Below, in pieces: positions 1 through 64,000 of a DNA stretch of 64,000 nt. The stretch lies in assembly GCF_041381155.1 (NCBI RefSeq), contig NC_091145.1, forward strand, positions 42,745,697 through 42,809,696, in the 5' to 3' direction. Numbering within the stretch: position 1 is the stretch's first letter; the number at the start of each line of letters is the position of its first letter. The position numbers and the translations under genes were made by a program. A model generated the notes under the pieces. It ran no database searches, had not been told where the DNA came from, and saw nothing but the letters and a program-made list of their open reading frames with translations. The DNA comes from Argopecten irradians. Lineage: Eukaryota; Mollusca; Bivalvia; Pectinida; Pectinidae.

Positions 1-300
1 TTAGACTCAGCTCTCTCATATTTACCAAAAACCTATTAGTTACAGCATGGAGTTTAGACTCAGCTCTCTCATATTTACCAAAAACTATTAGTTACAGCAT
101 GAAGTTTAGACTCAGCTTATCTCATATTTACCAAAAAACTCGACCTAGTTACAGCAACTGGAGTTAGACTCAGCTCTCTCATATTTACCAAAAACCTAGT
201 TTACAGCATGGAGTTAGACTCAGCTCTCTCATATTTACCAAAAACTCCTAGTTACCAGCATGTGGAGTAAGACTCAGCTCTCTCCAAGTCATAACACGTT
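1..300. repeat. ~52-bp tandem repeat, left edge of window
   Basis: Five to six imperfect copies of a unit built from the words 'ttagactcagctctctcat', 'atttaccaaaaac' and 'gttacagcatggag'. Copies differ by small insertions. The array probably extends beyond the window start. No coding frame was seen. Confidence 0.85.
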
Positions 301-940
301 ATGACGCTGAGCGAACTGAAATGTTTTAAACCTTCCAACCCACTATCCCAGTCATAACACTTGACCGTTATGGACCAAAAAATCTTACTTCAGCTACCCA
401 TGTCATAAACAGCTATGTATTTTTACCTACCAGAAAACTTGATTTAAAAAAAAACTAATAAGTTACACACAGCATGGAGTTAGACTCAGCCAATAAAATT
501 TACATTAATAAACCTTTAAACAACATTTATTTACCCAGCATAAGTTAGACCACAATGACATCTGTTATTCATATTTACAAAACTTACTTGTTACAGCATC
601 TTACTTTCATTATTTTACCTTTGAAAAACTAATGGAGTTTGACTCAGCTTACTTGAAACTGATATTTACCTTACAATTTAAACAGACTTACCTTTACCAA
701 AAACTATAATTTACAGTGTTTACCACTTAACACTCACTCTCTCATATTTACCAAAAATACAGAATTTTAAGTTAACTTTGTGTTTACAGCATGGAGTTAG
801 ACAGACTTTACTCTTGACCTTTACTACCGACCAAAAACTCTTAATATTACAGCATAGTGTTTTACTCCAATTTGAAGCTTTAAACTGAAGATAACAACTT
901 CCTGGAAAGAACCAAAATTTAGTAGTAACATTATAGTGTT
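301..940. repeat. Degenerate mixture of neighbouring repeat units
   Basis: Broken words of the ~52-bp unit on the left ('gttagactcagc', 'tttaccaaaaact') are mixed with words of the 66-bp unit on the right ('cagacttttat', 'gtgtttaccac'). No gene was seen. The texture resembles either an old array edge or a noisy consensus between two arrays. Confidence 0.55.
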
Positions 941-3900
941 TACCACCAACATTACTTTGTCTATTACTAGGACTTTGTCTATTTTTAATACAGACTTTTA
1001 TAATATTACTTAGTGTTTTACCACTTTGTCTATTACTAGGATTTTAATACAGACTTTTATAATATTACTTTGTTTACCACCTACATTACTTTGTCTAGGG
1101 ATTTAATACAGACTTTTATAATATTACTTAGTGTTTACCACCTACATTACTTTGTCTATTACTAGGATTTAATACAGACTTTTATAATATTACTTAGTGT
1201 TTACCACCTACATTACTTTGTCTATTACTAGGATTTAATACAGACTTTTATAATATTATTAGTGTGTTTACCACCTACATAACTTTGTCTATTACTAGGA
1301 TTTAATACAGACTTTTATAATATGACTTAGTGTTTACCACCTTCATTACTTTGTCTATTACTAGGATTTAATAACCAGTACAGACTTTTATAATATTACT
1401 TAGTGTTTACCACCTACATTACTTTGTCTATTACTAGGATTTAATACAGACTTTTATAATATTACTTAGTGTTTTTACCACCTTCATAACTTTGTCTATT
1501 ACTAGGATTTAATAACCAGTACAGACTTTTATAATATTACTTAGTGTTTACCACCTACATAACTTTGTCTATTACTAGGATTTAATACAGACTTTTATAA
1601 TATTATTAGTGTTTACCACCTACATTACTTTGTCTATTACTAGGATTTAATACAGACTTTTATAATATTACTTAGTGTTTACCACCTTCATTACTTTGTC
1701 TATTACTAGGATTTAATACAGACTTTTATAATATTACTTAGTGTTTACCACCTACATTACTTTGTCTATTACTAGGATTTAATACAGACTTTTATAATAT
1801 TACTTAGTGTTTACCACCTACATTACTTTGTCTATTACTAGGATTTAATACAGACTTTTATAATATTACTTAGTGTTTACCACCTACATAACTTTGTCTA
1901 TTACTAGGATTTAATACAGACTTTTATAATATTACTTAGTGTTTACCACCTACATTACTTTGTCTATTACTAGGATTTAATACAGACTTTTATAATATTA
2001 CTTAGTGTTTACCACCTACATTACTTTGTCTATTACTAGGATTTAATACAGACTTTTATAATATTACTTAGTGTTTACCACCTACATTACTTTGTCTATT
2101 ACTAGGATTTAATACAGACTTTTATAATATTACTTAGTGTTTACCACCTACATAACTTTGTCTATTACTAGGATTTAATACAGACTTTTATAATATTACT
2201 TAGTGTTTACCACCTACATTACTTTGTCTATTACTAGGATTTAATACAGACTTTTATAATATTACTTAGTGTTTACCACCTACATTACTTTGTCTATTAC
2301 TAGGATTTAATAATACAGACTTTTATAATATTACTTAGTGTTTACCACCTACATTACTTTGTCTATTACTAGGATTTAATACAGACTTTTATAATATTAC
2401 TTAGTGTTTACCACCTACATTACTTTGTCTATTACTAGGATTTAATACCAGTACAGACTTTTATAATATTACTTAGTGTTTACCACCTACATTACTTTGT
2501 CTATTACTAGGATTTAATACAGACTTTTATAATATTACTTAGTGTTTACCACCTACATTACTTTGTCTATTACTAGGATTTAATACAGACTTTTATAATA
2601 TTACTTAGTGTTTACCACCCTACATTACTTTGTCTATTACTAGGATTTAATACAGACTTTTATAATATTACTTAGTGTTTACCACCTACATTACTTTGTC
2701 TATTACTAGGATTTACCATACAGACTTTTATAATATTACTTAGTGTTTACCACCTACATTACTTTGTCTATTACTAGGATTTAATACAGACTTTTATAAT
2801 ATTACTTAGTGTTTACCACCTACATTACTTTGTCTATTACTAGGATTTAAACCATACAGACTTTTATAATATTACTTAGTGTTTACCACCTACATTACTT
2901 TGTCTATTACTAGGATTTAATACAGACTTTTATAATATTACTTAGTGTTTACCACCTACATTACTTTGTCTATTACTAGGATTTAATACCCAGTACAGAC
3001 TTTTATAATATTACTTAGTGTTTACCACCTACATTACTTTGTCTATTACTAGGATTTAATACCCAGTACAGACTTTTATAATATTACTTAGTGTTTACCA
3101 CCTACATTACTTTGTCTATTACTAGGATTTAATACAGACTTTTATAATATTACTTAGTGTTTACCACCTACATTACTTTGTCTATTACTAGGATTTAATA
3201 CAGACTTTTATAATATTACTTAGTGTTTACCACCTACATTACTTTGTCTATTACTAGGATTTTAAAACCAGTACAGACTTTTATAATATTACTTAGTGTT
3301 TACCACCTACATTACTTTGTCTATTACTAGGATTTAATACAGACTTTTATAATATTACTTAGTGTTTACCACCTACATTACTTTGTCTATTACTAGGATT
3401 TAATACAGACTTTTATAATATTACTTAGTGTTTACCACCTACATTACTTTGTCTATTACTAGGATTTAATACCCAGTACAGACTTTTATAATATTACTTA
3501 GTGTTTACCACCTACATTACTTTGTCTATTACTAGGATTTAATACAGACTTTTATAATATTACTTAGTGTTTACCACCTACATTACTTTGTCTATTACTA
3601 GGATTTAACATACAGACTTTTATAATATTACTTAGTGTTTACCACCTACATTACTTTGTCTATTACTAGGATTTAATACAGACTTTTATAATATTACTTA
3701 GTGTTTACCACCTACATTACTTTGTCTATTACTAGGATTTAATACCCAGTACAGACTTTTATAATATTACTTAGTGTTTACCACCTACATTACTTTGTCT
3801 ATTACTAGGATTTAATACCCAGTACAGACTTTTATAATATTAATTAGTGTTTACCACCTACATTACTTTGTCTATTACTAGGATTTAATACCCAGTACAG

Positions 3901-6900
3901 ACTTTTATAATACTACTTAGTGTTTACCACCTACATTACTTTGTCTATTACTAGGATTTAATACAGACTTTTATAATATTACTTAGTGTTTACCACCTAC
4001 ATTACTTTGTCTATTACTAGGATTTAATACAGACTTTTATAATATACTTAGTGTTTACCACCTACATTACTTTGTCTATTACTAGGATTTAATACAGACT
4101 TTTATAATATGACTTAGTGTTTACCACCTACATTACTTTGTCTATTACTAGGATTTAATACAGACTTTTATAATATGACTTAGTGTTTACCACCTACATT
4201 ACTTTGTCTATTACTAGGATTTAATACAGACTTTTATAATATGACTTAGTGTTTACCACCTACATTACTTTGTCTATTACTAGGATTTAATACAGACTTT
4301 TATAATATTACTTAGTGTTTACCACCTACATTACTTTGTCTATTACTAGGATTTAATACAGAGTACAGACTTTTATAATATTACTTAGTGTTTACCACCT
4401 ACATTACTTTGTCTATTACTAGGATTTAATACAGACTTTTATAATATTACTTAGTGTTTACCACCTACATTACTTTGTCTATTACTAGGATTTAATACCC
4501 AGTACAGACTTTTATAATATTACTTAGTGTTTACCACCTACATTACTTTGTCTATTACTAGGATTTAATACCCAGTACAGACTTTTATAATATTACTTAG
4601 TGTTTACCACCTACATTACTTTGTCTATTACTAGGATTTAATACCCAGTACAGACTTTTATAATACTACTTAGTGTTTACCACCTACATTACTTTGTCTA
4701 TTACTAGGATTTAATACAGACTTTTATAATATTACTTAGTGTTTACCACCTACATTACTTTGTCTATTACTAGGATTTAATACAGACTTTTATAATATTA
4801 CTTAGTGTTTACCACCTACATTACTTTGTCTATTACTAGGATTTAATACAGACTTTTATAATATTACTTAGTGTTTACCACCTACATTACTTTGTCTATT
4901 ACTAGGATTTAATACTCAGTACAGACTTTTATAATATTACTTAGTGTTTACCACCTACATAACTTTGTCTATTACTAGGATTTAATACAGACTTTTATAA
5001 TATTACTTAGTGTTTACCACCTACATTACTTTGTCTATTACTAGGATTTAATACAGACTTTTATAATATTACTTAGTGTTTACCACCTACATTACTTTGT
5101 CTATTACTAGGATTTAATACAGACTTTTATAATATTACTTAGTGTTTACCACCTACATTACTTTGTCTATTACTAGGATTTAATACAGACTTTTATAATA
5201 TTACTTAGTGTTTACCACCTACATTACTTTGTCTATTACTAGGATTTAATACTCAGTACAGACTTTTATAATATTACTTAGTGTTTACCACCTACATTAC
5301 TTTGTCTATTACTAGGATTTAATACAGACTTTTATAATATTACTTAGTGTTTACCACCTACATTACTTTGTCTATTACTAGGATTTTAATACAGACTTTT
5401 ATAATATTACTTAGTGTTTACCACCTACATTACTTTGTCTATTACTAGGATTTAATACAGACTTTTATAATATTACTTAGTGTTTACCACCTACATTACT
5501 TTGTCTATTACTAGGATTTAATACAGACTTTTATAATATTACTTAGTGTTTACCACCTACATTACTTTGTCTATTACTAGGATTTAATACAGACTTTTAT
5601 AATATTACTTAGTGTTTACCACCTACATTACTTTGTCTATTACTAGGATTAATAATACAGACTTTTATAATATTACTTAGTGTTTACCACCTACATTACT
5701 TTGTCTATTACTAGGATTTAATACAGACTTTTATAATATTACTTAGTGTTTACCACCTACATTACTTTGTCTATTACTAGGATTTATAATACAGACTTTT
5801 ATAATATTACTTAGTGTTTACCACCTACATTACTTTGTCTATTACTAGGATTTAATACAGACTTTTATAATATTACTTAGTGTTTACCACCTACATTACT
5901 TTGTCTATTACTAGGATTTAATACAGACTTTTATAATATTACTTAGTGTTTACCACCTACATTACTTTGTCTATTACTAGGATTTAATACCCAGTACAGA
6001 CTTTTATAATATTACTTAGTGTTTACCACCTACATTACTTTGTCTATTACTAGGATTTAATACAGACTTTTATAATATGAATATTACTTAGTGTTTACCA
6101 CCTACATTACTTTGTCTATTACTAGGATTTAATACAGACTTTTATAATATTACTTAGTGTTTACCACCTACATTACTTTGTCTATTACTAGGATTTAATA
6201 CAGACTTTTATAATATTACTTAGTGTTTACCACCTTCATTACTTTGTCTATTGTCTATTACTAGGATTTAGGATTTAATACAGACTTTTATAATATTACT
6301 TAGTGTTTACCACCTACATTACTTTGTCTATTACTAGGATTTAATACAGACTTTTATAATATTACTTAGTGTTTACCACCTACATTACTTTGTCTATTAC
6401 TAGGATTTTACCATACAGACTTTTATAATATTACTTAGTGTTTACCACCTACATTACTTTGTCTATTACTAGGATTTAATACAGACTTTTATAATATTAC
6501 TTAGTGTTTACCACCTACATTACTTTGTCTATTACTAGGATTTAATACAGACTTTTATAATATTATTAGTGTTTACCACCTACATTACTTTGTCTATTAC
6601 TAGGATTTAATACAGACTTTTATAATATTACTTAGTGTTTACCACCTACATTACTTTGTCTATTACTAGGATTTAATACAGACTTTTATAATATTACTTA
6701 GTGTTTACCACCTACATTACTTTGTCTATTACTAGGATTTAATACAGACTTTTATAATATTACTTAGTGTTTACCACCTACATTACTTTGTCTATTACTA
6801 GGATTTAATACAGACTTTTATAATATTACTTAGTGTTTACCACCTACATTACTTTGTCTATTACTAGGATTTAATACAGACTTTTATAATATTACTTAGT

Positions 6901-8282
6901 GTTTACCACCTACATTACTTTGTCTATTACTAGGATTTAATACAGACTTTTATAATATTACTTAGTGTTTACCACCTACATTACTTTGTCTATTACTAGG
7001 ATTTAATACAGACTTTTATAATATTACTTAGTGTTTACCACCTACATTACTTTGTCTATTACTAGGATTTAATACAGACTTTTATAATATTACTTAGTGT
7101 TTACCACCTACATTACTTTGTCTATTACTAGGATTTAATACAGACTTTTATAATATTACTTAGTGTTTACCACCTACATTACTTTGTCTATTACTAGGAT
7201 TTAATACAGACTTTTATAATATTACTTAGTGTTTACCACCTACATTACTTTGTCTATTACTAGGATTTAATACAGACTTTTATAATATTACTTAGTGTTT
7301 ACCACCTACATTACTTTGTCTATTACTAGGATTTAATACAGACTTTTATAATATTACTTAGTGTTTACCACCTACATTACTTTGTCTATTACTAGGATTT
7401 AATACTCAGTACAGACTTTTATAATATTACTTAGTGTTTACCACCTACATTACTTTGTCTATTACTAGGATTTAATACAGACTTTTATAATATTACTTAG
7501 TGTTTACCACCTACATTACTTTGTCTATTACTAGGATTTAATACAGACTTTTATAATATTACTTAGTGTTTACCACCTACATTACTTTGTCTATTACTAG
7601 GATTTAATACAGACTTTTATAATATTACTTAGGTTTACCATCATACTTTGTCTATTACTAGGATTTAATACGACTTTTATATATACTTAGTGTTACCACC
7701 TACATTACTTTGTCTATTACTAGGATTTTAATACAGACTTTTATAATATTACTTAGTGTTTACACCTACATACTTTGTCTATTACTAGGATTAATACAGA
7801 CTTTTATAATATTACTTAGTGTTTACCACCTACATTACTTTGTCTATTACTAGGATTTAATACCAGTACAGACTTTTATAATATTACTTAGTGTTTACCA
7901 CCTACATTACTTTGTCTATTACTAGGATTTTAACCAGTACAGACTTTTATAATATTACTTAGTGTTACCACCTACATTACTTTGTCTATTACTAGGATTT
8001 TAAACCCAGTACAGACTTTTATAATACTACTTAGTGTTTACCACCTACATTATTTGTCTATTACTAGGATTTTATACAGACTTTTATAATATTACTTAGT
8101 GTTTACCACCTACATTACTTTGTCTATTACTAGGATTTAATAACCAGTACAGACTTTTATAATATTAATTAGTGTTTACCACCTACATTACTTTGTCTAT
8201 TACTAGGATTTTAAACCCAGTACAGACTTTTATAATACTACTTAGTGTTTACCACCTACATTAATTTGTCTATTACTAGGTT
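941..8282. repeat. 66-bp minisatellite array, roughly 110 copies
   Basis: The core is 'cagacttttataatattact' followed by 'tagtgtttaccacc' and 'tacattactttgtctattac'. Spacing between successive 'cctacatt' words is 66 bp. A longer variant inserts about six bases ('cccagt') before 'acagac' and is scattered through the array. The unit has stops in the frames checked, so it is non-coding. The array lies in the copine intron that follows exon 7. The patch at about 7630-7800 is unusually rich in single-base deletions. Confidence 0.95.
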
Positions 8283-8384
8283 TGGCCTCATTGACTTTGG
8301 TCACACAGAATGAAGCCATCTGTATGTTCCATACAAACAAGTATATTATTCCCTCTCTCTTTGTCAATAGACTGTACAACTCAC

Positions 8385-8413
8385 CTTACAACTACTCATT
8401 TCTTCAGCTCTAA
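8385..8413 (-). CDS. Copine coding exon 7 (micro-exon)
   Basis: 29 bp, acceptor tttttttacag, donor AAG|GTGAGT. It completes Val144 and encodes RAEEMSSCK (145-153), matching the copine 'AEEL..C' motif that leads into C2B. Reading through the donor meets a stop within eight codons, supporting a splice here. Confidence 0.82.
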
Positions 8414-11400
8414 CTGTAAAAAAAATCAATTAATGACATTTAAATGCTGACATGGATTCAAATACATACAAACATATTTGCGGTAATAAGAGCCAAGGGT
8501 GCTTAAATAATTGTAACAAAAGCGGGAGCTTATTAATGAACCAAACTGTAAATTGTGGAGGAAAAAAGTACTCTTGTACTCATGGTACACTGATCTGTTA
8601 CAGTAAACATGTTCATGCCTTTTATCCTTTGAAACACATTATCATGTTGTGATTCACATGTAAAAGATTCACAAGTTCATGTTATATGGGATACAATGCT
8701 GATATTAGACCATTGGTATAACTTGTTGGTGTATATATCATATGGACATTGTATATAAGGAGTGATCCTAAAAGTAAGAATTCCATTGGTATAATTCTTG
8801 GTATATATCAATATACAGTTGTTGACTGGGGTTGAGGGAAACAGATGATTTGTTGGACCCGAAGACAAACTGTTGCTGAAGGCCAAAGGCAACTGTTGCT
8901 GAAGGCCAAAGGCCGAGAGGAACCGTTTGTGTGCGGGTCCAACAAATCATCTGTTGCCCGAAAGCTCATTCGATAACTGTTTTGTTATATCCCATTGTGA
9001 CGTCACTCCAGTCCAACAGCACATTTTAACGGTGGATTTTAACAGTTCTTTGGACCGCTGGACGGAACAGTTCATTTATTGGAATTTTTGTCGATATAAT
9101 TTATATAGAGACTATTTTATAGGAGTATAACAATATAAGCGACTTACCTATGATTCTCCCCTTCTGATAATTCTGTAGCCTGTTTAAAACAAACAATAAC
9201 ATGTGGATCATCATCAATATGATTTGTGAGAGCTTTAGGAGATGACTTCTTTCTATTTCAGGATCCACCAATATCTATAGTGTCTCTACTGTTACGTGAG
9301 TATACAGGGGTTTCATGGTCTTTCAGGAGAAATGGCACAATTACAATTTAAGGGGGTATTTTCTATACTATCTGTATGCTATATAATGTAATTTAGCCCA
9401 AATCAGGTGGTACTATAGCTAGGTTTAACTGGCAAGAAGTACTAGGTACGCCTGATATTGGCACTACGGAGTATACATGGTGTTCTATACACCAGGGCTC
9501 TCACAGTACAGTACCATTACAGAAAAACAAATATTGTTTAGGTACAGAGTGAAAGGCAATGAGAAGCAGTTTTTCAGATGCCCAAGGAACTAAACAAGGT
9601 TTTCAAAAATAGGCTTTAATAAATGGTAATCAATGTTACTCACGTTAAAGGTTTTTCTATTTTTCCTCCTGGAGATCCAACTATTTCTCCCAATGTTCCC
9701 TCATAACTTCCTAAAAAATCCTGAAATTATCATCACTATTCTAAATTTCTGATCATTCAAACCTGCTGTACACAACAATCTGTATATATATAACTGTGTT
9801 AAAATTGAAAAGTTTAACATGCATGTTGGCTTCTTGAGCTCGATAAAAGAATAAAACATAAAGAGAGGTAAAGTACACTGTCATAATGGAGAACATAATT
9901 AATTCATAAAGTCACAAAATAAAAATATGATGTGCAGTTTTCATTATGGAGCACTTGTACAAATCAAAGAACTTCAGTCATAATTCATCAGAAAGAGTCA
10001 TGTGGAGTTCTTCATTTTAATACTGAGTACTACAGTACTGGTATAAAAGAAACTAAGATATCCAAACAACAAAACAACTTACGTGAGCATCAAGACTGGC
10101 AGTATTGGAGTCTACATCATATCTGTAATATCAGAACAATACATGTATATTGGAGTCTACATCATATCTGTTATATAGAACATTACATGTACATTGGAGG
10201 CTACATCATATCTGTTATATAGAACATTACATGTATATTGGAGTCTACATCATATCTGTTATATAGAACATTACATGTATATTGGAGTCTACATCATATC
10301 TGTTATATAGAACATTACATGTACATTGGAGTCTACATCATATCTATTATATAGAACAGACAGAGCACAAAACAATATCCCCCGCAAACGTGTTTCGGGG
10401 GGGATAATAATAAATCTGTACAAGCTTATAATATAGTGGAAATAAACTAGATGTGTTGTCCAGGAGGCCAAATTTTACCCTCCACCCCTCAAACATATAT
10501 TATTCTACATAAAGTCAAATGTAAGGAAAATACTTACATGTCAAATCTTAATTTCTGAGATTCTTCGAAATAGTACTGCATTGTAAATTTCTTCACAAAG
10601 TCTGGGTCCAGTGTATCTTTTATCATCTCTGTTCGTCCGACCTAAAAAGTTGCATGATTTTCATTGAGTATATAGCTACAGTACTTGTGCAATTCATGGG
10701 CATAAAAACATCAACATATATATATATACAACAACATACAGCAAACAGATGACTGGCTATTGAAATGTATGGTATCAAGACTTTTAAATACATGTACATC
10801 AATTTACATACAAAAACTTTTCCATTTCCTTAAAATTCATCATTTTTGTATCATTTTAATAACTTTGTCTGAGCAAAATCAAGCAAACCCACTTGTCTAT
10901 TTGACTGTTTGCATGCTACTGTAAAAACAATTGTTACTGGTACAGTTTTGTAGAAGTAAATTCACACATGTCATATGCCAGTTCTCCTAAATCTTTGGTA
11001 TACAAGAAGCTTCTACTATTTCACTTCAAAACTCACTCATATGTATTTAATACAACTGTATATTGCAAGTCTGTTACACTATTTTTTGTGTAGTATATTT
11101 GGGTAATCATGACCAAATGACCTAAAAACTCACCTCATAGAATGAGCCTGTTTTCCTATCCTTAGTGTACATGACACACATTGGATCTGATTTAGAAAAC
11201 AAATCAGCATCCTTCAATCCCCTGAAACGATAAGTAATACAGTGAACAAAGTATTTCTCAGTCATCAGTACTAAAATATATCCTGAATTATATATATATA
11301 GAAATAAAAAACATTCGTAGTGAATGCAACTATGTGTTGTGATTCGAAAGACCTTATTTATGTAATAACATGCCCCGGATGTAAGGAATTTTACATTGGA

Positions 11401-13656
11401 GAGACCAGTAATACACTGAGAGCCCGTGTCCGTATACACAAACGACATATTAATGTACCGGAGTACAGGAAAATAAATTTAGGTAAACATTTTGACATTT
11501 GCGGAAAGAAAAGGTTTACTATATTTCCATTCTATAAAATGGCGTCACAATACACAATGACTATACTGTCATGACGTCATCTAATGTTGTTAAGCATCTG
11601 AAGAACATGATGAAAGCACTAATGCTAAACTAACAACGTGTTTCAATTTTTTATTTCTATATGTTTACCGGACACTGAGAATTTAATGTTATTCAATATA
11701 TATAAGCCATTTGACTGTCTGGACCACATATCCTACAGGAATCAAATCCAGTAAATCACAAACCAACTCATATGAAGGGATATTAGAAATACTGTATTCA
11801 ACCCAATAATTATAAGGACCCATGTCTCAGGCCCTATAAGCGCCCTTCCCCTTTTGGGGCCTCAATTTCAATTGCCCAGCCATAAATAAAGACAAAACTA
11901 TCAAAACTGTATAAGCTTTGCATTAAATTCGTCTTATTTAGCACCTTTCCATTTTTTTCAATTTTTTAAATGCCCTGGGCACTTATTGGGTTGAATATGG
12001 TAATAAGGATTCCAATAAACACATTTTGAGAAATTTCAAATAGCAATTAGATTGTAGCTGGAATCAACAATGGCAAGTTTGAGCTGAATTTCTTACAAGG
12101 GTGCCTAGAGCAAGAACGATATGGTAGCAAGTGTGACACTCCAGCATGACACTCCTGTATTTGAGTAACAGTTTTGCATTTAAGCAATTCATTGTGTTAC
12201 CCAAGATTCTGTAAAATGAAACAGATTTGGGTTTTTTTTTTAAATAACAATAATAAACCATGATCTTGGCACCCACTGAAGAATGATCAATGTTTGACAA
12301 TGGAAAAAGGGATCTTTCCTCTGCATACTTTTCAAACTTTTTCTTCATTGTACATGTGAAATTTGAAAATGACCCTTTTAGTACGTACTTTCTGAGATAT
12401 ATAGCAGTAACAAACAAATATCAATATCCAAGATGGCGTCCTGTCGGCCATCTTGCTCAATGATCGTTTCCAATATGCAATATGCACAACTAGGGACCCT
12501 GGGGAACCTGCACATGAAATTTGAGACAGATCCCTTCAGTAATTTCTGAATAATAGCAGTAACAAACTTCAAGTATCAAAATCCGAGATGGCGTCCTGTC
12601 AGCCATCTTGTTCACCGATTGCTGGATGGATAACTGTGACATTTGCTGTCTTCCATATGGTTAGGACTTTGTGCTCATCAGTGGATTGTTGGAAGATCTA
12701 TATATAGGGGTTCAGTGATAATTCCAGCAGTTTCTTTTATTAACTTAAGATGGACTTTGTCAGGCCCTTGAGCTTTAGTTGATTTCAGCTGCACGAGTAT
12801 TTTTTCACCTCAGCTTTATCTACATTTATAATATCATGTATTCGGATTTTTGAGAGTTCTTCATTTACTTATTTTGATGGAATGGCAGAGTATATGACTT
12901 GTGTCTTCTATGGTAAATATGTAATATAATTATTTTTATTTTAAAAATTCATAAAAATATTGTCAATGTCGATATATACAATGTATGGGGTACACAGTAT
13001 CCACTCAAACGTTTTTAACCTAGATATCAGTGGACAAGCAAAACGACAGCGAGGCAATCTGACTGCATTTTCCAAGTTCATAGTGAAATAAAGGTATGTT
13101 AATATATTATTTCGTGTTTGAATTTATGATTCCCTATTAAATATGTACATATTTATCCATGTTTGACGAAATACGGGCGACTTATGTAAAGGCAGGTGTA
13201 CCTCTTCCAAGCGAGCCGTTGGTTCCCCTGTCCTTTTATATAGTATATAGGCCTAGTAAACATGTATACACAGCAGACTTTCTCACAACCTACGTTACAA
13301 GTCCCTGTGGATTTAGCGGTGCTACCGGACCTGGTCCCATTATTTGTCCCAGCAAAGGTTGTGTTGTAGTGTTATGCCTAAGTATTTACGACTGTACTCG
13401 TTCTAGTGTATGGTTTAACAGTGTGTAGTTAGTGTGTATTTTGTTTCGTTTAGATGGGATGCTGATAGTAGCCTTGGGCAAACAAATCAGGGCGAACGGG
13501 TTTAGTCTGTTAGTCAGTTAGTTCGACCTGTCACCTGGACAGACACAGTATTTATATATATAATTACCTGCATGACACAGTAATTTCTACTTGAGATGCC
13601 GGTACTGCAGCTGTCCCGGCCTGGAAATTCCCCTGTGCACCTGGATAACCCGCCAT
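8385..13656 (-). CDS. Copine, N-terminal part: seven coding exons, first C2 domain complete
   Basis: Copines are cytosolic calcium-dependent phospholipid-binding proteins with two N-terminal C2 domains and a C-terminal vWA-like domain. Joining seven minus-strand exons (13656-13568, 11221-11134, 10641-10538, 10122-10083, 9720-9644, 9179-9148, 8413-8385) keeps one frame through every GT-AG junction and gives 153 residues. Residues ~23-133 form C2A. '[12 protein letters not shown]' supplies the loop-1 aspartates and 'YDVD' plus the following DAHDF supplies the loop-3 aspartates, so the calcium ligands look intact. 'VGRTEMI', '[11 protein letters not shown]' and '[10 protein letters not shown]' are copine-like, and 'GRIIVRAEE' is the linker before C2B. 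C2B and the vWA domain are not in the window, because the next intron contains the 7-kb 66-bp array. Which paralogue this is cannot be told from this part. Confidence 0.9.
8770..9130. mobile_element. Foldback/MITE-like element in copine intron
   Basis: Inverted arms sharing 'acagatgatttgttggaccc' (left ~8836-8861; right complement ~8934-8958) enclose a tandem pair of 'caactgttgctgaaggccaa'. The outer parts also show weak inverted similarity. Boundaries are uncertain and no ORF was found. Confidence 0.55.
9148..9179 (-). CDS. Copine coding exon 6 (micro-exon)
   Basis: 32 bp, acceptor tttaaacag, donor TAG|GTAAGT. It completes Thr133, encodes [10 protein letters not shown] (134-143) and leaves one base for Val144. 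Phase fits both neighbours, and GRII is the copine linker motif. Confidence 0.82.
9644..9720 (-). CDS. Copine coding exon 5
   Basis: 77 bp, acceptor ataatttcag, donor AAC|GTGAGT. Encodes [20 protein letters not shown] then IEKPL (108-132) plus two bases of Thr133. The DFLG...TLGEIV block is the typical last part of copine C2A. Confidence 0.88.
10083..10122 (-). CDS. Copine coding exon 4 (micro-exon, calcium loop 3)
   Basis: 40 bp, acceptor gatattacag, donor CAC|GTAAGT. It completes Ile94 and encodes [13 protein letters not shown] (95-107), the third calcium-binding loop. Its acceptor and first 19 bases are repeated in tandem in the intron immediately upstream (see the 44-bp array). Confidence 0.88.
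10146..10360. repeat. 44-bp array duplicating the copine exon 4 splice acceptor
   Basis: Copies of 'ggagtctacatcatatct' begin at about 10153, 10197, 10241, 10285 and 10329, spaced 44 bp. They continue from the genuine exon boundary at 10122 (first spacing 45). Read on the minus strand each unit is ...AG|ATATGATGTAGACTCCAAT, meaning the last acceptor bases plus 19 of the 40 bases of exon 4, followed by 25 bases of intron-like sequence. Confidence 0.85.
10538..10641 (-). CDS. Copine coding exon 3
   Basis: 104 bp, acceptor ctttttag, donor CAT|GTAAGTA. Encodes residues 60-93, from [15 protein letters not shown] to QKLRFD, matching the copine 'GRTE.I...L.P.F' block and the Y-F-E-x-x-Q-x-L-x-F strand. 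It ends two bases into an Ile codon. Confidence 0.88.
11134..11221 (-). CDS. Copine coding exon 2
   Basis: 88 bp, acceptor tcgtttcag, donor GAG|GTGAGT. It completes the split Arg and encodes [13 protein letters not shown] and onward to GSFYE (residues 31-59). The motif is the first calcium-binding loop of copine C2A. Confidence 0.88.
11296..11662 (+). mobile_element. Penelope-like retroelement fragment with GIY-YIG endonuclease
   Basis: The frame at 11320-11574 encodes '[20 protein letters not shown]' followed by [11 protein letters not shown] and GKHFDIC. This is the GIY-YIG endonuclease pattern found at the C-terminus of Penelope-like elements (IYVITC...YIGET...R...H). The reverse transcriptase is absent, so this is a 3' remnant. 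Perfect 16-bp inverted repeats bound it (11296-11311 and 11647-11662). At ~11606-11630, 'gatga', an AGCA/TGCT stem and 'aaac' resemble a decayed hammerhead ribozyme core, as such elements carry. It sits antisense in copine intron 1. Confidence 0.75.
11792..12000. mobile_element. 209-bp MITE with TA target duplication
   Basis: The left end 'ctgtattcaacccaataa' and the right end 'ttattgggttgaatatgg' are inverted repeats, each flanked by TA (11790-11791 and 12001-12002). No ORF. The form fits a Tc1/mariner-type non-autonomous element. Confidence 0.7.
12060..12640. repeat. Dispersed repeat in two diverged direct copies with inverted AAGATGGC/GCCATCTT
   Basis: Two ~150-bp segments align: 'gaaatttgaaaatgaccctt' with 'gaaatttgagacagatccct', then 'gcagtaacaaac', then 'gatggcgtcctgtc' and 'gccatcttg'. 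Each contains a short inverted pair ('agatggc' / 'gccatct'). I recognise the type as a common bivalve dispersed repeat. No coding evidence. Confidence 0.6.
12620..12900 (-). pseudogene. LINE reverse-transcriptase fragment
   Basis: Minus-strand translation gives [19 protein letters not shown], then AGIITEPLY, and after a frame change [11 protein letters not shown]. These match the RT blocks 'K..GPD.....LK' and 'WK.A.V..I'. In-frame stops and at least one frameshift show that it is dead. It is an intronic remnant in copine intron 1. Confidence 0.7.
12900..13567. other. Copine intron 1, no recognised feature
   Basis: AT-rich sequence without a supported gene. An open frame at 13159-13428 on the plus strand has no recognisable domain and lies opposite the copine gene. 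Confidence 0.5.
13568..13656 (-). CDS. Copine coding exon 1 (start codon)
   Basis: ATG at 13656-13654 in good context (gctgccATGGCG). It encodes 29 residues, beginning [11 protein letters not shown] and ending QVEITVSC, then two bases of an Arg codon. The donor is TGCAG|GTAATT. The Gly/Ala/Pro-rich leader of ~22 residues precedes the first C2 beta strand (VEITVSC). Confidence 0.85.
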
Positions 13657-13699
13657 GGCAGCTTTAAAAGCTTAAAATGTTATCCAAGATTTGCGTTAA

Positions 13700-13760
13700 A
13701 ATTTGCCCACTTCCTGTTTATGTTTCTTCTCGAGGAGCCTAAACTTCCGGTGAACTATCA
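13700..13760 (-). promoter_or_regulatory. Probable copine promoter with two ETS-type sites
   Basis: On the minus strand, CCGGAAGT (13750-13743) and CAGGAAGT (13716-13709) lie 54-96 bp upstream of the copine start codon. GGAA-core ETS sites close to the start are typical of TATA-less promoters. No TATA box was recognised. The role is inferred from position. Confidence 0.45.
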
Positions 13761-13818
13761 CAGTTATCTCCCTGTCAGCCAGACACAGTCCGCTCGTCAT
13801 TTCATTTTCAAACAGATA

Positions 13819-14797
13819 CTGGCTGGCGACATATTATCGTGAAAAAATAGCGATTTTTCTCGATTTTTTTCTAAACGTTGTATTTAAATTTAGATTTTTT
13901 AGAGTTGTGAATAAGCTTTAGTCCACAACACTTTAAATAAATAAGCTTTAAGTGAATTTATATGATATTTTACAATAAAACACAGCCCTTTGAAAAAAGT
14001 CGGTCAAATAGGTTTTCGTGTCATTTTACTGAACATATTATCGTGATTTTTTTCAAAAAAATATTAAAAATAGTTACGTGTGATGGAATAAATTAAATTT
14101 GGTATCAACATAAAAGATAAACATTTGAACTATTTTTAAAAAAAATAATTGATGTAAAAACTGCGTTTCAAACGAGAGAAAACGTGTATTTGTTTATAAC
14201 ATGTCAAATCGTTAGATTACGCTGACAGGGGAAATGAAGAGGTCGCCATTTACCAATCTATTTCTGGCAAAATGACAAATATTTCTCACATGTCTGTATA
14301 AATTATTAGCATTCTGAATAAATATAAAAGATATTTGAATGATTTCTGATGGTGATTAATTCTTTAAACAATAAAATAGCAAATCAAATCGGCATTGTTT
14401 ACTACTTGTATTTTGTCGTCTGGTCAAAAGCGCTTGAGTGACCCAGATAAGCGTTTCTTTTCTAAGATTGAATTACCTCCCTTATAACATTAGTTTTTTG
14501 AACGCTGTTGTCTGTCATCAGAGGAAGCAGATGATATATAAATCGGGACTATTATCTTAGAATAAAGCCGATATCATGCATTCCCCTGGGCTTATGTTGT
14601 ACTTGTAAGGTAAGATTTACTGAAATTTGGTATTTTTATGTTAAAAAATTAAATTTTCTACTAAATTTGAAAATATTGTTGGTAATTTTGTAGGTGTCAT
14701 CTTTCTAAACACAAAACCGTTTAAAAATCGCATTCAGTGCAACCCGCCAATCAAAATCACGATAATATGTTCTTCACGATAATATGTCGCCAACCAG
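13819..14797. mobile_element. 979-bp TA-flanked non-autonomous DNA transposon
   Basis: 25-bp terminal inverted repeats (13819-13843 and 14773-14797; 'ctggctggcgacatattatc' against one mismatch) are flanked on both sides by TA. The word 'acatattatcgtga' recurs subterminally at ~14033 and again inside the right end. The interior is AT-rich without a transposase. It looks like an intact Tc1/mariner-superfamily derivative, inserted 162 bp upstream of the copine start codon. Confidence 0.8.
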
Positions 14798-14929
14798 TAC
14801 TGTAGATGATAACATGTTATAACATTATAGATTATGATAAAAAAAAGATAGGTTTCTCGACCTAAGTTACATGTAGACTGCATTACTTAAAACTGTCTCT
14901 TTAGGCCTGGTCTAATGCAGTAACGACTT

Positions 14930-15490
14930 GTACAAATTTTAATCGATGATCTGAGAATTAGTTACAGATTATATAATCACGGACCCACCAGAGTGTCCTA
15001 AGACCATTTTTAGAGCTCTAGATAAAAAAAAACGATAAATGTCATATTATATAGTACCCTGTAGTTGTCAGATCCCTGTGACGCGTACGGCTGGTGTCAG
15101 GACCAATCCAACAATTGATTTTTTTTCTATACAGTAGTTTCACAATTTATATGGCCGATATTTGTTTTTTTTTTTTTTTTTTTTTTTGTCTGTTTGTTGT
15201 TAGTTTGTTTGTTTGTTTGTTTTCGTGTAGTTGTTGTTTTTTTAACTGAGACAAAAATAACAATAAAGTGCACCGCAACGCAATGAATCACGGACCCAAC
15301 CCTCACCACTTGATTTTAGAGCTCTAGTTTAAAGGTTCCCCATAAAAAAAACGCTTTATAAAAGAGCGTCTTACCCTGTAGTTTATCCCTGATTGACGCG
15401 TGCTGGTAGTCGGATTTTTTTTTCTTTAGAAATTTATATGGCGATATTTGTTTTTTTTTTTTTTTTTTTTTGTCTGTTTGTTGATGCACG
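14930..15490. repeat. Diverged tandem duplication with poly-T tracts
   Basis: Segments starting 'atcacggaccca' (14978 and 15288) both continue through 'tagagctctag', 'accctgtagtt', 'tgacgcgt', 'atttatatggc' and 'gatatttg', then a T-run of more than 20 and 'gtctgtttgttg'. The copies are about 310 bp apart and indel-rich. Part of the unit recurs inverted at ~17448-17530. Confidence 0.65.
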
Positions 15491-16560
15491 ATTACGTGTA
15501 GTTGTTTGTTTTTTTTAAATTAAAGTGATCACCTTACATTTTAACTTTAGAAATGTATTTTTTAAATTTGATCTTACATTTTCAACTTTTGTAAGAACAA
15601 GTAGCTAATTTCAAAATTTTGTAAAGGATTTGTGCAGTCAAAAATGATAATTTCAGTTCACGTGTAGAAACCCCTTCATGCCGCGCGCGACCGGAATAAC
15701 CTGCAGCTGTGAGCCGTCGATATCGATGTCCATGCAACATTCTGACCGCCTGATTATGCATATTTTCTAGCTCTAAACCGTGTGACGTCATGATAGTTCG
15801 TGGCTTATAGCTGTACTATAACTGATGTGCTATCACTTGCATCGACGGTCACAGGAAAAGCCGATCAATGATTTTTTATGATTACTTTTGAGTGAAGTTA
15901 ATCGTACAATAACTTTGGCTCGAATGTAAATAACTAAAAGAGTGAAATTCGATGTTTCAAATACTATTATCTTTGTGTAATTATGAAAGAATTAATCCAC
16001 ACCGAAATAAAAGTTTCGGATTTTTTGTCGAGGAGTTCAGCAACGAATAAGCTCTTTGATACATTGTGATTTACAAAGTTTGTGACTATAAAATGAAAAT
16101 TTACGTAACAATTTAAGAAAACCTCGATTAAAGTATTGACGTACGTACACACCGATAATTGATCATTACAAACATTGTGTTGTGTGTTGCTAACCGAATA
16201 AATTGAGATACATTTATTACAATACCGTAAAACGTTTCAACATATGGTAGAAAGTATTTATTTTTGATATTATAAAAGATCTAAATATTGAGATATTAAG
16301 CAAAACAAACTATTTTATCAGACCGTGCGGTCGCTTTCATACGAATAGATACTCCGATATAGATATATAATTACCCATGCCTTTGATTTGATGGTTATGT
16401 AATACCTGGACCAGGATGTTGTTTACCTGTACACAACGCCATTCATCGAACCCACTTGTAATTACCTGGCCGCGGGCAGTTTGCTATATTCGGTGGACTA
16501 TATCTGGAATTTGCTATTGTCTTACTGTCAATCAGGTTAGGACATCCGTTAATTGGATTG
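15491..16560. other. No recognised feature
   Basis: Unique-looking AT-rich DNA. A 69-codon minus-strand frame (15791-15582) is GC-richer than its surroundings, but I recognise no domain in it. Confidence 0.45.
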
Positions 16561-16574
16561 TGATTTGAATTATG

Positions 16575-17345
16575 AAAACCAATCAATCAATCAATCAATA
16601 ATATTTTATTTAAGTGTCACATGTTAATATGTACATAAAACGATCAAGCATATAATATACAAATGCATAATAAAACTAATATCAACATCCAGCCTTAAAA
16701 GACTTACGAGACATTATTAAGCATAACACTGATTCTATCAAAAATATAAATATTTACATTTTATCAAGATAAAAATTATTTAACATAAAATAGTCGTAAT
16801 AGATTGGCGGGAAAAGAATAAATGTGGTTGGGACGATCCCTATACCGACAATTCACACCATCCCTAGTCCTGGAATAAAAAAAATATACGAAAGTTGGTT
16901 ATTACATTAAAATAATAATTGAAGCACTATAAAAATATTCGTAATATTATGTGTCATACGTAAGTTTAAGATATAAGGTTACAGTTATAATTATAAACTT
17001 CATAAATTTATTTCATAAAATACAAATACATTACGTAGTGTTAAGACAATATCAGTAAAATTAGCTAATAAGTAATCTTCGTCTGCGTTACATTAAAAAC
17101 ACCGTGTTGGCTAATAAAAACTGATATCAGGATTTTCCATTAATAGATTAAATTTGGCATCATTCTCACAGTTTTTAAAATTATCACAGTTACTCATTGA
17201 AAGAAGCAGATTCATTCGCAAGTCACTATATGTTGGACAAACACACAAAAAATGTACCCCGTACATCTATGCTCTATGTTTTTTTATTGTCACCTCCATT
17301 TTTAAAATGAAGATGAAAAAGCAAATGGAAATAAAATATCCCTGA
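16575..17345 (-). mobile_element. Probable LINE 3' end
   Basis: Read on the minus strand the segment ends in 'aaataaaatattattgatt' and a (GATT)n tail, a form used by several non-LTR retrotransposons. No intact reverse-transcriptase blocks were found, so the family is not assigned. Confidence 0.4.
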
Positions 17346-17447
17346 TCATACCTACAGGATTTTTTTTAGACAAAGGAGGCCTACGTTTAGGTAACTACAA
17401 GTATGTAGAGTATGAATTTACCGATTTTTGATCTAAACCTCTAAAAC

Positions 17448-17530
17448 GTCTAAAAATGGTCTTTGGGCACTTTGGTGGGTCCATGATCATATAAACTAAT
17501 TCTCAGATTCCTGTGATTTAATGGGGTCAA
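17448..17530 (-). repeat. Inverted copy of the 14.94-15.01 kb repeat
   Basis: 'taaaaatggtct', 'ctttggtgggtcc' and 'taattctcaga' match the reverse complement of 14940-15010 with moderate divergence. Confidence 0.55.
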
Positions 17531-17647
17531 GTATGACATGCTCTACTGTATTACAGAGATCTCCTCATAATGAGATAAAAATGGTATAAAACTAGCATAT
17601 TAATAATCCGAAATAAAAGGCCACAATCAATTCAAAGTAAAACAAAA

Positions 17648-17704
17648 AATCATTTCTATGGAATAAATATATACAAATCATTTCTATGGAATAAATATAT
17701 ACAT
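17648..17704. repeat. Two tandem copies of a 29-bp word
   Basis: 'aatcatttctatggaataaa' plus 'tatataca' occurs twice in succession. The adjacent sequence, read on the minus strand (gactgaagaaggccct), resembles the end region of Penelope-like elements, but this is weak. Confidence 0.6.
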
Positions 17705-17929
17705 TCTGCCACGATAGGGCCTTCTTCAGTCGAAAATAACACTAACACCTCGATTTGCGTTCAGGACTACATTATGTACATCAAAGATGCTGTCACGTAC
17801 AATGTCCAAATATCATTGATATATTCTGAATTAAAGATTGTGGTTGTCCTAGATAGCTGACATCGAGTCAGCATGTGACCAAGGACGTATATATCTCACT
17901 TTTAAATCCTTGATGTGACCGAATATTTT

Positions 17930-18230
17930 GCCTACGTCGTAGTGGCCCATTGGTTAAGATGTCCCGACATATTACATGTACCACAAACCCTCCACCTCTG
18001 GGATGCGGGTTCGAAATCCACGTGGGGTAGTTGCCAGGTACCAGAAACATTTATACATATGTACATTGTATATATGTTTCTGCAGGTACTGACCGCTGGG
18101 CGGTGTTTTTTCTCTGAATACTTCGGTTTTTCCCCACCAACACAAACCTGGAACGTCTTTAAATGACCCTGGCTGTTAAAAGGACGTAAATTGATAAAAC
18201 CAAATATCAATGCATGTGTAGGTATCACAG
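17930..18230 (+). mobile_element. tRNA-derived SINE, plus strand
   Basis: The head has an A-box-like 'tggcccattggttaaga' and a B-box-like 'gggttcgaaatcc'. The body has 'tgaccgctgggcggtg' and the tail has 'cgtctttaaatgaccctggc' followed by 'tgttaaaaggacgtaaa'. This arrangement matches bivalve SINEs with a conserved 3' tail. It is a transposon, not a functional tRNA gene. Confidence 0.75.
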
Positions 18231-18239
18231 AATAAATTT

Positions 18240-18363
18240 TGTATTTAGCGCCAAGAGTACTGGGTTGTAATTAAGTTGAGCGCCACCTGTTGGCCAGGTA
18301 AGTGACCGTGTTATCAGTATGGCGACTATCCGTGTTTGTTGATCAGCTACAGAAATAAGACAG
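18240..18363 (+). promoter_or_regulatory. Possible 5' untranslated exon of the CD225-like gene
   Basis: Two donor-like sites lie here: CAG|GTAAGT after 18297 and ACAG|GTAACC after 18363. Downstream on the same strand the first good acceptor is in the 19.9-kb array. An ATG at 18319 opens only a seven-codon frame. The assignment is inferred from position and needs transcript data. Confidence 0.3.
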
Positions 18364-18369
18364 GTAACC

Positions 18370-19139
18370 CAATTTGTTAGTTATTAGAACTTATAAAGTT
18401 TAAGTTTTAATACCTACTGTTGTCTAGCTGTAATGTTATATGGAGGTCACGTCATGTACACATGTATGACCTTTACACATCAAACACCTGAGCTGTATAC
18501 GTCATTACAAAGTTATATTTAGCTGTTATATATGGGGATCTCTTGTTGTAACCCGAATCCAATAATAAAGATTACGGCGTTGAGAACGTTAACTGTAGAA
18601 TGGAATCAAACCTCAATAGCCTGTATTCAGTCGTCGCAAGTTCCGCTCTCAAAAAATCAACACGCCATGGGGCACGAGTCGCCTGATCGTTAGATGTAGG
18701 TATTGAGATTTTTTATATGATGCTTATCAGAAGTTTCTCATCGTCTAAACTCGAACATGGTTAGAGAGGAGGTATAACCTACATGTATTGAACATTGCTC
18801 AGCTGATCGAGAGAGCTATTTATTGACATGACCCAATGTGTTTCTCTAAAAACTAATACTTTGATATTCTATTGACTACAAGTACTATAAATCTGACCCT
18901 AGCCGAGATTCAAATATACAAATATATACCACTTTGTGTGATACTTTGGAGTGGTAAATGTAATATATATGAGTCTGGTCCAACCCTTGATGATGAAGGC
19001 ATCAATTTCAACCTTGTTTAAATCCTTAATATTCTTCCATGGACTTCACCTGACTGGTTCATGCATTAGGTCATATTGGGTGAGAGCAATCATATATCAC
19101 TGTGTAACTTTAAAGGCAGCTGGTCCCTGACACTCTAAG
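18370..19139. other. No recognised feature
   Basis: Unique AT-rich sequence. If the upstream donor is used, it would be part of the 5' intron of the CD225-like gene. Confidence 0.4.
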
Positions 19140-19850
19140 ACCCAATAATTATTCTTATTATTCTCTTTATTTCCTCCAATTTGAAGATTACATAAATAGA
19201 ATAACATACATGTAATACAATATTCAACATGGCTTAATCTGTACAAAGAATAATGTAAGTGATGTGACAACTAGCTGAGTAGATGTACATACAACTATTT
19301 AGTACTATCTATAGTGCAGTATAGTGGTGCAAAATAATTAATAGACAATAATATATATAATAATGATAATAATTATAGTCAATAAATAAAAAGAATAATA
19401 ATGATAATAATAAAAATCAGGGGAAAAAATTAACACTTCAGTATGTATATATACACAATGAACCCAATCAATTAACTACACATACAAGTAGTAAGAATAG
19501 TCATAATTAGACGTGATAACTATTTGAAAAAATAATTTAACATTTTTGAAACATATCTGACAGAAACGTGGCGAAATACTATTATATCTATACTGTTCAA
19601 ATCATACATAATTTTACCACCTATAAGTATATGAAATAATTGGAAGTCTGAATGGGAATGTAAGTATACGTTAAAACCGATTCCATCTATACTTAAAAGC
19701 TCGCACCATAACCGATCTCGCACCTCTTCCGTAAATCCACACTGTAACACAATATGCGTATATATTTCATTATACATTTTCCCACACCTATGACATAAAT
19801 CTAATTTATCCGTCTCTGGACTTCTTAAATCAACAACCAATCAGTAATGA
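19140..19850 (-). pseudogene. LINE C-terminal and 3' UTR fragment
   Basis: Minus-strand frame 19840-19520 encodes 106 residues, beginning MVVDLRSPETDKLDLCHRCG, then HIVLQC. The C-x2-C...H-x4-C arrangement near the end of the protein is typical of the C-terminus of non-LTR retrotransposon ORF2. Reading on, the 3' region ends in 'aaataaagagaataataaga'. RT and endonuclease are missing, so this is a 5'-truncated copy. Confidence 0.6.
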
Positions 19851-19896
19851 AATGCAGAATTAATTATTGTGGAAAAGTTATAATTTATTATGAATG

Positions 19897-20938
19897 AGTC
19901 TGGTGTCAGTGTCACTTTCTGATGAACGTAGACGACCTATTTTGTGAATTAATATTTAATATTCATCCTCTATTTATGCTAATTTTTACTCCTTCAGATC
20001 AAAGATGGCGAAGCGATACCAGCCTTAGTCTGGTGTCTGTGTCACTTTCTGATGACCGTAGACGACCTATTTTGTGAATTGATATTTTATATTTGTCCTC
20101 TATTTATGTGAATTTTTACTCCTTCAGATCAAAGATGGCGAAGCGATACCAGCCTTAGTCTGGTGTCTGTGTCACTTTCTGATGACCGTAGACGACCTAT
20201 TTTGTGAATTGATATTTTTATATTTGTCCTCTATTTATGTGAATTTTTACTCCTTCAGATCAAAGATGGCGAAGCGATACCAGCCTTAGTCATGGTGTCT
20301 GTGTCACTTTCTGATGACCTTAGACGACCTATTTTGTGATTGATTATTTTTATATTTGTCCTCTATTTATGTGAATTTTTACTCCTTCAGATCAAAGATG
20401 GCGAAGCGATACCAGCCTTAGTCTGGTGTCTGTGTCACTTTCTGATGACCGTAGACGACCTATTTTGTGAATTGATATTTTATATTTGTCCTCTATTTAT
20501 GTGAATTTTTACTCCTTCAGATCAAAGATGGCGAAGCGATACCAGCCTTAGTCTGGTGTCTGTGTCACTTTCTGATGACCGTAGACGACCTATTTTGTGA
20601 ATTGATATTTTATATTTGTCCTCTATTTATGTGAATTTTTACTCCTTCAGATCAAAGATGGCGAAGCGATACCAGCCTTAGTCTGGTGTCTGTGTCACTT
20701 TCTGATGACCGTAGACGACCTATTTTGTGAATTGATATTTTATATTTGTCCTCTATTTATGTGAATTTTTACTCCTTCAGATCAAAGATGGCGAAGCGAT
20801 ACCAGCCTTAGTCTGGTGTCTGTGTCACTTTCTGATGACCGTAGACGACCTATTTTGTGAATTGATATTTTATATTTGTCCTCTATTTATGTGAATTTTT
20901 ACTCCTTCAGATCAACGATGGCAAAGCGATACCAGCCT
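19897..20938 (+). repeat. 130-bp array copying a splice acceptor, start codon and first seven codons
   Basis: Eight copies of ~130 bp. Each holds the polypyrimidine/acceptor 'tttttactccttcag', then 'atcaaag', then ATGGCGAAGCGATACCAGCC. ATGs are at 20005, 20135, 20266, 20398, 20528, 20658, 20788 and 20918. In the first seven, MAKRYQP is followed at once by TAG. The eighth (ATGGCAAAG...) continues into the long coding region. All eight ATGs have A at -3 and G at +4. The first copy is the most diverged, as expected for an array edge. Confidence 0.92.
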
Positions 20939-21670
20939 GGTGAGGGTATAGTGGGGGACGATGAGTTAGCCTATGATAGCGAGCTCCAGCCCCATCTCGG
21001 CCATTTACAGTTCGATAATGAAGGATTTACACCATTCGATTTCAACAACCCTGAAAATAACAATGAAAATGCAAAACCTTCTGATAAGGCTAATATAGAG
21101 CCAGAGGTCAAATCAGGTCAAGATCAAAATGTCACCTCCAGTGTGCAACAAAATGGCAGTGCTACCAGCGAACCATCAGTAACTATTCTGACAGATAACT
21201 CAAATCAAAATGGAAATGCCCAACCTCATGGTACTCCAGTTCATTTTAAAAGTTCTTCAGAATCAACTGCCAAATCAAAGGCACGTAACAAAGATCATGT
21301 TGTGATCCGAACGGCTAATATACAGGAAACAGAGAGATGGAGAGACTTGGAGCGACAGCGTCCCCTGAGACAGAGGCACATCATGTTGTTAAAAATCTTT
21401 GGTGTTATTGCATGTTTTTTCTTCTTCCCAACCGGCATACCAGCTATGTATTATGCATTTAAAACTGAAAAAGAATTTGATGAAGGCATTATGCGTGGTA
21501 ATATTGATGAAGCTCAGAGATGTGCAAGGAAATCAGAAAGGTTAATTATTTTTTCTGGTCTCCTTGCTATACTGACAGCGGTGATTGTGTTCGCTGTAGT
21601 GGAACGGTCCCTCATGGACGAACAAGCCTACTGGGACAGCCATAGCTCCAGTCGCGTCCTTCCACCCTAA
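20918..21670 (+). CDS. Two-pass membrane protein resembling the CD225/dispanin family
   Basis: 250 residues, MAKRYQPGEGIVGDDE... to SSSRVLPP. Residues 1-150 are polar and low-complexity (Asn/Gln/Ser-rich), probably disordered and cytosolic. A basic stretch (ERWRDLERQRPLRQRH, 139-154) precedes a hydrophobic segment at ~155-181 containing 'FFFFPTGIPAMYYAFKTEKE'. The loop 'GNIDEAQRCARKSE' (194-207) leads to a second hydrophobic segment at ~208-228. The P-x-G-x-x-A-x-x-Y-x-x-K ... G-[DN]-x-x-x-A-x-x-x-[AS]-x-[KR] pattern is that of CD225 (IFITM/dispanin) proteins; the family call is inference from this pattern only. The start at 20918 is chosen because it follows the acceptor and is the only array ATG with a long frame. 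Coding appears intronless after the acceptor. Membrane location is likely; the partner or function is unknown. Confidence 0.75.
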   Translation: MAKRYQPGEGIVGDDELAYDSELQPHLGHLQFDNEGFTPFDFNNPENNNENAKPSDKANIEPEVKSGQDQNVTSSVQQNGSATSEPSVTILTDNSNQNGNAQPHGTPVHFKSSSESTAKSKARNKDHVVIRTANIQETERWRDLERQRPLRQRHIMLLKIFGVIACFFFFPTGIPAMYYAFKTEKEFDEGIMRGNIDEAQRCARKSERLIIFSGLLAILTAVIVFAVVERSLMDEQAYWDSHSSSRVLPP

Positions 21671-22105
21671 AATATTTCTTCATCTCCTAATGGAACGATT
21701 ACCTGCATACTCTTTTGGATGGGCAAATCCGAATTATACATTTTTTAGATTCATGTAGAAAACATGTCATTAGAATTTCATTAATGAACATGATATTATC
21801 AAAATGGCTATATATATCTATATAATATGTCTTCTGAATCCCATCTTTGTCCTTGATAAGAAACCTTTTATCTGTAGGTGACAACATCTGATGTAGATTT
21901 CCAGTTCGAGGTCCATCTTACCATTGATATTTTTTCACCTTTAGCAGTTTTAGCTGTATGTATGAAATATTCAATGATTTGTGATACATTATTATGCAAG
22001 GGTAAATAAGTATGGTTTGTAAACATTTCAAAGACCTGTTTATTAATTGATAACTTTCCATTTTACAATTTATTTAGGTCTTTGTGTTTATAATACAACC
22101 ACCTT
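21671..22105 (+). other. 3' flank / possible 3' UTR of the CD225-like gene
   Basis: AT-rich, no second gene. No AATAAA was found between the stop and the 47-bp array; the nearest I see is at ~24912, so the 3' UTR could include the array or use a variant signal. Confidence 0.4.
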
Positions 22106-23480
22106 GTGTTATATTCAAGGGAGGATAACGTTATACCAATTATGTAATGTACATGTATGGGTCCAAGGGGAGATTGTTATACCAATTATGTAATGTACAT
22201 GGTTCCAAGGGGAGAATTGTTATACCAATGTTTATGTAATGTACATGGTATGGGTCCAAGGGGAGATTGTTATACAATATGTAATGTACATGGTATGGTC
22301 CAAGGAATGTTATACCAATTATGTAATGTACATGGTATGGGTCCAAGGGGAGATTATTATACCAATTATGTAATGTACATGGTATGGGTCCAAGGGGAGA
22401 TTATTATACCAATTATGTAATGTACATGGTATGGGTCCAAGGGGAGATTATTATACCAATTATGTAATGTACATGGTATGGGTCCAAGGGGAGAGATTGT
22501 TATACCAATTATGTAATGTACATGGTATGGGTCCAAGGGGAGATTATACCAATTATGTAATGTACATGGTATGGGTCCAAGGGGAGATTATTATACCAAT
22601 TATGTAATGTACATGGTATGGGTCCAAGGGGAGATTGTTATACCAATTATGTAATGTACATGGTATGGGTCCAAGGGGAGATGTATTATACCAATTATGG
22701 TAATGTACAATGGTATGGGTCCAAGGGGAGATTATTATACCAATTATGTAATGTACATGGTATGGGTCCAAGGGAGATTGTTATACCAATTATGTATGTA
22801 CATGGTATGGGTCCAAGGGGAGATTGTTATACCAATTATGTAATGTACATGGTATGGGTCCAAGGGGAGATTATTATACCAATTATGTAATGTACATGGT
22901 ATGGGACCAAGGGGAGATTATATACCAATTATGTAATGTACATGGTATGGGTCCAAGGAGAGGTAATTATACCAATTATGTAATTTACATGGTATGGATC
23001 CAAGGGGAGGTATTATACCAATTATGTAATGTACATGGTATGGGTCCAAGGGGAGGTAATTATACCAATTATGTAATGTACATGGTATGGGTCCAAGGGG
23101 AGATTATTATACCAATTATGTAATGTACATGGTATGGGTCCAAGGGGAGATTATTATACCAATTATGTAATGTACATGGTATGGGACCAAGGGGAGATTA
23201 TTATACCAATTATGTAATGTACATGGTATGGGTCCAAGGAGAGGTAATTATACCAATTATGTAATTTACATGGTATGGATCCAAGGGGAGGTAATTATAC
23301 CAATATGTAATGTACATTGTTTGGGTCTAAGAGGAGGTAATTATACCAGTTATGTACATGGTATGGATCCAAGGGGAGGTAATTATGCCAATTATGTACA
23401 GAATATGGTGTGGGTCCTAGGGGAGATAATTATGTGCAGTAAATGATATGGGTCTAAGGGGAGGTAATAATACCAATCAG
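22106..23480. repeat. 47-bp minisatellite array, about 29 copies
   Basis: The unit is 'ggtatgggtccaaggggaga' plus 'ttattataccaattatgtaa' plus 'tgtacat'. The copies from ~23280 rightward are increasingly diverged ('gaggaggtaattat'). Open frames inside it are by-products of the repeat. Confidence 0.93.
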
Positions 23481-23769
23481 TATAGAGTTAACTGAATAAT
23501 AGTGAAGGTTAAAGGGAGATAACTAGTTGATGTAGACAATAGGATGATGGTGACACTAGCTTTCTAGGCTGCCGATCGGCGGCTTGACTTCAGCTTACGT
23601 AATACATAGACGTGAAAGTGACACCACAAGCCAAGATGGTAATAGCCCAAGGCTGCTAATTAGGGCCACTGGTGTGTTGGTCAGGGGATCAGGGATCGAT
23701 CACACCTCTTTTGTTTACTTAATTATCAAGCCTGGTATTTTGGTAGTTTAGTAAACATGTTCTGGGGAC

Positions 23770-24325
23770 AAACATGGCCCTGCAGGTAGGGCGTAAGAAT
23801 TGTACCTGCTGCCCCTATTGCATGATCGTAAAAGGCAACTAAATTTAGGATATTATCTTTTCTCTTCTTCCTAACTGACTTTATCTTTCCTAATGCCTCC
23901 CTTGGCACCGCCTCACTTTTGGCCTTGAGTTGAGCGTTCGCCCCTGTGAGGAAGGCTCTAGGTTCTGTCCCCTGGCCGTGACACACCAAAGTCTATAAAA
24001 GTGGTAGTTTCTGCTCCTGCTTAGCGCTCAGCATACAGGGAGTGGGACAACTGGTTCGCCCGTTGTCAGTAAAATGTGACCGGGTGAGGTGTGTTGCTTG
24101 GTGTCTTCGGCGGCATGCTTCAGTGATATAGCACTATAAAAAGGGTAAAATTTCCACTATACAAGAAGACACTACATGAATATACCGCAGTCTCCTAAAA
24201 CACGCACCTCGCAGAACATACAAGCAACACACCACATACATGGGAGGCCGTCCTTACATGACCATAGCTGTTAATAGGACGTTAATTAATCAATCAAACA
24301 AACAAACAAACAAACAAACAGGGCA
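23770..24325 (+). mobile_element. Full-length tRNA-derived SINE
   Basis: Starts near 'gggacaaacatggccctgca' and has a tRNA-like core with 'ggccttgagttgagcgttcg' (A-box side) and 'aggttctgtcccctggc' (B-box side). It continues with 'gtgaccgggtgaggtgtg' and 'ttcggcggcatgcttcagtg', and ends 'ctgttaataggacgttaa' plus (CAAA)n. I recognise this as a scallop/oyster-type SINE. A minus-strand frame within it is not a gene. Confidence 0.75.
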
Positions 24326-24707
24326 GGGCGTTAGGTTATAGGGGCATGGCATCAGGTAAAAAGGGCACTGAGCAACGCCATGCTAATCGGGGCTGTGGGA
24401 AACACTACTTTGTGTAAAGTGGCATCTACAAAAAGATGGTGATTCCTTAATTTTATTGTTTACATCTAAGCCTGGTAGCAGATTAACATTAAACTAGATA
24501 TTATTTCATAACATGTTTGTGTTGGTGTGTGTTACACATGTTATGGCGTAAAAACTTGAATAGATTGTCTTTAAGCAGATCTCAAATAAATGAATTGCAA
24601 ATTATCAAGATAAGCATGATATTATCCAAGTATTTGTTACTTGTTATCTTTGTCGGAGACCCACGGTTGATTAAACTACACTATGCTACATGTAGCATAA
24701 TGAAATC

Positions 24708-24813
24708 CACAGGGACCTGGCACAAATTTCTAAAAAACAGTATAACATTATATATTGATATTATAATATAACATAAATACTGTTGGTTAGAAAAATTGTG
24801 CCAGGTCCCTGTG
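24708..24813. mobile_element. 106-bp foldback MITE
   Basis: 'cacagggacctggcaca' at the left and its complement 'tgtgccaggtccctgtg' at the right, with the homology continuing inward over about 40 bp. The centre is AT-rich. Non-coding. Confidence 0.65.
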
Positions 24814-25340
24814 ATGGGTCTTGGCCGGTACAGATTATGTGTACATGTACATGTCCTATTTTGTCCATTATTCATGCTTATTATTCAGATCTTTGTCATT
24901 GCTTGGAAAATGAAATAAAGAAAATGATGGTCACTTTTCTTTTTAGATAGATTTTTATAGAATTCTACTTAAGAATAACAATTATATAAACTGGTATAAT
25001 TTTATGACATGTATTATTATGTAAATGTGTATAGAACTGCTGGGCATGAATCTCGCCTAAAATTGAAATCAATTTATACAATTTTTTGTATCATATATAT
25101 ATATTCTATTTTAGATCATATGTACTAAGTCTTTCAGAATATTTTTGAGAATATTAAAAATGCACTCTGGGTGATAGAAACTATACATATTAGATATTTG
25201 TTGTCATTTTAACAAACAGTAGAATACACCCTAATATCAAACCACATACAGAGTATATTGGAAATGTTAAAATCTTTGGACAATACCACTCCACTACTAA
25301 CAAAAATCTAAAAGTTTGAATCTGATGTTAAGCATCTGCC
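24814..25340. other. No recognised gene; one AATAAA
   Basis: AT-rich. AATAAA at ~24912 on the plus strand is the first after the CD225-like gene. Nothing else was recognised. Confidence 0.35.
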
Positions 25341-25344
25341 ATGC

Positions 25345-25435
25345 ACTGACCTTGGGTCAGTGGTTTTTCTCTGGACACTCAGACTTTCCTACACCTATAC
25401 CTGGCACGTCCTTAAATGACCCTGGCTTACCAAAC
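25345..25435 (+). mobile_element. SINE 3' fragment
   Basis: 'gtcagtggtttttctctgga' through 'acctggcacgtccttaaatg' and 'accctggc' matches the tail half of the SINE at 17.9 kb. The tRNA-like head is missing. Confidence 0.65.
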
Positions 25436-26000
25436 TGTTGGATAATTCATGTATTATCATATTACCTCCCTTATTTGCCTCTACTCCAACACGTGTATGA
25501 GGCCTTATTCCACCATGATTAATACATGGGTTGGATATGTCACACAACCCATCGTCATGTTAACCTCTAACATTGTTGGAGTAGTTTGACACCAACAGAT
25601 TGCATGATAGTAGTAGTTTGTCAACAATAATAAAGTTTGACATCGATAGGATCTAGCCCTGTAACACAAGAATTGATACCAACTCTATTGTATGTGTTAA
25701 CATCTTTATCAGAACACCAGCTGCTGGAATAGTGCCAGTAAGAGTTACTTCCCCTTACATTGTGGGCTGTACAGTAGATTGATTGACTTTTTGTGATGAA
25801 CAATCTCACACCTTAATTAATTTCAAATGCATTGGCATTAAAATACAATTTAGATTCTTTAAGACATGGTAAACCTTTAAATTTTCAGTCTTCTGCTTGG
25901 ATTTACTTGACTTTAAAGTGAAATATTTTATCAGGATCAATGTCTTCCAGATATAGGAGTATTTGTTAATGGGTTTCAAGTGAAGGTGGAGTCATAAAGA
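25436..26000. other. No recognised feature
   Basis: Unique AT-rich sequence with only short chance frames. Confidence 0.4.
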
Positions 26001-26001
26001 T

Positions 26002-26690
26002 AAGCCTCCATTACAGACGAGACAATGATTACAATAAGATAACTTGACCTAGAAATAAGTTGAGTCATATAGATGTAAACTAGCAATAAGCCTTCACTAC
26101 AGACGAGACAATGAATATAATTAGATAACTTGACCTAGAAATAAGTTGAGTCATGAAGACGAAAACTAGCAATAAGCCTCCACAACAGACGAGACAATGA
26201 ATATAATAAGATAACTTGACCTAGAAATAAGTGGAGTCACGTTAACTTACAATAAGCCTCCACAGCAGATAAGACAATGAATATAGTAAGATAACATGAC
26301 CTAGAAATAAGTTGAGTCATGTAGATGTAAACTAGCAATAAGCCTCCACAGCAGATAAGACAATGAATATAGTAAGATAACATGACCTAGAAATAAGTTG
26401 AGTCATGTAGATGTAAACTAGCAATAAGCCTCCACAGCAGATAAGACAATGAATATAGTAAGATAACATGACCTAGAAATAAGTTGAGTCATGTAGATGT
26501 AAACTAGCAATAAGCCTCCACAACAGACGAGACAATGAATATAGTAAGATAACTTGATCTAGAAATAAGTTGAGTCATGTAGATGTACACTAGCAATAAG
26601 CCTCCACTACAGACAATGACTACCGTAAGATAACTTGACCTATAGATAGGTGGAATCATGAGAATGGATATTGGACTTATAGCATGGTGA
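26002..26690. repeat. 86-bp array, about eight copies
   Basis: The unit runs 'aagcctccacagcagataag', 'acaatgaatatagtaagata', 'gacctagaaataagttgagt', 'catgtagatgtaaactagca'. The middle copies are nearly identical, while the outer ones are diverged and indel-bearing. Confidence 0.9.
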
Positions 26691-26715
26691 GATCACAGGT
26701 GTTCGTTTCTAATAT

Positions 26716-27147
26716 AAGTATAAGTATAATACTGGGTCAAGGTCTATAACTCGGCCGGCCATATAACACTACCCAATTTCAGAAAAAGTATGATTATTAA
26801 CAAACCGTATAGGATATGATAATAGGAATACTCTCAATCGACAGCCAGATAATTTATCTTTAATTTGGTATATGATACAATATATATCATGCCGTATAAA
26901 TGTCACTAGGTATCCAGAAACATCGGAAAACAGCCAGATTTCAACTGGTCGGACACTGGTGTCCTCCGATAAACACGCCAGGGCTCTAATGGGTAGCTCA
27001 AAAACCACTGCATGTCAACATTTCAGCTTCATAGGAATTAAAGTTTGGTTTTTTAATGTTTGTTAATAATCATACTTTTTCTGAAATTGGGTAGTGTTAT
27101 ATGGCCGGCCGAGTTATAGACCTTGACCCAGTATTATACTTATACTT
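26716..27147. mobile_element. 432-bp element with 90-bp terminal inverted repeats
   Basis: 26716-26805 is the near-perfect reverse complement of 27058-27147; both include 'actcggccggccatataaca'. The interior (252 bp) has no recognised protein. No clear target duplication was found, so the superfamily is unknown. Confidence 0.75.
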
Positions 27148-27835
27148 GATAATTTTGTAGTCACAAATATAATTATAACTTACCATTAATAGTACACTTA
27201 TTATCGCCTTCTGAACAGTTAAATTAAATTAAATGTTAAGGCACATTGGCCTCTTGTTGTGTTATATCTCCATAACATAAAAAATCTAGTCGAATTGATC
27301 CTCATAATATAGTTTACTAAAAACTTTCACATAACGCATTCATTTTTAACTCTTTTTTTTCCCTATAGAATCACGCCGTTATCTCAACCAATCAAAAGCG
27401 ACGGTACAAACTGCGGCGAAATTTTTTCCCCATAAGCTGATAAAGTAAATTTTTAGCAGAATTAAAATCATATTTACATTGTAATCGATATGAGTGATAA
27501 TTGTACAGCATTGCTTCATAACAGCACTCCAGTTTTCCAAAAGCTTCAATGAGAGCCTTAATTTAGTTATTGTAGGTATATGATATCACTGCTATAAAAT
27601 GTTAACAAAGACATACAAAGTGTGTGGGGCGGCAACAGTCATCGGATAAACCACCTCTGCTAAAGTCATGTAAGCCTCGCGGGGGGTCTTGTTTTAATAA
27701 TCACTGTACAAAGAACAAATGCGTTTGAGTTCTGATCCATAACATAAAAAGGAAATGACAAATAACTTAGTTTTCCCAGAATCAGAAATACATGTTTCTG
27801 CCAAGTTTTATCTTCAAAAGACGACGGAAAATCGT
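27148..27835. other. No recognised feature
   Basis: AT-rich intergenic sequence. A minus-strand 80-codon frame (27908-27666) overlaps the start of the TGACGTCA-bearing repeats and has no recognised domain. Confidence 0.4.
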
Positions 27836-27839
27836 TGTC

Positions 27840-28105
27840 TCTTGTAAAACCTCTTCTTGTCGATGACGTTCCGACGTCGTCAAAAGACTTGTTTGTCGAT
27901 GACATCACTGCTTAAAAGCTGTAGTATTTGACCTTTGGACAACGTCATCAGTTGAAAACTTGTCGATGACGTCATGACTTAAACGTTTTTGACAGTTTGT
28001 AATATAAACAGATGTCGTCGGTTGATCTTTGTCGATGACGTCATGACTTTAAAGTCGTATTAACCTTTCGTGTTATGGACATCGTCGGTTGATTGACCGA
28101 ACCAT
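27840..28105. repeat. Degenerate outlying copies of the TGACGTCA repeat
   Basis: Several 'gtcgatgacgtcatgactt'-type words at irregular spacing precede the main array, interleaved with 'gacgtcgtc' and 'cgtcggttga'. They look like old or founder units. Confidence 0.65.
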
Positions 28106-28139
28106 TAAAGCATTGATGTCACTTATTTTCAACTTCTTC

Positions 28140-28225
28140 GGGGTAAGAAAAAATGTTTGCAAATTGTGTGAATCGGCGTAGCGAATTATCACAAAATTTG
28201 CAAACAAGTTTTTTTTTTCGTAACC
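28140..28225. repeat. Short imperfect inverted repeat
   Basis: 'aatgtttgcaaattgtgtga' faces 'tcacaaaatttgcaaacaag' across 'cggcgtagcg'. It could form a stem-loop; no function is inferred. Confidence 0.5.
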
Positions 28226-28489
28226 AGATGAAATTAAAGAAAAATATGACATTAATTCTTATAATTAATCTTATAATAAAACAAAAAAAAATAAATATAC
28301 ATTTCTAGTGATTTTTCAAGGGATTCTTTTTCCGAATTATACGCAACGTCAATGTCTCTATTGTGACGTCACGAAAACGTCGGGGTTTCGCTCCATTCTC
28401 GGATATTTTTCCAACGTGTTATGAAAAAAAGTATTGGCCAATCAGAAAGCCAGATTTAGTATTAAAACAAAGAAAAAGATATTACAGTG

Positions 28490-30740
28490 TTAAACATTTG
28501 TATAACAGACCTCGTCAGCTGATGTTGACGTCATGACTTAATCAAAGTGTTGACATTTTGTATAACAGACCTCGTCAGCTGATGTTGACGTCATGACTTA
28601 ATCAAAGTGTTGACATTTTGTGTAACAGACGTCGTCAGCTGATGTTGACGTCATGACTTAATCAAAGTGTTGACATTTTGTGTAACAGACGTCGTCAGCT
28701 GATGTTGACGTCATGACTTAATCAATGTGTGTTGACATTTTGTGTAACAGACGTCGTCAGCTGATGTTGACGTCATGACTTAATCAAAGTGTTGACATTT
28801 TGTGTAACAGACGTCGTCAACTGATGTTGACGTCATGACTTAATCAAAGTGTTGAGCAGATTTCGTTGACTTATCAAGTGACATTTTGTGTAACAGACGT
28901 CGTCAGCTGATGTTGACGTCATGACTTAAATCAAAGTGTTGACATTTTGTGTAACAGACGTCGTCAGCTGATGTTGACGTCATGACTTAATCAAAGTGTT
29001 GACATTTTGTGTAACAGACGTCGTCAGCTGATGTTGACGTCAAGACTTAATCAAAGTGTTGACATTTTGTGTAACAGACGTCGTCAACTGATGTTGACGT
29101 CATGACTTAATCAAAGTGTTGACATTTTGTGTAACAGACGTCGTCAGCTGATGTTGACGTCATGACTTAACCAAAGTGTTGACATTTTGTGTAACAGACG
29201 TCGTCAACTGATGTTGACGTCATGACTTAACCAAAGTGTTGACATTTTGTATAACAGACGTCGTCAGCTGATGTTGACATCATGACTTAATCAAAGTGTT
29301 GACATTTTGTATAACAGACGTCGTCAGCTGATGTTGACGTCATGACTTAACCAAAGTGTTGACATTTTGTGTAACAGACGTCGTCAGCTGATGTTGACGT
29401 CATGACTTAACCAAAGTGTTGACATTTTGTGTAACAGACGTCGTCAGCTGATGTTGACGTCATGACTTAATCAAAGTGTTGACATTTTGTATAACAGACG
29501 TCGTCAGCTGATGTTGACGTCATGACTTAACCAAAGTGTTGATATTTTGTATAACAGACGTCGTCAGCTGATGTTGACGTCATGACTTAATCAAAGTGTT
29601 GACATTTTGTGTAACAGACGTCGTCAACTGATCTTTGATGACGTCATGACTCATGACTTAATTAACCATAGTGTTGACTTTTTGTATAACAGACCTCGTC
29701 AGTTGATGTTTGATGACGTCATGACTTAACCAAAGTGTTGACATTTTGTGTAACAGACGTCGTCAACTGATGTTGACGTCATGGCTTAACCATAGTGTTG
29801 ACTTTAGTGTTGACATTTTGTATAACAGACCTCGTCAGTTGATGTTTGATGACGTCATGACATAATGATAATGTTGATATTCTGTATAACAGACGTCGTC
29901 AGTTCATTTTTGATGACGTCATGACTTAATAATAGTGTTGACGTTCTGTATAACAAACCTCGTCAGTTGATTGTTGATGACATCATGACTTAATAATAGT
30001 ATTGACATTGTTTGATGACGTCATGACTTATTAACCATAGTGTTGACATTTTGTATAACAGACCTTGTCAGTTGATGTTTGATGACGTCACGACTTAACC
30101 ATAGTGTTGACATTGTTTGATGACGTCATGACTTATTAACCATAGTGTTGACATTTTGTATAACAGACCTCGTCGGTTGATGTTTGATGACGTCACGACT
30201 TAACCAAAGTGTTGACATTGTTTGATGACGTCATGACTTATTAACCATAGTGTTGACATTTTGTATAACAGACCTCTTCAGTTGATGTTTGATGACGTCA
30301 CGACTTAACCATAGTGTTGACATTGTTTGATGACGTCATGACTTATTAACCATAGTGTTGACATTTTGTATAACAGACCTCGTCGGTTGATGTTTGATGA
30401 CGTCACGACTTAACTATAGTGTTGACATTGTTTGATGACGTCATGACTTATTAACCATAATGTTGACATTTTGTATAACATACCTCGTCAATTGATGTTT
30501 GATGACGTCACGACTTAACCATAGTGTTGACATTGTTTGATGACATCATGACTTAATTAACCATAGTGTTGACATTCTGTATTTACAAAGTTCGTCAGTT
30601 GATGTTTGATGACGTCATGACTCATGACTTAATTAACCAGTGTTGACATTCTGTATAACAGACCTCGTCGGTTGATGTTTGATGACGTCATGACTTAACC
30701 ATAGTGTTGACATTTTGTATAACAGACGTCGGCACGATAA
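28490..30740. repeat. 60-bp array, each unit with the CRE palindrome TGACGTCA
   Basis: The first part (to ~29640) has a 60-bp unit: 'cagacgtcgtcagctgatgt', 'tgacgtcatgacttaatcaa', 'agtgttgacattttgtgtaa'. The second part uses a longer compound unit (~105 bp) that alternates 'gatgacgtcatgacttatta' with 'gatgacgtcacgacttaacc'. Almost every unit contains TGACGTCA; by hand about 40 in total. TGACGTCA is the full CREB/ATF site, with a CpG at its centre. Confidence 0.93.
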
Positions 30741-31157
30741 AGCCTATTAGACCTTCTATCTAACGCGCGTTCAGTGTCAGCTGAATTTTGTCGATGACGT
30801 CATTTTTCCCCAAGTGCAGTTGAATTTGTTTTCGGAAATGTTTGCAAAATATTCAAATTGATTATCGCATTTTATCATTGAATATTTTTTTTTGTGTGTC
30901 AAATAAAAATATGTATTTATATGGTATATAATCAAGCGATTTGTTTCTCAGAATATCATCAAAACACTATAATGTTACATGTTACACTTGTTTTATTTTA
31001 GGTCGAATAAAATATAGAGCATCATACAAACAAGAAATCATGTGGATAATCAACGAATAATTGTAAATACTGTCCTTACATCGAGTATACCCCGACTGTC
31101 CTCTGACACCAGACAAAGACATTCTGACAGTTACATAGCCTGGCTCGGTTATACGTC
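30741..31157. other. Spacer between two arrays
   Basis: AT-rich. A possible acceptor 'tgttttattttag' ends at ~31001, followed by an open stretch that runs into the 30-bp array. No gene can be supported. Confidence 0.35.
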
Positions 31158-34100
31158 TGTAACAAAGCTTTGTTTGAGGGTCCTAACAAAGTGTGACTAT
31201 AATTTGAGGGTCCTTACAAAGTGTGACTATAATTTGAGGGTCCTAACAAAGTGTGACTATAATTTGAGGGTCCTTACAAAGTGTGACTATAATTTGAGGG
31301 TCCTTACAAAGTGTGACTATAATTTGAGGGTCCTTACAAAGTGTGACTATAATTTGAGGGTCCTTACAAAGTGTGACTATAATTTGAGGGTCCTTACAAA
31401 GTGTGACTATGATTTGAGGGTCCTTACAAAGTGTGACTATAATTTGAGGGTCCTTACAAAGTGTGACTATAATTTGAGGGTCCTTACAAAGTGTGACTAT
31501 AATTTGAGGGTCCTTACAAAGTGTGACTATAATTTGAGGGTCCTTACAAAGTGTGACTATAATTTGAGGGTCCTTACAAAGTGTGACTATAATTTGAGGG
31601 TCCTTACAAAGTGTGACTATAATTTGAGGGTCCTTACAAAGTGTGACTATAATTTGAGGGTCCTTACAAAGTGTGACTATAATTTGAGGGTCCTTACAAA
31701 GTGTGACTATAATTTGAGGGTCCTTACAAAGTGTGACTATAATTTGAGGGTCCTTACAAAGTGAAATTTGGTCCTACAAGTGTGACTATATTTGAGGGTC
31801 CTTACAAAGTGTGACTATAATTTGAGGGTCCTTACAAAGTGTGACTATGATTTGAGGGTCCTTACAAAGTGTGACTATAATTTGAGGGTCCTTACAAAGT
31901 GTGACTATAATTTGAGGGTCCTTACAAAGTGTGACTATAATTTGAGGGTCCTTACAAAGTGTGACTATAATTTGAGGGTCCTTACAAAGTGTGACTATAA
32001 TTTGAGGGTCCTTACAAAGTGTGACTATAATTTGAGGGTCCTTACAAAGTGTGACTATAATTTGAGGGTCCTTACAAAGTGTGACTATAATTTGAGGGTC
32101 CTTACAAAGTGTGACTATAATTTGAGGGTCCTTACAAAGTGTGACTATAATTTGAGGGTCCTTACAAAGTGTGACTATAATTTGAGGGTCCTTACAAAGT
32201 GTGACTATAATTTGAGGGTCCTTACAAAGTGTGACTATAATTTGAGGGTCCTTACAAAGTGTGACTATAATTTGAGGGTCCTTACAAAGTGTGACTATAA
32301 TTTGAGGGTCCTTACAAAGTGTGACTATAATTTGAGGGTCCTTACAAAGTGTGACTATAATTTGAGGGTCCTTACAAAGTGTGACTATAATTTGAGGGTC
32401 CTTACAAAGTGTGACTATGATTTGAGGGTCCTTACAAAGTGTGACTATAATTTGAGGGTCCTTACAAAGTGTGACTATAATTTGAGGGTCCTTACAAAGT
32501 GTGACTATAATTTGAGGGTCCTTACAAAGTGTGACTATAATTTGAGGGTCCTTACAAAGTGTGACTATAATTTGAGGGTCCTTACAAAGTGTGACTATAA
32601 TTTGAGGGTCCTTACAAAGTGTGACTATAATTTGAGGGTCCTTACAAAGTGTGACTATAATTTGAGGGTCCTTACAAAGTGTGACTATAATTTGAGGGTC
32701 CTTACAAAGTGTGACTATAATTTGAGGGTCCTTACAAAGTGTGACTATAATTTGAGGGTCCTTACAAAGTGTGACTATAATTTGAGGGTCCTTACAAAGT
32801 GTGACTATAATTTGAGGGTCCTTACAAAGTGTGACTATAATTTGAGGGTCCTTACAAAGTGTGACTATAATTTGAGGGTCCTTACAAAGTGTGACTATAA
32901 TTTGAGGGTCCTTACAAAGTGTGACTATAATTTGAGGGTCCTTACAAAGTGTGACTATAATTTGAGGGTCCTTACAAAGTGTGACTATAATTTGAGGGTC
33001 CTTACAAAGTGTGACTATAATTTGAGGGTCCTTACAAAGTGTGACTATAATTTGAGGGTCCTTACAAAGTGTGACTATAATTTGAGGGTCCTTACAAAGT
33101 GTGACTATAATTTGAGGGTCCTTACAAAGTGTGACTATAATTTGAGGGTCCTTACAAAGTGTGACTATAATTTGAGGGTCCTTACAAAGTGTGACTATAA
33201 TTTGAGGGTCCTTACAAAGTGTGACTATAATTTGAGGGTCCTTACAAAGTGTGACTATAATTTGAGGGTCCTTACAAAGTGTGACTATAATTTGAGGGTC
33301 CTTACAAAGTGTGACTATAATTTGAGGGTCCTTACAAAGTGTGACTATAATTTGAGGGTCCTTACAAAGTGTGACTATAATTTGAGGGTCCTTACAAAGT
33401 GTGACTATAATTTGAGGGTCCTTACAAAGTGTGACTATAATTTGAGGGTCCTTACAAAGTGTGACTATAATTTGAGGGTCCTTACAAAGTGTGACTATAA
33501 TTTGAGGGTCCTTACAAAGTGTGACTATAATTTGAGGGTCCTTACAAAGTGTGTGACTATAATTTGAGGGTCCTTACAAAGTGTGACTATAATTTGAGGG
33601 TCCTTACAAAGTGTGACTATAATTTGAGGGTCCTTACAAAGTGTGACTATAATTTGAGGGTCCTTACAAAGTGTGACTATGATTTGAGGGTCCTTACAAA
33701 GTGTGACTATAATTTGAGGGTCCTTACAAAGTGTGACTATAATTTGAGGGTCCTTACAAAGTGTGACTATAATTTGAGGGTCCTTACAAAGTGTGACTAT
33801 GATTTGAGGGTCCTTACAAAGTGTGACTATGATTTGAGGGTCCTTACAAAGTGTGACTATAATTTGAGGGTCCTTACAAAGTGTGACTATAATTTGAGGG
33901 TCCTTACAAAGTGTGACTATAATTTGAGGGTCCTTACAAAGTGTGACTATAATTTGAGGGTCCTTACAAAGTGTGACTATAATTTGAGGGTCCTTACAAA
34001 GTGTGACTATAATTTGAGGGTCCTTACAAAGTGTGACTATAATTTGAGGGTCCTTACAAAGTGTGACTATAATTTGAGGGTCCTTACAAAGTGTGACTAT

Positions 34101-36510
34101 AATTTGAGGGTCCTTACAAAGTGTGACTATAATTTGAGGGTCCTTACAAAGTGTGACTATAATTTGGAGAATGTTAGTACAGTACAGAGTGACTATAATT
34201 TGAGGGTCCTTACAAAGTGTGACTATAATTTGAGGGTCCTTACAAAGTGTGACTATAATTTGAGGGTCCTTACAAAGTGTGACTATAATTTGAGGGTCCT
34301 TACAAAGTGTGACTATAATTTGAGGGTCCTTACAAAGTGTGACTATGATTTGAGGGTCCTTACAAAGTGTGACTATAATTTGAGGGTCCTTACAAAGTGT
34401 GACTATAATTTGAGGGTCCTTACAAAGTGTGACTATAATTTGAGGGTCCTTACAAAGTGTGACTATAATTTGAGGGTCCTTACAAAGTGTGACTATAATT
34501 TGAGGGTCCTTACAAAGTGTGACTATAATTTGAGGGTCCTTACAAAGTGTGACTATAATTTGAGGGTCCTTACAAAGTGTGACTATAATTTGAGGGTCCT
34601 TACAAAGTGTGACTATAATTTGAGGGTCCTTACAAAGTGTGACTATAATTTGAGGGTCCTTACAAAGTGTGACTATAATTTGAGGGTCCTTACAAAGTGT
34701 GACTATAATTTGAGGGTCCTTACAAAGTGTGACTATAATTTGAGGGTCCTTACAAAGTGTGACTATAATTTGAGGGTCCTTACAAAGTGTGACTATAATT
34801 TGAGGGTCCTTACAAAGTGTGACTATAATTTGAGGGTCCTTACAAAGTGTGACTATAATTTGAGGGTCCTTACAAAGTGTGACTATAATTTGAGGGTCCT
34901 TACAAAGTGTGACTATAATTTGAGGGTCCTTACAAAGTGTGTGACTATAATTTGAGGGTCCTTACAAAGTGTGACTATAATTTGAGGGTCCTTACAAAGT
35001 GTGACTATAATTTGAGGGTCCTTACAAAGTGTGACTATAATTTGAGGGTCCTTACAAAGTGTGACTATAATTTGAGGGTCCTTACAAAGTGTGACTATAA
35101 TTTGAGGGTCCTTACAAAGTGTGACTATAATTTGAGGGTCCTTACAAAGTGTGACTATAATTTGAGGTCCTTACAAAGTGTGACTATAATTTGAGGGTCC
35201 TTACAAAGTGTGACTATAATTTGAGGGTCCTTACAAAGTGTGTGACTATAATTTGAGGGTCCTTACAAAGTGTGACTATAATTTGAGGGTCCTTACAAAG
35301 TGTGACTATAATTTGAGGGTCCTTACAAAGTGTGACTATAATTTGAGGGTCCTTACAAAGTGTGACTATAATTTGAGGGTCCTTACAAAGTGTGACTATA
35401 ATTTGAGGGTCCTTACAAAGTGTGACTATAATTTGAGGGTCCTTACAAAGTGTGACTATGATTTGAGGGTCCTTACAAAGTGTGACTATAATTTGAGGGT
35501 CCTTACAAAGTGTGACTATAATTTGAGGGTCCTTACAAAGTGTGACTATAATTTGAGGGTCCTTACAAAGTGTGACTATAATTTGAGGGTCCTTACAAAG
35601 TGTGACTATAATTTGAGGGTCCTTACAAAGTGTGACTATAATTTGAGGGTCCTTACAAAGTGTGACTATAATTTGAGGGTCCTTACAAAGTGTGACTATA
35701 ATTTGAGGGTCCTTACAAAGTGTGTGACTATAATTTGAGGGTCCTTACAAAGTGTGACTATAATTTGAGGGTCCTTACAAAGTGTGACTATAATTTGAGG
35801 GTCCTTACAAAGTGTGACTATAATTTGAGGGTCCTTACAAAGTGTGACTATAATTTGAGGGTCCTTACAAAGTGTGACTATAATTTGAGGGTCCTTACAA
35901 AGTGTGACTATAATTTGAGGGTCCTTACAAAGTGTGACTATAATTTGAGGGTCCTTACAAAGTGTGACTATAATTTGAGGGTCCTTACAAAGTGTGACTA
36001 TAATTTGAGGGTCCTTACAAAGTGTGACTATAATTTGAGGGTCCTTACAAAGTGTGACTATAATTTGAGGGTCCTTACAAAGTGTGACTATAATTTGAGG
36101 GTCCTTACAAAGTGTGACTATAATTTGAGGGTCCTTACAAAGTGTGACTATAATTTGAGGGTCCTTACAAAGTGTGACTATGATTTGAGGGTCCTTACAA
36201 AGTGTGACTATGATTTGAGGGTCCTTACAAAGTGTGACTATGATTTGAGGGTCCTTACAAAGTGTGACTATAATTTGAGGGTCCTTACAAAGTGTGACTA
36301 TGATTTGAGGGTCCTTACAAAGTGTGGACTATATTTGAGGGTCCTTACAAAGTGTGACTATAATTTGAGGGTCCTTACAAAGTGTGACTATAATTTGAGG
36401 GTCCTTACAAAGTGTGACTATAATTTGAGGGTCCTTACAAAGTGTGACTATAATTTGAGGGTCCTTACAAAGTGTGACTATAATTTGGAGAATGTTAGTA
36501 CAGTACAGAG
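31158..36510. repeat. 30-bp array, about 177 copies, open as decapeptide NLRVLTKCDY
   Basis: The unit is 'aatttgagggtccttacaaa' plus 'gtgtgactat'. On the plus strand one frame is open and reads NLRVLTKCDY; on the minus strand one frame is open (IVTLCKDPQI). Long plus frames are broken by a +2 variant ('aagtgtgtgact' at ~33549, 34937, 35238, 35720) and by irregular patches at ~31765-31795 and ~35165. The commonest variant changes one base (CDYN to CDYD). The leader 31042-31157 has no recognised domain and no ATG at the frame start. I annotate it as a minisatellite, not a gene. Confidence 0.93.
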
Positions 36511-36661
36511 GAAACACATAAGTAATGAACCCCCGTTATATGTTTTATCTCACAATAAAACATTGATTAGTCATACATAATTGATAACAGGAAAATTGGA
36601 ATGATAAACCAGGAGCATATTTAGGCCGTTCTGTCTTCACTATCGTTTGATGAGCACCACA
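36511..36661. other. Right flank of the 30-bp array
   Basis: The open frame leaving the array runs RKHISNEPPLYVLSHNKT and stops at 36580. AATAAA lies at ~36554. This could be coincidence in AT-rich DNA. Confidence 0.35.
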
Positions 36662-36783
36662 GGAACTTGCATTTAAAAAGTTGTTTTTATGTATCAGAGG
36701 TCTTGGTATTAAATTCTTTAAGACAAAGGAATAGAAGTCCTCTGTTATATTTAAAAAACAACTCCTTAATGCAAGTGCCAATA
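36662..36783. repeat. Foldback with ~42-bp imperfect arms
   Basis: 'acttgcatttaaaaagttgt' faces the complement of 'acaactccttaatgcaagt', and the arms continue inward to 'cagagg' on each side. Probably a small MITE. Confidence 0.5.
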
Positions 36784-37520
36784 GAATCCGCGTTTGGGAA
36801 ATCAAGTCTATGCGCAAACATTCACAAAGCTGTATTTTAGATGTTTTACCGTTTTTAAAACGTCAGGGCAACGAAATAGATTCTAATCACAGCAACATAA
36901 ACTTACCTACCGAACCACGGAAACGAGATCTTCGAATGTGAAATTGTTTATTAATAAAAAGAGTTATTTATTTTTTCATTTAATTAGTAATAAATTACCA
37001 GTTTTCGCGCCTACAAATTTTGTGTTAATTATATTTTGTTCGTGTGGATTCGTTATTTGTTCAAGCTCATTTTTGCGCCAAAAAACAGCATGTTTGCCAA
37101 GTTTTGTTGTAGTTGATACAATTGTACGAACGACGATTAAACATTTTGTTATTCTTTTTATCCGAAACCTTTTCTGGTACACTGCGGTGTTAATGGGTTA
37201 ACATTTTAGTGAGCATGAACAAGTTTTGTTAACATTTTAGTGAGCATGAACAAGTTTTCATAAACACGGACTAGGGCCTCAATATCAAATATTTGATGTC
37301 TAGATACGGCATTAAGGAAGTTCATTATCCGAACCAACTTCGGCAACACAAATATCTCACAAAGCCCCAAAATGGATTGGCTTGATCAAACTGCCTTCTC
37401 ACAGTCATTAGAATAATCGTATGCTATACGATGTCGTCGTCATGAACAATACGTTTGTCTTTAAGACGCTATTCCCATAGAAACACATGGGTTTGTCACA
37501 CCATCACACACATATATGTT
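36784..37520. other. No recognised gene; 30-bp duplication at 37199-37257
   Basis: 'aacattttagtgagcatgaa' plus 'caagtttt' occurs twice in tandem. The rest is unique with short chance frames on both strands. Confidence 0.4.
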
Positions 37521-37524
37521 ACGT

Positions 37525-37797
37525 TCAAGTCTTTGGAGAGGCTGATGCTTTGACACCGAGTTCCCGGACAAACTGTGGGGATCCCCCGACACACGACATC
37601 GACGTTCCGATCGCCTGGTTTATAGAGAACACGCCATATTTCCTGCTGTCTTTGTCCTTGTGATGTTTTTCCTGTGGTGTGAAAATAGAATGAATACATC
37701 TCGGGGCATGCTTGTTGCGACTGTTGATTAGTTCGGCGGTTCGTTTGTTGGATATTATTTGGAAAAGTTCCTTTGAGGTTATAAAGGTTTCCCGGTC
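37525..37797 (-). CDS. Candidate terminal coding exon, unrecognised
   Basis: A pyrimidine-rich acceptor (ttttttgtgtacag) is followed on the minus strand by 90 codons and a stop. It begins DRETFITSKELFQII and ends VRELGVKASASPKT. The segment is richer in GC than its flanks. A second frame over the same bases is also open, which weakens the case. No domain recognised and no upstream exon identified. Confidence 0.3.
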   Translation of the reverse strand, partial: DRETFITSKELFQIISNKRTAELINSRNKHAPRCIHSIFTPQEKHHKDKDSRKYGVFSINQAIGTSMSCVGGSPQFVRELGVKASASPKT

Positions 37798-37969
37798 CTG
37801 TACACAAAAAAGGAGAGGATTCAGGCATGTTTGTGGAGGACAGAAAATTAGTTGACATTCTAATAAAGCATACGCAATCATACATCGTATCTTACACGTG
37901 CAGATATGCAGTCACATGACATTTAAAACACTATCACAACGGGATATATACTTAATACTTTCGGGACCT

Positions 37970-38180
37970 TAGATTTAGGTTTATATTGTTAATAAAGACA
38001 ATTAAAGACTGTGCCAGAGTTTGGGGTGGAAAATTGATACTAGAGTACCAAGAAAAACGCCATAGACCTACAGTCGGTACCTGCCCCACGTGGGGTCCGA
38101 ACACGCAACCCAGAGGTGGAGGTACAGTGATGTGATCACCGTGACCTCTAATGACCTTGAATGTTTTATAAGACGTTCAG
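37970..38180 (-). mobile_element. tRNA-derived SINE, minus strand
   Basis: The reverse complement reads 'acctccacctctgggttgcg', 'tgttcggaccccacgtgggg' (B-box region), then 'tactctagtatcaattttcc' and 'aaactctggcacagtcttta'. These align in order with the SINE at 17.9 kb. More diverged than that copy. Confidence 0.65.
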
Positions 38181-38324
38181 ATCACTGAGACACCAGAAGT
38201 TGTTAATTATATATACAAAACGATGACTTATGTTTAGCTGATGTTAATGAATATTAATTGAATATTACACAGTGTATTTATTTGTATTTCATGGTACGTA
38301 TACATGTCCTTTCCGTGTGAACAT

Positions 38325-38487
38325 ATTTTGTTTCCGTATACAGGTACTTTTTTGTTTCCGTATACTTGTACTTTTTTTTTGTTTCCGTATACTTGTACTT
38401 TTTTTTGTTTCCGTATACTTGTACTTTTTTTTTGTTTCCGTATACTTGTACTTTTTTTTTTGTTTCCGTATACTTGTACTTTTTTCT
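38325..38487. repeat. ~26-bp low-complexity tandem repeat
   Basis: Six or seven copies of 'tgtttccgtatacttgtact' followed by a T-run of variable length. Open frames on both strands come from the repeat. Confidence 0.85.
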
Positions 38488-38519
38488 GAACTAAAAGTAA
38501 TCAAAGTTTCGAGACGGAA

Positions 38520-38648
38520 CATATCTATTATAAGTAAGATAAGATAACATATATTATAAGTAAGATAAAATAACATCTATTAAAAGTAAGATAAGATAAC
38601 ATATCTATTATAAGTAAGATAAGATAACATATCTATTATAAGTAAGAT
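38520..38648. repeat. Short 'taagtaagataagataacat' tandem repeat
   Basis: Four or five copies of a ~30-bp unit 'atctattataagtaagataa' plus 'gataacat', AT-rich and non-coding. Confidence 0.75.
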
Positions 38649-38649
38649 G

Positions 38650-39880
38650 GCAATTTTCTGACAGTTGTATTCCTTATATAGACTAGGAGGGAGTTTGTTC
38701 ATGCACCGTTGGTCTATAATGTAAGCAGTATGCTACTGAGCACGTGAGTTTCACTTCACGTGCAACGCTTAGGATGTTTTGGAGTTTCGGAACGCAGAAA
38801 TAAAAAGAAAATAGGACAAACTGTTTGGCTAACTGACAAAGCGCATACTTGTATAATTTATATTGACGAGTACATTTTCAGCTATTTCCAAATGCTGTGA
38901 AACAACAGGAAGTGGAGGATCTTAGTTGAGACGTTTATTGGCACTAGATAGGTGTAAGGGTGGGAAACACCTACCGAGTACTCCTAACGTCCAAAGATTG
39001 TATAGATTTATCTATTGAATGGTAAAACTACAGGAGCTACGGAATGAACTTTTGGTTGTATAATAGTTATTCGTCTGGATATGGGTACATAAAATAATCA
39101 GGTATTTTGTAACTGGGGTAATGTGCACGTGCTGCCCTTGACCTAGATATTGATGGAGAGGATTCCATTAATTGATTTTTTCATCTGATTTGTCGATATC
39201 TTAAATATCTTTTTGATATCGAAGGAATGCATTTTCGTATAAAGTAAACATGATATTCCAAGATACCAGTTGAGTTTAAACAAGTTTTCCTTTCCTACAA
39301 CTTTAGAATAATTCAATCATTTTAAAATGTTCCGAGTATCATCTGACCACCACACCACTCGATAACTCCATCACCATAAATTTAACCGTTTGTAAGTACA
39401 AAATATCAACCATTCCACAATGCTATTGTTACTTATATATACATGCACTGGAAATAAGACGATCTAAAACGGTAGGACTGGCCATGCACCAAGGTTAGGG
39501 AGGCAGCTAAATTGGGAATCGTGCACGACAACGAAAGCAAACTTAACAATAACTGTAAATTGTATGTGCTATTTCTGTTAACAAAACGACAAAACGAGGG
39601 CTGGTAAGAGGAAGTAAAAACAGATATGAATAAACGTAACGTAAGAACAACCAACTGATATACAAAAACACAATCACGGAAGTTATTTCTGTCCGCCATA
39701 AAACGTTGTTTTTCCTACATATTTCAATGTCTTGTTCAAACCTCACACCCTATCTATGGAAACATATGACATGTGGTACGCTAAACCTGCCAATAAATTA
39801 GGGTTTTAATTATTATTACATCTTTTACCTGATAAAATAGGGGGAAAGTCATCATCGATTCTTCAGGAGATACTATCACT
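38650..39880. other. No recognised feature
   Basis: Unique intergenic sequence. Minus-strand frames near 39433-39746 have no recognisable domain. Confidence 0.4.
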
Positions 39881-39884
39881 ATCG

Positions 39885-42800
39885 AGGATAAAACGACAGT
39901 GATAGTAACCCCTGGAGTACAGAGGATAAAACGACAGTGATGGTAACCCCTGGAGTATAGAGGATATAACGAGTGATACAAACCCCTAGAGTATAGAGTG
40001 TATAACGACAGTGATAGTAACCCCTAGAGTATAGAGAATATAACGAGTGATAGTAACCCCTAGAGTAAAGAGGATATAACGACATTGATAGTATCCCCTG
40101 GAGTATAGAGAATATAACGAGTGATAGTAACCCCTAGAGTATAGAGGATATAACGACAGTGATAGTAACCCCTAGAGTATAGAGGATATAACGAGTGATA
40201 GTAACCCCTAGAGTATAGAGGATATAACGACAGTGATAGTAACCCCTAAGGTATAGAGGATATAATGACAGTGATAGTAACCCCTAGAGTATAGAGGATA
40301 TAACGACAGTGATAGTAACCCCTAGAGTATAGAGGATTATACGACAGTGATAGTAACCCCTGAGTATAGAGGTATAATGACAGTGATAGTAACCCCTAGA
40401 GTATAGAGGATATAAGACAGTGATAGTAACCCCTAGAGATAAGGATATAATGACAGTGATAGTAACCCCTAGAGTATAGAGGATATAATGACAGTGATAG
40501 TAACCCCTAGAGTATAGAGGATATAACGACAGTGATAGTAACCCCTAGAGTATAGAGGATATAACGACAGTGATAGTAACCCCTAGAGTATAGAGGATAT
40601 CACGACAGTGATAGTAACCCCTAGAGTATAGAGGATATAACGACAGTGATAGTAACCCCTAGAGTATAGAGGATATAATGACAGTGATAGTAACCCCTGG
40701 AGTATAGAGGATATAACGAGTGATAGTAACCCCTAGAGTATAGAGGATATAATGACAGTGATAGTAACCCCTAGAGTATAGAGGATATAACGACAGTGAT
40801 AGTAACCCCTAGAGTATAGAGGATATAATGACAGTGATAGTAACCCCTAGAGTATAGAGGATATAACGACAGTGATAGTAACCCCTAGAGTATAGAGGAT
40901 ATAACGACAGTGATAGTAACCCCTAGAGTACAGAGGATATAATGACAGTGATAGTAACCCCTGGAGTATAGAGGATATAACGACAGTGATAGTAACCCCT
41001 AGAGTATAGAGGATATAATGACAGTGATAGTAACCCCTAGAGTACAGAGGATATAATGACAGTGATAGTAACCCCTGGAGTATAGAGGATATAATGACAG
41101 TGATAGTAACCCCTAGAGTACAGAGGATATAATGACAGTGATAGTAACCCCTGGAGTATAGAGGATATAATGACAGTGATAGTAACCCCTAGAGTATAGA
41201 GGATATAACGACAGTGATAGTAACCCCTAGAGTATAGAGGATATAATGACAGTGATAGTAACCCCTAGAGTATAGAGGATATAACGACAGTGATAGTAAC
41301 CCCTAGAGTATAGAGGATATAACGAGTGATAGTAACCCCTAGAGTATAGAGGATATAACGACAGTGATAGTAACCCCTAGAGTATAGAGGATATAACGAC
41401 AGTGATAGTAACCCCTAGAGTAAAGAGGATATAACGACAGTGATAGTATCCCCTGGAGTACAGAGGATATAACGACAGTGATAGTAACCCCTGGAGTATA
41501 GAGGATATAACGACAGTGATAGTAACCCTAGAGTATAGAGGAGATATAACGACAGTGATAGTAACCCCTAGAGTATAGAGGATATAACGACAGTGATAGT
41601 AACCCCTAGAGTATAGAGGATATAACGACAGTGATAGTAACCCCTGGAGTATAGAGGATATAACGACAGTGATAGTAACCCCTAGAGTATAGAGGATATA
41701 ACGACAGTGATAGTAACCCCTAGAGTATAGAGGATATAACGAGTGATAGTAACCCCTAGAGTATAGAGGATATAACGACAGTGATAGTAACCCCTAGAGT
41801 ATAGAGGATATAACGAGTGATAGTAACCCCTAGAGTATAGAGGATATAACGACAGTGATAGTAACCCCTAGAGTATAGAGGATATATAACGACAGTGATA
41901 GTAACCCCTAGAGTATAGAGGATATAACGACAGTGATAGTAACCCCTAGAGTATAGAGGATATAACGACAGTGATAGTAACCCCTAGAGTATAGAGGATA
42001 TAACGACAGTGATAGTAACCCCTAGAGTATAGAGGATATAATGACAGTGATAGTAACCCCTAGAGTATAGAGGATATAACGACAGTGATAGTAACCCCTA
42101 GAGTATAGAGGATATAACGACAGTGATAGTAACCCCTAGAGTATAGAGGATATAACGACAGTGATAGTAACCCCTAGAGTATAGAGGATATAACGAGTGA
42201 TAGTAACCCCTAGAGATATAGAGGATATAACGACAGTGATAGTAACCCCTAGAGTATAGAGGATATAACGACAGTGATAGTAACCCCTAGAGTATAGAGG
42301 ATATAACGACAGTGATAGTAACCCCTAGAGTATAGAGGATATAACGAGTGATAGTAACCCCTAGAGTATAGAGGATATAACGACAGTGATAGTAACCCCT
42401 AGAGTATAGAGGATATAACGACAGTGATAGTAACCCCTAGAGTATAGAGGATATAACGACAGTGATAGTAACCCCTAGAGTATAGAGGATATAACGACAG
42501 TGATAGTAACCCCTAGAGTATAGAGGATATAACGAGTGATAGTAACCCCTAGAGTACAGAGGATATAATGACAGTGATAGTAACCCCTGGAGTATAGAGG
42601 ATATAACGACAGTGATAGTAACCCCTAGAGTATAGAGGATATAACGAGTGATAGTAACCCCTAGAGTATAGAGGATATAACGACAGTGATAGTAACCCCT
42701 AGAGTATAGAGGATATAACGAGTGATAGTAACCCCTAGAGTATAGAGGATATAACGACAGTGATAGTAACCCCTAGAGTATAGAGGATATAACGACAGTG

Positions 42801-44230
42801 ATAGTAACCCCTGGAGTATAGAGGATATAACGACAGTGATAGTAACCCCTAGAGTATAGAGGATATAACGACAGTGATAGTAACCCCTAGAGTATAGAGG
42901 ATATAACGACAGTGATAGTAACCCCTAGAGTATAGAGGATATAACGACAGTGATAGTAACCCCTAGAGTATAGAGGATATAACGACAGTGATAGTAACCC
43001 CTAGAGTATAGAGGATATAACGACAGTGATAGTAACCCCTAGAGTATAGAGGATATAACGACAGTGATAGTAACCCCTAGAGTATAGAGGATATAACGAC
43101 AGTGATAGTAACCCCTAGAGTATAGAGGATATAACGACAGTGATAGTAACCCCTAGAGTATAGAGGATATAACGACAGTGATAGTAACCCCTAGAGTATA
43201 GAGGATATAACGACAGTGATAGTAACCCCTAGAGTATAGAGGATATAACGACAGTGATAGTAACCCCTAGAGTATAGAGGATATAACGACAGTGATAGTA
43301 ACCCCTAGAGTATAGAGGATATAACGACAGTGATAGTAACCCCTAGAGTATAGAGGATATAACGAGTGATAGTAACCCCTAGAGTATAGAGGATATAACG
43401 ACAGTGATAGTAACCCCTAGAGTATAGAGGATATAACGACAGTGATAGTAACCCCTAGAGTATAGAGGATATAACGACAGTGATAGTAACCCCTAGAGTA
43501 TAGAGGATATAACGAGTGATAGTAACCCCTAGAGTATAGAGGATATAACGACAGTGATAGTAACCCCTAGAGTATAGAGGATATAACGACAGTGATAGTA
43601 ACCCCTAGAGTATAGAGGATATAATGACAGTGATAGTAACCCCTAGAGTATAGAGGATATAACGACAGTGATAGTAACCCCTAGAGTATAGAGGATATAA
43701 CGACAGTGATAGTAACCCCTAGAGTATAGAGGATATAACGACAGTGATAGTAACCCCTAGAGTATAGAGGATATAACGACAGTGATAGTAACCCCTAGAG
43801 TATAGAGGATATAACGACAGTGATAGTAACCCCTGGAGTATAGAGGATATAACGACAGTGATAGTAACCCCTAGAGTATAGAGGATATAACGACAGTGAT
43901 AGTAACCCCTAGAGTATAGAGGATATAACGACAGTGATAGTAACCCCTAGAGTATAGAGGATATAACGACAGTGATAGTAACCCCTAGAGTATAGAGGAT
44001 ATAACGACAGTGATAGTAACCCCTGGAGTATAGAGGATATAACGACAGTGATAGTAACCCCTAGAGTATAGAGGATATAACGACAGTGATAGTAACCCCT
44101 AGAGTATAGAGGATATAACGACAGTGATAGTAACCCCTGGAGTATAGAGGATATAACGACAGTGATAGTAACATCTTGAAAATCAAGGATACAACGACAA
44201 CGATAGTAACCCTTGGAGTATTGAGGATGG
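39885..44230. repeat. 38-bp array with a 34-bp short form, about 115 copies
   Basis: The unit is 'gatagtaacccctagagtat' plus 'agaggatataacgacagt'. A short form lacks four bases ('ataacgagtgat' instead of 'ataacgacagtgat') and is scattered. Further variants are 'ataatgacag' and 'cctggagtat'. The last copies (44160-44230) are diverged. Non-coding. Confidence 0.95.
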
Positions 44231-47222
44231 CTTTCCCTCTACTCTATGTAATCAGGGTTAGCGAACTAAGGAATCGCACATCCCACACAGGGGAACCATG
44301 CATGATGCGATAGCAAGGGGCGATAATCTAAATTTGACCCTAACAGAACGTCTTAAACAGAAAACAATCGGATGATAATAAAAAGCGAAAATGGCGGCAC
44401 AAATCAGCCACCATATAATAAACATTTCCATCCGACTACAAACTTAGTGCTATGTACTCACTTTAATATCCTGGCTCCCTCTACGTTGGTGGTTGTCATG
44501 GTTACTTTGATGTTTGTTGTTGTTACTGTTACTGCTGCTGTGGCTGGGACCTGGAGGAAAAAATAGGAGACTTCAGATGACACGTTATTTTAATTACCCA
44601 AGGTTAAATATCATACATAACAACAAGAGAACACTCGTTTTATACTCATAGCAATAGATGATACTATATGGTATAGGATCTAAAGCATTCCTATGGTAGA
44701 TTCCTATGAGAAAGTTGAATTTGAATCAGGCCAACGGGATATACAATGTACGTTACGTATTCGAAAGGTTTTGGATAACTTTAACACCATTCAAAAGAAC
44801 AAATATAACAATCGCAGGAATAGGCGAATGAAAACATCCGAATACCATGACATTATCGAGACGTAATGAATTATCGTACCTACAGACATAAAGCCTATAT
44901 ATAATGTAACATTACATAACTAATATAAGTAACATCTCCACATCAATCAGCCCTGGGAGACATAAAGCCTATATATAATGTAACATCTCCACATCAATCA
45001 CCCCTGGGGGAGTTGGGAAGGGGGGAGTCTTTAAGACAATGGGCCTTAACTCTTTTGTTACCTTGGAAGTAAAACGGGAGCATGAAGTTGGTGGCCAGTT
45101 CCTAATGCTTCCCTACAAAACCTATGTAACCCAAACAGGCTGTCTCTGACACAAGTTGTAAACATGACCGTATCACTGTTATTGAATCATCTAATGACTA
45201 TCACAGACTCACACGACCATTCGGCTCCATGTCTACGTACAACGTTTGATACCATACATTAAACGGGGAGAAACCTTATGAACATTTAGTCTCATTCCTA
45301 TTAATTCCTATTAAGCTCATATCGGTTCAGTTTCTTTTAGCTCATCAGCCTAGTTGTCATTCATGAAAGCAGGTCCCATGTATAAGATTCCAATATAATT
45401 CTTTTATTTGCTAAGATAAGAAGCATACCTGACAGATAACGTCAGAGCGCCGCTCCTACAGATTCGCCAACCCTCCTATTGTAAAGTAATAGCTATAGCT
45501 ATTCCCTCGTCTTGTCATCTATATGTAGCTGATCTGTCAGAAGCTCTACATCTACTTTGGCAACACATTAACGATATTAATACTGGTAGTTACAAAGGTG
45601 TCATAGTGATGGGGTGCATTCGTTACCAACGTATCACGGTCTGATGGCTGATAATGGCACTAATATTGCCAAATATGGAATGAATTAATTCTTCACTACA
45701 ATATGAAAGATTCGATAAAAAGATAATTCGAACTCATTATACATCTCTGCAATGTTTTACCGAAAACAAAACTCGTAGGACAGCTAACCTCTTCAGTTGA
45801 AGATAACAAAAAGAGCGACGCCCGACTTGAAAGCCACACAGTCAATCATGATCACAGTGTACCATTATTCGATTCTTAAGATATACATCAAAGAATATTT
45901 ACAGTCAGTGGTGAATTGATAGTATAAACCCCGTTGATTTCAACCAAAGGCTACTCAACTTTATTTCTCGATAGATTGAGTATGTCACGCGCAATTTGGA
46001 GCCGCGCGGATGAATTTATGGTGGTCCAATTCAGAAACTTTTGGTGTTTTCAGTACCGAACGTACGTTCGATGAACATGTAAGCTTACATGTATCAAAAT
46101 AGGTTTGAACAAATATACATGTACGTGTGTAAATACAAATGTAGAAAAGTTACATTGTTTATGTTACTACCGTACCTCTTTGAGCAATGCTTCCGTGCGT
46201 ATGATAAATAAACAATGTTGTACAATGTACAGTTTTGCACATTCCGATGACGTCGCAATGTTTACATGTTGTGTGTCGGTGAGTCTGTGTTGTTCGCTAC
46301 AACATGTAGCCTAGATCTACATCCTATTTGTATTTTTAACATCTTTGGTTGTACGCGAATGGATAAGATATGTAAGGACATCATCAGTCTCTCTATCTAT
46401 CTATCTATCCTAGCACGACAATGCATTTTTGTTCATCTCGGGGGACAGACAAGTCCTGTACGTTATCTACTGTGAATCGGCGAGAGTAGGCCTTACAATG
46501 TACGTTTGGGTGTTTCGAAATATCAATGAAACGGAATCCTACAATTGTAGCTTTACAATACTTGTAATAGATATCTCTAATATTTATTGAAGTGTTTGAA
46601 ACAACAATATAAATATATAAGCTAACATTTTGAGAGCGGTAAACGTTTACAGTAGTGGGCCTACCTGTGTTTGTACATGTTCCTCGAAACGACGTCCGAT
46701 ACATTCGAATCTCCAAAATCCGGAAATAATGACATGGAACTATGTAAACATCCATATTTTCAAGAAATTTCAAACGTGAACTGATTAAGTAGAACTCAAG
46801 TGATCACAAAATTGAAGAAACTCTCTGTTTGTCACACTTCCTTGACACAGGCGGTTTGAATCGGACGCCGCGTCACAACTACGTTAAATATCCTGCCACG
46901 TTATGAATTGTGTAAGCGTGTGTAATCATACGAAGCAAAAGATTAAAACCAAACTGCTTTGCATCATGGTGTTTTTAACAACAGGTAAATAAAACGATTT
47001 ATAGGCCATACCGGGAAAACCCCAGATATATGCTTCATCAGACGGAACTCATTTTATTTGTATGTTCATTGATAAATTGGCGGGAATTTCCGCCACTTCG
47101 AGTGGCTGTTCCAAATGCCTGTCGGAACCAAACGATATAATTCAATTTTAGTCTTATAAATGCCACAAACACTATTAAGGGTAAATTTTGAGCTATGAAA
47201 ATAATAGTTAAGACTGTAAATA
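44231..47222. other. Mostly unique spacer between two large arrays
   Basis: AT-rich. It holds a ~70-bp duplicated segment around 44886-45005 ('cataaagcctatatataatg' twice), a short (TCTA)n run at ~46391, and the candidate exon listed separately. No other supported gene. Confidence 0.45.
44462..44550 (-). CDS. Candidate internal exon, unrecognised
   Basis: On the minus strand an excellent acceptor (attttttcctccag) precedes 89 bp ending in AAA|GTGAGT. Two frames are open: one is Ser/Asn/His-rich (PSHSSSNSNNNKHQ...), the other Val/Thr-rich. A second donor-like end (ACACAG|GTAATT after 47388, preceded by YLILRLEATEDT in one frame) lies upstream on the same strand. A minus-strand gene with arrays in its introns is possible but unproven. 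Confidence 0.3.
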
Positions 47223-47366
47223 TAAGGATTAAAGTCTCTTTCTGGTGGTTCTATCGAAGGATAAAGTTGAGTAGGGTATCGATATTTGTTTCATGGACCG
47301 CGAATATCGATACCCTACTCAACTTTATCCTTCGATAGAACCACCAGAAAGAGACTTTAATCCTTA
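47223..47366. repeat. Perfect 64-bp inverted repeat with 16-bp loop
   Basis: 47223-47286 is the exact reverse complement of 47303-47366 by hand comparison; the arm starts 'taaggattaaagtctctttc'. It would form a long hairpin. No coding frame. Confidence 0.9.
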
Positions 47367-47433
47367 AACCAATTCAACTGAAATTACCTGTGTCTTCTGT
47401 TGCCTCCAGTCTCAGTATGAGATAGTCCAGAGT

Positions 47434-47476
47434 TGGATATAACGTCAGTAATAGTAACCCCTGCAGTATCGAGGAT
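47434..47476. repeat. Orphan unit of the 38-bp family
   Basis: 'ggatataacgtcagtaatag' plus 'taacccctgcagtatcgagg' matches the 38-bp unit of the 40-44 kb array with several changes. It abuts the first 42-bp unit. Confidence 0.75.
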
Positions 47477-50400
47477 GGTGTATTACTATATGTGTCGATG
47501 TAGCTAGCGCCGATTTGGTAGTGTATTACTAGATGTGTCGATGTAGCTAGCGCCCCTTGGTTAATGTATTACTAGATGTGTCGATGTAGCTAGCGTCCCT
47601 TGGTAGTGTATTACTAGATGTGTCGATGTAGCTAGCGTCCCTTGGTAGTGTATTACTAGATGTGTCGATGTAGCTAGCGTCCCTTGGTAGTGTATTACTA
47701 GATGTGTCGATGTAGCTAGCGTCCCTTGGTAGTGTATTACTAGATGTGTCGATGTAGCTAGCACCCCTTGGTAGTGTATTACTAGATGTGTCGATGTAGC
47801 TAGCGCCCTTGGTAGTGTATTACTAGATGTGTCGATGTAGCTAGCGTCCCTTGGTTAGTGTATTACTAGATGTGTCGATGTAGCTAGCGCCCCTTGGTAG
47901 TGTATTACTAGATGTGTCGATGTAGCTAGCGTCCCTTGGTAGTGTATTACTAGATGTGGCGATGTAGCTAGCGTCCCTTGGTAGTGTATTACTATATGTG
48001 TCGATGTAGCTAGCGACCCTTGGTAGTGTATTACTATATGTGTCGATGTAGCTAGCGTCCCTTGGTAGTGTATTACTAGATGTGTCGATGTAGCTAGCGT
48101 CCCTTGGTAGTGTATTACTAGATGTGTCGATGTAGCTAGCGTCCCTTGGTAGTGTATTACTAGATGTGTCGATGTAGCTAGCGCCCCTTGGTAGTGTATT
48201 ACTAGATGAGTCGATGTAGCTAGCGTCCCTTGGTAGTGTATTACTAGATGTGTCGATGTAGCTAGCGTCCCTTGGTTATGTATTACTAGATGTGTCGATG
48301 TAGCTAGCGCCCCTTGGTAATGTATTACTAGATGTGTCGATGTAGCTAGCGTCCCTTGGTTAGTGTATTACTAGATGTGGCGATGTAGCTAGCGTCCCTT
48401 GGTAGTGTATTACTAGATGTGTCGATGTAGCTAGCGTCCCTTGGTAGTGTATTACTAGATGTGTCGATGTAGCTAGCGCCCCTTGGTAGTGTATTACTAG
48501 ATGTGTCGATGTAGCTAGCGTCCCTTGGTAGTGTATTACTAGATGTGTCGATGTAGCTAGCGTCCCTTGGTAGTGTATTACTAGATGTGTCGATGTAGCT
48601 AGCGTCCCTTGGTAGTGTATTACTAGATGTGTCGATGTAGCTAGCGTCCCTTGGTAGTGTATTACTAGATGTGTCGATGTAGCTAGCGTCCCTTGGTAGT
48701 GTATTACTAGATGTGTCGATGTAGCTAGCGTCCCTTGGTAGTGTATTACTAGATGTGTCGATGTAGCTAGCGTCCCTTGGTAGTGTATTACTAGATGAGT
48801 CGATGTAGCTAGTAGCGTCCCTTGGTAGTGTATTACTAGATGTGTCGATGTAGCTAGCGTCCCTTGGTAGTGTATTACTAGATGTGTCGATGTAGCTAGC
48901 GTCCCTTGGTAGTGTATTACTAGATGTGTCGATGTAGCTAGCGTCCCTTGGTAGTGTATTACTAGATGTGTCGATGTAGCTAGCGTCCCTTGGTAGTGTA
49001 TTACTAGATGTGTCGATGTAGCTAGCGCCCCTTGGTAATGTATTACTAGATGTGTCGATGTAGCTAGCGTCCCTTGGTAGTGTATTACTAGATGAGTCGA
49101 TGTAGCTAGCGCCCCTTGGTAGTGTATTACTAGATAAGTCGATGTAGCTAGCGTCCCTTGGTAGTGTATTACTAGATGAGTCGATGTAGCTAGCGTCCCT
49201 TGATAGTGTATTACTAGATGTGTCGATGTAGCTAGCGTCCCTTGGTAGTGTATTACTAGATGTGTCGATGTAGCTAGCGTCCCTTGGTAGTGTATTACTA
49301 GATGTGTCGATGTAGCTAGCGTCCCTTGGTAGTGTATTACTAGATGTGTCGATGTAGCTAGCGTCCCTTGGTAGTGTATTACTAGATGTGTCGATGTAGC
49401 TAGCGTCCCTTGGTAGTGTATTACTAGATGTGTCGATGTAGCTAGCGTCCCTTGGTAGTGTATTACTAGATGTGTCGATGTAGCTAGCGTCCCTTGGTAG
49501 TGTATTACTAGATGTGTCGATGTAGCTAGCGTCCCTTGGTAGTGTATTACTAGATGTGTCGATGTAGCTAGCGTCCCTTGGTAGTGTATTACTAGATGTG
49601 TCGATGTAGCTAGCGTCCCTTGGTAGTGTATTACTAGATGTGGCGATGTAGCTAGCGTCCCTTGGTAGTGTATTACTAGATGAGGCGATGTAGCTAGCGC
49701 TCCTTGATAGTGTATTACTAGATGTGTCGATGTAGCTAGCGCCCCTTGGTAGTGTATTACTAGATGTGTCGATGTAGCTAGCGTCCCTTGGTAGTGTATT
49801 ACTAGATGTGTCGATGTAGCTAGCGTCCCTTGGTAGTGTATTACTAGATGTGTCGATGTAGCTAGCGTCCCTTGGTAGTGTATTACTAGATGTGTCGATG
49901 TAGCTAGCGCCCCTTGGTAGTGTATTACTAGATGTGTCGATGTAGCTAGCGTCCCTTGGTATGTATTACTGTATTACTAGATGAGTCGATGTAGCTAGCG
50001 TCCCTTGGTAGTGTATTACTAGATGTGTCGATGTAGCTAGCGTCCCTTGGTAGTGTATTACTAGATGAGTCGATGTAGCTAGCGTCCCTTGGTAGTGTAT
50101 TACTAGATGTGTCGATGTAGCTAGCGTCCCTTGGTAGTGTATTACTAGATGTGTCGATGTAGCTAGCGTCCCTTGGTAGTGTATTACTAGATGAGTCGAT
50201 GTAGCTAGCGTCCCTTGGTAGTGTATTACTAGATGAGTCGATGTAGCTAGCGTCCCTTGGTAGTGTATTACTAGATGTGTCGATGTAGCTAGCGTCCCTT
50301 GGTAGTGTATTACTAGATGTGTCGATGTAGCTAGCGTCCCTTGGTAGTGTATTACTAGATGTGTCGATGTAGCTAGCGCCCTTGGTAGTGTATTACTAGA

Positions 50401-53400
50401 TGTGTCGATGTAGCTAGCGTCCCTTGGTAGTGTATAACTAGATGTGTCGATGTAGCTAGCGTCCCTTGGTAGTGTATTACTAGTTTTGTCGTTGTAGCTA
50501 GCGTCCCTTGGTAGTGTATTACTAGATGTGTCGATGTAGCTAGCGTCCCTTGGTAGTGTATTACTAGATGTGTCGATGTAGCTAGCGTCCCTTGGTAGTG
50601 TATTACTAGATGTGTCGATGTAGCTAGCGCCCTTGGTAGTGTATTACTAGATGTGTCGATGTAGCTAGCGTCCCTTGGTAGTGTATTACTAGATGTGTCG
50701 ATGTAGCTAGCGTCCCTTGGTAGTGTATTACTAGATGTGTCGATGTAGCTAGCGTCCCTTGGTAGTGTATTACTAGATGTGTCGATGTAGCTAGCGTCCC
50801 TTGGTAGTGTATTACTAGATGTGTCGATGTAGCTAGCGTCCCTTGGTAGTGTATTACTAGATGTGTCGATGTAGCTAGCGTCCCTTGGTAGTGTATTACT
50901 AGATGTGTCGATGTAGCTAGCGTCCCTTGGTAGTGTATTACTAGATGTGTCGATGTAGCTAGCGTCCCTTGGTAGTGTATTACTAGATGTGTCGATGTAG
51001 CTAGCGTCCCTTGGTAGTGTATTACTAGATGTGTCGATGTAGCTAGCGTCCCTTGGTAGTGTATTACTAGATGAGTCGATGTAGCTAGCGTCCCTTGGTA
51101 GTGTATTACTAGATGTGTCGATGTAGCTAGCGTCCCTTGGTAGTGTATTACTAGATGTGTCGATGTAGCTAGCGTCCCTTGGTAGTGTATTACTAGATGT
51201 GTCGATGTAGCTAGCGCCCTTGGTAGTGTATTACTAGATGTGTCGATGTAGCTAGCGTCCCTTGGTAGTGTATTACTAGATAAGTCGATGTAGCTAGCGT
51301 CCCTTGGTAGTGTATTACTAAATGAGTCGATGTAGCTAGCGTCCCTTGGTAGTGTATTACTAGATGTGTCGATGTAGCTAGCGTCCCTTGGTAGTGTATT
51401 ACTAGATGTGTCGATGTAGCTAGCGTCCCTTGGTAGTGTATTACTAGATGTGTCGATGTAGCTAGCGTCCCTTGGTAGTGTATTACTAGATGTGTCGATG
51501 TAGCTAGCGTCCCTTGGTAGTGTATTACTAGATGTGTCGATGTAGCTAGCGTCCCTTGGTAGTGTATTACTAGATGTGTCGATGTAGCTAGCGTCCCTTG
51601 GTAGTGTATTACTAGATGTGTCGATGTAGCTAGCGTCCCTTGGTAGTGTATTACTAGATGTGTCGATGTAGCTAGCGTCCCTTGGTAGTGTATTACTAGA
51701 TGTGTCGATGTAGCTAGCGTCCCTTGGTAGTGTATTACTAGATGTGTCGATGTAGCTAGCGTCCCTTGGTAGTGTATTACTAGATGAGTCGATGTAGCTA
51801 GCGTCCCTTGGTAGTGTATTACTAGATGTGTCGATGTAGCTAGCGTCCCTTGGTAGTGTATTACTAGATGTGTCGATGTAGCTAGCGTCCCTTGGTAGTG
51901 TATTACTAGATGTGTCGATGTAGCTAGCGTCCCTTGGTAGTGTATTACTAGATGTGTCGATGTAGCTAGCGTCCCTTGGTAGTGTATTACTAGATGTGTC
52001 GATGTAGCTAGCGTAGCCCTTGGTAGTGTATTACTAGATGTGTCGATGTAGCTAGCGCGCCCTTGGTAGTGTATTACTAGATGTGTCGATGTAGCTAGCG
52101 TCCCTTGGTAGTGTATTACTAGTTTTGTCGTTGTAGCTAGCGTCCCTTGGTAGTGTATTACTAGATGTGTCGATGTAGCTAGCGCCCCTTTGTAGTGTAT
52201 TACTAGATGAGTCGATGTAGCTAGCGTCCCTTGGTAGTGTATTACTAGATGTGTCGATGTAGCTAGCGTCCCTTGGTAGTGTATTACTAGATGTGTCGAT
52301 GTAGCTAGCGTCCCTTGGTAGTGTATTACTAGATGTGTCGATGTAGCTAGCGTCCCTTGGTAGTGTATTACTAGATGTGTCGATGTAGCTAGCGTCCCTT
52401 GGTAGTGTATTACTAGATGTGTCGATGTAGCTAGCGTCCCTTGGTAGTGTATTACTAGATGTGTCGATGTAGCTAGCGTCCCTTGGTAGTGTATTACTAG
52501 ATGTGTCGATGTAGCTAGCGTCCCTTGGTAGTGTATTACTAGATGTGTCGATGTAGCTAGCGTCCCTTGGTAGTGTATTACTAGATGTGTCGATGTAGCT
52601 AGCGTCCCTTGGTAGTGTATTACTAGATGTGTCGATGTAGCTAGCGTCCCTTGGTAGTGTATTACTAGATGTGTCGATGTAGCTAGCGTCCCTTGGTAGT
52701 GTATTACTAGATGTGTCGATGTAGCTAGCGTCCCTTGGTAGTGTATTACTAGATGTGTCGATGTAGCTAGCGTCCCTTGGTTAATGTATTACTAGATGTG
52801 TCGATGTAGCTAGCGCACCTTGTTAGTGTATTACCAGATGTGTAGATGTAGCTAGCTAGCGCCCCGTTGTAGTGTATTACTAGATGTGGCGATGTAGCTA
52901 GCGCTCCTTGGTAGTGTATTACTAGATGTGTCGATGTAGCTAGCGTCCCTTGGTAGTGTATTACTAGATGTGTCGATGTAGCTAGCGTCCCTTGGTAGTG
53001 TATTACTAGATGAGTCGATGTAGCTAGCGTCCCTTGGTAGTGTATTACTAGATGTGTCGATGTAGCTAGCGTCCCTTGGTAGTGTATTACTAGATGTGTC
53101 GATGTAGCTAGCGTCCCTTGGTAGTGTATTACTAGATGTGTCGATGTAGCTAGCGTCCCTTGGTAGTGTATTACTAGATGTTCGATGTAGCTAGCGTCCC
53201 TTGGTAGTGTATTACTAGATGTGTCGATGTAGCTAGCGTCCCTTGGTAGTGTATTCTAGATGTGTCGATGTAGCTAGCGTCCCTTGGTAGTGTATTACTA
53301 GATGTGTCGATGTAGCTAGCGCCCCTTGGTAGTGTATTACTAGATGTGTCGATGTAGCTAGCGTCCCTTGGTAGTGTATTACTAGATGTGTCGATGTAGC

Positions 53401-56400
53401 TAGCGTCCCTTGGTAGTGTATTACTAGATGTGTCGATGTAGCTAGCGTCCCTTGGTAGTGTATTACTAGATGTGTCGATGTAGCTAGCGCCCCTTGGTAG
53501 TGTATTACTAGATGTGTCGATGTAGCTAGCGTCCCTTGGTAGTGTATTACTAGATGTGTCGATGTAGCTAGCGTCCCTTGGTAGTGTATTACTAGATGTG
53601 TCGATGTAGCTAGCGTCCCTTGGTAGTGTATTACTAGATGTGTCGATGTAGCTAGCGTCCCTTGGTAGTGTATTACTAGATGTGTCGATGTAGCTAGCGT
53701 CCCTTGGTAGTGTATTACTAGATGTGTCGATGTAGCTAGCGTCCCTTGGTAGTGTATTACTAGATGTGTCGATGTAGCTAGCGTCCCTTGGTAATGTATT
53801 ACTAGATGTGTCGATGTAGCTAGCACCCCTTGGTAGTGTATTACTAGATGTGTCGATGTAGCTAGCGCCCTTGGTAGTGTATTACTAGATGTGTCGATGT
53901 AGCTAGCGTCCCTTGGTAGTGTATTACTAGATGTGTCGATGTAGCTAGCGTCCCTTGGTTATGTATTACTAGATGTGTCGATGTAGCTAGCGTCCCTTGG
54001 TAGTGTATTACTAGATGTGTCGATGTAGCTAGCGTCCCTTGGTAGTGTATTACTAGATGTGTCGATGTAGCTAGCGTCCCTTGGTAGTGTATTACTAGAT
54101 GTGTCGATGTAGCTAGCGTCCCTTGGTAGTGTATTACTAGATGTGTCGATGTAGCTAGCGTCCCTTGTTAGTGTATTACTAGATGAGTCGATGTAGCTAG
54201 CGCCCCTTGGTAGTGTATTACTAGATGTGTCGATGTAGCTAGCGTCCCTTGGTAGTGTATTACTAGATGTGTCGATGTAGCTAGCGTCCCTTGGTAGTGT
54301 ATTACTAGATGTGTCGATGTAGCTAGCGTCCCTTGGTAGTGTATTACTAGATGTGTCGATGTAGCTAGCGCCCCTTGGTAGTGTATTACTAGATGTGTCG
54401 ATGTAGCTAGCGTCCCTGTAGTTATACTAGATGGTCGATGTAGCTAGCGTCCCTTGGTAGTGTATTACTAGATGTGTCGATGTAGCTAGCGTCCCTTGGT
54501 AGTGTATTACTAGATGTGTCGATGTAGCTAGCGTCCCTTGGTAGTGTATTACTAGATGTGTCGATGTAGCTAGCGTCCCTTGGTAGTGTATTACTAGATG
54601 TGTCGATGTAGCTAGCGTCCCTTGGTAGTGTATTACTAGATGTGTCGATGTAGCTAGCGCCCTTGGTAGTGTATTACTAGATGTGTCGATGTAGCTAGCG
54701 TCCCTTGGCCTAGTGTATTACTAGATGTGTCGATGTAGCTAGCGTCCCTTGGTAGTGTATTACTAGATGTGTCGATGTAGCTAGCGTCCCTTGGTAGTGT
54801 ATTACTAGATGTGTCGATGTAGCTAGCGTCCCTTGGTAGTGTATTACTAGATGTGTCGATGTAGCTAGCGTCCCTTGGTAGTGTATTACTAGATGTGTCG
54901 ATGTAGCTAGCGTCCCTTGGTAGTGTATTACTAGATGTGTCGATGTAGCTAGCGTCCCTTGGTAGTGTATTACTAGATGTGTCGATGTAGCTAGCGTCCC
55001 TTGGTAGTGTATTACTAGATGTGTCGATGTAGCTAGCGTCCCTTGGTAGTGTATTACTAGATGTGTCGATGTAGCTAGCGTCCCTTGGTAGTGTATTACT
55101 AGATGTGTCGATGTAGCTAGCGTCCCTTGGTAGTGTATTACTAGATGTGTCGATGTAGCTAGCGTCCCTTGGTAGTGTATTACTAGATGTGTCGATGTAG
55201 CTAGCGTCCCTTGGTAGTGTATTACTAGATGTGTCGATGTAGCTAGCGTCCCTTGGTAGTGTATTACTAGATGTGTCGATGTAGCTAGCGTCCCTTGGTA
55301 GTGTATTACTAGATGTGTCGATGTAGCTAGCGTCCCTTGGTAGTGTATTACTAGATGTGTCGATGTAGCTAGCGTCCCTTGGTAGTGTATTACTAGATGT
55401 GTCGATGTAGCTAGCGTCCCTTGGTAGTGTATTACTAGATGTGTCGATGTAGCTAGCGTCCCTTGGTAGTGTATTACTAGATGTGTCGATGTAGCTAGCG
55501 TCCCTTGGTAGTGTATTACTAGATGTGTCGATGTAGCTAGCGCCCCTTGGTAGTGTATTACTAGATGTGTCGATGTAGCTAGCGTCCCTTGGTAGTGTAT
55601 TACTAGATGTGTCGATGTAGCTAGCGTCCCTTGGTAGTGTATTACTAGATGTGTCGATGTAGCTAGCGTCCCTTGGTAGTGTATTACTAGATGTGTCGAT
55701 GTAGCTAGCGTCCCTTGGTAGTGTATTACTAGATGTGTCGATGTAGCTAGCGTCCCTTGGTAGTGTATTACTAGATGTGTCGATGTAGCTAGCGTCCCTT
55801 GGTAGTGTATTACTAGATGTGGCGATGTAGCTAGCGTCCCTTGGTAGTGTATTACTAGATGTGTCGATGTAGCTAGCGTCCCTTGGTAGTGTATTACTAG
55901 ATGTGTCGATGTAGCTAGCGTCCCTTGGTAGTGTATTACTAGATGTGTCGATGTAGCTAGCGTCCCTTGGTAGTGTATTACTAGATGTGTCGATGTAGCT
56001 AGCGTCCCTTGGGTAGTGTATTACTAGATGTGTCGATGTAGCTAGCGTCCCTTGGTAGTGTATTACTAGATGTGTCGATGTAGCTAGCGCCCCTTGGTAG
56101 TGTATTACTAGATGTGTCGATGTAGCTAGCGTCCCTTGGTAGTGTATTACTAGATGTGTCGATGTAGCTAGCGTCCCTTGGTAGTGTATTACTAGATGAT
56201 GTGTCGATGTAGCTAGCGTCCCTTGGTAGTGTATTACTAGATGTGTCGATGTAGCTAGCGTCCCTTGGTAGTGTATTACTAGATGTGTCGATGTAGCTAG
56301 CGTCCCTTGGTAGTGTATTACTAGATGTGTCGATGTAGCTAGCGTCCCTTGGTTAGTGTATTACTAGATGTGTCGATGTAGCTAGCGCCCTTGGTAGTGT

Positions 56401-59400
56401 ATTACTAGATGTGTCGATGTAGCTAGCGTCCCTTGGTAGTGTATTACTAGATGTGTCGATGTAGCTAGCGTCCCTTGGTAGTGTATTACTAGATGTGAGT
56501 CGATGTAGCTAGCGTCCCTTGGTAGTGTATTACTAGATGTGGCGATGTAGCTAGCGTCCCTTGGTAGTGTATTACTAGATGTGTCGATGTAGCTAGCGAC
56601 CCTTGGTAGTGTATTACTAGATGTGTCGATGTAGCTAGCGTCCCTTGGTAGTGTATTACTAGATGAGTTGATGTAGCTAGCGTCCCTTGGTAGTGTATTA
56701 CTAGATGTGTCGATGTAGCTAGCGCCCTTGGTAGTGTATTACTAGATGTGGCGATGTAGCTAGCGCCCCTTGGTTATGTATTACTAGATGTGTCGATGTA
56801 GCTAGCGTCCCTTGGTAGTGTATTACTAGATGTGTCGATGTAGCTAGCGCCCTTGGTAGTGTATTACTAGATGTGTCGATGTAGCTAGCGTCCCTTGGTA
56901 GTGTATTACTAGATGTGTCGATGTAGCTAGCGTCCCTTGGTAGTGTATTACTAGATGTGTCGATGTAGCTAGCGTCCCTTGGTAGTGTATTACTAGATGT
57001 GTCGATGTAGCTAGCGCCCCTTGGTAGTGTATTACTAGATGTGTCGATGTAGCTAGCGTCCCTTGGTAGTGTATTACTAGATGTGTCGATGTAGCTAGCG
57101 TCCCTTGGTAGTGTATTACTAGATGTGAGTCGATGTAGCTAGCGTCCCTTGGTAGTGTATTACTAGATGTGTCGATGTAGCTAGCGTCCCCTTGGTAGTG
57201 TATTACTAGATGTGTCGATGTAGCTAGCGTCCCTTGGTAGTGTATTACTAGATGTGTCGATGTAGCTAGCGTCCCTTGGTAGTGTATTACTAGATGTGTC
57301 GATGTAGCTAGCGTCCCTTGGTAGTGTATTACTAGATGTGTCGATGTAGCTAGCGTCCCTTGGTAGTGTATTACTAGATGTGTCGATGTAGCTAGCGTCC
57401 CTTGGTAGTGTATTACTAGATGTGTCGATGTAGCTAGCGTCCCTTGGTAGTGTATTACTAGATGTCGATGTAGCTAGCGTCCCTTGGTAGTGTATTACTA
57501 GATGTGTCGATGTAGCTAGCGTCCCTTGGTAGTGTATTACTAGATGTGTCGATGTAGCTAGCGTCCCTTGGTAGTGTATTACTAGATGTGTCGATGTAGC
57601 TAGCGTCCCTTGGTAGTGTATTACTAGATGTGTCGATGTAGCTAGCGTCCCTTGGTAGTGTATTACTAGATGTGTCGATGTAGCTAGCGTCCCTTGGTAG
57701 TGTATTACTAGATGTGTCGATGTAGCTAGCGTCCCTTGGTAGTGTATTCTAGATGTGTCGATGTAGCTAGCGTCCCTTGGTAGTGTATTACTAGATGTGT
57801 CGATGTAGCTAGCGTCCCTTGGTAGTGTATTATAGATGTGTCGATGTAGCTAGCGTCCCTTGGTAGTGTATTACTAGATGTGTCGATGTAGCTAGCGTCC
57901 CTTGGTAGTGTATTACTAGATGTGTCGATGTAGCTAGCGTCCCTTGGTAGTGTATTACTAGATGTGTCGATGTAGCTAGCGTCCCTTGGTAGTGTATTAC
58001 TAGATCGATGTAGTGGCCGATGTAACTAGCGTCCCTTGGTAGTGTATTACTAGATGTGTCGATGTAGCTAGCGCCCCTTGGTAGTGTATTACTAGATGTG
58101 TCGATGTAGCTAGCGCCCCTTGGTAGTGTATTACTAGATGTGTCGATGTAGCTAGCGTCCCTTGGTAGTGTATTACTAGATGTGTCGATGTAGCTAGCGT
58201 CCCTTGGTAGTGTATTACTAGATGTGTCGATGTAGCTAGCGTCCCTTGGTAGTGTATTACTAGATGTGTCGATGTAGCTAGCGTCCCTTGGTAGTGTATT
58301 ACTAGATGTGTCGATGTAGCTAGCGTCCCTTGGTAGTGTATTACTAGATGTGTCGATGTAGCTAGCGTCCCTTGGTAGTGTATTACTAGATGTGTCGATG
58401 TAGCTAGCGTCCCTTGGTAGTGTATTACTAGATGTGTCGATGTAGCTAGCGTCCCTTGGTAGTGTATTACTAGATGTGTCGATGTAGCTAGCGTCCCTTG
58501 GTAGTGTATTACTAGATGTGTCGATGTAGCTAGCGTCCCTTGGTAGTGTATTACTAGATGTGTCGATGTAGCTAGCGTCCCTTGGTAGTGTATTACTAGA
58601 TGTGTCGATGTAGCTAGCGTCCCTTGGTAGTGTATTACTAGATGTGTCGATGTAGCTAGCGTCCCTTGGTAGTGTATTACTAGATGAGTCGATGTAGCTA
58701 GCGTCCCTTGGTAGTGTATTACTAGATGTGTCGATGTAGCTAGCGTCCCTTGGTAGTGTATTACTAGATGTGTCGATGTAGCTAGCGTCCCTTGTGTAGT
58801 GTATTACTAGATGTTGTCGATGTAGCTAGCGTCCCTTGGGTAGTGTATTACTAGATGTGTCGATGTAGCTAGCGTCCCTTGGTAGTGTATTACTAGATGT
58901 GTCGATGTAGCTAGCGTCCCTTGGTAGTGTATTACTAGATGTGTCGATGTAGCTAGCGTCCCTTGGTTATGTATTACTAGATGTGTCGATGTAGCTAGCG
59001 TCCCTTTGTAGTGTATTACTAGATGAGTCGATGTAGCTAGCGTCCCTTGGTAGTGTATTACTAGATGTGTCGATGTAGCTAGCGCCCCTTGGTAGTGTAT
59101 TACTAGATGTGTCGATGTAGCTAGCGTCCCTTGGTAGTGTATTACTAGATGTGTCGATGTAGCTAGCGTCCCTTGGTAGTGTATTACTAGATGTGTCGAT
59201 GTAGCTAGCGTCCCTTGGTAGTGTATTACTAGATGTGTCGATGTAGCTAGCGTCCCTTGGTAGTGTATTACTAGATGTGTCGATGTAGCTAGCGTCCCTT
59301 GGTAGTGTATTACTAGATGTGTCGATGTAGCTAGCGTCCCTTGGTTAGTGTATTACTAGATGTGTCGATGTAGCTAGCGTCCCTTGGTAGTGTATTACTA

Positions 59401-61375
59401 GATGTGTCGATGTAGCTAGCGTCCCTTGGTAGTGTATTACTAGTGATGTGTCGATGTAGCTAGCGTCCCTTGGTAGTGTATTACTAGATGTGTCGATGTA
59501 GCTAGCGTCCCTTGTAGTGTATTACTAGATGTGTCGATGTAGCTAGCGCCCCTTGGTAGTGTATTACTAGATGTGTCGATGTAGCTAGCGTCCCTTGGTA
59601 GTGTATTACTAGATGTGTCGATGTAGCTAGCGCCCCTTGGTAGTGTATTACTAGATGTGTCGATGTAGCTAGCGCCCCTTTGTAGTGTATTACTAGATGT
59701 GTCGATGTAGCTAGCGCCCCTTGGTAATGTATTACTAGATGTGTCGATGTAGCTAGCGCCCCTTGGTAGTGTATTACTAGATGTGTCGATGTAGCTAGCG
59801 CCCCTTGGTAGTGTATTACTATATAAGTCGATGTAGCTAGCGCCCCGTTGTAGTGTATTACTAGATGTGTCGATGTAGCTATCGTCCCTTAATAGTGGAA
59901 TACTAGATAAGTCGATGTAGATAGCGCCCCTTGGTAATGTATTACTAGATGTGTCGATGTAGCTAGCGCCCCTTGGTAATGTATTACTAGATGTGTCGAA
60001 TTAGATAGCGCCCCTTGGTAATGTATTACTAGATGTGTCGATGTAGCTAGCGCACCTTGTTAGTGTATTACTAGATGTGTAGATGTAGCTAGCTAGCGCC
60101 CCGTTGATAGTGTATTACTAGATGTGTCGATGTAGCTATCGTCCTTTAATAGTGGAATACTAGATAAGTCGATGTAGATAGCGCCCCTTGGTAATGTAAT
60201 ACTAGATGTGTCGATGTAGCTAGCGCCCCTTGATAGTGTATTACTAGATGTGTCGATGTAGATAGCGCCCCTTGGTAGTGTATTACTAGATGTGTCGATG
60301 TAGCTAGCGCCCCTTGGTAGTGTATTACTAGATGTGTCGATGTAGCTAGCGTCCCTTAATAGTGGATTACTAGATAAGTCGATGTAGATAGCGCCCCTTG
60401 GTAATGTAATACTAGATGTGTCGATGTAGCTAGCGCCCCTTGGTAGTGTATTACTAGATGTGTCGATGTAGCTAGCGCCCCTTGGTAATGTATTACTAGA
60501 TGTGTCGATGTAGCTAGCGCCCCTTGGTAGTGTATTACTAGATGTGTCGATATAGCTATCGTCCCTTAATAGTGGAATACTAGATAAGTCGATGTAGATA
60601 GCGCCCCTTGGTAATGTAATACTACATGTGTCGATGTAGATAGCGCCCTTGGTAATGTATTTCTAGATGTGTCGATGTAGCTAGCGCCCCTTGGTAGTGT
60701 ATTACTAGATGAGTCGATGTAGCTAGCACCTCTTGGTAGTGTATTACTAGATGAGTCGATGTAGCTAGTACCCCTTGGTAGTGTATTACTAGATAAGTCG
60801 ATGTAGATAGCGCCCCTTGGTAATGTATTACTAGATGTGTCGATGTAGCTAGCGCCCCTTGGTAGTGTATTACTAGATGTGTCGATGTAGATAGCGCCCC
60901 TTGGTAATGTAATACTACATGTGTCGATGTAGATAGCGCCCCTTGGTAATGTATTACTTGATGTGTCGATGTAACTAGCGTCCCTTGGTAGTGTATTATT
61001 AGATGAGTCGATGTAGCTAGCGTCCCTTGTTAATAATGTATTACTAGATGTGTCGATGTAGCTAGCTAGCGTCCCTTGGTAATAATGTATTACTAGATGA
61101 GTCGATGTAGCTAGCGCCCCTTGGTAGTGTATTATCAGATGAGTCGATGTAGCTAGCGTCCCCTGGTAATAATTTATTACTGGATGTGTCGATGTAGCTA
61201 GCGACCCTTGGTAATAATGTATTACTAGATGTGTCGATGTAGCTAGCGTCCCTTGGTATTAATGTATTTCTAGATGTGTCGATGTAGCTAGCGTCCCTTG
61301 GTAATAATGTATTACTAGATGTGTCGATGTAGCTAGCGTCCCTTGGTAATAATGTATTACTAGATGAGTCGATGA
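47477..61375. repeat. 42-bp minisatellite array, about 330 copies
   Basis: The unit is 'gtgtattactagatgtgtcg' plus 'atgtagctagcgtcccttgg' plus 'ta'. The bulk (48-59.5 kb) is highly uniform. From ~59.8 kb to the right edge units diverge ('gtagatagcgcccc', 'ttaatagtggaatac', 'ggtaataatgtatt'). Each unit holds the NheI palindrome GCTAGC. On the minus strand one frame is open as LATSTHLVIHYQGT, giving chance frames up to 197 codons. No flanking coding evidence. Confidence 0.96.
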
Positions 61376-61460
61376 TTTTTAAAGCTCGTGTCTTTTCAAA
61401 ATTTGAAAATTAACTAACTCGAGTTTGATTAAACAACAGTCTCTTGTTGGGGAACCTCTA

Positions 61461-61965
61461 AATAACAACAACTCACTATGTCATGGAATAGCCAGGAAAG
61501 TATTCTGTTACGATTATGATGTCTCAAGTAAATCAGGGCTATTGTATATATACATATATAACAACAACTCACTATGTCATGGAATAGCCAGGAAAGTATT
61601 CTGTTACGATTATGATGTCTCAAGTAAATCAGGGCTATTGTATATATACATATATAACAACAACTCACTATGTCATGGAATAGCCAGGAAAGTATTCTGT
61701 TACGATTATGATGTCTCAAGTAAATCAGGGCTATTGTATATATACATATATAACAACAACTCACTATGTCATGGAATAGCCAGGAAAGTATTCTGTTACG
61801 ATTATGATGTCTCAAGTAAATCAGGGCTATTGTATATATACATATATAACAACAACTCACTATGTCATGGAATAGCCAGGAAAGTATTCTGTTACGATTA
61901 TGATGCCGCAAGTAAATCAGGGCTATTGTAAGTTATACATATATAACAACAACTCACTATGTCAC
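61461..61965. repeat. 96-bp array, five full copies plus part
   Basis: The unit contains 'aacaacaactcactatgtca', 'tggaatagccaggaaagtat', 'tctgttacgattatgatgtc' and 'tcaagtaaatcagggctatt', then TA-rich filler. The length is 32 codons, and both strands have an open frame through the array. Treated as a repeat, not a gene. Confidence 0.92.
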
Positions 61966-62046
61966 TAGATATTCAGCTCTGCTCCGATGTCTCGGGAAAT
62001 AAATTAGTCACAAAATAATCCGTCAAACTACTAAAAGTAATCAAAC

Positions 62047-62515
62047 CAAACTACCGATATCCGAGGGAAAGGCGTGAGACAGAGTGAACAGAAGTACAGA
62101 AACATTAAACTACCGATATCCGAGGGAAAAGCGTGAGACGGAGTGAACAGAAGTACAGAAGCACCAAACTGCCGATATTCGAGGGAAAGGCGTGAGACGG
62201 AGTGAACAGAAAGACAGAAGCACCAAACTACCGATGTCCGAGGCAAAGGCGTGAGACGGAGTGAGCAGAAGTACAGAAGCACCAAACTACCGGTATCCGA
62301 GGGAAAGGCGTGAGACGGAGTGAACAGAAGAACAGAAGCACCAAACTACCGATGTCCGAGGGAAAGGCGTGAGACGGAGTGAACAGAAGTACAGAAGAAC
62401 CAAACTACCGATGTCCGAGGGAAGGGCGTGAGACGGAGTGAACAGAAGTACAGAAGCACCAAACTACCGATGTCCGAGGGAAAGGCGTGGGACGGAGTGA
62501 ACAGAAAGACAGAAA
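62047..62515. repeat. ~59-60-bp array, eight copies
   Basis: The unit is 'ccgatgtccgagggaaaggc' plus 'gtgagacggagtgaacagaa' plus 'gtacagaagcaccaaacta'. Copies carry scattered substitutions. Confidence 0.9.
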
Positions 62516-62865
62516 CAGTACGTAACTAAGACGAGACAAAGAAAAAAAAAGTTATTTATGAAAAAACCAAAACAAAGAATTATGATAGCTAAAAATAACT
62601 TCAGCCAAACCAAAAACAAAATACACAGAAAACGATTCAAGTTACTGTGAAATTAAAATACCAGAAACATCAATATGAAAGTCAACCAAACGAAGATGGG
62701 GGAAATATTAGGAACCGAATGCAAATGATAATGACATATTCAATCTACAAGACAAAGAGGAGGGAACGACAGCAACCATAAGAAATAGAGGCGAAATAAA
62801 TTAAACAAAAATGACATTGGTAAAACAAAAATATAAACCGAAGTAAGGAAAGAAGACGACAATAA
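62516..62865. other. Purine-rich spacer, no recognised feature
   Basis: Strongly A-rich on the plus strand, with no supported frame. Confidence 0.5.
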
Positions 62866-63160
62866 TTGCTACCATCCTGGATTGCTACCATCCTGGATTG
62901 CTACCATCCTGGATTGCTACCATCCTGGATTGCTACCATCCTGGATTGCTACCATCCTGGATTGCTACCATCCTGGATTGCTACCATCCTGGATTGCTAC
63001 CATCCTGGATTGCTACCATCCTGGATTGCTACCATCCTGGATCTCCTGGATTGCTACCATCCTGGATTGCTACCATCCTGGATTACTACCATCCTGGATT
63101 GCTACCATCCTGGATTGCTACCATCCTGGATTGCTACCATCCTGGATTGCTACCATCCCA
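62866..63160. repeat. 16-bp array, about 18 copies
   Basis: Tandem 'ccatcctggattgcta', with one 'ggatctcctgga' interruption at ~63040 and one 'gattacta' variant. Since 16 is not a multiple of three, all three plus frames read the same cyclic peptide, giving three spurious frames. Confidence 0.93.
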
Positions 63161-63602
63161 GGTGCTCAGGGTGGTAGCTATTATAATCGGTCGCTTTGCC
63201 TGCCATGTTGTTGGGATTTCACATGGTCATAAATAATCTGTTCACGTTGATTGGCTTGTCTTTATGCATATATTATGTATTTCACCAACTTGTCCAAGTA
63301 CATGTACATGTATATCAGTACATTGTATATTAGACGGAAAACTTGTAAGCATTAGGAACGGGCCCACTACACCTTTGAAAAACTTTATTAAAATAAACAA
63401 AACGTTAATTTTCATAACGCAGGTCGTATTATGTTTCCCAACGTCGTCATACTTACAAGGCGTTAGTTGACTATAACATACTGCGCAGACGGCAAAACTT
63501 CAACTTGTTTGATGTTGTAACCTCATCTTTGGTAATGTTTATCAATTTTATCATGTTATAATTGTTTTAAAGAAACTTTTATTTTTTTTCGGAAAGGTAG
63601 CC
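63161..63602. other. No recognised feature
   Basis: Unique AT-rich spacer between two arrays. Confidence 0.45.
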
Positions 63603-64000
63603 TAGTGGCCCTTTCATGTATATCCAGAAAAACCAGAAAGCCCAACAAGTCAGAAGTCAGAACACAAAGCACGGCAGTATGCAAACAGAAAGCCCAACAA
63701 GTCAGAAAGTCAGAACACAAAGCACGGCAGTATAAATACAAACCAGAAAGCCCAACAAGTCAGAAGTCAGAACACAAAACACGGCAGTATAAATACAAAC
63801 CAGAAAGCCCAACAAGTCAGAAGTCAGAACACAAAGCACGGCAGTATAAATACAAACCAGAAAGCCCAACAAGTCAGAAGTCAGAACACAAAGCACGGCA
63901 GTATAAATACAAACCAGAAAACCCAACAAGTCAGAAGTCAGAACACAAAGCACGGCAGTATAAATACAAACCAGAAAACCCAACAAGTCAGAAGTCAGAA
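63603..64000. repeat. 57-bp array running off the window end
   Basis: The unit is 'cagaaagcccaacaagtcag' plus 'aagtcagaacacaaagcacg' plus 'gcagtataaatacaaac'. The first copies are shorter or diverged. A minus-strand open frame results from the 19-codon unit length. Confidence 0.9.

Follow-up and report, generated by a model that had tools for sequence, protein, structure and literature searches.

A minisatellite repeating a predicted splice acceptor and the first codons of a CD225-domain gene in the scallop Argopecten irradians

The window analysed here, that is, the whole stretch of DNA under study, comprises 64 kb of the Argopecten irradians genome; positions are counted from its first base and features lie on the plus strand unless stated otherwise. 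Tandem arrays cover 61% of the window (23 arrays in the TRF table, merged by hand), and with such an abundance it is unremarkable in itself that one of them falls on the first exon of a gene. Very long minisatellites are found at 984-8280 (66 bp units), 31173-36487 (30 bp) and 39880-44228 (38 bp), and about 330 copies of a 42 bp unit make up a further minisatellite at 47478-61374. A foldback element with long inverted arms was recognised by eye at 26740-27145. The minus strand carries, at 9148-13656, a gene that we take to be copine-like by resemblance. Its exon 1 lies at about 13656-13568 (MAGYPGAQ...VEITVSC), and further exons lie near 11221-11134, 10641-10538, 9710-9644 and 9179-9148, all with limits set by eye; one of the three exons scanned matches C2 (E=0.0026, below the curated cut-off), and the others gave no match or a chance match. 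Within its presumed first intron there is a GIY-YIG fragment on the plus strand (11308-11571; PF01541, 1.7e-5), which is perhaps part of a Penelope-like element.

The main gene of the locus is an uninterrupted reading frame of 250 codons plus stop at 20918-21670, which codes for a CD225-domain protein and contains no intron. The CD225 profile (PF04505) matches residues 163-223 with E=1e-8 and 35.6 bits, against a curated cut-off of 27.1. A protein search returned 14 relatives, including pectinid proteins from Pecten maximus (85% identity), Ylistrum balloti (81%) and Mizuhopecten yessoensis (76%); these three share the MAKRYQP start, and the next relative, at 57% identity, starts with MAKQYQL. 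Judged from these sequences, the frame is a real conserved scallop gene. One protein reported as 100% identical, P0001, carries V in place of M at a single position, and the 929-base contig from which it derives ('lgn') might be of transcript origin. The sole match among solved structures was a weak one to proline-rich transmembrane protein 1 (E=0.075). In the IMG/VR viral contigs, two stretches fitted a pattern, neither of them coding for a relative of the CD225 gene, and a further search gave no matches. The copine-like gene points away from the CD225 gene, and its start codon (minus strand, near 13656) is about 7 kb from that of the CD225 gene. On the downstream side, a 47-bp minisatellite occupies 22131-23433, about 460 bases past the stop codon. 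Because none of the four AATAAA-type signals sought in a scan to 24200 occurs between the stop codon and 23437, the 3' untranslated region of the CD225 gene may run through this repeat.

The start of the gene coincides with a tandem array at 19897-20938, which TRF called with a period of 130, 8.0 copies, 97% matches and 0% indels. Alignment resolved it into eight head-to-tail units of 130-132 bp, starting at 19897, 20027, 20157, 20288, 20420, 20550, 20680 and 20810. Each unit contains, in this order, a pyrimidine tract, CAG, ATCAA(A/C)G, ATG and the remaining codons of MAKRYQP, and the sequence common to all eight is TTTTTACTCCTTCAG^ATCAA(A/C)GATGGC(G/A)AAGCGATACCAGCCT (the caret, here and below, marks the predicted splice point). 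In units 1-7 the MAKRYQP codons are closed by TAG at the unit junction, and unit 8 runs on into the 250-codon frame. The seven decoy ATGs are located at 20005, 20135, 20266, 20398, 20528, 20658 and 20788, and the genuine ATG at 20918; two bases set the genuine start apart from each of the seven decoys, one at position -2 and one at the third position of codon 2. The first decoy exon-like piece (19998-20028) consists of ATCAAAG followed by ATGGCGAAGCGATACCAGCCTTAG, which specifies MAKRYQP and the stop, and six later pieces of the same make-up start at 20128, 20259, 20391, 20521, 20651 and 20781. Ahead of the real ATG, the bases presumed to open the genuine exon are ATCAACG (20911-20917), which follow the last predicted acceptor (CTTCAG^ATCAACG). 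A at -3 and G at +4 surround the start in all eight units; unit 4 has one additional strong ATG, and every unit has further ATGs in weaker context. An array combining a repeated acceptor-like site, ATG, MAKRYQP and stop was the core of the original prediction, and it lies exactly where it had been placed, with the strong start context described there and with every unit copying the first seven codons of the downstream 250-residue protein.

Eight units at 97% matches rule out a chance origin of the array. It does not belong to a repeat family dispersed in the window either, since no 14-mer of the unit at 20550-20679 was found elsewhere in the window on either strand, and a known structured RNA was rejected because a scan of the whole 64-kb window found neither an Rfam match at the gathering score nor a tRNA. 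A 106-residue frame on the minus strand (19523-19840), 56 bp above the array, has a faint likeness to zf-RVT, the end of a reverse-transcriptase element, at E=0.14, below the cut-off.

Comparison of the units revealed five types, in the order unit 1; units 2, 5, 6 and 7; unit 3; unit 4; and unit 8. Units 2, 5, 6 and 7 are identical, unit 3 differs from them by one extra T, and unit 4, an older or more altered copy, by five substitutions and two gap columns. Relative to the identical type, unit 1 (19897-20026), at one edge, has 8 substitutions, and unit 8 (20810-20938), which bears the genuine start, has 2, both in the exon-like part. Between units 1 and 8 there are differences in 10 of 131 columns. 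At the eight of these sites that lie in the 5' part, where unit 1 has diverged, units 2-7 (20027-20809) agree with unit 8, with one exception next to an indel in unit 4; the two sites in the 3' part have the unit-1 base throughout units 2-7. From this mixed likeness we infer that the inner units descend from a chimera produced by crossover. A single tandem duplication would have given two copies, with the new junction CCT-T-AG closing the copied frame with TAG. The two copies would then have diverged at about 10 of 131 sites, and an unequal crossover, with its exchange point within the block of 22 identical columns that surrounds the acceptor, would have produced a chimeric unit with its 5' part from the downstream copy and its 3' part from the upstream copy. 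Amplification of this unit to six copies would have left the edge units with their differences, and it looks recent because units 2, 5, 6 and 7 are identical. The breakpoints of the duplication are alike, AGTCTGGTG above and AGCCTGGTG below, with 8 of 9 bases in common. The unit junction, CAGCCTTAGTCTGG, retains both breakpoint stretches, so a plain exchange in register does not explain it, and the T that creates the TAG was probably an insertion or a later change. The locus offers a worked example of the birth of an array, with the signature of a single crossover still legible.

The identity of units 2, 5, 6 and 7 would also be compatible with an assembly or haplotype effect, in which the true copy number is lower or the eight units represent a short-lived allele of a hypervariable locus. 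Arrays in amphioxus differ by haplotype, and the authors report that one of them had been assembled wrongly in the draft genome (PMC3087553). The occurrence of five distinct unit types in order argues against this explanation, as do edge units that differ as those of a real array would and a length of about 1 kb, which should be short for long reads. We consider such an effect quite unlikely.

Candidate splice sites were scored with matrices of generic values, not trained on scallop genes, on which all donor and acceptor scores and ranks given here rest; with these, the acceptor score is 6.26 in all eight units, that is, at the seven decoy pieces and at the genuine exon. Only nine of the 4403 AGs on the plus strand reach this score, namely the array's eight and one at 9262, which surpasses them, and 23 of 3685 do so on the minus strand. 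An acceptor as good was present in 31 of 2000 shuffled units. On the donor side, CAG^GTAAGT at 18298, 1.6 kb above the array (GGCCAG^GTAAGTGACC, candidate donor of a leader intron at 18298-18303), ranks first among the 5482 GTs of the plus strand, and 11 of 1000 shuffles of 17800-19896 held a donor as good. The matrices were roughly checked on the copine-like gene, in which the five donors (limits set by eye) rank 2, 6, 21, 24 and 34 of 4050 and the four acceptors (limits also by eye) rank 43, 173, 252 (or 443, with an alternative exon-4 site) and 305 of 3685; all four of these acceptors score below the array acceptor. Taken together, the acceptor and donor scores, the shuffles and the check on the copine-like gene make a leader intron from about 18298 likely. 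This candidate intron would span 18298-20910 if spliced to the last acceptor and 18298-19997 if spliced to the first, and alternative upstream donors exist, for example at 14610 (rank 5). A tRNA-derived SINE-like stretch, recognised by eye at 17930-18220, ends within the 100 bases upstream of the candidate donor. Decoy units acting as cassette exons were rejected, given that the best donor-like site within the unit scores 0.2, compared with 6.58 just after unit 8.

The same arrangement could be read as a promoter array with no leader intron, each unit being a core promoter with a transcription start near its ATG. The repeat would then multiply promoters and not acceptors, and transcripts from unit 8 would be clean, those from higher units carrying upstream open reading frames (uORFs). 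This fits the intronless coding frame, the AT-rich TATA-like stretches visible by eye in each unit and the sequence ATCAA(A/C)GATGGC(G/A)AA, which partly resembles the short-leader initiator element and the YY1 site. We nevertheless regard the promoter reading as rather unlikely, because each ATG is preceded at a distance of 7 bases by a high-scoring acceptor, the strand's best donor is found upstream in the right order, and the decoys are a better fit to the initiator element than the genuine start.

The consequences of acceptor choice were computed from the predicted leaders. Splicing to acceptor 1 would give a leader with 22 upstream AUGs, 8 of them with R at -3 and G at +4, splicing to acceptor 7 would leave three, 1 of them strong, and splicing to acceptor 8 none; no frame in a decoy leader extends to the true start. 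The expectation that use of the last copy gives a clean mRNA agrees with this count. The expectation that use of an upstream copy adds short uORFs also holds, except that the number proposed originally, one to seven, was too low: an mRNA spliced to an earlier copy, if any is made, would contain 3 to 22 upstream AUGs and would presumably yield little protein.

These numbers bear on the proposal that the array is a regulatory decoy, in which the spliceosome divides its choice among the eight acceptors, and the uORF load and copy number tune protein output. The proposal is consistent with the equal acceptor score of all eight units, with seven decoy starts in A-3, G+4 context that end after seven codons, and with the 1 to 8 strong AUGs among the 3 to 22 that an upstream choice adds. 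Furthermore, the coding frame is in one exon, so the frame would hold no exon junction below the uORF stops and junction-dependent decay may spare the decoy mRNAs. Against it, the decoy exon part and acceptor show no excess conservation, in a comparison of low power, and the anatomically similar amphioxus arrays known as mirages are reported as harmless to regular splicing (PMC3087553, PMC3902484). No selection on the decoy starts was seen between units 1 and 8, which differ in 8 of the 103 intron-like columns and in 2 of the 28 exon-like ones (Fisher p=1, with low power at ten differences). The identical acceptor core was rejected as support for function, since an equally long difference-free stretch occurs in 45% of random placements of 10 differences. 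We give little credence to the regulatory proposal. An elaboration of it, a start-codon mirage working as a genetic rheostat, appears very doubtful; here the eight equal acceptors would compete, copy number and splicing conditions would fix what share of the mRNA gets to the last one, this share would determine the level of CD225 protein, and the seven start copies would serve as translation sinks.

The explanation that we favour, and consider fairly probable from the sequence, is that the array is a mirage-type minisatellite that is passed over by splicing to the last acceptor. The repeat unit would extend from the 3' end of the leader intron into the coding exon of the CD225 gene, taking in its first 28 bases. 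The precursor would be spliced from a donor such as that at 18298 to the last acceptor, and the upstream copies would leave with the intron, giving a clean mRNA. On this explanation the amplification is ordinary for repeat-rich DNA and no regulatory role is needed. As in mirages, all eight copies carry a splice signal and part of an exon, here the predicted acceptor-like CTTCAG^ATCAA and seven codons. The inner copies are likewise homogenised with the edge copies excluded. The repeat would also cross an intron-exon boundary: the array ends in the first codons of the real gene, and the acceptor and donor scores speak for an intron. The eight units, however, share one and the same acceptor sequence, from the pyrimidine tract to the end of ATCAA; a win for the last one is therefore not accounted for by sequence alone, and a first-come model of acceptor choice would favour the first. 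A strong donor-like GTGAGG at 20940 (20938-20950; rank 3 of 5482), within the coding frame just past the array, counts against the mirage explanation, which leaves it unexplained. The Mizuhopecten protein lacks two residues at the position matching 20938-20950.

Should the intron be real, its eight matched acceptors constitute a natural test of choice among identical 3' splice sites, and with a start codon in each copy a wrong choice of acceptor would be costly and readily detected in RNA or ribosome reads. If a mollusc mirage holds, as the array suggests, boundary-spanning minisatellites occur beyond cephalochordates, perhaps wherever minisatellites abound.

In the amphioxus globin gene BflGb6, the repeats join the 3' end of an intron to the 5' part of the exon that follows it, and they precede the authentic exon; 6 and 3 units of 150-160 bp each are present on two haplotypes, and the inner copies are homogenised with the edge copies excluded (PMC3087553). 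Amphioxus mirages are known in BflGb6, BflGb9 and Adh3 (PMC3087553) and also in troponin C (PMC3902484), and many copies contain splice signals (PMC3087553, PMC3902484). For BflGb6, RT-PCR suggested regular splicing (PMC3087553), and the Adh and troponin C mirages are likewise reported without interference with regular splicing (PMC3902484). PGBD5, which has been compared with mirages, contains imperfect 60 and 108 bp repeats (PMC3902484). The scallop array and BflGb6 are alike in unit length, copy range, the homogenisation of inner copies and the exclusion of edge copies, and, if the intron is real, in placement. The agreement in unit length carries little weight, since mirage units vary widely, those of Adh3 measuring 10-72 bp (PMC3087553). 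Unlike the amphioxus mirages, the scallop array is in a mollusc, its exon part comes from the first coding exon and holds the initiation codon, and its upstream copies end in an in-frame stop. Mis-splicing would therefore add uORFs in the scallop.

The statement in the original prediction that no described system of this form was known needs to be narrowed, because the tandem boundary-spanning architecture already has a precedent in the amphioxus mirages. The repeated start codon is the new element. In the literature searched, which leaves most subscription papers outside, no title or abstract provided a precedent for a start codon or uORFs within such a repeat, and no paper was found that joins a bivalve minisatellite with an exon and a splice site. 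In leaders controlled by uORFs, such as that of yeast GCN4, short frames with a good start context can lower translation from the main start. The short frames of the scallop array differ from these in being probably intronic in the normal mRNA and in repeating the gene's own first codons almost without change. The copy number of a 5'-end repeat can affect output in promoter and leader VNTRs, such as the 28-bp repeat of TYMS. An effect of the scallop array on output is only conjectural, and, in contrast to repeats of the TYMS type, its unit carries an acceptor-like site together with a start codon.
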